Assembly (NCBI GenBank): GCA_020152595.1
Contig: JAIGNY010001454.1
Coordinates: forward strand, 403,501-467,500
DNA from: Chiridota heheva
Lineage: Eukaryota > Echinodermata > Holothuroidea > Apodida > Chiridotidae
Direction of reading: 5' to 3'
DNA length: 64,000 nt
Shown here piece by piece: positions 1 to 64,000 of this stretch; the first letter of the stretch is position 1; every line of letters starts with the position of its first letter. The notes under the pieces were generated by a model. It saw only the letters and a program-made list of their open reading frames with translations. It made no database searches and was not told where the DNA came from. The translations under genes were made by a program, and so were the position numbers.

Positions 1-1110
1 ATTTTATCAAAAATATGACATTCTTTTCACAGGTTCTCAAAAAACACATTTGAAGGTGTCCATATATAGACAGATGAAACCTGGAAAGTATTGCAGAAAT
101 GGTCATGCTGTGGACATCATCTGGTCCACAAAAAGCATCCACTAATGGATTCAATACAACCAAAACTAAACATGTTTGGACTGTACTTCAAAAAACTATG
201 TAACATCTGTCACTAATACATCCATTTATATCTGATTTTCCAATGTATACTGGGAGCTTGATCAAACAGACCTCCCTTAATCTGGTAACCTTTCAACTAT
301 AACTGGAGCAGGAGATAACTGGTACATTTTGATATATTTACAACGACTGCACAAAAGAAAGAGAAGAGCTCTACAGAAAGTACAGCAACCTTGATCCTGG
401 TTTACATGACTGATTTATAATAACATGGCTCTTAGCTACTTTTTAAAACCTATAAATCATATGCTCTGAACCAGCAAAATATGACACAGATATCTGTGAC
501 TTGCAAAATCCCATTCCTTCAAAAACGGCTGGTGTACTTACTGAACTTATTTCATAATAAATCATGTGGGTGAGAAAATGTATGAACTTACACAAAAGAA
601 GAATTTGGTGAACTTCAGGACTTTTTATTTTATTTGCTTTTAAAAATTCATTTCCTGGTTAAAACTATAGCCAAGAACTACAACAGTTCAACTCCTTCGC
701 ATGTGCTTTTAATTATGAGATGCAGTTTGCACAATAGTTCAACAAAACACAGATTGAGCAATAAATGACTAAGAAGGCATTTTAAGTTTCTGATGTACAC
801 ACCTTACATAAGGGATAAAAATAGTACTGTGGAACTAGAAGAGATTTCACATTTCGGCAAAAAAATACTTGTAAAAGTAATTTAATAAGGAGTGACAAAA
901 AAATATCTTCCTCAATTTTTTGTATTAAGAATTTAGCTTTTAGACACACAAAATAGGAGGTAATAAGATCTTAACTCCTACTTGCCTCATTTACCTATAC
1001 TTCACATATTTACTCATCCTTTACTCACCCCCCATTGACCTGCATTTGTCTTGCCTAAATTCCACCCTCCAATCCCCTCCATACCATCCTCTCATACTGC
1101 CCATGAAGTT
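1..1110. other. Intron 3 sequence, no gene seen
   Basis: AT-rich sequence with stops in all frames. I looked on the minus strand for a fourth TBC1D25 exon and saw none. Nothing repetitive until the minisatellite that starts near 1120. Confidence 0.6.
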
Positions 1111-1120
1111 ATCTTCCACT

Positions 1121-2165
1121 CACAGGTCCATCACACCCAAGCAGGTCCCAACCAGCCCACAGTAAGCTTCCATCACACCCAAGCAGGTCTCAACCCCACC
1201 CACAGTAAGCTCTCATCACAGCAGGTACTAAATCCACCTACAGTAAGCTTCCATCACACCCAAGCAGGTCTCAACCCCACCCACAGTAAGCTCTCATCAC
1301 ACCAGGTACTAAATCCACCTACAGTAAGCTTTCATCACACCCAAGCAGGTCCAAACCACGCCTACAGTCAGCTTCCATCACACCCAAGCAGGTCCAAACA
1401 CTGCCTACAGCGAGCTTCCATCACACCCCAGCAGGTCCCAACCCCGCTTATAGTAAGCTTCCATCACATCCAAGCAGGTCCCAACCCTGCCTACAGTAAG
1501 CTTCCATCACACCCAAGCAGGTACTAGCCCTGCCTACAGTAAGCTTCCATCACACCCAAGCAGGTCCCAACTTCGCCTACAGTAAGCTTCCATCACACCC
1601 GAGCAGGTCCCAACCCCGCCTACAGTAAGCTTCCATCACACCCAAGCAGGTCCCAACCCTGCCTACAGTGAGCTTCCATCACACCCAAGCAGGTACTAAC
1701 CCTGCCTACAGTAAGCTTCCATCACACCCAAGCAGGTCTCACCCCCGCCTATAGTAAGCTTCCATCACACCCAAGCAGGTCCCAACCCTGCCTACAGTAA
1801 ACTTCCATCACACCCAAGCAGGTCCCAACCCTGCCTACAGTAAGCTTCCATCACACCCAAGCAGGTCCCAACCCTGCCTACAGTAGGCTTCCATCACACC
1901 CGAGCAGGTCCCAACCCTGCCTACAGTAAGCTTCCATCACACCCAAGCAGGTCCCAACCCTGCCTACAGTAAGCTTCCATCACACCAAAGCAGGTCCCAA
2001 CCCTGCCTACAGTAGGCTTCCATCACACCCAAGCAGGTCCTAACCCCGCCTACAGTAAGCTTCCATCACACCCAAGCAGGTCCCAACCCTGCCTACAGTA
2101 GGCTTCCATCACACCCAAGCAGGTCCCAACCCTGCCTACAGTAAGCTTCCATCACACCCAATCTC
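1121..2165. repeat. Minisatellite, 43-bp unit, about 24 copies
   Basis: The unit contains an AAGCTT (HindIII) site followed by CCATCACACCCAAGCAGGTC and a CCTACAGT end. Copies early in the array (about 1150-1330) are more diverged (CAACCCCACCCACAGT), and later ones are nearly uniform. A 158-codon open frame at 1051-1527 is a by-product of the repeat and has no protein-like features. Confidence 0.95.
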
Positions 2166-2689
2166 TCTTCCTACATAAACAGAAAGACACAAGCCCTTAA
2201 CTTTTGTCTCAAACAACTCCTTAATATTACAATCAATTTGATATTTTTTCCTTTAAAAAAACCTAAATCTGAACCAAACTGATAATCATTGATCACATAC
2301 ATGTACTGTTGGCAGGTATTACTGTATATGGACAGGTAGAGATTTTTAAACAAAATGAAAGATCATTTAATTCTAAGCAGAACAGTCTTAAAATGGTCAC
2401 AAAATTAAGTTTTGACAAATCAAAGTTTGTACAACTTTTAGCACGCATGACAGTGATGATGTATGAATGGGAATACAGCTGAAATTATTTAAAATAATTA
2501 CTTTATTTCTTTCCTGAATTTCAAATATCAAAGGGTCTTAAATTTTGTTCTATTGCAACAGCTAGGTCAAGGTTATGATAATATCCATTTTCCTGTTCAC
2601 TATAGTAAACTTCTTCAATTCAAAATACTTGGGGGAGGACTGCAAAACAATAAGTTAAAAGATAAATCAGTTAACATTTGGTTCGGTTT
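2166..2689. other. Intronic, no gene seen
   Basis: AT-rich unique-looking sequence between the 43-bp array and the 3' end of the first LINE. No exon signal or repeat was recognised. Confidence 0.5.
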
Positions 2690-3228
2690 ATTGATGTTTA
2701 ACAGCACCGTGACAGTCAGAGTCAAATGTACCAAGAGGGTGTTAATAAATAATAGTGTAAGAGTAAGAATAGTGAGGAGATGGAAGGTTTGTAAGGGAGA
2801 TTAAAGGGGAAAAGCTGAATGTGGGAGACAAATTTAGGTGAAAAGAAAGGGGTGTATAAGGTTAGGTGTAGAAGGGAAGGAGGGGAGGAGATTATATGTG
2901 GTGGAAGAGGTTGTTGTTGGAGAGGAAGTTGATGACTTTTGAGGAAGAATTGTTTTCAAATAGGTCTGAGATTGAGGAGAGTGAGGAGAGAAGAGATCTG
3001 GAGTTTGGTTTAGGGGACAGGTCAAGAAAATATGCTTGATGAACAGATCGATGTTGCAAATGGGGCAGAGAGATGCAGGGGCCAGATGAGAGATGGAGTG
3101 AGTGAGAGAGGAGTGGCCGAGATGAATGATGGTGACAAGGATGTCTTCCCTGCGGTTGCGACTATGCAGAGGGGTTTGGTCCCAACTTTGGGTTTGATGG
3201 TGTAAAGTTTATTACTGGTTTCGTAATT

Positions 3229-3771
3229 CTATGAGTTTTGCCAGGTTTTGATGATGTAGTTGGAGATGGAGAGACGGAGGTATGAATGTGGAATAGGAAA
3301 AGGAGAGATGTTATTTGACAGAGCTTTGATGGCATCTCTGTTGGCTCTCTCGTTGCCATGTGCCGACATGGCTGGAATCCAGAAAAGGAGAATTTTTTTT
3401 CCTAGGGAAGAAAGAGTGTGGAGTTTGTTGAGGATTTGTAGAATGAGAAGGTTGGGCCAGAGCATGTTGAGGATGCCAGTGAGGATAGATTTAGAGTCAG
3501 AGAAGATGATAAAACAGGGCAGAAAGAGAGTTCTATGAAGTTTAAGATTAGGAGGATGGCCTTCACCTTGGCAGAGTAGATAGAGGTGCCGTAGGGTAAG
3601 CTTGAGGAGAGAATGAGGCCAGGACAGGCATCGGCGGCTGCAGAGGAGCCTTCCTGTGTGGAGCCATTGGTGGAGAGGAAGGAGTATCATGGAAATGTGT
3701 ACTGAGTTGAAGTATTTGAAGTGGAAGAAGGCTGGGTTGTGGAGAGTTTTTGTGAAGGAAAGAAAGACCAA
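3229..3771 (-). pseudogene. LINE-B RNase H domain
   Basis: A 180-codon open frame. It contains FSDSKSILTGI (RNase H Asp region) and, about 40 residues later, FWIPAMSAHGNERANRDAIKAL, which matches the usual WVPxHxGIxGNExAD box of LINE RNase H domains. The catalytic His and Asp positions of that box are altered (AMSAHGNERAN). The domain cleaves the RNA strand of RNA-DNA hybrids in active elements. It lies between the RT connection and the C-terminal segment. The related copy at 31955-32685 lacks exactly this domain. Confidence 0.8.
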
Positions 3772-3898
3772 GGTAAATTTGGTGGGTGAATAGTCCAGGT
3801 GGGTGTAGGTGGGATGGTGTGTCTGGCATGTTGATGTTGGCTTTGGAGAAGTGGGAGTGCATCCGGATCACAAAAGGTGGGGGATGCATTAGTTGAGA

Positions 3899-5465
3899 TT
3901 AAAGAGGTTGGTGAAGGAGGGAGAGCGGATGGAATGGAAACAGGGGTTGCATGGATCGTGAGGATGCGGAGAGCAAAGAACAGGCCGGCCTTCGAGCACC
4001 GGAGGTCAAAGAGAAGTTTTTGGCCTCAACGTGGAGACTGGTGATAGTGGAGGTGTGAAAAGCACCAAGGCAAAGTTTTAGGGCAGTGTTCTCAGTGACC
4101 TCCAGGTGTTTCAAGTAAAATTTGCGGGCGGAGGCGAAGATGAAATTGCCACAGCCTGGATCTGAAGAGGGAGCGTTATTAGGTGAGCAGGGTGAGACAA
4201 TTTGCTCCCCAGTCAGTACTTGAGAGAACCTTGAGGAGATTGAGAATTTTATGGCATTTGGTTTTGAGGGTGTTGATGTGGGGGAGATTTAAAAGTTTAA
4301 AGTCGAGAGTGATTCCAAAAAGCGAGAACTGTCTTTATTGGGGATTATGGAATCTTTGAGATGGAGATTGGGGTGGAGGAGGAAGGAGTTGTTTTGTTGT
4401 TGAAGTGAATGAGAACAGTTTTTGTCTTTTGAGAAGTTGAAACCGTTAGTGTCGCTCCAGTGAGCTAGACTGCCCAGACAATGTTGTAGGTTATTTTGAA
4501 GAATATAGAAGCATGGGGAGGACGAGTAGATAGTGAAATCGTCAATATAGAGGGAACTTTTGATGTTGGGGGTAAGAGTTTTGGTGATGCTGTTAATTTT
4601 GAGGATAAAGAGAGTGGGGAAGAAGATGCTGCCTTGGGGGACACCCAGATGTTGGGTGTACCTTCGGGAGTAGGTGTTTCCAATGCGTACTCTGAAATGG
4701 CAGGAGTGGAGAAAGTTCTGGATGAAGGTAGGAAGGAGGCCTCTAAGGATGGAGAAGTGAATATCTCCGAGGACACCATACTGCCAAGTGGTGTCAAAGG
4801 CCTTTTTATGTCGAAGAAGATTGAGATAGCGTGATGATCCCTGGCGAAGGCTTCACGGATAAAGGTGTAAAGTTTAAGGACATGGTCCAGGCAGTTTTTT
4901 TTCTTTTCTGAAACCATTTTGAGTGGGGGAAAGGATGTAGTTCCTCTCGAGGTACCAGCAGAGCCTGTAGTTGACCATACGTTCTATGATCTTACATAGG
5001 CAGGAGGTAAGAGCAATGGGTCGGTAGTTTTTTGGTGTTGGATCTGTCTTTGTTAGTTTTGGGGACTGGGGTGATAATAACCTCTATCCAGGTGTTAGGG
5101 AAAGAGTTTGAGGACCACAGGTAATTGTAAATCTTGAGGAGTATTCCTAGAAGTTCCTGGGGAGAATTTTGAGTAGATTGTAGTGAATGCCATCAGGGCC
5201 TTGAGAGGAGGAACCGGATTTTTTTTAGGGCGAAGGAGAGCTCAAAGTAGGTGGACGGGAGATTGTACTTTTTCTGATTGTTAGACTGAAAATTAAGAGG
5301 GTTCTTTTCAGCCTCAATTTTCAGGTTTAGGAAGGAGTAAGAAAGATTGTCATTTAAGGAGGTATTGGTGAAAGTGGAGGCTAGACAGTAGCTTATGTCT
5401 TTGAAGTCGGTGATTGTCAAATGTGTAGCATTAATTCTAGGTAATTTTAGGCCGTGTATCATTGT
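3899..5465 (-). pseudogene. LINE-B reverse transcriptase (broken)
   Basis: The RT palm begins with LDHVLKLYTFIREAF and FFDIK (first catalytic Asp region), then shifts frame. The second catalytic box reads YIDDF at 4535-4549, and a GVPQGS-type box lies between them near 4625-4650. The connection region contains CLGAFHTSTITSLHVEA, a pattern typical of LINEs of this kind. Several frameshifts separate the blocks. Both Asp residues of the YIDD box are retained, so decay is by frameshift and not by loss of the active site. Confidence 0.85.
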
Positions 5466-7009
5466 AGCCAGGTATCTAGGAGTGAACTTATGATGTTGAG
5501 AGCGATATTCTAGATCAGCTTGTATTTGTATGGTTCAGCCCTTTGTCGAAATGCTAAGAATTATATGTGCATCTCATTTGCATAAAATGTAGGGAATGTT
5601 TAGATATGTACAAGTAGTTGTAAAAGTTATAGTAAATTGTGGATGACCGTAAATCGGGGCATTTGACGATTGTACTCACATCAGAGAGCGTGATAAACGC
5701 TAGATGTTGGGGGGTGTGGCAGGATTGGGGAGCTGTATTTTTACTTTAAGGCTATGTGCCTGTGTTAGGATGCTGTGTGCATCTAGGAGATACCATGTTT
5801 ACCTTTATAGTAAAGCTCCAAATTATTTGACCATCCTCGCCCAAGTCTTTACCCTGTGTAAGAAATATTGCTATGGCCAATTGAATATCATCGTGTTTAA
5901 TTGTGGGAATTGCAAACCCGTAGTAATTAGTAATTAAAAAGTATTATTTTGCATGCAATGGTTGAAATGTATCCTAATTATACATCAAGTAAAGCCGACA
6001 TAGTTTTCCGAGAAATTGTCGAAGAGAATCTTGACCAAGACAAATTGTTAGAGAATTTGTATCATTAGTTAATTGAAGAACATGAAGTTACCTAACTTAT
6101 GTTAGATATAGAATGGAGGGGAGGCTTATTGAAATTATGCCTTTCTGTTTTTATTAAACATATTGTTAATCTAAAATGAGTTAAAGTTATGATCAAAGTG
6201 ATCAATGAATAAATCTGCCACGCATACATTTAGGCATGCCTTGGAATCCAAAGATCTTATTAAGCTGTGGAATAAATTATCTGATTGACATTTATAAAAC
6301 AGTTATAAATTAGGATAATTATAATCAAAATTATATCATAATTGATTATAAAACCAGAGTTTAGATGACATCATTTTTTTGTCATATAGGGCAGCCTGTG
6401 TGGTACGGAATTACAGATTGTAGATCAACTAGTAGATTCAATCGGACATTCAGAAGGACAGAACTGCCTGACTGCTGTAGATGATTCTACTGTACAGTCC
6501 TTAAAACCAGGCGCCTTTATATATTTTTGCCGGCTTAAGTCTTAAGTTACCCCTAAGCAAGAAAGTGCACTAAAACGAAGGGCTAACACTGAGTCATGCT
6601 CCAGCAAGCAAACCATTGCAAGAGTCAACAGTATCTTGGCAAGGGTCCCCAGGTGTTAGCCTGCTGTTTTTTGTTTGTTGTCGTTGTTTTTTTGTAAATA
6701 TCATTCTTTCTGCTCCATAATTGCTTCAGCGAGAAGAAGCACACAGAATAAATTGGTTCCTATAAACCTGGCTTTTGTTGTCTTTTTTTCGATTTTCCCG
6801 CATGTTTGAGTAAATTGCTAGTTAGTCACGTGGTGCACGGGAGGCGTGGCGAGACAGTGATTTTGGGGTTCTTATGGATGAGGTGAGAGATGTTATTGGA
6901 GGAGCTTTTCCATTTGAAGTCATGGATCATATTCCAGACCATAGATGGGGTGGCTTGGAGATTCAGGGACATGATATAGGTTTCTCAGGAGACCTTTTTG
7001 CTGAATTTG
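5466..7009. other. Intronic, no gene seen
   Basis: AT-rich sequence separating two LINE copies. It holds no convincing exon or tandem array. The stretch 6840-7010 (CpG-containing, GGAGGCGTGGCGAGACAG) looks like a fragment of some repeat, but I could not assign it. Confidence 0.45.
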
Positions 7010-8041
7010 ATGTTTGTTTGTTTGTCTGATGAGGACTTAACGGCACTACGACAACGAGGCTTAAATTGTGCCTGAGAGGTCAGATTATTCTAGAGGTAGG
7101 AAGAAAAGGAAACAGGGGGAGAATGCAAGAAATACAAGAACAAAAAAGTCAGAAAGCTGGGATCAAGTGAGGAGGTGCATGGGTGAAAAAAACAAAGTAG
7201 ACAGAGGGGGTAATAAATATGGTTATTGAGGAAAGCATGATGAAGGAAGAAGATAATTTTATCCCAAGGGTTTTTCTGGAAGCACTCAGCAATTGAGTTG
7301 TGGGGAGTGAGGGAAGCTCTGAGTTTAAAGATCTTCCTGGCTTTGGCTCTGAGAATGCAAAAGTTGTCAAGGTTTTGGGGTTTGGGGTGGGTTTTGAAGA
7401 GACAGGCGGAGGGCTTTGTTCTTGAGGGAGATGGCTTTTTTTGCAGTGGTGGTGAACCAGGGTTTGAGGTTCTGTGGGGTAAAGGTGGAAGTGGGGATAG
7501 TGTATTTGGCAACCTCCAAGAGATTGGAAGTGAAGAGAGAGACGGGGTGGTTGGAGAGAAGGATGCCGTTAGTGATGGAGACATTGCACAGAGTGGAGTA
7601 GAGGCTCCAGTCTGCATGCTGAAATCTCCAATTGGTTGGGAAGGGGTGAGATAAGGGGGTTTGGGTAGAGATGAGAATAGGGAATGGTTACTCCTATAAA
7701 GTGAAGGGTGAACACTCCAGTCTGAGAAGTCAACAAAGAAGGAGGGGTCACAGATGGAGAGGTCAAGGATCGTGAAAGTGCCAGTACCTGTGAGTAAGTA
7801 AGTGGGGGAGCCGTTGTTAAGGAGGCAAAGGTTGTGGTGGTTTAGGAGATTTTTGATGTGTTTCCCTCTGACAGTAGAAGTAGAAGAACCCCAAAGGGTG
7901 TGCATTGAAATCACCTGTCAGGATTAAGGGCTTAGGAAGTTGGGAGATGAGATCGTCAAGGTGTGAGGAGAGTAAGGGGAAGTTGGGGGGCATATAAAGG
8001 TTGCAAAAGGTGATGGTTTTGTGTAAGTCGCAAGATGGCAA
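7010..8041 (-). mobile_element. LINE 'family A', endonuclease fused to 3' end by internal deletion
   Basis: Read right to left, the element starts inside an AP-type endonuclease (8041-7600) and passes into the endonuclease-RT linker (ILRAKARKIFK, about 7350). It then jumps directly to the C-terminal tail (RASLTPHNSIAECFQKNPWDKI, near 7320-7250) and the 3' UTR, ending with TTAACGGCACTACGACAACG near 7038-7057. RT and RNase H are absent. The tail matches the other family-A copy at 25411-25905, which shows where it belongs. The element is non-functional. Confidence 0.85.
7600..8041 (-). pseudogene. LINE-A AP-endonuclease fragment
   Basis: Shows CNLYMPPN, then LILTGDFNAH (endonuclease Asp/Asn box), a frameshift near 7900, then TLWGSSTSTVRGKHIKNLL, SPTYLLTGTGTFTILDLSIC and YRSNHSLF. 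These are in the standard order for the C-terminal half of a LINE endonuclease, which nicks target DNA to prime reverse transcription. The usual catalytic SDH box reads SNH here. The N-terminal half is missing. Confidence 0.8.
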
Positions 8042-8390
8042 GTAGCAGAGTTAGGACAGAGAGGAAAGGGAGGAGGGATAGAGGGATGGGAGGAGAGAAG
8101 GCGATTAAGGAAAAAAAGTTAAGGTAATAAAGGAAGATGAGGAAGGTAAGGCAGAGAAGGGAAGGAAAGGGAGGTTTAGATCAGGTGGAATAGATTGCTA
8201 TTGCGGAGAAAGGTGATGAAGTTGGAGGTGGGATTGTTCTTGAAAAGATCGGAAATGGAGATGGGGAGGGGGGGGGAGGTATGATCTGGCATTCAGGTAT
8301 ATGGTACAGGTTAAGAGGATATGCTTTATCAAGAGATTGGTGTTGCATGTAGAGCAGAGAGGAGCAGGTGAGCCGGAGAGTTAGTTAGTA
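8042..8390 (-). mobile_element. LINE family-B 3' fragment abutting family-A copy
   Basis: On the minus strand the sequence encodes LCSTCNTNLLIKHILLTC, the C-terminal Cys/His segment of the family-B LINEs, followed by a GA-rich 3' UTR whose start (GAGTTAGGACAGAGAGG at about 8048) aligns with the same region of the copy at 32030. It is 5'-truncated near 8385 and ends at the broken endonuclease of the neighbouring LINE. Confidence 0.7.
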
Positions 8391-9508
8391 AGATATTTTC
8401 AAGTTGTCCCATTCTGAGGTCACATAACAGTGCTGAATGTATGCTATTTAGGTATCCAAGGTTTTGAATGCTGTTAAATGTTTAATTTGTCAGTATCCGA
8501 TTTAGATGTGACTTTTGCTGTTTTCATGGTTTTTAGTGCATTGTAAACCATTTAAGCTCATGCTGCTACATGTCCATACACCTTTAATGCATGCATCACT
8601 ACCGCAGCAGAAATTCTCATTCTTCACTTGGTCTGAGCCAAATTGAATAAATCACTATCAGACTTGAATACTTTTCCCTGTCATATCTTCTTCTTCTGCT
8701 CTATTAATGTAAGTGATGCTGTCAACCTTTTCATGATGGAATCATGAACATTTTGATTTAATGGCAACAATGCTCCAGAAATAGGCATATCAATTCCATT
8801 ACATATTTCATTGCACAGGCAGGATTTCCAGCAAGCGAGATATTTTTTTCTTTTTGTAATGTTGGTGCCCTTTTGTTTGTTTTAGGAAGAGTGCTTTTTA
8901 TGTATTTTCTTACTATTTTAATATCTAGCCCACAACTTCATAAGGCAAAATCAGGCCCATAGCCGGAGAGGGGGGTGTCCTCCATGTGAACAAACCCCTT
9001 TTTGTTGTGCAAGTGCCCTTTTGAAATCTTTAACAAAATATTAAGCATCTTGAATTTCAAGATTTTTTGCCTTTTTATATGAATAACGAACCCTCCTTTA
9101 TGCACAGAATGAAAAAACAAAATAAAACCCACTTGAAATTCTTCATCTGCATCTTATTGCTAGAATAAGTGAAATAACCCTTGTCGGACGGAGTCATGTA
9201 GGCTTCAGTCCAAGAAGACTAAAGTGTTTAATCATGTATGGATAATCCAGTTGCTAGGAAAAATCAAAATGAGATCAAAATTGATTGTTTTAAAGTTGGT
9301 TGAATTTCAGGCCTAATTATTCCAGAAAGAACACAAATTTGTGATGCTATCGGTTGATGTGCCAATCTTGGAGGAATGCAGCTGATTCAGACAAAGATAC
9401 TTTAAATCAAGTTAAACTCACAATTAGTGGTGGGTGTGATAGCACTTTTGGGATATAAATACTAAAATATGAAGTTCTTAATCCAGAAAGAAGTGAAGTA
9501 TGTTGTAC
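8391..9508. other. Intron 3, no gene seen
   Basis: AT-rich, unique-looking sequence. The short minus-strand frame at 8938-9132 has no recognisable motif and is not called. Confidence 0.5.
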
Positions 9509-9660
9509 CTGGTCCTTCAAATGGTTTTGCATCAATTCTGAGTCTCAAGCAAGGATCGGAAGCACAGAAGATGGCAGCATCAAGATCCCAGTCCGACAGG
9601 AGGGCAAGAAAGACATCCTCTCCCTCATCATCCTTGGACAAGTAGCTGATGGTGAACTCA
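9509..9660 (-). CDS. TBC1D25: TBC1D25 exon 3 (PB1-like domain, second half)
   Basis: A 152-nt internal exon read leftwards. The acceptor is CTCCCCTGTAG at 9661-9671 and the donor is CAG|GTACAA at 9509/9508. It needs one base to finish the Ser codon opened by exon 2, then encodes EFTISYLSKDDEGEDVFLAL and LLSDWDLDAAIF through DAKPFEGP. The run ISYL..D..G..V.L.LLSDWDL is diagnostic of the N-terminal region of TBC1D25, where it forms a PB1/ubiquitin-like fold ahead of the RabGAP domain. The exon ends in phase 1, so the next exon must start with two bases of a split codon; it was not found in the window. Confidence 0.9.
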
Positions 9661-10035
9661 CTACAGGGGAGAAACAGAACATGCAAGTTTGATGAAGAAG
9701 AAATACTTATCTCAGCATAACACACTGAAGGTAAACAAGTCATGCTCCTAATACCTTGACTTTTATTTTTTTCAATACAAAAATGCAAATTATTTTCTTT
9801 TTGACAATTTAAAATTTTAAATGTTATTCTTTTCAAAGTATGTTGCAACATGCTGATGCCTTTTAACTTCTACATTATTAGCTCCATCAAATGTTTGTAT
9901 TCCATTATGTTACTGTTATTGTTAATTACCTCACGAGGGTAGATTACACAATCAAAACACACATCTGAGCTACTGTATGGTTCCAAACTTTGCACAAAAT
10001 GAAACTAAAAAGAAACTTAAATTTTGACAATCAAA

Positions 10036-10087
10036 TATTCCCTTTATTGTTTTTAATGCATTCCCTTTATTGTTTTTAATGCATTCC
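10036..10087. repeat. Short direct duplication
   Basis: The phrase ATTCCCTTTATTGTTTTTAA plus GCATT occurs twice head to tail, then decays. It is a simple local tandem duplication in intron 2. Confidence 0.85.
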
Positions 10088-10324
10088 ATTTGTTGTACCA
10101 GTACATATCTCTAGTACCAGTACAGAAGCAGAACCAGCATCAGGCCATTCCATCTAAATTTTTCTTTTTCCACCAAAGCAAACACCATTTTGACATGACT
10201 CAACTAGTTCATAACTTCATTCCACCACAAGACTGAACCCCCCCCCCCTGACACCTCCCCACCCCCAGGGACACACACTAAACACCTTTAAAAAGTAAAT
10301 ACTTCTAATATTTTTCTAATATTT

Positions 10325-10795
10325 CTTCTTTACATTTGGCATCATTGAATGACTGGTACATGGTGCATATTATTTTATCTGAATCTTTCATATAATATGA
10401 TTTAGCATCATTAAATGACTGGTACAAGGTGCATATTATTTCATCTGAATCTTTCATATAATATGATTTGGCATCATTGAATGACTGGTACATGGTGCAT
10501 ATTATTTCATCTGAATCTTTCATATAATATGATTTGGCATCATTGAATGACTGGTACATGGTGCATATTATTTTATCTGAATCTTTCATATTATATATTC
10601 CATCATTGTATGACTGATAAATGGTGCATACCATGTCATATTATATATTCCATCATTCAATAAGGTACATGGTGCACACCATGTCATATATATGTTCCAT
10701 CATTCAATGACTGGTACATGGTGCACACCATGTCATATCATATGTTCCATCATTCAATGACTGGTACATGGTGCACACCATGCTCCATCATTTAT
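10325..10795. repeat. Minisatellite, 66-bp units grading into ~54-bp units
   Basis: GCATCATTGAATGACTGGTA recurs at 10339, 10405, 10471 and 10537 (exact 66-bp steps). From about 10600 the units shorten to about 54 bp and carry GGTACATGGTGCACACCATG, which contains the near-palindrome CATGGTGCACACCATG. Because 66 is divisible by three, an open frame runs through the minus strand; it is not a gene. A poly-C tract lies upstream at 10239-10250. Confidence 0.92.
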
Positions 10796-11889
10796 GCACA
10801 AATAAGTATGATACAGCATAAAACAAATCCCTGTTTCATAACAGACAACTGCTGCTCATCTAATGTGTATGATAATGGTGGCTTCCTGAGAAGTGGGAAA
10901 AGGAACATCTGTTGAAACACTGAACAACTAGCACAGTACAACAGGGTTATATTGAAATGCTGAGCACACAGTACTGACAATTAGCACAATGCAACAGTAA
11001 CATATTGATCTGTTGAATGGATATAAATCTATAAAGTAAAACAGGTCAATTTTCTTTGTACATTTATGAAGAAATATGTTTTCATTTCTCTTTAGTACCT
11101 ATTATGTTATGATAAGGAATAACTGCTTTTAAGATATTTTGCATAAACATTAAATAACACTCTCCTTTTTTTCTATTCATGCTGGCAGTTACAGAAAATA
11201 CTATTATATTTTATCAACAGCATATTCTCCTCCATTGTATTACATATAAATACCAAGCAATATTACACATAGTGATCAGATTGACAGAACTGAAAATGTA
11301 TGTTGGGACTATTTTGATAACAGCTCAAATATTAGCATGAATTTTGTTATCCCTTTTTCACAAAGTAAGTAAAACACTTCATAATTGCTCACTTAGTGTG
11401 ACTTACTTCACTATACTTCCTCTGAAATGATTATGTGATATAAGCAGCCCACACACAAACACCCACACACTATTATAAAAAGAAATTCAAAGAAAGTTAT
11501 TTTCAGCACAATAGCCTCAAAGGTGAAATTTCACTTTGAATCTATTCTTTGACAAGAAATCTTTCTTTTCCTTTTTGGGAAACTGAAAATGAAGGGGGGA
11601 AAAAGTAAGATTATTCTACCCATCCATGTACATTATTGATAGCATGAGGTATTTTACAATAAGACACAGAAGTTCATATTCCAAAAATATCAATTCGTGA
11701 TATCAGATGCATAAAGTATCAAACAATTTGTAACATTTCACGAAGCCACTTCTTTTGGGGTGCCCATTAATTTATTCGATAATTTATTCTATGAGGCTTT
11801 AAGAACTACAGTAGCAAAATGCCTAATTTCTATGCACAAAGATAACTTATCTTTATGAGTTAAAACATTCTAAGCCAAAAATGTGTAAA
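10796..11889. other. Intron 2, no gene seen
   Basis: AT-rich sequence with a short CA-rich patch near 11450-11475. No exon or repeat recognised. Confidence 0.5.
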
Positions 11890-12720
11890 TAAATTAAACC
11901 CTTATAACACAAAGAAACTTCCCCACACCCACCCTAATATAAGAAATATCAGAGAAACATATACTTCCATTGTTATGCTAATAGTCTAATTAGTATGCAC
12001 AACCCCAAAAAAATCAATTTCATTTATTCCTCTACCCCTGTGCCACATATTTTACGTGAATGTACACCATTCAAAATAAATTTAAATTGATCGCAACGAA
12101 AGTATATTCTTATGCAAATAACTTAATTAATATGCACACTACACCATTAAGTGTGAATAATGCTCTTCAAATAAATGATCATTTGTGTAAACAAATCACC
12201 ACACCCACCTTAATATAAGATATATCATAGATACGAATATGTTCATTGTTATGTAAATAAGCTACTTAGTATGTATACCCCCCTTCCCCTCCTATCATCA
12301 TGCTCATCTGAACAGCACCAATGTCCTCTATCCCTGTACCAAGTTACGTGAACACACCATTCGTAACTTTTTAGTTATGATCTCAGGTTGAACATTTTGT
12401 ACGGAAGTCTCTTGTTATGCAAATAACCTTATTAATATGCACACTACACCTCACGATTACGTGTGAACAATGCTCTTCATATATATAATTATTTGTAGGC
12501 AAAGTTACCACACCCACTTTAATCTAAGGGATATCCTGAATACAAATATTGTAATTGTTATGCAAATAAGCTAATTAGTATGTACACACAACCCCCAACC
12601 ATGCCTATTTGAACAGTACCCATGTCCTCTACCCCTTCACCAAGGTTATATAAATGTACACAATTCATAACTTAAGTTAAAAGCTCATGTTAAACATTTG
12701 TGGAAGTCAATGACAACAAC
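11890..12720. repeat. Octamer-bearing dispersed repeat, copy 1
   Basis: About 240-bp diverged units sharing TTATGCAAATAAGCTAATTAG and blocks such as CCATGTCCTCTACCCCTGT and CCCACACCCACTTTAAT. The same family fills 35640-36937. Exact ATGCAAAT octamers occur near 12110, 12415 and 12557. The block ends about 100 bp before the 57-bp minisatellite. Confidence 0.8.
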
Positions 12721-12816
12721 ACCGCCATGACAGGGTGTTCCCTGTGTCTCTTCATCCTGCTTCGCAGGCGGACAAAAATACAGTGAATACACATTTGCTT
12801 GTTTCGAAAGCATATG

Positions 12817-15358
12817 AGGTGTTCTCTTCTAGGGGTTTGGGTACTGACTTGGAAAGACTACATTAAAGCAGGGAGATGTCTCTTCTAGGGAGTTTGGGTA
12901 CTGACTTGGAAAGACTACATTAAAGCAGGGAGATGTCTCTTCTAGGGAGTTTGGGTACTGACTTGGAAAGACTACATTAAAGCAGGGAGATGTCTCTTCT
13001 AGGGAGTTTGGGTACTGACTTGGAAAGACTACATTAAAGCAGGGAGATGTCTCTTCTAGGAGGTTTGGGTACTGACTTGGAAAGACTACATTAAAGCAGG
13101 GAGATGTCTCTTTTAGATGGTTTGGGTACTGACTTGGAAAGACCACATTAAAGCAGGGAGATGTCTCTTCTAGGAGGTTTGGGTACTGACTTGGAAAGAC
13201 TACATTAAAGCAGGGAGATGTCTCTTTTAGATGGTTTGGGTACTGACTTGGAAAGACCACATTAAAGCAGGGAGATGTCTCTTCTAGGAGGTTTGGGTAC
13301 TGACTTGGAAAGACCACATTAAAGCAGGGAGATGTCTCTTCTAAGGGGTTTGGGTACTGACTTGGAAAGACCACATTAAAGCAGGGAAATGTCTCTTCGA
13401 GGGGTTTGGGTACTGACTTGGAAAGACTACATTAAAGCAGGGAGATGTCTCTTCTAGGGGTTTGGGTACTGACTTGGAAAGACTACATCAAAGCAGGGAG
13501 ATGTCTCTTCTAAGGGGTTTGGGTACTGACTTGGAAAGACTACATTAAAGCAGGGAGATGTCTCTTCTAGGAGGTTTGGGTACTGACTTGGAAAGACTAC
13601 ATTAAAGCAGGGAGATGTCTCTTCTAGAGGGTTTGGGTACTGACTTGGAAAGACTACATTAAAGCAGGGAGATGTCTCTTCTAAGAGGTTTGGGTACTGA
13701 CTTGGAAAGACTACATTAAAGCAGGGAGATGTCTCTTCTAGGGGGTTTGGGTACTGACTTGAAAAGACTACATTAAAGCAGGGAGATGTCACTTCTAGGA
13801 GGTTTGGGTACTGACTTGGAAAGACTACATTAAAGCAGGGAGATGTCTCTTCTAGGGGGTTTGGGTACTGACTTGGAAAGACTACATTAAAGCAGGGAGA
13901 TGTCTCTTCTAGGAGGTTTGGATACTGACTTGGAAAGACTACATTAAAGCAGGGAGATGTCTCTTCTAGAGGGTTTGGGTACTGACTTGGAAAGACTACA
14001 TTAAAGCAGGGAGATGTCTCTTTTAGATGGTTTGGGTACTGACTTGGAAAGACCACATTAAAGCAGGGAAATGTCTCTTCTAGGTTTGGGAACTGACTTG
14101 GAAAGACTACATTAAAGCAGGGAGATGTCTCTTCTAGGAGGTTTGGGTACTGACTTGGAAAGACTACATTAAAGCAGGGAGATGTCTCTTTTAGATGGTT
14201 TGGGTACTGACTTGGAAAGACCACATTAAAGCAGGGAGATGTCTCTTCTAGGAGGTTTGGGTACTGACTTGGAAAGACTACATTAAAGCAGGGAGATGTC
14301 TCTTTTAGATGGTTTGGGTACTGACTTGGAAAGACTACATTAAAGCAGGGAGATGTCTCTTCTGGGGGTTTGGGTACTGACTTGGAAAGACTACATTAAA
14401 GCAGGGAGATGTCTCTTTTAGATGGTTTGGGTACTGACTTGGAAAGACTACATTAAAGCAGGGAGATGTCTCTTCTGGGGGTTTGGGTACTGACTTGGAA
14501 AGACTACATTAAAGCAGGGAGATATCTCTTTTAGATGGTTTGGGTACCGACTTGGAAAGACCACATTAAAGCAGGGAGATGTCTCTTCTAGGAGGTTTGG
14601 GTACTGACTTGGAAAGACTACATTAAAGCAGGGAGATGTCTCTTTTAGATGGTTTGGGTACTGACTTGGAAAGACTACATTAAAAAGATGTCTCTTCTGG
14701 GGGTTTGGGTACTGATTAAAGACTACATTAAAGGAGATGTCTCTTTTAGATGGTTTGGGTACTGACTTGAAAAGACTACATTAAAGCAGGGAGATGTCTC
14801 TTTGGGGTTTGGGTACTGACTGGGAAAGACTACATTAAAGCAGGGAGATGTCTCTTCTGGGGCTTTGGGTACTGACTTGGAAAGACTACATTAAAGCAGG
14901 GAGATGTCTCTTTAGATGGTTTGGGTACTGACTTGGAAAGACCACATTAAAGCAGGGAGATGTCTCTACTAGGGGGTTTGGGTACTGACTTGGAAAGACT
15001 ACATTAAAGCAGGGAAATGTCTCTTCTAGAGGGTTTGGGTACTGACTTGGAAAGACTACATCAAAGCAGGGAGATGTCTCTTCTAAGGGGTTTGGGTACT
15101 GACTTGGAAAGACTACATTAAAGCAGGGAGACGTCTCTTCTAGGGGTTTGGGTACTGACTTGGAAAGACTACATTAAAGCAGGGAGATGTCTCTTCTAGA
15201 GGGTTTAGGTACTGACTTGGAAAGACTACATTAAAGCAGGGAGATGTCTCTTCTAGAGGGGTCGGGTACTGACTTAGAAAGACTACATTAAAGCAGGGAG
15301 ATGTCTCTTCTAGGGGTTTGGGTACTGACTTGAAAAGACTACATTAAAGCAGGGAGAT
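12817..15358. repeat. Minisatellite, 57-bp unit, about 44 copies
   Basis: The unit reads GGTTTGGGTACTGACTTGGA, AAGACTACATTAAAGCAGGG, AGATGTCTCTTCTAGG. Variants include TTTTAGATGG and GACCACATT. These two variants travel together and alternate with the common type in places, giving a dimeric (about 114-bp) higher-order repeat. Open frames on the minus strand (12829-13374 and 13454-14224) repeat a 19-residue word because 57 is 3x19. They sit within intron 2 and are repeat artefacts. Confidence 0.97.
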
Positions 15359-15606
15359 TAAAGTTGAATCAGATATTGTTATAGTCCAGTCAAAAAATTA
15401 CAGAAAGAAAGAGGCGGGTGTGAACAATGGGAGAGATTAGAGAAAAGCCAATTGCAATAATCAGTCAAATGGAAATAGCAAGAAGGAATGAGATGAATAT
15501 CTTTCCCCAGATATTTTTTCAAATGAAAAGATACCAAAACACTTCAAGGTAACTGCTAACAGAAGAATTCCTTTTCACGTGATGAGGAGCAGAGGAAGGT
15601 GTTAAG
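15359..15606. other. Intronic spacer, no gene seen
   Basis: About 250 bp of unique-looking AT-rich sequence between two minisatellites. Confidence 0.5.
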
Positions 15607-15966
15607 GTGTTATACACCACCTATTGGGTGTTATATACCACCTATTGGGTGTTATATACCACCCATTGGGTGTTATATATACCACCTATCGGGTGTTATA
15701 TACCACCTATTGGGTGTTATATACCACCTATTGGGTGTTATATACCACCTATTGGGTGTTATATACCACCTATTAGGTGTTATAAACCACCTATTGGGTG
15801 CTATATACCACCTATTGGGTGCTATATACCACCTATTGGGTGTTATATACCATCTATCGGGTGTTATACACTACCTATTGGGTGTTATATACCACCTATT
15901 GGGTGTTATGTACCACCTATTGGGTGTTATGTACCACCTATTGGGTGTTATATACCACCTATTGCA
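15607..15966. repeat. Minisatellite, 21-bp unit, about 17 copies
   Basis: Unit GGGTGTTATATACCACCTAT with a final T. It lies 230 bp on the intron side of the exon 2 donor site. All frames stay open because 21 is divisible by three; no protein is proposed. Confidence 0.96.
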
Positions 15967-16193
15967 TTTGCGGTTAAAAACAGCATTCAATGTGAAGTAA
16001 AAATACAAAATAACATTTTGAGTTTTTGAGTTGTGGCTGATAAAGAGTTTTTAAAAAGATGCAAAATGTGTTCTTTATATCAATTTGTTATTTTGTTGCC
16101 TCTACCTGTCCTAAATCTTCAGGCTAATTAATCTGATTGCATGGAATTGGTACAGAAGAAAGGAACTTTTTCTATACTGGCCCATTTTCTCAC

Positions 16194-16303
16194 CTCTTTA
16201 GCTGGAACGCCTGCATGAGCAGCAGCTGCAACATCTCAAAGCTGGTGATCTCTGGGTCTATGCTGAAGTTCTTGTATTCTGGTTGCAAAAACCCTGCACA
16301 TTT
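16194..16303 (-). CDS. TBC1D25: TBC1D25 exon 2 (PB1-like domain, first half)
   Basis: A 110-nt internal exon read leftwards. The acceptor is TTTCATTTTTGTCAG (16304-16318) and the donor is AAGAG|GTGAGA at 16194/16193. It starts in phase 0 and encodes KCAGFLQPEYKNFSIDPEIT followed by SFEMLQLLLMQAFQLK, with two bases left over. The KC.GFLxPE..xFxxDPxIT word is characteristic of TBC1D25 just before the block in exon 3. The phase at both ends fits exon 1 and exon 3 exactly. Confidence 0.88.
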
Positions 16304-16689
16304 CTGACAAAAATGAAATTAAAAAATAGAGTAAATAATACATTTCTGCACAATCTTATGTTCATGTTGTTTTGTAGAGTCTTGAACAAAAACTATAATC
16401 TGAGATGTTCGTTTTGAGCTTTTGGAAGTCGGTATTTGAAAAGAAAAGACCCATCTCAGCAGGCTGTTACACCTTACTCGATACCAGGGTCTCACAGTGG
16501 CTGGAGAACCAGCAAAAGATTAAGATGCTCAAGTCCCTGGCAGGAGAGTACTTAGATTAACAGAGGATCTAACACAAGGGTGGAACCCACAATAGCTTTT
16601 GAATTTATAGACTATAAGAAACTGCCAGGTAAACAAGGTATCAATTCTTCCAAAATCTTTGATACACTGTCCAAACAAAAACCAGAATA

Positions 16690-18052
16690 AAAAGGTTTTG
16701 TGGTTCCGATGCTTTTTTCATATGCTGCTTGATTTGTAAATTTTGTTTAATTGTCATTTTATTGCATATCATGAAATATTTGTTCCATGATATTCATTCA
16801 TAAGCCACACCCACTATGCAGATAAAAAAAAAAGTTGACAACATTTGCACAATAACTAACAACATCATCATAGCAACTATAATGCAAAAACGGTTGCTCA
16901 TTTATCCTATTTCAAAAATTTGTCAGTAAGTCCCGCCTACTCATTATTATTCAATTAATAATGACATCACTACCACAACATTAGTACATATGTGCAGACC
17001 ATAACCCATCTGCATAAATCAAATATACCATTCATGAGATATGGTGTTTATATCACTTAGATCATATGAATAAGCCACGACGTGACATGATGTAAATCCA
17101 GTTCATAGTTCTTGTGATATCATGTTTACAAGTTTTCTGTTTACAAAATCATATGAAGCCCCACCCACTATGATTTTAATAAAAGTCAACATTTTTATAC
17201 CATGAAAACATACACAACTAGCTTACATCATTAGTATACCATACATGAAACAAAACAGACAAGTGATTGTTAAATTATGAACATTTCCAGATTTTTACAT
17301 TAAGCCCCGCCTTTAAAATGCATGACATCAACACCAAAATTAATAAGGTACATCTGCAGACCATGAGCATTCTGCGTTATAAATATGACACGAATTCAGT
17401 TTACCATTCTTGAGATACTTTACAAGCTCTTTTCAGCAAAATCATTTTTATGCCCCGCCTACTATGCAGATTAATTAAATTCAACATTTTTAAACAATGA
17501 ACACCAGCTAACATCATAAGTCTACCGAATATGACACAAAGCAGACATGCTATTCTTAAAATATAAGTATATTTCCTGATTTTTACATTAAGCCCCACTT
17601 ACTTATTAATATGCATGACATCACATCTAAGGACCATGGGTTAACTGTTTACAAAATATGACATGAATCCAGTTTACTGTTCTTGAGATACTGTGTTTAT
17701 AAGTAAATTGCAGCAAAATCATATCAAGTCCCGCCCACTATGCATATTAATGAAATTCAACATTTTTACACAATGAACATGTATATACCAGCTACCATAA
17801 TTGTAATAAAAATGTAAAAATATCATCATTTCAACATTTTCACAATAAGCCCCACCTGTTCATTAATATGCATAGTCACCATCAAAAACAATAGGGCACA
17901 TCTATGGACCATGGGCTATCTGTGTACCACATATTACATTATTCCAGTGTACCGTTCTTGAGATATTGCATTTACGAGCTGGCCATCACAAACACACACA
18001 CAAGCCATCATAAGTTCCTGATGCTATTGCATCGGAACGGAACCAAAAACCA
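16690..18052. mobile_element. Non-autonomous TIR element, apparently complete copy
   Basis: The left end is GGTTTTGTGGTTCCGATGC (about 16695). The right end, read in reverse, gives GGTTTTTGGTTCCGTTCCGATGC (18025-18052), so the termini are imperfect inverted repeats. The interior is a loose tandem of about 300-bp units with signatures ATTAAGCCCCGCC, ACTATGCATATTAATG, AATTCAACATTTTT and GACCATGGGCTATCTGTG. It contains no transposase. Related pieces lie at 18662-19448 and 21722-22300. Class is uncertain (MITE-like, or a Helitron derivative). Confidence 0.65.
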
Positions 18053-18661
18053 AATGGTCAAAATGTTACTGCGTCTTAAAAAAATTTAACAGAGACTTGA
18101 CTTGAAACAAATCAGACTGCAAATGAAATTTTAATAATGTTACTAAAGCATTAGATTTAAACTTTAGAACTTTACACAATGCAATATAAGCTTCCCTGAT
18201 ATCAGCCACAGTCATCAAGAGCAGAGGTTGGTAGTTAAGTGCATTTTCTTCTTCAGACACGCCACACTTACTGTAAATCTAATGACACTCAAGCTTTCAC
18301 CTTATGACATTTACCTCATTCTGTTGTTTACCACAAAACATGCTCTGATTAGAGGCAGAATTTGAGTCCAAAACAATTAAACAGTAAAAGCAAAAACAAA
18401 AAGACATTCTAGAAAACAATGTTGAGTGAAAGCCTTGCTATGAACGTTGGAGACAGGCAATGTGTGTATAGCAACCAGTAATCTAATTATGATAGCAAAC
18501 ATTGTACTGAAATCACAATAATAGTCAGTGGGAACAGGATGCCAGACAAATAATTTGACGTACTGATTTTTGCTATCTATCATGGTGTACAGTGCTTTTA
18601 TTTCTAGTCCTTAAGACAGCTCCATCTCTTATTGTTAACAGCAATTTTTTTTTCACAACCA
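18053..18661. other. Intron 1, no gene seen
   Basis: AT-rich sequence between two copies of the TIR element. No exon recognised. Confidence 0.5.
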
Positions 18662-19448
18662 GAACCAAAAGGTTTTGTGGTTCCAATGCTTTTTCATAAG
18701 CTGATTGATTTGCAAAATTTGTATTAACTGTCATGTCATTGCATATCATGAAATATTTGTTCCATGGTATTCATTCATAAGCCACACCCACACCATCAAT
18801 AAAAATATTGAAAACATTAAGATTTGCACAGTAAGTGTGAAGCAAATATGGTTGCCCATTTATCCTATTTCAAGAATTTGTCAGTAAGCCCCACCTACTC
18901 ATTAGCATTCATTACATCACTACCACAGCATTGGAACATATGTACAGACTATGATTCACTCATCTGTGTACCACATATAGCGTAAATCTGATATACCATT
19001 TATGGTGTTTACATTTTTTAGCATTTCCACATTAAGCTGTATTTTTATATAGCTGTATATGTATATTAATGACATCTGCTGATAACATGGGCATGTACAC
19101 AATAACCAACAAACTTACCATGCCCAATATGACGCAAAACAGACATACAAGTTGCTCATTTATCACTTTTTTTAAATTTAAGCCCGTCCACTTCTTAATA
19201 TGCATTGATCACCACCAACACCAATAGGGCACATCAAAAGACCATGGGCTATCTGTGTACCACATAATACATTAATCCAGTTTACTGTTCTTGCAATACT
19301 GTAATTACAAGCTCTTTTCAGCAAAATCATATTAAGCCCCGCCCACTATGCATATTAATGAATATTAATGAAATTCAACGTTTTTACATCATGAACAAGT
19401 ACACACCAGTTAACATCATAATCATACCAAACATGAAACAAAACAGAC
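18662..19448. mobile_element. TIR element, right-truncated copy
   Basis: Begins with ACCAAAAGGTTTTGTGGTTC as in the copy at 16690 and shares its internal ~300-bp units. It stops abruptly at about 19448 before the hairpin at 19468, without the right terminus. Confidence 0.65.
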
Positions 19449-19468
19449 ATGACAGTCGGGGAGCTTAC

Positions 19469-19550
19469 CTGCATCGAGCAATATCCATCGAGGAACCCTA
19501 AAGTTCCTCATCCTCGATGCAGGAACTTTTGCTGCCATGGGGGCAGCCAT
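19469..19550 (-). other. Candidate orphan first exon or fold-back sequence
   Basis: On the minus strand an ATG in a good context (AAAATGGCTGCC at 19550) opens 27 codons plus one base, ending in a consensus donor GCAG|GTAAGC at 19469/19468. The phase does not match TBC1D25 exon 2, so it cannot simply replace exon 1. The same bases form a long hairpin: an outer 11-bp stem (19468-19478 with 19513-19523) and an inner 7-bp stem (19490-19496 with 19503-19509). It could be an unrelated small gene's first exon, a non-coding alternative exon, or only a structured repeat. Confidence 0.25.
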
Positions 19551-20675
19551 TTTCCAAAGATTACTCACAGTCCTACATTTCTGCCATACATATACTGTAT
19601 GTGGTCAACTTTAAAGGAATATTCCCATGTTTTTATGTTTTTTTTCATACGAAAGAGAACATTTTTATAAACAATTTAGTACAAAAGTCATATGTTATTC
19701 CTACCAGGATATATTCAAATTCTAAGGTTCACAAAAAATATTAATAAACGAATAGGAAAAGGCTCAGTATGACATCACAGCAACACATTATCCCACAAAG
19801 TTTATGTATTTTAATAAAATCTATCATCCTTTTTTTATTAGTGAAACCTGCTAGAAAAATAAATTGATGAAAGTTCGGTATTTATATACATTGCCAATAA
19901 ACCCTACTTCAATTACTTTTGGAAAATTGTTTCTAATCATACAGAAACAACAAATTAACATTTAAAGAAATACATAAACGTTTGCAATGGAATTGTCTCT
20001 ATGACATCATCAAACACAAATTCATCATACTATACAAAAACTTTAAAATGCAATTAGGAAATCTTTCAAAATCCACATCTCCTGAACGGAATATAATATC
20101 AACCTGATATTTGTACCAAATTGGCTCTTAAAGTATGCTCTTTCAAAGAAAATTTTACAAAAAACACTGGAATATTACAAAAAACCATGGGAATATTTCT
20201 TTAAATGGTCACATAAATTTTGTACGTACGAGGGGAAACTTTAAATGTTGCGTAGATTATGCGCGGTTATCATACTAACATTTTATCCATCTCATTTATA
20301 TGTTCGCCGATGCTTTTTTTGCAAAGAAAGAAAAACGTGCAAATCTCACCATCCCGAGAATGGTGCGCACTAGCAGATTGCTGGTTTGTGTGCAGTTTTT
20401 TAAGGTGTGGAAAAATATCTGTGATACTATTACGACAAACCTTTTAATTGTGATAGCAAGAACCAAGCAGTGATTTTAATGGACTGATACATCTTCAAAC
20501 AGGGGTGCACAAATCAAAGTAGTAATAATAATACAAATCCCCACCAGCACACAACAAAATAATCTAATATCTCTTTAACACACACTTTCCTCCACATATT
20601 GCTTGCCAACAAACCAATTATTTTCAGAACATACACTTTTCTGAACTTCCTTTAAAGACAAACAAAACAATCTGT
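19551..20675. other. Intron 1, no gene seen
   Basis: AT-rich sequence with no supported exon, repeat array or RNA gene. Confidence 0.5.
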
Positions 20676-21398
20676 GTCCATTGTTTTGTGTCCATTGTTT
20701 TGTGTCCATTGTTTTGTGTCCATTGTTCTGTGTCCATTGTTCTGTGTCCATTGTTCTGTGTCCATTGTTCTGTGTCCATTGTTCTGTGTCCATTGTTCTG
20801 TGTCCATTGTTCTGTGTCCATTGTTCTGTGTCCATTGTTCTGTGTCCATTGTTCTGTGTCCATTGTTCTGTGTCCATTGTTCTGTGTCCATTGTTCTGTG
20901 TCCATTGTTCTGTGTCCATTGTTCTGTGTCCATTGTTCTGTGTCCATTGTTCTGTGTCCATTGTTCTGTGTCCATTGTTCTGTGTCCATTGTTCTGTGTC
21001 CATTGTTCTGTGTCCATTGTTCTGTGTCCATTGTTCTGTGTCCATTGTTCTGTGTCCATTGTTCTGTGTCCATTGTTGTGTCCATTGTTCTGTGTCCATT
21101 GTTGTGTCCATTGTTCTGTGTCCATTGTTCTGTGTCCATTGTTCTGTGTCCATTGTTGTGTCCATTGTTCGTGTCCATTGTTCTGTGTCCATTGTTCTGT
21201 GTCCATTGTTCGTGTCCATTGTGCCATGCCCATTGTTCTGTGTCCATTGTTCTGTGTCCATTGTTTTGTGTCCATTGTTCTGTGTCCATTGTTCTGTGTC
21301 CATTGTTTTGTGTCCATTGTTCTGTGTCCATTGTTCTGTGTCCATTGTTCTGTGTCCATTGTTCTGTGTCCATTGTGCCGTGCCCATTGTTCTGTGTA
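20676..21398. repeat. Minisatellite, 14-bp unit, about 50 copies
   Basis: Unit TGTCCATTGTTCTG, with sparse variants (TTTG, or loss of 1-3 bases near 21077-21215). Every unit holds CCATTGTT, whose complement AACAATGG is a textbook SOX/HMG-box site. Open frames exist on both strands in several phases because three units make 42 bp. They are not genes. Confidence 0.97.
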
Positions 21399-21721
21399 AG
21401 ACAAAACAGACTTGCCTCAAGCCACCTAGCTATGGATGAATAAACTATCATTGATAGTCTTATGTTATCTGAAGAATACATTCCAAATATAGTAATTAAC
21501 AATGACAGATAACTCTTAAATCACATTACTTCTAGTGATTTAACAAATTGACAGCTAACTTATTAGGATGTCAATTGGATTGATGAAATAGTTTAGTAAT
21601 ATTTTGCGCTATAAGTATAGAAATATGTAAGTTATGACCAAAGAAAACATAGGACATTACAAGAGGCCATAAAGAAGTTACATGTCAAATTTGGACAAAT
21701 TCACATATATGGTTGGGAGTA

Positions 21722-22300
21722 CATAAACAGATCAAAGATTTTACATTAAGCCCCACCTACTCATTAACATGCATGACATCGCCACCAAAAATTTTAAGGC
21801 ACATCTATGGGCCATGGGCTATTTTTGTACCACAATGAAATGAAACCCATGTATAGTTTTTGAGATATCATGTTTATAAGCACTTTTCAACAAAATCATG
21901 TTAAGTCCTGCCCACAATGCATATTAATGAAATTCAACATTTTTGTACCATGAACATGTATACATTAGCTAACAACATAATTACATTAAATATGAAACAA
22001 AACAGACATATATCGATATTTAAATATAAACATTTTAAGATTAAGCCCTGCCCACTAATTGATATGCACGACATGAACACCATCTACTGACCATAGATTA
22101 TTTGTGTACCATATATGACATGAATCCGGTGTATGGTTCTTAAGATATCGTGTTTACGAGCTGGCCGTCACATACATACATACATACATACATACATACA
22201 TACACACCCACACCCACCACATACATAAACATACACACATTTTATCATGACCACATAGGTTCCTGATGCTGATCACATCGGAACCAAAATTGTAGGTCCG
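21722..22300. mobile_element. TIR element, left-truncated copy
   Basis: Shares the ATTAAGCCCCACC, GACCAT and ACTATGCATATTAATG-type words with the element at 16690. It ends with TTCCTGATGC and ATCGGAACCAAAATTG, the same right terminus. A CATA microsatellite is expanded just inside the terminus at 22171-22203, where the complete copy has a CA run. Confidence 0.6.
22171..22203. repeat. (CATA)n microsatellite
   Basis: Eight perfect CATA units inside the right end of the TIR element, followed by CACACCCACACCCACC. Confidence 0.95.
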
Positions 22301-25000
22301 GAATAGAGTTGCACAATAATTGGTTGCGTTTAAACTTTAATTTCTGAGAACTTTTCATTTGAAATGACATTGAATGAACATTTGTTATCTCTATAAAGGT
22401 ATAAATAGACCTAAGGCACAAAAACCCCACACAACCCCCTCCTCCCCTCCCACCCACCCCCTCCTCTAAAAAATAAAAAAACTCCCATGCTTACTGTATG
22501 TTTGAAATCTAGTTTGCAGTATGAGGTGTAAGAATTCTGAATTCCCTACAAATTAAAGGATGTGTACAGTAGATGCTGTAGACCTGAGTAATCTCATTGT
22601 TACTTGCTAGGCCTGCAACAAAACAGACAATACAGGTTGATCTTACTCTTCATGATTGGTGCAAGCCGCCAGCATTTTGCCTTCATTATTATTATATTCA
22701 AGTCAGCTTTTAGGTGACATATCAAGATCTCCTAGGTACAGTAGGTGGGTATAAGCAGAATGTCACATCAAAAATGAATCATAAACGAATGTTATTCCGG
22801 TTTGTCCATGAAATTTTTTAGTGTGGTTTAATCAATTAATCAATTTATTCCACAAGAACCCTCGAGACATCTCCTGACGATGTTGTATATTCAATCGTTA
22901 CTCTGGGTGCACTAATATAGGAAGGTTCAATGACACGAGTTTTCAGCCTAAAATTCTGATCATAAGACAACCTTGGGTCGATCAGAACAAATTCGCAGCT
23001 CACCACACTTCATATCCTACAAATCACCCTTTTTTGTATTCCATCTAATGATAGTTCAGGCTTTGAAAGGAACAAGGCCAAATCCCTAGTCTCCTCATAC
23101 TGTACAGTAGGCCTATGATACTAAGGTACAGTATACTGTATATAACACCATGGAGGTACCTCCATGATAACACTATCCCTGGATACAACCAGCAGATTCT
23201 GAATTATCAACTTATTCAGTCTATGCATTGTTCTTTAATGAGACCGCTGGTCGGTGGTAGTACTATAGTATGACTTACTCAACTTCTGGCGGAAATAGCC
23301 ACCAGCAATTTGACATCATCACATGGTCGAGCATAAACAACTAGAGGTGGCTATCTCTACAGGGTAAATCCAAGTACTAAATCAAGGACATCACCTTTAT
23401 GTACAAGAACACCCTTTAAAAAAGGGCTGTCGTGGCATTTAATTTTTTGTATGGATAGTAGTAAAGAGAGCAGTGACGTGTCTAAGGGGGCTATTGGGGG
23501 CCAACATTCTGTCGAACCCCTAAATATAATTGAAATATCAAATGAACCACGTTTGGCATTTTTAGCAATTGTATCGATTGAGTTATTGTTAATTTTGTAC
23601 CAAACCTTTTACAGTTAACACCAAAAATTCTCCATTTTTGACCAAACATCTTTCATTTTGGCCCCAAAATCTTCAATATTGACCCCAAAATCTGCTCCTT
23701 TGGAAAAAAATCTTCAAGCTTTTATAAAAATTGTCAAATTTGGACCACATTATTCAAGAGCCACAATCTACAACATAGAACCAAAAACCTTTGGATACGG
23801 AGGTGAAGTTCTTATCACCAGGGCCATGAGCAAATGCGAGCCATAATGAATTTTCAAAGCAATACAATTTTAAAATAGGCCTCTATCTTTTTGCCCATAG
23901 TACCTGGGAAAAATCATGGGAAATTTTGGGGAATTCTTCTTGAATTTACAGGATTTGTTCATCATTTTCAGAAACTTTTCATTATTTTCATCAGGCTTTC
24001 TTCAATTTCTGCAAAATTTTCATGAATTTTAAGGAAATATGCATCAAATTTCAGAAAATCTCCAAGGAATATCCTGCATGTTTGTGAAATCTTCTTCATT
24101 TTGCTGGAGTTTTTCTTTAATTATCAGGGAAATTCTTCACTTTCCAAGAAAGCACTGTTAATTTTAATAATTTTTCAGTAACTGTTGCCAAAATTTCAAT
24201 TTTATGATAATAATTGTACAATTTGTCATCAAAATAAAAGCATGTTTGCCACCGCGAAACCTTTTTCGGGGGTGGCCTCTAACTTCCTACACACCTCGAA
24301 CGAAAAGTAAAGAAAGATAACAAGATTTATAAAATAGAATAGATACAATAAAAAAAGACGTCATAAATTAGATTGGACCCTGCTAAAAACAAGAATAAAT
24401 AAGACTCGCTTCCATATGCTGTGTAAAATCAATAACAATCATCACCCATTGGTAATGATAATGAAGTTTCCGATTAGACTAGCCTCGTTCATTTCATTTC
24501 AAATTTCAAATAATATCATTGTCCTTCACTAACTCTTTAAGACTCTTCAAAAAAAAATTTGGTGTAATAAATATTTTCTATTATGTTTCTAAAACAGCAA
24601 AAATATCTAAACGATACCATGCTTCAAATCACGTTTTGGACCTGGCTATTAAAATATTGGATTGGCACCGAAACTTATCATCTGCATTCCTCAACGTTGC
24701 CAATTTACATGATTTTTGCGAATAAAAACAACATTTTATTTTTAAATAGCATTGCTGAAATTTATTGTAGCGTTGTAACCATTAAAATACAATCTTCAAT
24801 AAATAGCACTTAATTTAAAGTCCATATTCTCATCATTAAATCTAATTTTAAAAATAATTCTCAATTAAAAGATGGTGGATTTTGAGTTATGAAAACAATA
24901 TATGCCGTGTGTATATTACTACATAGATTTATAGATACAGTGTACAAGCATGAAAGCCTTCAAATAATGTACAAAACTTAAATGGTTTGTGATCATGGCT
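22301..25000. other. Intron 1, no gene seen; degenerate low-complexity patch
   Basis: No exon recognised. At 23560-24200 there is a loose repeat rich in AAAATTT-type words. A related pattern appears at 55860-56705, probably an old dispersed element. A perfect 18-bp palindrome CATGGAGGTACCTCCATG lies at 23149-23166. Confidence 0.45.
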
Positions 25001-25009
25001 GATCATAGG

Positions 25010-25252
25010 TGATCTACAAGTAATCAAAGTTGATTATGGCTGATCAAAGTTGATCATGACTGAACAAAGTTGATCATAGGTAAACAAAGTTGTTCACAGC
25101 TGATCAAAGTCGATCACGGCTGATTGAAGTTGATTACAGTTTGATCAAAGTTAATCACAGCTCATCAGAGTTTATTAGGGTTGATCAAAGTTGATCATAG
25201 CTGATCGAAGTTGATCATGGTTGATCAAAATTGATAAAAGTTGATCAAAGTT
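25010..25252. repeat. Diverged ~20-bp TGATCA-rich tandem repeat
   Basis: About a dozen degenerate copies of GTTGATCATGGCTGATCAAA. Many units carry the palindrome TGATCA. Confidence 0.85.
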
Positions 25253-25410
25253 TCAAAATTTCTCAATAAATCTTTTTGAAGGCAAATCTTTTTAGATATT
25301 CACCCAGACTTGAATGGTTAAGATCAATAACACTAACCATGGAGATATTCCCAAATAGTACCTCCATGCACTAACTGTTGTAGATTGTGATACTTTAATG
25401 GTTATAGAGC

Positions 25411-25905
25411 ACTGTGTTTGTTTGTTTGTTTGATGAGGTCTTAACGGCACCACGACAACGAAGGTCAAATTGTGCCTGAGAGGTCAGATCACTCCAGAGG
25501 TAGTAAGGAAAGAGACCAGGGGAAGAATGAGAGAAATTCAAGAACAAAAGCCAGAAAGCTGTGATCGAGAGAGGAGGTGCATGGGTAAAACAAAAACAAA
25601 GTAGAGAGGGGGTGGAAGAGGAGAATTAAATATGGTTGTAGAGGGATGCATGCTGAAGGAAGGAGACTATTTTATCTGGAGGATTTTTTTGGAAGAACTC
25701 AGCAATTGAGTTGTGGGGAGCGAGGGAAGCTCTAGGAAGGTTGTACAGGGGGCAAGCAAGGAGAACGTGTTGGATTGTGAGGATGCAGTGGCAATTGTTA
25801 CAGAGGGGTTGGGGGAACCAATAAGGAGGTGGGAGTGAGTGAGGTGGGTGTGACCAATTCTAAGACGGGTAATATGAACGTTGTCGATTCTGTAAACAAT
25901 GTACA
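25411..25905 (-). mobile_element. LINE family-A 3' fragment
   Basis: Read right to left it encodes LRIGHTHLTHSHLLIG-like sequence (C-terminal Cys/His segment, two frames) and RASLAPHNSIAEFFQKNPPD. The 3' UTR ends in TTAACGGCACCACGACAACG (25440-25459) followed by a TTTG-repeat tail. It confirms the natural order of the tail that is fused to the endonuclease at 7010-8041. Its 5'-truncated side abuts the 43-bp minisatellite directly. Confidence 0.85.
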
Positions 25906-25910
25906 GTTAA

Positions 25911-28900
25911 GGTTGAGTTAAGTGTCCAGCATACATGACTTGCACCAGAGAGGATTTTAGGTTTGAGTGTCCAGCATATGGCTAGTACCAGAGAGGATTT
26001 TAGGTTTGAGTTAAGTGTCCACCATATGGCTAGTACCAGAGAGGATTTTAGGTTTGAGTGTCCAGCATATGGCTAGTACCAGAGAGGATTTTAGGTTTGA
26101 GTTTAAGTGTCCACCATATGGCTAGTACCAGAGAGGATTTTAGGTTTGAGTATCCAGCATATGGCTAGTACCAGAGAGGATTTTAGGTTTGAGTTTAAGT
26201 GTCCACCATATGGCTAGTACCAGAGAGGATTTTAGGTTTGAGTATCCAGCATATGGCTAGTACCAGAGAGGATTTTAGGTTTGAGTATCCAGCATATGGC
26301 TAGTACCAGAGAGGATTTTAGGTTTGAGTTTAAGTGTCCACCATATGGCTAGTACCAGAGAGAATTTTAGGTTTGAGTGTCCACCATATGGCTAGTACCA
26401 GAGAGGATTTTAGGTTTGAGTATCCAGCATATGGCTAGTACCAGAGAGGATTTTATATTTGAGTTTAAGTGTCCAGCATATGGCTAGTACTAGAGAGGAT
26501 TTTAGGTTTGAGTGTCCACCATATGGCTAGTACCAGAGAGGATTTTAGGTTTGAGTGTCCACCATATGGCTAGTACCAGAGAGGATTTTAGGTTTGAGTG
26601 TCCACCATATGGCTAGTACCAGAGAGGATTTTAGGTTTGAGTATCCACCATATGGCTAGTACCAGAGAGGATTTTAGGTTTGAGTATCCACCATATGGCT
26701 AGTACCAGAGAGGATTTTAGGTTTGAGTGTCCACCATATGGCTAGTACCAGAGAGGATTTTAGGTTTGAGTATCCACCATATGGCTAGTACCAGAGAGGA
26801 TTTTAGGTTTGAGTATCCACCATATGGCTAGTACCAGAGAGGATTTTAGGTTTGAGTGTCCACCATATGGCTAGTACTAGAGAGGATTTTAGGTTTGAGT
26901 GTCCAGCATACGGCTAGTACCAGAGAGGATTTTAGGTTTGAGTGTCCACCATATGGCTAGTACCAGAGAGGATTTTAGGTTTGAGTGTCCACCATATGGA
27001 TAGTACTAGAGAGGATTTAGGTTTGAGTGTCCAGCATATGGCTAGTACTAGAGAGGATTTTAGGTTTGAGTGTCCACCATATGGCTAGTACCAGAGAGGA
27101 TTTTAGGTTTGAGTGTCCACCATATGGCTAGTACCAGAGAGGATTTTAGGTTTGAGTGTCCACCATATGGCTAGTACTAGAGAGGATTTAGGTTTGAGTG
27201 TCCAGCATATGGCTAGTACTAGAGAGGATTTTAGGTTTGAGTGTCCACCATATGGCTAGTACCAGAGAGGATTTTAGGTTTGAGTGTCCACCATATGGCT
27301 AGTACTAGAGAGGATTTTAGGTTTGAGTGTCCAGCATATGGCTAGTACTAGAGAGGATTTAGGTTTGAGTGTCCAGCATATGGCTAGTACCAGAGAGGAT
27401 TTTAGGTTTGAGTATCCACCATATGGCTAGTACCAGAGAGGATTTTAGGTTTGAGTGTCCACCATATGGCTAGTACCAGAGAGGATTTTAGGTTTGAGTA
27501 TCCACCATATGGCTAGTACCAGAGAGGATTTTAGGTTTGAGTGTCCACCATATGGCTAGTACCAGAGAGGATTTTAGGTTTGAGTGTCCACCATATGGCT
27601 AGTACCAGAGAGGATTTTAGGTTTGAGTGTCCACCATATGGCTAGTACTAGAGAGGATTTTAGGTTTGAGTGTCCAGCATATGGCTAGTACCAGAGAGGA
27701 TTTTAGGTTTGAGTGTCCACCATATGGCTAGTACCAGAGAGGATTTTAGGTTTGAGTGTCCACCATATGGCTAGTACCAGAGAGGATTTTAGGTTTGAGT
27801 GTCCACCATATGGCTAGTACCAGAGAGGATTTTAGGTTTGAGTGTCCACCATATGGCTAGTACCAGAGAGGATTTTAGGTTTGAGTGTCCACCATATGGC
27901 TAGTACCAGAGAGGATTTTAGGTTTAAGTGTCCACCATATGGCTAGTACTAGAGAGGATTTTAGGTTTGAGTGTCCAGCATATGGCTAGTACCAGAGAGG
28001 ATTTTAGGTTTGAGTATCCACCATATGGCTAGTACCAGAGAGGATTTTAGGTTTGAGTGTCCACCATATGGCTAGTACCAGAGAGGATTTTAGGTTTGAG
28101 TGTCCACCATATGGCTAGTACCAGAGAGGATTTTAGGTTTGAGTGTCCACCATATGGCTAGTACCAGAGAGGATTTTAGGTTTAAGTGTCCACCATATGG
28201 CTAGTACTAGAGAGGATTTTAGGTTTGAGTGTCCAGCATATGGCTAGTACCAGAGAGGATTTTAGGTTTGAGTATCCACCATATGGCTAGTACCAGAGAG
28301 GATTTTAGGTTTGAGTGTCCACCATATGGCTAGTACCAGAGAGGATTTTAGGTTTGAGTGTCCACCATATGGCTAGTACTAGAGAGGATTTTAGGTTTGA
28401 GTGTCCAGCATATGGCTAGTACCAGAGAGGATTTTAGGGTTTGAGTGTCCAGCATATGGCTAGTACCAGAGAGGATTTTAGGTTTGAGTGTCCACCATAT
28501 GGCTAGTACCAGAGAGGATTTTAGGGTTTGAGTGTCCACCATATGGCTAGTACCAGAGAGGATTTTAGGTTTGAGTATCCACCATATGGCTAGTACCAGA
28601 GAGGATTTTAGGTTTGAGTGTCCACCATATGGCTAGTACCAGAGAGGATTTTAGGTTTGAGTGTCCACCATATGGCTAGTACTAGAGAGGATTTTAGGTT
28701 TGAGTGTCCAGCATATGGCTAGTACTAGAGAGGATTTAGGTTTGAGTGTCCAGCATATGGCTAGTACCAGAGAGGATTTTAGGTTTGAGTGTCCACCATA
28801 TGGCTAGTACCAGAGAGGATTTTAGGTTTGAGTGTCCAGCATATGGCTAATACCAGAGAGGATTCAGGTTTGAGTGTCAGCATATGGCTAGTACCAGAGA

Positions 28901-29935
28901 GGATTTTAGGTTTGAGTGTCCACCATATGGCTAGTACCAGAGAGGATTTTAGGTTTGAGTGTCCAGCATATGGCTAGTACCAGAGAGGATTTTAGGTTTG
29001 AGTGTCCAGCATATGGCTAGTACCAGAGAGGATTTTAGGTTTGAGTATCCAGCATATGGCTAGTACCAGAGAGGATTTTAGGTTTGAGTTTAAGTGTCCA
29101 CCATATGGCTAGTACCAGAGAGGATTTTAGGTTTGAGTGTCCAGCATATGGCTAATACCAGAGAGGATTCAGGTTTGAGTGTCCAGCATATGGCTAGTAC
29201 CAGAGAGGATTTTAGGTTTGAGTGTCCACCATATGGCTAGTACCAGAGAGGATTTTAGGTTTGAGTGTCCAGCATATGGCTAGTACCAGAGAGGATTTTA
29301 GGTTTGAGTGTCCAGCATATGGCTAGTACCAGAGAGGATTTTAGGTTTGAGTATCCAGCATATGGCTAGTACCAGAGAGGATTTTAGGTTTGAGTTTAAG
29401 TGTCCACCATATGGCTAGTACCAGAGAGGATTTTAGGTTTGAGTGTCCAGCATATGGCTAATACCAGAGAGGATTCAGGTTTGAGTGTCCAGCATATGGC
29501 TAGTACCAGTGAGGATTTTAGGTTTGAGTTAAGTGTCCAGCATATGGCTAGTACCAGAGAGGATTTTAGGTTTGAATGTCCACCTTATGGCTAGTACCAG
29601 AGAGGATTTTAAATTTGAGTGTCCAGCATACGGCTAGTACCAGAGAGGATTTTATATTTGAGTGTCCAGCATATGGCTAGTACTAGAGAGGATTTTAGAT
29701 TTGAGTGTCCAGCATATGGCTAGTACTAGAGAGGATTTTAGGTTTGAGTTAAGTGTCCAGCATATGGCTAGTACCAGAGAGGATTTTAGGTTAAGTGTCC
29801 AGCATATGGCTAGTACCAGAGAGGATTTTAGGTTAAGTGTCCAGCATATGGCTAGTACCAGAAAGGATTTAAGGTTTGAATCAAGTGTCCACCATATGGC
29901 TAGTACCAGAGAAAATTTTAGGCTCGAGTTAAGTG
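25911..29935. repeat. Minisatellite, 43-bp unit, about 93 copies (4 kb)
   Basis: Unit GAGTGTCCACCATATGGCTA, GTACCAGAGAGGATTTTAGG, TTT. Variants are CCAGC/CCACC, GTACT/GTACC, and an inserted TTAA or TTTAA before GTGTCC. The marker unit GCTAATACCAGAGAGGATTC occurs at 28846, 29151 and 29457, showing a seven-unit higher-order repeat of about 305 bp in the right part. No gene lies inside; open frames are by-products. Confidence 0.98.
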
Positions 29936-31572
29936 GGTTAATCAGGGAGGAAAACAGCAAGAAGTAAAGGGATGAAAAGGCAGGGAGAATTTTCATAGTG
30001 AGTTACTGTATGCTGTTAAAGAAATTATTTTTGAGATAACGAATAAACGAGTGAAATAAATGTTTTATCATGTCACGTCTTGCACATGAAATCACAAATA
30101 AAAACCACATTAACGCTTGGCATTTTCAATCTCCTTCAAATACAGTACCACAACTGTGTCATTGCTCATGATTACTGTACATGTATAAGCTGCAAAGAAC
30201 ACTATTGCGGGTATGGCATTAATCAACCAAATTTGTTATTTCTTTTTGGCACAGAGAAGTACATGTACACGACACAATAACTCTAATGAATTGCAATTTA
30301 ACCAGACCCTACCTAGCTTGATTTAAAAAGGGGCAGGGTGCGCGGACACATTCGTGTGCATGCAAATCATTGCGCCTTTTTGGCATCCAGGGGCCACCAT
30401 AAGGCTTAAGTCCCTGGTGAAGCTCTGGGATTTTAACTATAATTATACCTCAGAATGAAACTATTCTGACTGATAAAGACCATTAATGAGCCAAACAGGA
30501 CGAGTACTATGCTATTATTCTGTGTTCTGTATCCATGTAAGGTATTTCATTTATGAGGTTAATTAAGATTATCAAGTAAAAAAAATAATAATAACAATTT
30601 TTTTGAGGGGCGGATGAATTCTAAGAAGCAGGGTGGGCCAACAGAGGAGAGGGGAGGGTTGGCCGCCCCTCTGAAACAGCAAAGCTAGGGCAATGAAAAC
30701 TGACTTTGCTAGGGCAATGTTAACTGACATCTAAATGATGAAAACTCACATAAGAGATTTATCTTAAACATATATATATATTAAAAAAAAAGTAAAATTT
30801 ATATCTTAGGTAAATTTACCATACAGTATGTAAAACACTTAGCCAGGCATACAAAATTACTGAAACTTCTGTTATATGTTTATAACATACACACGCTGTG
30901 CTGTATGTGGAAATTGCATACCTTTTCAATAGTTCTTTTAAAGCCTTTTTCCATTAACAATTTTTAAAAGATAATATCTTGTAGATATAAGCTTTGCAGA
31001 GTTTTTGGAAATATTTTTTTAACATGGTCAGAAGAACCTTACATCACATTTGTAGGTGCTCAGCCTCACTCTTACAAAATATCATGCATTTCACAGCAGT
31101 TTGATTGAGTTTGGGTCATTCCCGGTCATATAGTGCACAAGAAGTTTCTATGAAACGAGACAATTGATTCTAACAATAACACTTACCAAAAACTCTTAAC
31201 ATTGCTACCAACATAAAAGACACTCAAGATGCACCTTCCCCTCCTGACTACTATAACTGCAACAAACACTTACTGTATGCTCTTCATGGGAATTTATTAT
31301 GATTGAAATTGGTTAACCTCCCCCCTCCCCTTCCCCCTCTCCGTTCCTCCGTCCACACACACACCTTGACTTGACTGCATACAAGAAGTGAAATATGCAG
31401 TGAGCAAAGAACGATTCTTCCAATAGATCTAGTCTATCCAGGGAGTTGAAAAAGCCAAGGCAATGTTCTCCATGCCTCAGGTGATCTTACAAGTCAAGTG
31501 ATATTGAATTGAAAAGAGCATGGAAAACAAGTCATTAATACTCTAATATCAAACCCCTGGTGGACTTATCTT
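29936..31572. other. Intron 1, no gene seen
   Basis: AT-rich sequence with a few short repeat-like patches (30310-30430 and 30600-30690, richer in G+C). No exon recognised. Confidence 0.45.
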
Positions 31573-31719
31573 ATGACTTTCATCTTAGCTTCAATTAAGA
31601 AAAAGAGTAATAAAACATATTATTATTATGTAAAGTAATCTTTTTTATGACTTTCATCTTAGCTTCAATTGAGAAGGAGAGTAATAAAACATGTTATTAT
31701 CATTTGAAGTAATCTTGAA
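31573..31719. repeat. ~75-bp tandem duplication
   Basis: ATGACTTTCATCTTAGCTTC plus AATT(A/G)AGAA and AGAGTAATAAAACAT occurs twice in succession, with a few substitutions. Confidence 0.9.
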
Positions 31720-31954
31720 CTGTTCTTCAAAACTTGAACTGTTATTATTAATATCATTTCATTGCATGCTAATTGTACTGAATGTTTCATAGTCCAACAA
31801 CAGTTACCGCATAAACCTAGAGATGACGTCACTTTCTATTTTGGAGTAAAATGCCACTGTCTCGATTGGATAGAAAACAATTGGATTAAGATTTGTTTCA
31901 ACGAACAATATAAAGTTTAAAACTTCAAAATGTTCATGGTTTGGTTTGGTAGTT

Positions 31955-32685
31955 TGGTTTGTTGATGTTTAACGGCACCGCGACAGTCAGAGTCAAATGT
32001 GCCAAGAGGGTGTTAATAAAAATGTAAGAGTTAGGGCAGAGAGGAGATGGGAGGATTGAGAGAGAGAAAAGGGGGAAAATCGGGGAAATTTGGGAGAAAA
32101 ATTAATTTGAAAAGAGAGGGGTGTGTAAGGTTAGGTGTATAAGGAAAGAGAAAGGAAGATTAGATATGGTGGAATAGGTTATTGTTATGGAGGAAGTTGA
32201 TAATGTTGGAGGAAGGATTGTTTTTTAATAGATCCGAGATTGAGGTGGGTGAGAAGAGAAAAGACCTGGATTCAGGTACAGAAGATAGGTTAAGAGGATA
32301 TGCTTGATGGAGAGTTCGGTGTTCCAGGTGGGGCAGAGAGGGGCATGGGAGCCGGAAAGAAGATGGGAGTGGGTGAGAGAGGAGTGACCGAGGCGAATGC
32401 AGGAGACAATGAGGTCTTTCCTGCGATTGTGGGAGTGCATCCGGATGCCAAAAGATGGGAGGATGCGTTTGTTGAGATTAAAGGGGTTGGTGAAGGAGGG
32501 AGAGCAGATGGAATGCAAGCAAGGTTCCGCAGATCGGTGAGGATGCGGATATCAAAGGAGAGGACAGCCTTCGTGCATCTGAGGTCGAAGGGGAGTTTGT
32601 TGGCCTCAATGTGGAGACTGGTAATGGGGGAGGTGATAGTTGTGCCAAGGCAAAGCCTTACACAGTGTTTTCAGTGACCTTCATG
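31955..32685 (-). mobile_element. LINE family-B copy lacking the RNase H domain
   Basis: Read right to left it carries part of the RT-connection region (32680-32500, matching about 4100-3900 of the first copy). It continues directly with the C-terminal segment CIRLGHSSLTHSHLLSGSHA (about 32410-32340) and the 3' end TTAACGGCACCGCGACAG (31970-31987). The roughly 690 bp that encode RNase H in the copy at 2690-5465 (about 3164-3851 there) are cleanly absent. The copy is 5'-truncated and broken. Confidence 0.85.
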
Positions 32686-34050
32686 AATAAATGATACTCA
32701 AAATTTTACTTTGTGATTAATCAAATGTTTCAAAGTCGATGCTCAGTTTCATCTTAACACATGTTTTACGCTGTTGTGAAACATAAACTTAACGTTCAAC
32801 ATTTTGAGACAAGTTATCGTTAAACTGCAAGGTAAAATAATCAAATACCTTAAATGCACTTTGTATACCTCTAATAAATGAAGCCTAGCAGATTTACTAT
32901 AATAACAGTCATACCAATGGTGCAGCCAACAAATTGTGTCATCATCTGCTGAACACATTTATGCACAGTCACAGGCAATCTTTGTTGCTTGCTCAATTTT
33001 GAGATGCAAACTTGTGATGCACAATAACATTGTTATCTGCTTAGCTACATGTTCTGCCCCAAAACCCTGCCAGCTAAGTGTTCCTACTTTAGATCCTACA
33101 TGTACCAATAAATCATTTTTAATGTTGACAGATTCTATAGAAACTACTGTTTTATCACCAATCAAGAAAAGCTTTAAATCCAAGCTATTATTTTTGTCAG
33201 ATACTACAAAATTTGAAATTTATGAATGAAAAGATTGCTTAATTTTGTATAGTTTTCATTTATGTTTAGTCATTGAAAATTACATGATACTATACAAACA
33301 TAATGTAGGCCCTAAATGTATATAAAACAATCAAATTATGTATTAGAATAACCTTTCAACTCTCTCCCACCCTCGTTAATAAAAAGATTAAACTTATTTT
33401 TTGGGTAACTTGCATATTTTCTGTACAATTATGAAGATGCAGAAAACATTTTTTGTACTTCATTTCAATGTCCACTGATGTAATTCTATACAGCCAAACA
33501 AACATTAGCAGTAAATCGTTGCTCTAACCAGGGAGTTGGAATACGCTCTAACCTCCAGGCACACCTGGTGCTAATTGTGAAATGGCTGAACAACAAGTCT
33601 TGCAATAACAACACCTGCCTGCTGGCCAGTAATAATCACCTAATTGGAACTTCACAATTACTGTCATATAAATTGGAGCAGTTGGGCAGCTACAGCTGGG
33701 ATGTAATCTTTATTCAATATCTATGGTTTGGCTGCATTGTTGCTTGCTGCTTGTCATTTGGTTTAAAAGAAGTGAGTTGCCATTTTTTAGTCAACGAAAC
33801 TACATGTACCTACTTGTACATGTAGCTGATTTCAGTGTGTCTGATGTTGATATTTCTGGTGGTAACAATACATGGAAAATCTAATAACACTAACAGCAAA
33901 TTTGCAAACTACAGAACATGGTATATTGTATGAAGCATAACAGGTGTGCAACATACACAATGATCCTTAATTCCAACCAGAGGTGAACAAGCCTACATGT
34001 TTGTTTCTGTACTGTACATATATGTAGGTAGTTGGGGAGTTTTTTCAATT
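32686..34050. other. Intron 1, no gene seen
   Basis: AT-rich. Short open frames (32936-33229, 33568-33825) show no recognisable domain and no convincing splice context. Confidence 0.45.
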
Positions 34051-34111
34051 CGTTGTTTGTTGATGTTTTACAGCACCGCGACAGTCAGAGTCAAATGTGC
34101 CAAGAAGGAAA
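34051..34111 (-). mobile_element. Tiny LINE family-B 3' stub
   Basis: About 60 bp matching the 3' terminus of the family-B LINEs (GTTGATGTTTTACAGCACCG, CGACAGTCAGAGTCAAATGT). An extreme 5' truncation. Confidence 0.8.
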
Positions 34112-35210
34112 TTAGAAAGAAATTGTATTCCCAGTTTTGAAAACTTACTTGATTCAGATAACGTGAATGAATATGTGATTTACAGTATACATATTCCAGA
34201 ACCGTAAAAACGTTTTAGGTTTTTCATTTTTCATTCGAACATGATACAACTTTCACATTCAGGAGGCACCATCATCTGATGGATGGCCTGCAACCGGAAG
34301 CTTACTTATTTTGGCTGATGAAAGGGGGTCTATACAGTAAGTTTACTGTATGTGTGTTGTAACATTTTAATTAAGCACTTGAAAAAACAAGTTTTATGCA
34401 ATCCTTCGGAATCAATATGTAACATAGATCAATAATTGTTTAGAAAAAATACACAATTCACAGTAAAAATAAACATGTAAGTACAGCACCACGGAAGTAG
34501 AAGTGTCAGAAGGACAGTATGCTTGACTATTCAAAGCTAGTATAGAGAATGGGCTTATCGAGGGAAGTATATACAGGAATAGGGTAGCAGGGGCAGATGA
34601 TTTCAAATTACTTAAGCTTTGAAAGATGCACTTACATTTTCATCTGCACTACAAGCTTCAAAATATCTTTAGACTTTCCTAGATATTTTACGACAAAAAA
34701 AGCTCAAGTAACTCAGAAAACATGTAAAACCTAGCAGTCTTTATAACTGCAACACCTCTTTTTGTTCTATCAATTGAATAAAAAAGACAGGAGAGGCTTT
34801 GACTTTCCAGTGTCAATAAAAGAATGCCATTCAACCCCCTTTCCAGTCTGTACCCTTCCCCAGCCCCTACACATTCCCAAAACTACATCTGCATTGTAAT
34901 ACAATTTTCAATTTAAGAAATTAGGTGTGTCAAGCAAAGTCAAACAGCATAAAAAATGTACAATTACATTAAAGCAAAATTATGCAAAACAATATTGCTT
35001 AACATATGACAGAAACTGAACATTGGAAACGATACAAATCCCCTCACCGCTAATAATGCATATTCCAGACTGTCCCACATTCCATCCCAAATGTCATCCC
35101 ACGTCTATACTCCATGCAATCACACCTTAAAACCAGAAACTATATGTCATTCCACCACTTGCATGACCCACATGCCATCACAACTGAAATCCAGATGACA
35201 TCCCACCACA
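34112..35210. other. Intron 1, no gene seen
   Basis: AT-rich sequence without recognised features. Confidence 0.45.
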
Positions 35211-35214
35211 TGCC

Positions 35215-35410
35215 ATTCCGCCATGTCCCACATGTCGACCCACCCTGTTCCAAATGCCAACCCACCCTGTTCCACATGCCAAACCACCCTGTTCTACATG
35301 CCAATCCACCCTGTCTAACATGCCAATCCACCCTGTCTAACATGCCAACACATCCTGACCAACATCCCACCGCACCCTGCCCTACATACATTTCCACCCT
35401 GTCCCACATG
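35215..35410. repeat. Minisatellite, ~21-bp unit, about 9 copies
   Basis: Degenerate copies of CCACCCTGTTCCACATGCCA. Both strands stay open; no gene is proposed. Confidence 0.9.
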
Positions 35411-35639
35411 ACCTCATCCTAATTCCTTCAACTACATGTACTTTATCATCATGTCATCTTCTATCCCACATTCTGCTTGTTGTTTATATTTCCCAAACCT
35501 CTAATTTAACATTGTTTAAAAGGGAGGAAACTTTTATTTGCTTCTTTATTCATGTCAAGACAAACATTTTGATTGCTATTCATGTCAGGAATATCAATAT
35601 CATAACAAAACTAGAAATGTGAAGTTAGTATTAAAGTCA

Positions 35640-36937
35640 TAAGCCATATATTTTTGATCTCAGGTCAAACATATTGCAGCAAATGCACACTATACCTCAC
35701 CATTAAGTGTGACCAATGCTCTTCACATATACTGTATGATCATTTGTTTAAGAAAAATCATCAAACTCACTTTAATTCAAGAGATACCACATATACAAAT
35801 ATTTTCATTGCTATGCAAATAGGCTACTTATTATGCACACACAATCCCCCAATCATGCTCAACTGAACAGTACCAATGCCCTCTACCACTGAACCAAATA
35901 GCAAGTTATTATCTCAGGATAAATAATTTGTATGCAAGTCTATTGTTATGCAAATAACCTACTTAATATGCTCACTACCCCTCACCATTGAGTGTAGACA
36001 AATGCTCTTAACATATATGATCATTTGTGTAGAACATAATCCCTACTCCCACTTTAATTTAAGAGATATTATAAATACAAATATATTCATTGTTATGCAA
36101 ATAAGCTAATTAGTAGTATGCACACACAACCCCAAATCATGCTCATTTGAGCAGTATCCATGTCCTCTACCCCTGTAACAAGTACCAAATTATTATCTAA
36201 GATTAAATATTTGATGCAAAAGTCTATTGTATGCAAATAACCTAATTAATATGCACACTATATCTCAACATTAAGCGTAGACAATGCTCTCCACATATAT
36301 GATCATTTGTGCAAACAAAATCCCCACTCTCACTTTAATTTCAGAGATATCATAGATACATTGTTATTCAAATAAGCTAATTAGTAGGCATACACAACCC
36401 CTGATCATGCTTATTTAAACAGTACCCATGTCCTCTACCCTGTGCCAAATTACATTGTACATCATTCATAACTTATGCGCTCATGGAAGTTACAAATTTT
36501 GTATGAGTCTATTATTATGCAAATAACCTAATTAATATGCACACTTCACCTCATTTTCATTGTTATTCCAATAAGCTAATTAGTAGGCACACACAAACCC
36601 TAATCATGCTCACTTGAGGAGTACCCCTAAGCCAATAAGCCAATTAAGTTATGAAAACTTTAACCTAAAACTTTAACCAAAACTTTAACCTGACAAATAC
36701 TTTCATTGTTATGCAAATAAGCTAAGTAAGCACACACAATCCTGCAATCATGCACATTTGATCAATACCCATGTCCTCTACTGCTATGATGTCAAGTCAC
36801 ATGATTGTACGCCATTCATAACTTACTGTTAGTTATAAAAACTTGAACCAAAACTTTACCGGATGCCGACGCAGACACCAATGCCCACACAGGTAATAGT
36901 AGAATTGCTCTATTATTCTTTGAATAGACGAGCTAAA
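35640..36937. repeat. Octamer-bearing dispersed repeat, copy 2, with hairpin end
   Basis: About five diverged ~240-bp units of the family seen at 11890-12720. Exact ATGCAAAT octamers occur near 35814, 35948, 36094, 36231, 36518 and 36711, usually beside CTAATTAG or TTAATTAA. The right end (36900-36937) folds as GCTCTATTATTC / GAATAGACGAGC and then reads CTAAAAA. A terminal hairpin followed by CTRR resembles a Helitron 3' end. The 58-bp minisatellite starts at this terminus. Confidence 0.75.
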
Positions 36938-38934
36938 AACTGTTCAGTTACCAAGAAATAAACCACTTTTACAATAGGCAAGTATAGGAGCTAAAAACTG
37001 TTCAGTTACCAAGAAATAAACCACTTTTACAATAGACAAGTATAGGAGCTAAAAACTGTTCAGTTACCAAAAAAATAAACCACTTTTACAATAGGCAAGT
37101 ATAGGAGCTAAAAACTGTTCAGTTACCAAGAAATAAACCACTTTTACAATAGGCAAGTATAGGAGCTCAAAACTGCTCAGTTACCAAGAAATAAACCACT
37201 TTTACAATAGGCAAGTACAGGAGCTAAAAACTGTTCAGTTACCAAGAAATAAACCACTTTTACAATAGGCAAGTATAGGAGCTAAAAACTGTTCAGTTAC
37301 CAAGAAATAAACCACTTTTACAATAGGCAGTATAAGAGCTAAAAACTGTTCAATTACCAAGAAATAAACCACTTTTACAATAGGCAAGTATAGGAGCTAA
37401 AAACTGTTCAGTTACCAAGAAATAAACCACTTTTACAATAGGCAAGTATAGGAGCTAAAAACTGTTCAGTTACCAAGAAATAAACCACTTTTACAATTTT
37501 AGCTAAAAACTGTTCAGTTACCAGGCAATAAACCACTTTTACAATAGTATAGGAGCTAAAAACTGTTCAGTTACCAAGAAATAAACCACTTTTACAATAG
37601 GCAAGTATAGGAGCTAAAAACTGTTCAGTTACCAAGAAATAAACCACTTTTACAATATGCAAGTATAGGAGCTAAAAACTGTTCAGTTACCAGAAAATAA
37701 ACCACTTTTACAATAGGCAAGTATAGGAGCTAAAAACTGTTCAGTTACCAAGAAATAAACCACTTTTACAATAGGCAAGTATAGGAGCTAAAAACTGTTC
37801 AGTTACCTACAGTAGAAATAAACCACTTTACAATAGGCGTATAGGAGCTAAAACTGTTCATTACCAAGAAATAAACCACTTTACAATAGGCAAGTATAGG
37901 AGCTAAAAACTGTTCAGTTACCAAAAAATAAACCACTTTTACAATAGGCAAGTATAGGAGCTAAAAACTGTTCATTACCAAGAAATAAACCACTTTTACA
38001 ATAGGCAAGTATAGGAGCTAAAAACTGCTCAGTTACCAAGAAATAAACCACTTTTACAATAGACAAGTATAGGAGCTAAAAACTGTTCAGTTACCAAGAA
38101 ATAAACCACTTTTACAATAGGCAGTATAAGAGCTAAAAACTGTTCAGTTACCAAGAAATAAACCACTTTTACAATAGGCAAGTATAGGAGCTAAAAACTG
38201 TTCAGTTACCAAGAAATAAACCACTTTTACAATAGGCAAGTATAGGAGCTAAAAACTGTTCAGTTACCAAGAAATAAACCACTTTTACAATAGGCAAGTA
38301 TAGGAGCTAAAAACTGTTCAGTTACCAAGAAATAAACCACTTTTACAATAGGCAGTATAAGAGCTAAAAACTGTTCAGTTACCAAGAAATAAACCACTTT
38401 TACAATAGGCAAGTATAGGAGCTAAAAACTGTTCAATTACCAAGAAATAAACCACTTTTACAATAGGCAAGTATAGGAGCTAAAAACTGTTCAGTTACCA
38501 AGAAATAAACCACTTTTACAATAGGCAAGTATAGGAGCTAAAACTGTTCAGTTACAAAAAATAAACCACTTTTACAATAGGCAAGTATAGGAGCTAAAAA
38601 CTGTTCAGTTACCAAGAAATAAACCACTTTTACAATAGGCAGTATAAGAGCTAAAAACTGTTCAGTTACCAAGAAATAAACCACTTTTACAATAGGCAAG
38701 TATAGAAGCTAAAAACTGTTCAGTTACCAGGAAATAAACCACTTTTACAATAGGCAAGTATAGGAGCTAAAAACTGTTCAGTTACCAAGAAATAAACCAC
38801 TTTTACAATTGGCAAGTATAGGAGCTAAAAACTGTTCAGTTACCAAGAAATAAACCACTTTTACAATAGGCAAGTATAGGAGCTAAAAACTGTTCAGTTA
38901 CCAAGAAATAAACCACTTTTACAATAGGCAAGTA
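36931..38934. repeat. Minisatellite, 58-bp unit, about 34 copies
   Basis: Unit AGCTAAAAACTGTTCAGTTA, CCAAGAAATAAACCACTTTT, ACAATAGGCAAGTATAGG. The first bases of the unit are the last bases of the dispersed element to its left, suggesting that the array grew from the element's end. Confidence 0.97.
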
Positions 38935-39519
38935 TACATGTAGTCCTTTAAAGCACTTGTCCAAACCAAATTCCCCCATAAACCAGGGTTTAATATAAAG
39001 TGGTACCTCCATGGTTTAATTATTGTCAAGACTTTCAAGGCTGTTGGCACAATTTTACACCCTAATTAAATCTTTCCCAACCATGTGTCCTAATCACTTA
39101 ACAAGGGTTGAACTGCAAACTGGTCTTTTCAGGCAAGTCTTAATATGTATATTAACAACCATAGGCTTACACCCCAGAATTCTCAAAATAAAGGGAGGGG
39201 GGGTGGGGAGAAGTAGTTTTGCCTGAATGACTGCAATTTTATGGTTTTATTGTATTTTTTTTAAATTTTAGGTGATATTCATTAAATTCTCGTAACCTAC
39301 CAAACATTTACGAAGGTGACCCGTTGTATTTTCATTTTGACATTTGATACATGTAAGTGTGCCCCAAACCCCAACATGCCATGCACGGATTTATCCATTC
39401 ACCAGATAGATTTTCAAGAATTTTTCAGCATTGGGAACATTTGCCCTCTCAACCTTTAAAGCCCAGCCTACCATGCAAAGTGCATATTACCCACAGCACA
39501 AAATGTGTGAGGTTTTGAA
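38935..39519. other. Intron 1, no gene seen
   Basis: AT-rich sequence with a G-run at 39194-39210. Nothing else recognised. Confidence 0.45.
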
Positions 39520-39706
39520 GTAACAGCAATGGGTAGCCAGAAGCATTCATTCATTACATGATGTAATTACTGCACAAAGGATGAAAGCAATGGTAGCCAG
39601 GAGCATTCGACCATTACATGTTGCAATTACTGCACAAAGGATGAGAGCAATGGATAGCCAGGAGCATTCATCCATTACATAATGTAATTACTGCACAAAG
39701 GATGAG
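39520..39706. repeat. ~60-bp triplication
   Basis: Three successive copies containing AGCAATGGTAGCCAGGAGCA and GTAATTACTGCACAAAGGAT. Confidence 0.93.
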
Positions 39707-40609
39707 GATGGATGAAGAACAGCATCAGTCAAGCAAACCTTCCTCAATAGGTATTATTCAGAAGCAAGAAATATGTCATCATACAAGCATGGATTATTAG
39801 TGGAGTGAGTGAGAGACTGGCATGGTACAGTAGATGAGGAAATGATCAGGTGGGTTAAAATTCTTCAGCTGAGGCAGGATTGGTCAGTCAGGGATAATGC
39901 ATGCTTAAGGAAATTTGCTCAGCCAGAAGAGCTGTGGGTTATGGAGTTGGTATTTACAGTGGCTTCATTCAGGGAGAACTTTATCCTTACCAGATGGGGT
40001 GAGGAAATCTAAATTAGTTTTGAAGAGATTTGGTGTTTTAATGAGAATTAGCCCCTAGTTCTTTCAGGGGTTGCCACACTGTCCCTTTTCCCAAATTTTC
40101 CCCCGAATTTTAATCCACCATGCTGCCAAATTTATGCAAATTATGGCTACAATTTATTCAAACAAAATATTATTTGCATTACCTTCTTTTCATGCTGGTT
40201 ACAAATTCCCCAACAAATGGATGAGAATGTAAACACTTATCATTGCATTGTTTCCTCTCAAAGTGCATGTTGTGTGGCTGCTAGCTAGCTAATGCCCCTA
40301 GCATGTTTTATTTCATTTATTTGTTTTTCCACAACATATTTACCTATAATTACAGAAGAGTTTTATTTACAAATATGTAATGAAATTTACAAAATATGTA
40401 TGTACAGAAGAATATATATACAAAGTGTTGTATAAAATCTCTGGTGAGCTTAACTGAGTACAACACTCCCAAATTACAAAACAAAAATGATAACAAATAT
40501 GGTAGTACTAAATGCACCTACCCCCACACACCAACAGATATAATCAAAGCCACAGGTCCCCATCCCCCCCTCCAATTCCAGGTATAGTAAGGATGTAAGT
40601 AATTAAGAG
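39707..40609. other. Intron 1, no gene seen
   Basis: No supported exon. The plus-strand frame at 39809-40012 has no recognisable motif. Confidence 0.45.
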
Positions 40610-41960
40610 TAATGACTAAAAACAAATCAATAGTTCATGATGCATTTACGTTTTTCTAAAACAGACCAGGGATTTGCAGCTTTGTACGTCAGTTGAGAGG
40701 TAATTCCATGAACCAATTGCACGGTTGCACCAGGGATACTGCTATCTATAACAGTATCCCTGGTTGCATGAATTAATTCTTATAATGTTGGTGCGACAGG
40801 GAACACAATTGATGTTGTTTGATTGACGGGTATTGTAGTTGTGCGTGTCTTTGTTTGTCCGAAACATCTTTATAAAAGGTGGCGGAAGATTACTATTAAG
40901 CAATGGTGGCAAGATTGATGTTAATGAGATCTGGTAGTTTAAGGAGGTTAAAAATAAATTACTAGTACTGTCATGATAATAAGCATTGATGATACGTTGG
41001 ATGGCCCGTCTTTGTAAGATAAGTAATTTATTTAAGAGTGATTTAGTTGCACTCGACCAAATACTGCACAGTAAGATAAATGAGGTAAAATAAGTGTTTG
41101 ATACAAGGACCTTAAAATTCTTCCTGGAATAAAATGTTTCAAATTTTACAAGATACCAACACCTCTCAAAATCTTATTGGAGGTTGAATGAATATGATCA
41201 GACCAAGAAAGATTTGAATCAAAATAGACCCCTAAGAATTTTGTAGCATCTACTTTACTAATTTTAATGCCATTTAAGTAGATACAGTAGTGACACCTAA
41301 TTTTTACTAAGTTTTCCAAGTACAGCATAATTAATTTTACTAATGTTAAGAGACAACTTGTTTTCAGGGAACCATTCATAAAATTTAGATAGATCAGAAC
41401 AAATGGTATTTTTTAACTCCTGTGTATCATTACCCTGATAAAAAATATTAGTGTCATCCGCAAATAAAATCAGTGATGACTCTGTAGACACATTGCTTAT
41501 ACCATTGTAAAAAGAGGTGGACCTAATATCGAACCTTGTGGAACTCCACATTTAACATTATAAAGATCAGAGCTACAATTATTATACATGTAATATACGA
41601 AGTGATGCCTATAACAAAAATAACTTTAAAACAACGCAAGCGTATTACCTCTTATGCCATAGAATGATAACTTATTCAAAAGGATCTGATGATCAATAGT
41701 ATCGAAGGCCTGTGAAAGATCTAAAAATACCCCGACTGCTGAATCCTTCTTATCATGAGCTTTGTATAATTTATAAGTTGCAGAGATAAGTGCTAATTCC
41801 ATAGAATGACCAGGCCTAAAACCGTATTGCTCCTCAAATATTACATTGTGCTTATCAAGAAAACCAATTATACGATTAAACATCAATCTGTCTATTATTT
41901 TAGACAAACATGGTACAATAGATATACAGTAGGCAATCATTTTCATAACCATTGGGTTCA
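40610..41960 (-). mobile_element. LINE 'family C' (CR1/Jockey-like), 5'-truncated
   Basis: Read right to left it holds an RT domain (41960-41150) and a C-terminal tail that includes NKDTHNYNTRQSNNINCVPC (near 40850-40800) and SWNYLSTDVQSCKSLVCFRK (near 40710-40640). This tail is typical of CR1/Jockey-like elements without RNase H. It is 5'-truncated just before the IVPCLSKIIDRL word of the RT and broken by several frameshifts. Its RT is clearly distinct from the RT of families A and B. Confidence 0.9.
41146..41960 (-). pseudogene. LINE-C reverse transcriptase (broken)
   Basis: Blocks in order: SIVPCLSKIIDRLMFNRI, EEQYGFRPGHSMELALISAT, GVFLDLSQAFDTIDHQIL (first catalytic Asp), a GVPQGSILGP-type box near 41530-41560, FADDT at 41450-41464 (catalytic Asp pair), then FLGVYFDSNLSWSDHI. 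At least two frameshifts separate them. Catalytic residues are kept, so inactivation is by frame loss and 5' truncation. Confidence 0.88.
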
Positions 41961-43022
41961 TCCTCCCTTTTGGACGTGTGCTCTTCTCCTCTCTGGCTCA
42001 AGCTTGGAGTTTTGGAGAAATTCTAAAGCAGAATCAAATTCTAAATTAAAAATTCAATTGTGGTTTTCCAGGAAAGTCTGTCATGTGACTTTCAAGATAT
42101 ATACATGTAAATAATAATTCTGTAGCTTGATAACAAACAATTGAGATTGAAGTTTTCCAGCACTGTACATTGTTGACTGACATTCGCGAATGGCAACCAT
42201 CAAAGTAACATTTACCTTTGATTAGTGTTGATTCTCTTTTGCTTTTACCTAATGCTAGATACCTGATATAACAGATTGAAAAACACCATATCAAACCATG
42301 AACCAATTGCAACATTCTTGAGAATCTTTATCTGTTTGTTCATTTACAGTACTGTATGTACTTATAATTGCTGATATCAAACTTTAGACTGAAATATCAG
42401 GCACAACAGAAACAAATTTGAAGGCAGTTTCTCCTTTTAAACTTTTAGTGTTTAAGCGTTTTGAAAAATTAAATATTCAAACATGTTTGCATGATTCTTT
42501 AGCAAGTCAGCATGTTGGTAAAATGTAATAAATTTGGGCTTTACAGAATAATAAAGCCTATGAAATGTGCCAGTGTAGTTGTCTGCAGAAGAAGAAAGAG
42601 TTCCACTTTGCAGAATGGGTATACTGTACTACTCTTGAGAGATTGACATGGAATTATATTCACAGGAAGTATACACCGTCCTCTATGCCCATCCCACCAC
42701 TTTCTAAGGTTAAAAAATGTCAATCGTTCTGACGTGAAACATATGCACTATCAAATATTGAAAAAGGGTCTCCTTGTATGTGAATAAACAATATGAGAAA
42801 AATGCTTCACAAAAATTATCTTAAATTTAAAATAGCAAAATATACATTACTGTAGATCACATGCAAAATTAATTTATTATATAGTAGGACTAGCATGAAT
42901 TCTTCATTTCTGGTGCAGCAGAGCAACAACCTACAGTATGACAAGGCATTCTGCAACTCTCATTCTCAGCAATATTTTGTTGCCCAGTTTGGCACAAAAT
43001 TTACATTTGGTGTAAAATTTAA
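41961..43022. other. Intron 1, no gene seen
   Basis: AT-rich. A few short frames have no recognisable content. Confidence 0.45.
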
Positions 43023-43696
43023 ATACCGTATTCAATGTATTAAGCGCCCCTGCTCTAATAAGCGCCCACCCAACATTCTTTCACTGATAACGCAAATTAT
43101 TTGATTAATTTGAAGACTTAAAATAAGTTTTGTTACATTATTTGATTCTTATCTAAAACCTATTGCATCCCTGGTCATGAAACTCTTTGAAATGGCAAGA
43201 TAAATTCCTTAAAAATCCTTTTCCTGCAAAAAGTGTTCAAAAACATTCCTCCTTACAGTATGTGCAAATATGGAAGAAATTTGAAGCTATTCTGAAACCA
43301 TGATAGACTTAAAAAAGCCATTTGTTTTGCAGCCACTATCAAATCCATTGAAATACTAATCAATAAATGACTAAACAATCGTCATCATATTGTTGGAAGA
43401 ATATTTTCACCCCAAATTTCAAGATTTGTTGATGATCAGATGTGAGTAGTGTGATTTAACTTGATTTTAGTAATATAAAATAACTGAAGTTTCATTTTTA
43501 AGTCCTGAGAAAGTGTCTTAAATTATCCCTGATTTTGCACCCAAGGAGGAAAGATTTTAAATATTTTTGCAGGGATTGCATCGTTAAGAAATCACAGTAT
43601 ATTTTTTATTTTTAATGAGTTTTCTGACCAGGGATGCAAGCGTTTTGATATAAGGAGAAAAAATCAACAAAATTTGATTGTTTTTCCTATACAGCC

Positions 43697-44169
43697 TGTC
43701 ACGCGAGAGTATGGCAATTACACAACTCCATAGAAAATCGCACACACGTAAACACAACTTATACGCCCCAGTAGTTATTCCAGGAATGCAACTCACAATT
43801 GCTTCCTCCAGATTATTTGCATAAACGCAGTTCTGGCGGGTTTTCTATTTTGAGTTAACAATCCGGTTGGGAGGGGCAGTTGCCTGATATCTTGCAAAGG
43901 ACGCGGATGGGAGAGAGCCAAGGGCTCGAGAGTTTACCATTAAAGTATACATTGGATAAAATTGAAGAAAATCTTGGTGTAATTTTCCCACCATTGAGGG
44001 TCGGTAATATCATCGTTTGATATTTAGTCATTGAGGACTGAAGTTAATTAATGGATTCTTCGGGGCAAATGAGTGTCCACGATTAAAAAACTCCCGAAAG
44101 TGCCGTTAGACATGTTCAACTCTTGAACAAAATTGTTTGGTTGCCCGGCAATCCCTTGGGCTGTTAGAC
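43697..44169 (+). repeat. 5' LTR, 3'-truncated
   Basis: About 473 bp matching 46733-47206 of the 3' LTR with few differences. Identity stops after GGCTGTTAGA, where integrase sequence begins. The part with the AATAAA signal is missing. Confidence 0.93.
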
Positions 44170-44170
44170 G

Positions 44171-44866
44171 ATAGACCTTGTAGGACCAATCCAGCCTATA
44201 ACCGAAAGAGGAAATAGGTATATCCTCACCCTTGTGGATTACGCCACGCGCTATCCCGAGGCTGTTGCATTGCCGAGGATAGACACAGAAAGAGTAGCAG
44301 AGGCTCTCTTAGAAATCTTTTCCAGAACTGGCATACCTTCAGAAATTTTATCTGATCTTGGTACTCAGTTCACCTCCGATTTGATGAAGAAGGTTGAACG
44401 GCTGTATTCCATCAAACACTTAAACACCACGCCTTACCACCCGATTTGTAACGGGTTAGTAGAAAAATTCAATGGTACTTTAAAAAGGATGTTAAAACGC
44501 ATGTGTTGTGAAAGACCTAAGGATTGGGATCGTTACCTTCCCGCCATTTTATTTGCTTATAGAGAAGCACCACAAGCCAGTCTATTATTCTCGCCATTTG
44601 AACTTCTTTATGGTCGAACAGTTTGTGGACCACTCCAAATTTTACATGAATTATGGTCCGGTGAAAGTCTTGATGAAAATGTTAAGACAACCTATGAATA
44701 TGTTCTGGATTTAAGGGATCGTTTAGATTCCACATGCCAAATTGCTAGAAGTGAACTTGTTAAAGCAAGTAACAGATTTTGCAAGTACTATGATGCTCGA
44801 TCCAAAGATCGAAAGTTCAAAACAGGTGATCTAGTCTTGTTGTTGTTGCCAACAGAACACAACTAA
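44171..44866 (+). pseudogene. Gmr1-like integrase core (N-terminally deleted, ends in premature stop)
   Basis: The frame opens at the deletion junction with IDLVGPI, so the HHCC zinc finger is gone. The catalytic triad is complete: Asp at 44174-44176, Asp of SDLGTQF at 44354-44356, and Glu of GLVEKFNG at 44462-44464. The last two are separated by exactly 35 residues (DD35E). A TAA at 44864-44866 interrupts the frame just before the WKGPF (GPY/F) module. Integrase joins the DNA copy to host DNA. No ATG supports translation from here. Confidence 0.9.
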
Positions 44867-46510
44867 TTAACCTTACAATGGAAAGGTCCATTTAAAGTGA
44901 TCGACAAAATCGCCCAAAATGTCTACAAAATTGATATCGCAGGGAAAGAGAGAAAGTTTCATGATAATATGCTGAAAAGGTATCAAACAAAAGAGGAAAA
45001 TCAAATTGGTAGCTTGTATGCTGCTGCAGCCTTTGTTAAAGGGCATGCTAGTGTAATTGAGGAAGATGAAAATTGTTCAGATGATTCACAAGTCAAATTG
45101 TTACCCCTCGAACAAAATGAGTGTTTATGTCAACATAGAGATGAAAAAGAAAAGAGTCAAGTAAACAGTCTTCTGAGGAAGCACTCAAATGCTTTGACTG
45201 AAATTCCAGGGTGTACAAAGCTTGCCCATCATTCAATTCATTTGACTACCGAGGATCCTGTGAGATCCAAGGCGTATCCTACGCCTTTAGCGATGCAAAA
45301 AACAATCAAAAGTGAGCTAGAAACAATGCTCAAAATGGGAGTGATTAAAAAATCTAATTCAAGCTATGCGTCACCCATTGTCTTAGTTCGTAAACCTGAT
45401 GGGTCAAACAGATTCTGTATAGATTACAGGAAGATAAATATGGTCACTGTGTTTGATCCTGAACCTGTGCCTAATTCAGAGAATCTTATGTCAGTCCTTG
45501 CCAAAGCAAAATACTTTTCAAAATTGGAACTTGCCAAAGGCTACTGGCAAATCCCTATTCGAGACAAAGAGAAAACGGCCTTTATAACGTCAGAGGGCTT
45601 ATACCAATTCAAAGTTCTTCCGTTTGGTCTTGTTAACGCCCCTGCTATTTTCTCACGCATGATGCGTAAACTATTAGATGGTCAAGATCATGTGATAAAT
45701 TATATAGATGATATTCTTATCAATACCGATACATGGGATGAGCACGTCAATGTTTTAGAATCAGTGTTTAGACGAATTGAACAGGCAGCTTTAATTGCTA
45801 GACCAACAAAGTGTATGGTTGGGTATGAGTCACTAGAGTTTTTAGGGCATATTGTTGGAAAGGGGCTCATCAAACCGCAGCCCAGCAAAATCATGGAAGC
45901 TTCCCCACCAAAGACAAAAAAGGAAGTAAGATCGTTCATGGGACTCACAAATTACTATAGAAAGTTTATACCAAATTTTTCAGCAATTGCCGACCCATTG
46001 ACTGATTTAACCAAAAAGGATTATAAATCACAGGTAAATTGGGGTGAAGCTCAACAACGAGCATTTGATACATTAAAAGCGAGATTTTCCAGTTCGCCGA
46101 TTTTACATCTACCAGACAATGACAAAGTTTTCATTTTAAGAACAGACGCATCCGACACTGGAATTGGTGCTATCTTAATGCAGCAAGAGGGTGATCAAAG
46201 TTTCCCCATAGGTTATGCTAGTCGAAAACTATTGCCACGAGAAACAAGATATTCAGTCATTGAAAGAGAGTGTTTAGCCATAATATGGGCTATCCTGAAA
46301 TTTCACATTTACCTTTATGGCAGACAATTTATCATAGAAACAGATCACCAACCTCTTACTTACCTCTCTACTATGAAATTTTCTAATAACCGTGTCATGA
46401 AATGGGTGCTGAGCTTACAGCCATATAGATTTACACTCAGAGCCATTAAGGGTAGTGACAACTCGGGTGCTGATTTTCTTAGTAGATGCAGTAAAGAATT
46501 TGAATAAGTT
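44867..46510 (+). pseudogene. Gmr1-like reverse transcriptase and RNase H
   Basis: In the same frame as the integrase after one stop codon. It first completes the integrase GPY/F tail (QWKGPFKVIDKIAQNVYKI), passes a ~100-residue linker (no protease motif), then gives an RT domain with SSYASPIVLVRKPDGSNRFC, IDYRKIN, LPFGLVNAP and YIDDIL (45701-45718). RNase H follows with RTDASDTGIGA, ERECLAI and ETDHQPL. The usual Asp of the LDLxxGYWQ box is Glu (KLELAKGYWQ, 45527-45529), which would be expected to impair catalysis. Stop at 46505-46507. Confidence 0.9.
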
Positions 46511-46718
46511 GTGATAGTGTGGTTATCTTAATGTTCAAAATGTGAGAACAATAGTATTGTGATTAATTGCAGGTCATTCAGATTATGTAAATGAGGTGAA
46601 GAGTTAGGACAGAGAGAATATTTGTTTTGAGGGAATTAATTGTTGGTAGAGGATAAGATGTTTTCAAAGAAAATTGATGTTTGGATCAATTTTTTCCTTA
46701 TCGAAGTTGTGTAATTTT

Positions 46719-46732
46719 AAAGGGGGGAGTCG
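46719..46732 (+). promoter_or_regulatory. Polypurine tract
   Basis: AAAGGGGGGAGT immediately upstream of the 3' LTR, the expected primer for plus-strand DNA synthesis. Confidence 0.8.
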
Positions 46733-47440
46733 TGTCACGCGAGAGTATGGCAATTACACAACTCCGTAGAAAATCGCACACACGTAAACACAACTTATAC
46801 GCCCCAGTAGTTATTCCAGGAATGCAACTCACAATTGCTTCCTCCAGATTATTTGCATAAACGCAGTTCTGGCGGGTTTTCTATTTTGAGTGAACAATCA
46901 GGTTGGGAGGGGCAGTTGCCTAATATCTTGCAAAGGACGCAGATAGAAGAGAGCCAAGGGCTCGAGAGTTTACCATTAAAGTATACATTGGATATAATTG
47001 AAGATAATCTTGGTGTAATTTTCCCACCATTGAGGGTCGGAAATATCATCGTTTGATATTTAGTCATTGAGGACTGAAGTTAATTAATGGATTCTTTGGA
47101 GCAAATGAGTGTCCACAATTAGGAAATTCCCGAAAGTGCCGTTAGACATGTTCAACTCTTGAACAAAATTGTTTGGTTGCCCGGTAATCCCCTGGGCTGT
47201 TAGATGTGAATAGCACCACCACAACGAAATATAGCGCCATCGGTATATCCTGATTTATATTTGGAGAGCAGATGATTATAGCGCCACTTGTATATTTTGT
47301 AAATAATTAAAGCGTAATACTAAAATATAGACTTAAAATATATTTTTATTAGTCTTCTTTTGTGTCGTTTCGGGGTGGCCTGCCACGGTACTGAATAAAC
47401 ATTTGCATTACAGCTTTTCTCTCTGTCGCACTGTGTGACA
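46733..47440 (+). repeat. 3' LTR (708 bp)
   Basis: Starts TGTCACGCGAGAG and ends CTGTGTGACA, with 5-bp inverted ends TGTCA/TGACA. AATAAA at 47394-47399 is a likely polyadenylation signal. Confidence 0.92.
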
Positions 47441-47795
47441 CAGCCTAACACTAATGACTCCTATATTCACACAATGCAGTTCCAATAGCACACTGTGCAC
47501 GACCCTGGAACATGGGCGCTTATTAGGAAAAAACTTTAGGCCCAGAAAGTGGCCCAAAACTATTTTTGCAAGCGCTCAGGCGCTTATTATGTCAAATACG
47601 GTAAGTAAAATAATAATGTCTTAACAAATAGAAATGTAACAAATTTAATAATTTAGATTCTCTTTAAGGGAGACGGAGAGTGATATACTGCCCCCCAAAG
47701 AAGGTCGCAAAGCCTAACCCTAACCTGTCAGGGTAAAAACAGTTCTGCTTCAAAACCTCTCTGTACATGTATGTTGGGCAATAAAACCTTTTCTA

Positions 47796-48785
47796 AGGGA
47801 GATCCTCAGTCAGCTGAGCTGAGTGTACCAATGAGATGCAGAGGAGACAGGTGCCTCAGTCAGCTGAGCTGAGTGTACCACTGAGATGCAGAGGAGAGAG
47901 GTGCCTCAGTCAGCTGAGCTAGGCATACCACTGAGATGCAGAGGAGACAGGTGCCTTAGTCAGCTGAGCTGAGCGTACCACTGAGATGCAGAGGAGACAG
48001 GTGCCTCAGTCAGCTGAGCTGAGTGTACCACTGAGATGCAGAGAAGAGAGGTGCCTCAGTCAGCTGAGCTAGGCATACCACTGAGATGCAGAGGAGACAG
48101 GTGCCTCAGTCAGCTGAGTTAAGCATACCACTGAGATGCAAAGGACACAGGTGCCTCAGTCAGCTGAGTTAAGCATACCACTGAGATGCAGAGGAGACAG
48201 CTGCCTCAGTCAGCGGAGTTGAGCGTACCACTAAGATGCAGAGGAGACAAGTGCCTCAGTCAGGTGAGTTGAGCATACCACTGAGATGCAGAGGAGACAG
48301 GTGCCTCAGTCAGCTGAGCTAGGCATACCACTGAGATGCAGGGGAAACAGGTGCCTCAGTCAGCTGAGCTAGGCATACCACTGAGATGCAGAGGAGACAG
48401 GTGCCTCAGTCAGGTGAGTTGAGCGTACCACCGAGATGCAGAGGAGACAGGTGCCTCAGTCAGCTGAGCTAGGCATACCACTGAGATGCAGGGGAAACAG
48501 GTGCCTCAGTCAGCTGAGCTAGGCATACCACTGAGATGCAGAAGAGACAGGTGCCTCAGTCAGGTGAGTTGAGCATACCACTGAGATGCAGAGGAGACAG
48601 GTGCCTCAGTCAGCTGAGCTAGGCATACCACTGAGATGCAGAGAAGACAGGTACCTCAGTCAGGTGAGTTGAGCGTACCACTGAGATGCAGAGGACACAT
48701 GTGCCTCAGTCAGGTGAGTTGAGCGTACCACTGAGATGCAGAGGACACAGGTGCCTCAGTCAGCTGAGGTTAGCATACTGAGATG
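47796..48785. repeat. Minisatellite, exact 50-bp unit, about 20 copies
   Basis: Unit CTGAGATGCAGAGGAGACAG, GTGCCTCAGTCAGCTGAGCT, AGGCATACCA. There are almost no length changes between copies. Most units hold CAGCTG, a generic E-box. Confidence 0.97.
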
Positions 48786-49504
48786 CGGAGGTTCCAAAAT
48801 CAACCCTCAACCCTCACTTTTTCCACAGATATGCAGAACTATAAACTGCATCCCACCCCCTCCCCCCACACAGCCTTTGGGAGAAGTGGACAATGGTTGT
48901 TGGGTGGTACTTGGATATGGAACCATTTACCACCTTTTGGCCGTAATTTCTTTCACTTTATCATGTTTCTGTATGCTGATGTTGTGTAATTGCTGTTGTT
49001 TACTGATCTGCGGACTCACGAAGGTTTTTTTTTTTTCCTATGAGTGCCATTCGAGATCAGCACTAAATTTTTTGGGTGCTTCTTTTCACAACTTTATATT
49101 GCTTCCCTAAGAATATTCTTCACCAAAATATTAAAAATTTGTTATCACTAGGTTCACAACAGATTTAATTTATCTATTTTCTGTGAGTCTTTTGTTCGCG
49201 ATGCTAACAGCTATTCAGCCATTACTTTGAGAGCAGAACTAAATTTTGCTGATTACTCATGAGGTCAAGGTTCGATAAAATTGTTTACTTGTTACTTAAA
49301 TCTATCTAAATACGCATGAGTTGTTCAACTTTCAGTAGGGATGTAATGGATCCTAATTTTTGTATTGGGACGGAACCGGATTTGGCTAGATTTTAGACGA
49401 AATCCCTATTTTTCCCCCTTACAAAAGGGAGTTTTCCCTTACAAAAAAAAGATATCATTAACAAAATGAAATTATGGAAAGTAAGAATATCTAAAGTGAA
49501 GTAT
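48786..49504. other. Intron 1, no gene seen
   Basis: Plus-strand open frames at 48736-49110 run out of the 50-bp array and show no recognisable domain. Confidence 0.45.
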
Positions 49505-50222
49505 ATGATTCCCTGTAAGAGATTAAAAAGGATTTGGAGTGGTGTATAATAGAAGGTGTAATAAAGTCCCTGAAAGAGATTAAATAGGATTTGGAGTGGT
49601 GTATAATAGAAGGTGCAAAGTCCCTGTAAGAGATTAAATAGGATTTGGAGTGGTGTATAATAGAAGGTGTAAAGTCCCTGTAAGAGATTAAATAGGATTT
49701 GGAGTGGTGTATAATAGAAGGTGCAAAGTCCCTGTAAAAGATTAAATAGGATTTGGAGTGGTGTATAATAGAAGGTGTAAAGTCTCTGTAAGAGATTAAA
49801 TAGGATTTGGAGTGGTGTATAATAGAAGGTGTAAAGTCCCTGTACGAGATTAAATAGGATTTGGAGTGGTGTATAATAGAAGGTGTAAAGTCCCTAAAAG
49901 AGATTAAATAGGATTTGAAGTGGTGTATAATAGAAGGTGCAAAGTCCCTGTAAGAGATTAAATAGGATTTGAGGTGGTGTATAATAAAAGGTTTAATGTC
50001 CCTGTAAGAGATTAAATATGATTTGGAGTGGTGTATATTAAGGGTGTAAAGTCCCTGTAAGAGATTAAATAGGATTTGAGGTGGTGTATAAAAAAAAGGT
50101 GTTAAGTCCCTGTAAAAGATTAAATAGGATTTGGAGTGGTGTATAATAGAAAGTGCAAAGTCCCTGTAAGAGATTAATAGGATTTGGAGTGGTGTATAAT
50201 AGAAGGTGTAAAGAAGGTGTAA
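49505..50222. repeat. Minisatellite, 54-bp unit, about 14 copies
   Basis: Unit AAAGTCCCTGTAAGAGATTA, AATAGGATTTGGAGTGGTGT, ATAATAGAAGGTGT. As 54 is 3x18, the minus strand stays open for 247 codons; this is a repeat artefact. Confidence 0.96.
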
Positions 50223-52050
50223 ATAAAAAATCATGTTAAACCGTATCTTTCTTTACTTTGGTAGACTTTATTTATTTTTGGAAAATGTGACTTAACTTAA
50301 ACTATTACCAATGTCTTCAGAGATAGTTCTAGCCAGATTTTTAGACTAATCCAGCCAGATTCTTGTGCAAATCCGGACAGAACCGGATTTGTTGTCACTA
50401 TCCGGCCGGATAGTCCAACTGGACAGTCCGGCCAGACAGGATATCCAGTACATCTTGACCAATCAGCTATACCACAACCATAGAAGTACATGTGCTATGA
50501 TGTCAACATTAACATTAAGAGTGACAGAAAGTTCGGAGGTCTGACTAGGAAAAACGTTTTTGCCAAAACAAGCATAAAGGGTCTTCTAATTTTGTCTTTT
50601 TAAGCACTCAAAGAATTAAAGCAAGAAAGGTACATTAAAGATAGCAAGTTTGGAGTAAATTTCACCCTATTGACCATGGGCCTAAGTTTGGTAGCCTAAT
50701 GTTTAACACACCTTCACTTTATGTATGGAAAGTGTAATACCCCACTGTACACGCCACCAGTATGTCAAAAATACATTGTAGGATATGACTAATAGCTAGG
50801 TGGTACTCATCAGATGAGGGTGTCAATTTCAATTGGCGGTCCAATGGCAGGGTTCTCAGTCTGGAAAGCATGTACAAAGATCGCCAAAGATCTTCAGCTT
50901 GGTCAGTTTGACAAATTTTGCACTCAAAAGACCATTTAATAATAAGGTTATGTTTTTTTTTAAAGATTGTCCACAATATTGATAAAATAACAATTAACAT
51001 TTAGAACTGTAAGTTAGGCCTAAGGTCAGTTAGTGGAAAAATTCTAGTATAGCAGTAAATCGCTATATAGGAATTAATTTCAACATTTTTAATACTTATT
51101 AAAAACAGATTTTCTTGAAACATTCAGGATTTATATAGGAAAGATTTAAAAATCTTAAAACATCTATTTTAGTCAACAATCTTTTAATTTTGGGGCAAAA
51201 AAACGGGTTCTTATTTAAATCCTATGAAATTTAAAGAAAAAAATTGAGGCTTCAAGAAAATCATGCTTATTAGTCATTTTGCAAAATTTCTTACCTTCTT
51301 TCAGCAATTTTACTGTTCTTTATTTTCCCTTTATTCCAAAATAATTTCAAATTTATATCTTTTCGAGCAAATTTCGTTTAAAAAGGATTAAAAATCACGA
51401 GCTCACAAATTTTGCATTCTTGTAGGGCCATTTTCAACAAAACTAATGAAAAAAAAAGCTGAATAACGACATGGAGGAAATTTAACAATGTCAAAATCCT
51501 TAAACCTAATCCTAAACCCTAATCCTAATTATAAAACCTAATTCCAAAACCTAACCTGAAAATGAGGATCTACATTAATAATGCGCATGTTTTTTATTTC
51601 ACTTAAATGGCATACGGCTTGAATGAATTCTTTTTCTTTTTTAAACACGTTTGGCTTAGTTTCTACTTAAAAGGCCCAATTCTAAAGATGAAAATAGTTC
51701 AAATACATCAATACAACGGAATAAAACCAAAATTAAAAAAGAAAAAGAAAAAATCCTTATCATAATTTAGCCTATAGGCCCTATACAGTAGATATTTACA
51801 GCTATAGGGGGGACCTAGGATTTTAATTTTTACCCAGTTAGTCTTAAATTAAATTAAAATACAAATGCAATGCATCTGCACAGTAAGTCGTGCAAGTTTA
51901 GTTATTTTCCAGCCATTTTCATTTATTTTGTTATTGTTGAGCGCAACTTGAGCCACACACGAACTTCAAGCTCACACTGCTGCATTTGCGCTTCACCATC
52001 AAAACACAGCTCACCACAGCCGACGAGTCCCCATGAAAATGAATGCTCAC
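50223..52050. other. Intron 1, donor-proximal part; no gene seen
   Basis: AT-rich. A short (CCTAA)-like run at 51510-51555 is not a telomere array. Nothing else recognised. Confidence 0.5.
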
Positions 52051-52116
52051 CGTAGCTTGTACTCGAATGGCATCACGACTCCGCCTACCTCCAAATCTCG
52101 TGTCAGTACCAGCCAT
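52051..52116 (-). CDS. TBC1D25: TBC1D25 exon 1, coding part
   Basis: Read leftwards from an ATG with a strong context (AAACCATGG; codon at 52114-52116). It encodes MAGTDTRFGGRRSRDAIRVQ then AT, and ends in phase 0 at a consensus donor ACG|GTGAGC (52051/52050). Joining it to exon 2 gives RDAIRVQAT-KCAGFLQPE, which parallels the R-V-R-V-K-K-C-x-G-F-L-x-P-E region of vertebrate TBC1D25. The variable N-terminus before this is short, as is common. The support is splice signal, phase and the few conserved residues, so it is less certain than exons 2 and 3. Confidence 0.72.
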
Positions 52117-52366
52117 GGTTTCTTATCAGAACGAAACTTTTGAGAGTTTAAAATCCATCTCTTATGAGAAAAATTTCCATGTAAAGTTCATGTTAAAATA
52201 TTAATCCTTCGTTCATGCTACTCTGTCAGTCGTTTATTTGTAGCCGAGGACAGTGTAGCCTAAATCGTGTTAACAGCTAGGTTGAGCGAGTACGTGTGAC
52301 ATTTGACATTTAAATTTTCTCAGAATGACAACACGCCCTCACGCGTCAAATAGCTGAGATCGCAAA
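52117..52366 (-). promoter_or_regulatory. TBC1D25: Putative TBC1D25 5' UTR and core promoter interval
   Basis: About 250 bp lie between the start codon and the 70-bp minisatellite. There is no clear TATA box and CpGs are modest (GACGCGTGAGGGCG at about 52335-52348). The transcription start cannot be placed from sequence alone. It must lie here, inside the minisatellite, or in an unseen upstream exon. Confidence 0.4.
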
Positions 52367-55290
52367 AATGACAAGAAAGCAAGAGTTGCTGATCTCATCA
52401 CCTTAAGCATACAACATAGTGGGGAGATAGCTAACAAGAAAGCAATCCTCAGAGTTGCTGATCTCATCACCCTAAGCATACAGCATAGTGGGGGAGATAG
52501 CTAACAAGAAAGCAATACATGGAGTTGCTGATCTCATCACCTTAAGCATACAACATAGTGGGGGAAATAGCTAACAAGAAAGCAATCCATGGAGTTGCTG
52601 ATCTCATCACCTTAAGCATACAACATAGTGGGGGAAATAGCTAGCAAGAAAGAAATCCATGGAGTTGCTGATCTCATCACCTTAAGCATACAGCATAATG
52701 GGGAGATAGCTAACAAGAAAGCAATCCATGGAGTTGCTGATCTTATCACCTTAAGCATACAGCATAGTGGAGGAGATAGCTAACAAGAAAGCAATACATG
52801 GAGTTGCTGATCTCATCACCTTAAGCATACAGCATAGTAGGGGAAATAGCTAACAAGAAAGCAATCCACAGAGTTGCTGATCTCATCACCTTAAGCATAC
52901 AACATAATGGGGAGATAGCTAACAAGAAAGCAATCCTCGGAGTTGCTGATCTCATCACCCTAACCATACAGCATAGTGGGGGAGATAGCTAACAAGAAAG
53001 CAATACATGGAGTTGCTGATCTCATCACCTTAAGCATACAACATAGTGGGGGAAATAGCTAACAAGAAAGCAATCCATGGAGTTGCTGATCTCATCACCT
53101 TAAGCATACAACATAGTGGGGGAAATAGCTAGCAAGAAAGAAATCCATGGAGTTGCTGATCTCATCACCTTAAGCATACAGCATAATGGGGAGATAGCTA
53201 ACAAGAAAGCAATCTATGGAGTTGCTGATCTTATCACCTTAAGCATACAACATAGTGGGGAGATAGCTAACAAAAAAGCAATACTCGGAGTTGCTGATCT
53301 CATCACCTTAAGCATACAGCATAGTGAGGAGATAGCTAACAAGAAAGCAATACATGGAGTTGCTGATCTCATCACCTTAAGCATACAGCATAGTAGGGGA
53401 AATAGCTAACAAGAAAGCAATCCACAGAGTTGCTGATCTCATCACCTTAAGCATACAGCATAGTGGGGGAAATAGCTAACAAGAAAGCAATATATGGAGT
53501 TGCTGGTCTCATCACCTTAAGCACACAGCATAGTGGGAGAAATACCTAACAAGAAAGCAATCCACGGAGTTGCTGATCTCATCACCCCAAGCATACAGCA
53601 TAGTGGGGGAAATAGCTAACAAGAAAGCAATCCAAGGTGTTGCTGGTCGCATCACCTTAAGCATACAGCATAGTGGGAGAAATACCTAACAAGAAAGCAA
53701 TACATGGAGTTGCTGATCTCATCACTTAAAGCATACAACATAATGGGGAGATAGCTAACAAGAAAGCAATCCTCGGAGTTGCTGATCTCATCACCTTAAG
53801 CATACAGCATAGTGGGGGAGATAGCTAACAAGAAAGCAATCCATGGAGTTGCTGATCTCATCACCTTAAGCATACAGCATAGTGGGGGAGATAGCTAACA
53901 AGAAAGCAATACATGGAGTTGCTGATCTCATCACCTTAAGCATACAACATAGTGGGGGAAATAGCTAACAAGAAAGCAATCCATGGAGTTGCTGATCTCA
54001 TCACCTTAAGCACACAGCATAGTGGGAGAAATAGCTAACAAGAAAGCAATCCATGGAGTTGCTGATCTCATCACCTTAAGCATACAGCATAGTGGGGGAA
54101 ATAGCTAACAAGAAAGCAATCCAAGGTGTTGCTGGTCGCATCACCTTAAGCATACAGCATAGTGGGAGAAATACCTAACAAGAAAGCAATCCATGGAGTT
54201 GCTGATCTCATCACTTAAAGCATACAACATAATGGGGAGATAGCTAACAAGAAAGCAATCCTCGGAGTTGCTGATCTCATCACCTTAAGCATACAGCATA
54301 GTGGGGAGATAGCTAACAAGAAAGCAATCCATGGAGTTGCTGATCTCATCACCTTAAGCATACAGCATATTGGGGGAAATAGCTAACAAGAAAGCAATTC
54401 ATGGAGTTGCTGATCTCATCACCTTAAGTATACAGCATAGTGGGGGAAATAGCTAACAAGAAAGCAATCCATGGAGTTGCTGATCTCATCACCTTAAGCA
54501 TACAGCATAGTGGGAGAAATAGCTAACAAGAAAGCAATCCATGGAGTTGCTGATCTCATCACCTTAAGCATACAGCATAGTGGGGGAGATAGCTAACAAG
54601 AAAGCAATACATGGAGTTGCTGATCTCATCACCTTAAGCATACAACATAGTGGGGGAAATAGCTAGCAAGAAAGCAATCCATGGAATTGCTGATCTCATC
54701 ACCTTAAGCATACAACATAGTGGGGGAAATAGCTAGCAAGAAAGAAATCCATGGAGTTGCTGATCTCATCACCTTAAGCATACAGCATAGTGGGGGAAAT
54801 AGCTAACAAGAAAGCAATCCATGGAGTTGCTGATCTCATCACTTAAAGCATACAACATAATGGGGAGATAGCTAACAAGAAAGCAATCCATGGAGTTGCT
54901 GATCTCATCACTTAAAGCATACAACATAATGGGGAGATAGCTAACAAGAAAGCAATCCTCGGAGTTGCTGATCTCATCACCTTAAGCATACAGCATAGTG
55001 GGGAGATAGCTAACAAGAAAGCAATCCATGGAATTGCTGATCTCATCACCTTAAGCATACAGCATATTGGGGGAAATAGCTAACAAGAAAGCAATTCATG
55101 GAGTTGCTGATCTCATCACCTTAAGTATACAACATAGTGGGGGAAATAGCTGACAAGAAAGCAATCCATGGAGTTGCTGATCTCATCACCTTAAGCACAC
55201 AGCATAGTGGGGGAAATAGCTAACAAGAAAGCAATCCATGGAGTTGCTGATCTCATCACCTTAAGCATACAGCATAGTGGGGGAAATAGC
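52367..55290. repeat. Minisatellite, 69-70-bp unit, about 42 copies, just upstream of TBC1D25
   Basis: Unit AATAGCTAACAAGAAAGCAA, TCCATGGAGTTGCTGATCTC, ATCACCTTAAGCATACAGCA, TAGTGGGGGA. A marker variant (CAATCCTC) occurs at 52443, 52931, 53767, 54257 and 54953. Several gaps are about 488-490 bp, showing a seven-unit higher-order repeat. Open frames are by-products (69 is 3x23). Confidence 0.97.
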
Positions 55291-57161
<1,871 letters not shown>

Positions 57162-57162
<1 letters not shown>

Positions 57163-57430
57163 TACCCCGCTAAGCGTATGGGGATATTTACGAGAGTTAT
57201 ACTTACCTTCCATGCTATAATATGCAATCTGGTCACACGACCTGATTCTAACGCACTTCTAACCGAACCTAAAAACGCAGTAACCAGCCAAGCCCTGACC
57301 TCCATAATACCTCTGTACCACCTCACTCAACATTCCACCGAGGCCTGAACGAGAGGGGAGGCGGGCAGGATGCATGGAAGGTAGTATAACTCGTAAATAT
57401 CCCCGCTACGCTTAGCGGGGTAAATTTACT
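57162..57430. repeat. Fold-back (inverted repeat) unit at the island edge
   Basis: The arm at about 57162-57213 (TTTACCCCGCTAAGCGTATG to TTACCTTCCATGC) is inverted at about 57373-57425 (GCATGGAAGGTAGTATAACT to TAGCGGGGTAAAT), enclosing about 160 bp. The right arm also contains its own hairpin CCCCGCTA-CGCT-TAGCGGGG. The word TTACCTTCCATGCTATAATA repeats directly at 57203 and 57443, 240 bp apart. Its complement (GGAAGGTAAGT) resembles a splice donor. Confidence 0.85.
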
Positions 57431-59100
57431 TCAAGTTATACCTTACCTTCCATGCTATAATATGCAATCAGATTGCAACAGAGGATAGGAAGGAAGGGAG
57501 TTCAGATCGCCGCACATTTTTTTTTTTTTTTTTAATGGCTGGTACGAAAACTCACACGAACCGAATCCCGTTTAAAGGACGAAATTCCTTCACCTCGAAA
57601 GGATGAAAGACCTCAAGAGTGGGAAGAACTAAAACAGAGGAAACCACGGCGAGGTACAGTCAAACCGAACAAGGCACCATTCGTTGACAGTAACGGAGGC
57701 AAACCTCGAAAGAACCTGAGCGTAAAGCCCAGAAAAACAAGCCAACCGGAAGAGCGTTTGGACACAATTACAGCAAAGTGTCCACAAAAAACGCCACAAG
57801 CCACACCGGATTCGTCCACGAGACAGAACCGGCGAGGAAACTACGATTGGGAACGAAGCGTGTACCAACGAAAACGAATGGAAGAAATCCCGGACAAGGG
57901 AAAAATTCGTCAGCGCATAACCGCGTAAGAGCTAAAGTTAGCGGGGGAACACGAACGTCGAAAAGTGAGTCAGACCAAAAACAAGAGAACCGCAAAAAGC
58001 GGTTTCTCGAACGCCGGCACGAGAGATCCCGTGAAAAGAGGTTATGCCCCGAACCCGAGTGCATACCGCGGCCGTTCTATGAACAGTTCAGACCACTTTA
58101 ACAGAAAGCCACTGGATGATCTATCGGAGGAAAATGTCACATGACACACTACAAAGAGATCTCCCAGAACTCACCAGTGGTCGCGAGTCAAAGACCGTGA
58201 GACCCCACCGGAAAAACCCTGGTGGATAGCTGCAAGTTATCCCAGAGCTCATGACGGAACTAAGCTTGAGAGAGGGCCCACCTCCACAACGGGAGGGCGA
58301 ACAACCCCTCAGAAAAGCCATGCTACGTCGAGGAAAGGCGGCCGAGGCCACACCAGCAAACGAAGCACTCCGGGACTGAGATGCAGTCCGCCGGAGCCGG
58401 AAAGAGACAAAAATCGTCCCTGACCCGGAGGCTCGTACGTGAAGCCTGCAAGGTCTTGAGCAGCCAAAGTTCGTCCTGCGCCGAGACGAAAAAGGGTCAA
58501 GTACCGCCAAGTTTCCGACAGAAGGGGTCACCAGAAAAGTGCCCCGACCTTGATCAAGAAGCCCCGTCGGCGATATCTGACGGGTGAAAACTTCGCTCCA
58601 TTACACCAGGTGGGAGCACCCGCACCACCACCAAAGGGTGTGACCACCGACTGAACGTGTAAAGCGGAGGGACTGAACGACACCATCCGCAGCCCAGAAA
58701 AAGCTGCCGACCCTGAGCAAAGGTTGTTGAAACCGACTGACCAAAAATCAAAGGCTAGCGAAACAAAAGGCAGGCCGTTAATATAAAACGATACAAGAAG
58801 GGCTGCCAACCGTGTAAGGCTATGTAGCGGTGAGACGGCATGGGTCGTGAAGACCGCTGAGCCGCACAACATAGTCGACGGCACCAAGCGAGGTCCGAAA
58901 ACTGTAGCAGTTGCGGGACCGCGTAGCTCCAGGCCACGCCTATCAACAGCGAAACTTGTCTAAGAAGTTGATTGGAGAAAGTGTTAACGCACTCGTATAG
59001 TAACAACCTTGAAACCGCGGAGCCTACGGGCTCGGTAGCGGAGAAAACGAATACCGTATGTCTGTACGGGCAGTTAAGTAACAGGCCGTAAAACCGCAAG
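57431..59100. repeat. CpG-rich island, left part; no recognisable gene
   Basis: Composition is markedly richer in CpG than the rest of the window. Long overlapping open frames exist on both strands (for example 57778-58101 plus, 57768-58064 minus, 58121-58531 minus). They are R/S/P-rich, match nothing I recognise and overlap each other, as expected in stop-poor G+C-rich DNA. I cannot exclude a small unknown gene. Confidence 0.5.
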
Positions 59101-60230
59101 GAAGCAGCTGTAAGGTGTTAAAGTATGGAAGGAACCATACGTGCGTTGTTGGTAATAGCTACCCCAAACGTAAGGTTGTCTACCAAAAGGCCACCTATGG
59201 TCAAGAAAAATATCCTTCATGGAGGTAATATTGACAAGTAGGGGTAACGTACTACGTCAACCGTATGAGTCATAAACCCCAACACTGGGGTAGAAATCAC
59301 GAAAGAGGTGGCGTCCTGTGTATACTACACGGACCGTTAAACACCCTGCACCACGGAGCGGAAAAGCGGCGTGGCTACTGGGGGGGACTTACGCCGCACA
59401 AAGCACGCAACCCCGTTAAGTATAATAGATCCGTTATGGGTCTACAAAGGCGTCAGCATGACAAGTAAAAACCACGAGTCCACCGCCAACGATGTAGCTG
59501 TGCACCACGGAGCAAAAAAGCTCGTGGCTACGCCGAGGGGACAACTGGTACTGAGCGGAAGTAGCCATCAGTACCAAAGGACCGTCTAGGTCCACGATAG
59601 CGTGAACGTGCTACACCTGTAACGTGAGTCGTTATCTCATGATACCTCTATTCACCACGGGCCACCGAGTAAGTGGGCGACGCCAGGGGAAGAAGTACAC
59701 ACACGCAGCGTTCCGTTGAGAATAGGTAAAATATATATAAACTGAGGCCGTAAGAAATACGGAGGAGTTCACGTGCCACGCAAGCTATCAATGAAAGTCG
59801 TAAACTGAGTTTGTTCCATCACGGACTCTGAAACCGGTAGCTGCGTGGGAAGAGGGGACTACCGTCACTCAGTCACGTGTCCCGGTAAGAGAAACGGCCG
59901 CGTAACGCAGTAGTTCATGGCTACTGGTCCTCTACCACACAGCGCGCTGGTATGGGCCGTTAACTCCGTTTGTATAAAATCACTCACGGAGCCGCGAAGC
60001 CGGGCGGCTACGCGTGGGGACTGCCGTCAACGCGAAAAACGCCCCAGCAAGAAACGAGCAGCGGAACACTGCAACACGCGGCTAACGGTCGCAATATCCC
60101 GGTTCCGATACCGGGTTTATCGACGTTGTACGTAAAACCGCGTTAATATCTGTAGAATGTGAGCGAAGGTCGTTCGACGCAAGAATCACATTCAGAGTAG
60201 TTTGAACGGTGCGTGGAACTACGTAACACG
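59101..60230. repeat. Diverged tandem array, ~150-165-bp hairpin units
   Basis: The pattern CACGGAGC..GTGGCTAC..GGGGAC returns at about 59350, 59503, 59650, 59816 and 59982. The flanks often pair (for example CCACGAGCTTTTTTGCTCCG read on the minus strand). Sequence between units is strongly diverged. No coding signal. Confidence 0.65.
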
Positions 60231-62575
60231 GAGGAATAGCCCTCGTGATGGTATGCCTCCCGTACAGAAGGATCTTATCACCCGAGCGCTAGGCCTCGAA
60301 ACCCGAGCAAGCGCTAACACGCGCGCATCCTGGGAGCGTGGCGCACCGACAAGCGGGGACTCGCCCTGCGTGTCCATGAACTGGTGAAAACTATGCGGAA
60401 CCGTGGCGTTCAACGCGAAAATCTCACCAAGTCAGCTCACACGGACGTGGGGATCTCGAAACTAACGGGTGTGACGACGTTGCACGTTACCTTGCTGTAG
60501 AACTAAGCAGCACTACAGACCCAAAGCGTCATCCCATGCCCCGGACGGAGCCGCCAAGTTGTGTTACGGACCCGCACGGGCTGTAAAACAAGCCGTGGGG
60601 CGTATGGAACCGACATCGAGCCGTCACGGACCCTAATGGACCCGTGCAAGGAATCCAATGGCTCTACAACTAGCCGTAAAAAGGGGACTAACTCACGTAA
60701 GACCCGTAGGGCGTCGCCTCTTGTTGGCCGACCGGTCCCATCGCGGAACCGAGGACCACAGCGGTGTACACGGGTTTGAACAAGTCGATACACCAAAGCG
60801 CAACCTAAGAAGCGTTTACATGCGACGATCGCAGGACAGTCAAGGCGCGTAGAACGCATCCGACACTAGGGACCTGCCCGTCGTGTCGGCCGATGATATA
60901 GGCGCAAAACATCGCGGAACTGTGACGTTCAACGCGCGGAAAATCCTACAGAGGCAGTTCACGGCCGTGGGACAGCGTAGCTATGACCAAGCAGCTTCCT
61001 AGCTAGCGAACTCAACCGGGGTTCATCGTACAGTGCATGCGTTATCCCGTTGCAAAAACTCGAAGTCGTACAGGCCCGCACGGTCAGAGAAGCGTTTGCA
61101 CGCTATGCAAAGCGGGACCTCTGAGGTGCGTAACGCATCGGCCGACGGAGGCCTGTCCCGTGCCTACGATACTGGTGAAAGTAATTGCGGAAATGTAACG
61201 TTCAACGCGGATAATCGTATAAATGGTGTTCACATGATCGTGGAACTGCGTAGCTAATGGCCACGGAACCATGAATAGAATAGCTCTCACGGCGCTATAC
61301 TACTTGTGAAGATTATCACTTGTCACCTGGCCACATAGCTCGTAGCTAGCGGGTGCATATCGGGTAAATCGTATGCGGTGTCACGATATCCCGTTACAAA
61401 ACCACGGAGCCGCATGCGCATCCGAACACCGGAGCCGCACGCTCGGTCGCACCTTGGAAAAAATACGGTCGCGGTGGAGTCTGTGCTCCGACCACGCGCT
61501 GGAACCCAATCGCTGCAAAGAGTACCACGAATGGACTCGCAGCATAATCTGCATGCGTGCTTGGCGTGAGATGGACGTGACCGGGCGTAAAGCAAAGAAG
61601 CGTTATCACGCTATGCGGGTCATCAAGGGTGTGTAGAGCATCGGCGCCCGAGGACCTGTCCTCCATGTCCATGATACTGGTGAAAATAATTACGGAACGG
61701 TAATGTTCAACGCAGACAATCTTAATTGCGTTCGCACGAAGTCGTGGAACTGCGTAGCTAATGGCTACGGGACCAAGAAGAAAATAGCTGTCGTGATGCT
61801 ATACTTCTTGTAAAGAAAGTCATCTGTCACCTGACCACGTGAGCGTAGTAGCTAGTGGGCGTATAACCGGGTGAACCGTACGGTGTACGTTATCCCATTA
61901 AAGATAAGTTCCGCTCACTGGAGCCGCCCAATGGAAGCGAAAAGGACCCGTAAACGCGGACCGTGGAATCGTATGGAACGTGCGGACCCGTAAACACGGG
62001 CCACGGAACCGTCCAATGGAACGTGCGGACCCGTAAAACACGGACCGTGGAACCGCACGGACCCGTAAACATGGGCGTGGAACCGTATAACTGTAGCCGT
62101 TGGCTACGGGACCAGAAGAAAGATAGCTGTCTCAATGCTATACTTCCGGATGAACCGCACGATTGTCGTCTTTCAAGATATCGCTGCAAAGAGTACAGGG
62201 ATTTGACTCGCAGCATAATCTGCACGCTGCGTAACACGTGAGATGGATGTCACGGGCGTAATTTAAAAAGCGTTTGCACGCGCTCGCATCACGAGACATC
62301 CTGGGTGTGTAAAAACATCGACATTCGGGGACCTGTCCTTCATGTCCATGATACTGGTGAAAATAAATACGGAACTTGTAACGTTCAACGAGACAGTCTT
62401 AATTGCGTTCACACGAGCCGTGGAACTGCGTAGCTAATGGCTACAGGACCAAGAAGAAAAATAACTGTCAATGCTATACTTCTTGTCAAGAATGTCACCT
62501 GTCACCTGACCACGTAGCTAGTGGGCGTATAACCGATTAAACCGCATCGATGTACGTGAACCCGTTAAATACGGA
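60231..62575. repeat. Diverged tandem array, longer units (about 280-680 bp)
   Basis: The block ACTGGTGAAAATAATTACGG, AAC..TAACGTTCAACGCG recurs at about 60382, 60890 (degraded), 61170, 61676 and 62352. Each is followed at a similar distance by CGTGGAACTGCGTAGCTAAT, GGCTACGG and a GCGTTTGCACGC-type block. Spacing varies because segments were gained or lost. No open frame is conserved between copies. Confidence 0.75.
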
Positions 62576-63135
62576 CCGTGTAAACACGGGCAGCGGAACC
62601 GCCCAATGGAACCGTCCGCCCGTAACAACGGGCGGAACCGTCAATGGAACCGTCCAATGGAACCGTCCGCCCGTAACAACGGGCGCGGAACCGTATGGAC
62701 CACGGAACCGTCCGCCCGTAACAACGGGCCGCGGAACGTATGGATCCCGGAACCGTATGGATCCGTTCCGAACCGCACAATGCCGCACATAGGGCTGCAG
62801 AACCGTCAGGGATGGTCCAACGGAACCGTATGGAACCGACGCCCGTAACAACGGGCGCGGAACCGTATGGAACCGTCCAATGGAACCGTCCGCCCGTAAC
62901 AACGGGCCGCGGAACCGTATGGAACCGTCTGCCCGTAACAACGGGTCGCGGAACCGTATGGAACCGCCCAATGGAACCGTTCACCCGTAATAACGGGCGC
63001 GGAACCGCCCAATGGAACCGTTAAGCCCGTAACAACGGGCCGCGGAACCGTATGGACTCACGGAACCGCCCAATGGAACCGTTAAGCCCGTAACAACAAG
63101 CCGCGGAACCGTATGGACTCGGAACCGTATGGAAC
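62576..63135. repeat. GGAACCGT array with nine CCGCCCGT-AACA-ACGGGCGG hairpins
   Basis: Short units (about 40-60 bp) combine GGAACCGTATGGAACCGTCC, AATGGAACCG and a perfect or near-perfect hairpin GCCCGTAACAACGGGC. Hairpins lie near 62618, 62668, 62712, 62850, 62889, 62929, 62983, 63026 and 63088. The AACA loop is constant in eight of nine (AATA once). Stem changes at about 62929 (TGCCCGT/ACGGGTC) and 63088 show decay. Confidence 0.85.
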
Positions 63136-63138
63136 CGT

Positions 63139-63391
63139 CCCCGGACTCACAACAACCAGCGTTCAACGCGTTACAAGGGTTGTGGAATCGACAGGGACTG
63201 TCCAATGGAACCGTTGGAACCGCCCCGGACTCACAACAACCAGCGTTCAACGCGTTACAAGGGTTGTGGAATCGACAGGGACTGTCCAATGGAACCCGTT
63301 GGAACCGCCCCGGACTCACAACAACCAGCGTTCAACGCGTTACAAGGGTTGTGGAATCGACAGGGACTGTCCAATGGAACCGTTTGGAACC
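63139..63391. repeat. 84-85-bp tandem triplication
   Basis: Three nearly identical copies starting CCCCGGACTCACAACAACCA at 63139, 63223 and 63308. They include GCGTTCAACGCGTTACAAGG, a word shared with the larger units at 60.4-62.4 kb. Confidence 0.95.
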
Positions 63392-63402
63392 GTGTTTACA
63401 AC

Positions 63403-63490
63403 TTAGGCGGCGTTCGTTAACGCCCTAAGAGGTTATCTCTCTCTCTCTCTTACGTTACGCTCTAGGCGCAACGCCCAAGAGCGTAACCTT
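63403..63490. other. Two adjacent hairpins with a CT microsatellite
   Basis: CTTAGGCGGCGTTCGTTAAC, GCCCTAAG folds with a two-base bulge. GTTACGCTCT and AGAGCGTAAC form a perfect 10-bp stem around GGCGCAACGCC. A short (TC)n run separates them. Confidence 0.75.
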
Positions 63491-63514
63491 CTCAGTGAAT
63501 CTCTTTTATATCTG

Positions 63515-63825
63515 AAAAGAGAAGAACATATATCCATGCGTACATACACAAACACGGCAAAGTAAGTATGATCTTACGGACACGCTAAAGAGAGACGAGG
63601 CCTAGCAGTCTAAACAGAACATCAAAACTCTCTTAAAGAGAAAAAATTTACTGAAAAATAAATTTCTTAAGAGAAGAACGTAAGTCCAAGCGCGTACAAA
63701 CCTAAACACGGCAAAGTAACTATGATCTTACGGACACGCTAAAGAGAGACGAGGCATAGCATTCTAAACAGAACAACAACACTTGCTTTAACAGAAAAAA
63801 TTTAAAACCAAAAAATTTCTATCTG
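63515..63825. repeat. 154-bp direct duplication
   Basis: ACACGGCAAAGTAAGTATGA, TCTTACGGACACGCTAAAGA, GAGACGAGGC starts at 63552 and again, with few changes, at 63706. Flanking AAGAGAAGAACxTA words are also repeated. Confidence 0.9.
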
Positions 63826-63962
63826 AAAACTCTAGAAACCGAGAAAACGCGCATCCAACGTAATGACTTTACTAGCGCCGGGTAGCGTGGGAAACACCAA
63901 CCACTGTGTTACTTGAGGTCTGTAAAGATAAAAGGAAAGATTATTTTCCCTGTAATTAGGTC

Positions 63963-63993
63963 GTCGGAGAGACCCACCCACGGTCTCTCCGAC
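63963..63993. other. Perfect 12-bp inverted repeat near window end
   Basis: GTCGGAGAGACC (63963-63974) and GGTCTCTCCGAC (63982-63993) with a 7-nt loop. It could be a hairpin terminus or terminator-like structure of whatever repeat continues beyond the window. Confidence 0.8.
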
Positions 63994-64000
63994 ACCCCAA

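Follow-up and report, generated by a model that had tools for sequence, protein, structure and literature searches.

A probable giant non-autonomous inverted-repeat DNA transposon, dispersed at high copy number in the genome of Chiridota heheva

Introduction

Most non-autonomous DNA transposons are short, so that 7.7 kb is an unusual length for one, and MITEs usually stay under about 600 bp. Tc1/mariner elements are characterized by a TA target duplication, and Helitrons insert between A and T without duplication, with 5'-TC and CTRR-3' ends and no inverted repeats. Among PHIS transposons, two groups are described in PMC4482050: ISL2EU, which duplicates AT, and Spy, which inserts inside AAATTT without duplication. 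Insertion into simple repeats is also described for sesarmid-crab endogenous nimaviruses, whose genomes of 265-285 kb lie in (AT/TA)n (PMC10871703).

The window considered here is a stretch of 64,000 nucleotides from the holothuroid Chiridota heheva (assembly GCA_020152595.1, contig JAIGNY010001454.1, positions 403,501 to 467,500, forward strand). An earlier note had described positions 57162..64000 as a CpG-rich, hairpin-packed repeat island, leaving its nature open between several readings. The left boundary given there holds, but the feature runs past the window: 57161-64000 covers the left ~90% of a single copy, and the element continues beyond the edge. Of the readings offered, dispersed copies, defined ends and precise empty sites bear out that of a large mobile element seen at its edge. 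With a probability of roughly 0.9, the element is a DNA transposon with terminal inverted repeats, young and present in many copies, most of them about 7.7 kb in length, that has no recognisable coding and inserts precisely between A and T; it is best read as a giant non-autonomous transposon of this kind, lacking coding capacity as far as the searches reach.

Set against ISL2EU as presented in PMC4482050, the element has inverted ends, an insertion compatible with AT duplication (one of two readings) and AT-rich targets, and PHIS DDE sequences exist in its host genome. It differs in having no transposase, ~7.7 kb without recognised coding and a left end of composite build, and none of the four PF13359 loci compared proved to be a partner sharing its ends. 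The no-duplication reading of its junctions and its A-rich left flank recall Spy, but in the same source Spy prefers AAATTT, whereas the right flank of the element reads TAT in all 15 copies of one comparison. Like MITEs, the element has inverted ends that are near-identical, many copies and nothing recognised as coding; the length of six copies (7564-8459 nt) is more than ten times that usual for MITEs, and the interior is CpG-rich and strand-asymmetric and carries its own tandem arrays. Insertion in TA microsatellites is shared with the nimaviruses as described in PMC10871703, but the ends differ, and no viral gene was found in a Pfam search of 14 ORFs.

Results

The features of the window copy are collected in Table 1. 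When compared with other copies, its left junction falls between A 57160 and T 57161, which can equally be read as a 2-bp AT target at 57160-57161. The inverted arms of the left module (57162-57215 and 57372-57423) match at 91%, and the module was resolved at 256-269 nt in 18 of 20 loci, window included, the remaining two showing no left end by the search word. Left module and inner end meet as GTAAA followed directly by TTTAC, and over its 45 nt the inner end is identical to the right end of copy C2001 in inverted orientation. A T-rich tract occupies the T16 position in the four other same-orientation copies of the alignment, three further rows being reversed. Downstream, 57535-60300 is 94.1-97.4% identical to seven other copies in ungapped columns, and the unique interior has no self-match at E<=1e-3. 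The several classes of diverged tandem unit reported in the earlier note are present, as units spaced 273-677 nt apart, with the GTTCAACG motif near 60370, 60889, 61162, 61667 and 62344, and as units of 30-61, 85 and 152 nt; the GGAACCGT-rich short units form two groups, at about 61944-62085 and 62595-63127. Window position 64000 aligns to position 8333 of locus L056, where the copy ends at 9145 (~0.8 kb remaining), and the right end of the window copy should lie near 64.8 kb, outside the window, in bases reading N.

Table 1. Coordinates of the element copy and its insertion target in the window
Feature	Position	Strand	Source
(TA)n tract, insertion target, 226 copies of a 2-nt unit	56710..57161	.	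Tandem Repeats Finder, sequence
Left module, 264 nt: outer hairpin-type end TTTACCCCGCTAAGCG... plus inverted copy at inner side	57161..57424	+	
Inner (second) end TTTACTTCAAGTTATACCTTACC..., matching the right end in inverted orientation	57425..57469	+	
T16 tract; strong A-over-T asymmetry starts here	57519..57534	+	Sequence, base profile
Unique, T-poor, CpG-rich interior, no coding signal	57535..60343	+	
Diverged long units sharing GTTCAACG	60344..62590	+	Self-BLAST, unit alignment
Short GGAACCGT-rich units of 30-61 nt, a CCCGTAACAACGGG hairpin in many of them	61944..63127	+	
Three 85-nt units, last two identical	63127..63380	+	
Two 152-nt units, 84.5% identical	63517..63820	+	
Continuing element sequence	63821..64000	+	

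Many dispersed copies were recovered from the genome. Besides itself, the segment 57300-58300 has 39 relatives, each covering more than 900 of 1001 bases at 94-98% identity (40 scored among 2526 candidates). An exact search of the 1.1-Gb assembly for the terminal 23-mer, consisting of the first 23 bases of the TTTACTTCAAGTTATACCTTACC end, gave 2033 occurrences (992 forward and 1041 reverse), against 0 for its reversed control. Because each element carries two such ends, this exact count suggests about 1000 elements in the genome. Six loci were picked by nothing but their right end, and the same element is present in all six, in rearranged form in some. Among the first 100 listed places are 28 convergent pairs of ends less than 30 kb apart; their median span is 7464 nt, and 18 pairs fall within 7-8 kb. 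Where both ends were located, in six copies, the lengths are 7936, 7742, 7564, 7661 and 8459 nt, with 7717 nt for C693 from printed positions; complete copies are thus mostly 7.6-8.5 kb. Incomplete copies include C2538 (~5.4 kb, partly inverted) and C58 (~3.0 kb), and two of the four right-end pieces examined held no right end. The length of a sister element includes a nested retroelement and therefore says nothing about conserved length.

The element is bounded by inverted ends, TTTAC...GTAAA, with TTTACTTCAAG and TTTACTTCAAGTTATACC as terminal sequences. Left and right ends share a 45-nt perfect inverted repeat and about 140 bp of common sequence, and a hairpin, CCCCGCTA...TAGCGGGG, lies close to the left end. 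Among eight aligned copies (window included, L062 dropped by the filter), 345 of 390 row gaps are 1-2 nt long and 369 of 390 are not multiples of three, counted per aligned row such that one insertion may count several times. Some of these short gaps may be assembly errors, and the 94-98% may therefore understate identity.

Insertion sites were compared with empty counterparts. For the C628 site, all eight empty paralogs compared (40 scored) show precise insertion between A and T, and the junctions fit no duplication (TTTAC...GTAAA) and AT duplication (TTAC...GTAA) equally. A tandem array is interrupted by the C1303 copy, and likewise by the C58 copy, with no gain or loss as read. In a survey of 34 loci, one of which had no left end by the search word, 12 of 33 resolved left junctions adjoin a (TA)n run and 21 are not beside a TA run of at least 12 nt. 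Beyond the 15 right flanks already mentioned, three further copies read TAC, TAT and TTC. In this sample, the element tolerates many AT-rich sites and often sits in (TA)n tracts. A TA target duplication of the Tc1/mariner type was considered and rejected: AAA closes many of the left flanks, and the sequence at empty sites is TATAAA^TACCC.

Composition changes sharply past the (TA)n tract, as the earlier note had it. CpG observed/expected is 0.28 in window positions 1-56700, 0.87 in 57162-57530 and 1.06-1.45 in the pieces from 57530 on (0.95-1.46 per kb from 57001 onward), so that the island is real. The window background is lowered because it holds CpG-free minisatellites. Outside the element, 500-nt pieces of L057 give 0.29-1.35 and the flanks of five copies 0.23-1.06; CpG is thus not low everywhere, and the contrast in the window is stronger than that genome-wide. 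Each of five copies has a GC content of 0.52-0.53, CpG observed/expected of 1.24-1.27 and AT skew of +0.21 to +0.24. The strong A-over-T strand asymmetry is unexplained for a non-coding element. Singleton C>T and G>A changes number 37 of 2985 at CpG vs 37 of 6766 elsewhere, but other changes at CpG are also raised, and the excess is therefore not used as evidence of methylation. Between diverged internal units, CpG is kept in 86 of 134 cases vs 74 of 114 for GpC, totals that leave out the 85-nt and 152-nt units and come from three pairs sharing sequences. The CpG richness is probably the element's own composition, retained because its spread was, by inference, recent.

No recognisable reading frame, reverse transcriptase, transposase or RNA gene had been seen from the letters, and the searches agree. 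No tRNA was found in the window, no Rfam family reached the gathering score in the window or in three loci with other copies, and at E<=1 the segment 56500-64000 gave only eight microRNA-like matches, all on the TA tract. Translated searches found no Pfam domain at the curated cut-off in 14 ORFs (four from the window and ten from C2001), one weak match in C2001 (E 0.73) lying far below it. Three-base periodicity like that of two reverse transcriptase ORFs of the window is absent from the window copy.

The description as hairpin-packed proved too strong, and few strong hairpins are present. Perfect stems of at least 7 bp with short loops number 4 in 57535-63420 vs 2.5 +/- 1.7 in shuffled sequence, with excesses in 62561-63420 (3 vs 0.9) and 63421-64000 (3 vs 0.3). 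Mean fold z is -1.0 in 150-nt folding windows (background -0.2), -0.7 in 80-nt ones (+0.1 to +0.2) and -0.4 in 120-nt ones (0.0), with values of -3.3 at 62551-62700 and -3.7 at 62851-63000 on the + strand; this shift is modest relative to shuffles and similar on both strands. Predicted pairs are kept slightly above a permutation null, also on both strands, and the covariation terms, +3.95 and +5.96, are unfavourable. A conserved RNA structure is thus weakly supported.

Discussion

The proposed transposon would move as a unit bounded by TTTAC...GTAAA, inserting precisely between A and T with no net duplication, or with AT duplication if the ends are read as TTAC...GTAA. As none of the 14 ORFs searched has a Pfam match at the cut-off, mobilisation could occur only in trans. 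Cut and paste by a PHIS-superfamily DDE transposase, with ISL2EU as the most plausible group, would account for this, an attribution made tentatively. The genome holds 90 matches to PF13359 (PHIS-type DDE_Tnp_4), but the four such loci compared with the element have only short matches, at most 26 nt, to its ends or T tract. Inspection by eye placed none of the listed termini within 60 kb of a PF13359 match, and no autonomous partner with the element's ends was found among these four loci and the ~220 listed of more than 2000 termini. The internal tandem units may have arisen by repeated local duplication inside the element.

The interior could also be selected non-coding cargo, acting as RNA or reflecting a single-stranded replication step. 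Strand-asymmetric and CpG-rich, it can still be recognised in a subfamily copy that is ~80% identical. This reading is unlikely; if true, the element would be a non-coding replicon or an RNA-bearing transposon unlike known cut-and-paste elements. Quite unlikely, too, is a rolling-circle, Helitron-like element, in which single-stranded replication would explain the asymmetry and the subterminal hairpin. Insertion at A^T without net duplication, one of two equivalent readings, the AT skew of all five copies measured and the hairpin near the left end fit such an element, but the perfect inverted ends with their common ~140 bp do not, and the termini are TTTAC...GTAAA rather than TC...CTRR.

A self-sufficient element, its gene spliced or too diverged to recognise, would agree with the size and with the long stop-free stretches on the T-poor strand. 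It is very unlikely given that the window copy lacks coding periodicity, that none of the 14 ORFs searched has a Pfam match at the cut-off and that most gaps between copies, some of them possibly assembly errors, have lengths not divisible by three.

The edge of a large integrant of the sesarmid-crab kind, placed in (AT/TA)n by a Ginger2-like integrase, is hardly credible. The adjoining (TA)n tract, a neighbour at about a third of the resolved left junctions, would fit it, but most left junctions lie away from such runs, the element is complete at ~7.7 kb, its ORFs, the ten of C2001 included, have no Pfam match at the cut-off, and its ends are, by eye, unlike the 46-bp repeat printed in PMC10871703.

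Searches of IMG/VR with exact or gapped patterns gave 0, 28 and 0 stretches, the 28 from a 15-base word, and the gapped pattern in GTDB genomes gave 10. BLAST of the 38 pattern loci against the island gave a best E of 0.044 among the 20 rows listed, read as chance, with none of the GTDB stretches in those rows, and blastn found nothing in phages (57530-61000) or plasmids (57162-64000).

Equally hard to credit is a host locus for a structured non-coding RNA or an unmethylated satellite. Retention of CpG about as often as GpC, slightly low fold energies and pair retention slightly above the null offer these readings some support, but the covariation terms are unfavourable, the effects are alike on both strands, unlike those of a stranded RNA, and the 39 relatives refute a single locus. 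A satellite, with head-to-tail arrays of the whole unit, does not fit dispersed insertions with distinct flanks and precise empty sites. A misjoined contig would not fit, because copies on other contigs show the same left end beside (TA)n or in ordinary sequence. Dispersed copies and empty sites have likewise overtaken an rDNA spacer, a processed retrocopy with T16 as its poly(A) tail, a lncRNA gene whose promoter would lie near 57.2 kb, a virus edge and a misjoin.

Altogether, the inverted-repeat transposon appears to have reached ~1000 copies at a length of 7.7 kb although no gene is recognisable in it; its left end is composite, and its composition differs from that of the remaining window. 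The case is relevant to how a long non-coding interior can be kept intact. As the element spreads, CpG-rich islands and arrays resembling minisatellites come to lie in many places, which could mislead the annotation of genes or regulatory islands.

Dispersed copies, ends and copy number

The CpG-rich stretch at the right of the window is the left part of a dispersed element of about 7.7 kb, which is, with a probability of roughly 0.9, a non-coding inverted-repeat transposon. In the 1.10-Gb assembly (3744 contigs), the window occupies C1450:403501-467500. A search with window positions 57300-58300 gave 2526 candidates, of which 40 were scored: the window and 39 other long matches at 94-98% identity. 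The terminal sequences are listed in the table below; in 18 of 20 loci, one of them in the window, the left module could be delimited, and it measures 256-269 nt. Both ends were located in six copies, with lengths of 7936, 7742, 7564, 7661 and 8459 nt and, by printed positions, 7717 nt. The window copy starts at 57161, abutting the (TA)n tract. Window position 64000 aligns to position 8333 of locus L056, where the right end of the copy lies at 9145, so the window copy should end on the right at about 64.8 kb, within a run of 5000 N bases.

The exact 23-base inner/right end occurs 2033 times in the assembly (992 + 1041) and its reversed pattern 0 times; at two such ends per complete element, about 1000 elements are estimated. 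Among the first 100 places listed, 28 convergent pairs less than 30 kb apart have a median span of 7464 nt, 18 of them within 7-8 kb. Each of 40 scored places matches the 161-nt right end with 100% identity for 159 nt or more; these places, the best 40 of 1868 candidates, are a biased sample.

Altered copies include those on contigs C2538 (about 5.4 kb, partly inverted), C58 (about 3.0 kb, internal deletion) and C251 (about 5 kb of nested insertion). Locus L061 shows such an insert, of about 5 kb, within one element copy: GTCGGGAATAA lies close to one of its edges and TTATTCCCGAC close to the opposite one. No frame of at least 100 residues was found in it, and it is perhaps another long non-coding inverted-repeat element. 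On C1190 lies a diverged sister element that harbours another retroelement and whose ends are 85% (left) and about 69% (right) identical to those of this family; frames inside this sister element look like a DIRS-type reverse transcriptase.

Positions and descriptions of element parts, assembly gaps and other features
Feature	Position	Description
Left end		reads TTTACCCCGCTAAGCG...; from pieces of other copies
Right end		reads ...ACTTGAAGTAAA; from pieces of other copies
Left module		264 nt; bounded on both sides by inverted copies of the hairpin-type end
Second, inner end	adjoins left module	reads TTTACTTCAAG...; perfectly inverse to the C2001 right end over 45 nt
N runs	L047:501-5500 (directly after window); L051:2001-4500; L051:9501 to L052:2000; L057:8801 to L058:3800	2500 or 5000 bases
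Minisatellite arrays	window 1127-2161, 12823-15358, 25921-29929, 36930-38936, 47804-48778, 52383-55290	units 43-70 nt
Nested insertion	L061:about 2455-7431	within one element copy
Reverse-transcriptase-like frames	L055:about 1999-2525 (-)	within C1190 sister element
PF13359 frame	L109:2045-3589 (-)	515 residues, open
Integrase core and RT/RNase H	window 44168-46504 (+)	adjoining ORFs
Stop-free frame	window 9465-9869 (-)	Pfam match below its cut-off only

Insertion sites

Of 34 copies, 33 could be resolved at the left junction, which is preceded by A in 32 and by T in one; a TA run of at least 12 nt adjoins it in 12 of the 33. The right flank starts with TAT in 15/15 copies of one set, and three others begin with TAC, TAT and TTC there. 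The C628 copy is inserted in a dispersed high-copy repeat (L101-L108; 40 of 2958 candidate places were scored), and its joined flanks match uninterrupted paralogs at 91-95% (40 scored). Across the junction, the empty paralogs read ...TATTATAAATACCC..., with no base gained or lost (8/8 fetched). In the C900 copy, the left flank stops at the identical position of another copy of this repeat; its right end was looked for and not found. L079 and L092 (the C900 and C628 copies) hold two insertions at an equal position of this dispersed repeat, each in a separate repeat copy. The C1303 and C58 copies interrupt tandem arrays, likewise without gain or loss as read. Ends read as TTTAC...GTAAA without duplication and as TTAC...GTAA with an AT duplication are one and the same observation; a TA target duplication does not fit the junctions and was rejected.

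Composition and coding capacity

The earlier note had placed a CpG-rich change after the (TA)n tract, and this is confirmed, with CpG observed/expected ratios of 0.28 at 1-56700, 0.87 at 57162-57530 and 1.06-1.45 for pieces of 57530-64000, although the contrast is partly local, because minisatellites lower the window background and non-element DNA elsewhere (500-nt pieces of L057) ranges from 0.29 to 1.35. Minisatellite arrays are many in the window, and the kilobases they fill hold few CpG. Five element copies share a GC content of 0.515-0.527, a CpG ratio of 1.24-1.27 and an AT skew of +0.21 to +0.24. From the T16 tract onward composition is strongly asymmetric (A 0.41, T 0.09 at 57601-57750), weakening rightward. 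Between diverged units within the window copy, CpG was retained at 86/134 sites and GpC at 74/114, so CpG is not the preferred site of change there.

The proposed lack of a conserved reading frame, RT or transposase also held: four window ORFs gave no Pfam match at E<=0.1, and coding periodicity was absent from the island. Among ten ORFs of the C2001 copy none reached a Pfam cut-off (one weak match, E 0.73). The P3/mean values of six island pieces (0.18-2.27) were not coding-like; for comparison, two RT ORFs of the window score 6.87 and 7.20, and one of its integrase ORFs scores 1.97. In an eight-row alignment of 57535-60300, 369 of 390 row gaps are not multiples of three.

Tandem units and RNA structure

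Diverged tandem units of several sizes were found in the island, as had been proposed, and the absence of a recognisable RNA gene is borne out by searches giving no tRNA and no Rfam match at gathering score. The description "hairpin-packed" holds up less well: over 57535-63420 there are 4 perfect stems against 2.5 +/- 1.7 expected, no overall excess. For fragments of 150 nt (arrays included), 80 nt and 120 nt, mean fold z on both strands is -1.0, -0.7 and -0.4, respectively; background values lie between -0.2 and +0.2. When two 0.6-kb alignments of five sequences, including the approximately 80%-identical subfamily copy L051, were folded, covariation terms were unfavourable in both, and compensated double changes occurred in 4/164 and 3/151 predicted pairs. 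Over three segments, retained pairs numbered 372 on the + strand (359.8 +/- 5.5 in permutations, reached by 8/500) and 386 on the - strand (371.4 +/- 6.2, reached by 3/500). This slight surplus is a weak signal without strand specificity.

Identity and mobilisation

Within the transposon reading, mobilisation by a PHIS transposase of ISL2EU type is put forward as a tentative proposal. One paper reports an AT target duplication for ISL2EU, which fits the junctions of the element, and, for Spy, no duplication and a preference for AAATTT (PMC4482050), whereas the element is followed by TAT in 15/15 copies of one set. Sesarmid-crab nimaviruses insert into (AT/TA)n and carry a 46-bp repeat, according to another report (PMC10871703); such a virus was set aside, as that repeat differs and the element, at about 7.7 kb, has no recognised gene. 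The open-access literature search found no such element named, which is not proof of its being undescribed.

The PHIS DDE family PF13359 has 90 matches in the genome, and at four of these loci the search for element ends gave short matches only. An open frame with a PF13359 match (L109) has what we take to be a THAP-like start and looks like a THAP-DDE protein; it is possibly an ISL2EU-type transposase or a host gene.

Other features of the window

In adjoining window ORFs, an integrase core (rve) lies upstream of Ty3-type RT/RNase H, an order like that of Gmr1 elements. The stop-free frame near the left of the window includes a stretch that looks like a TBC1D25 exon.
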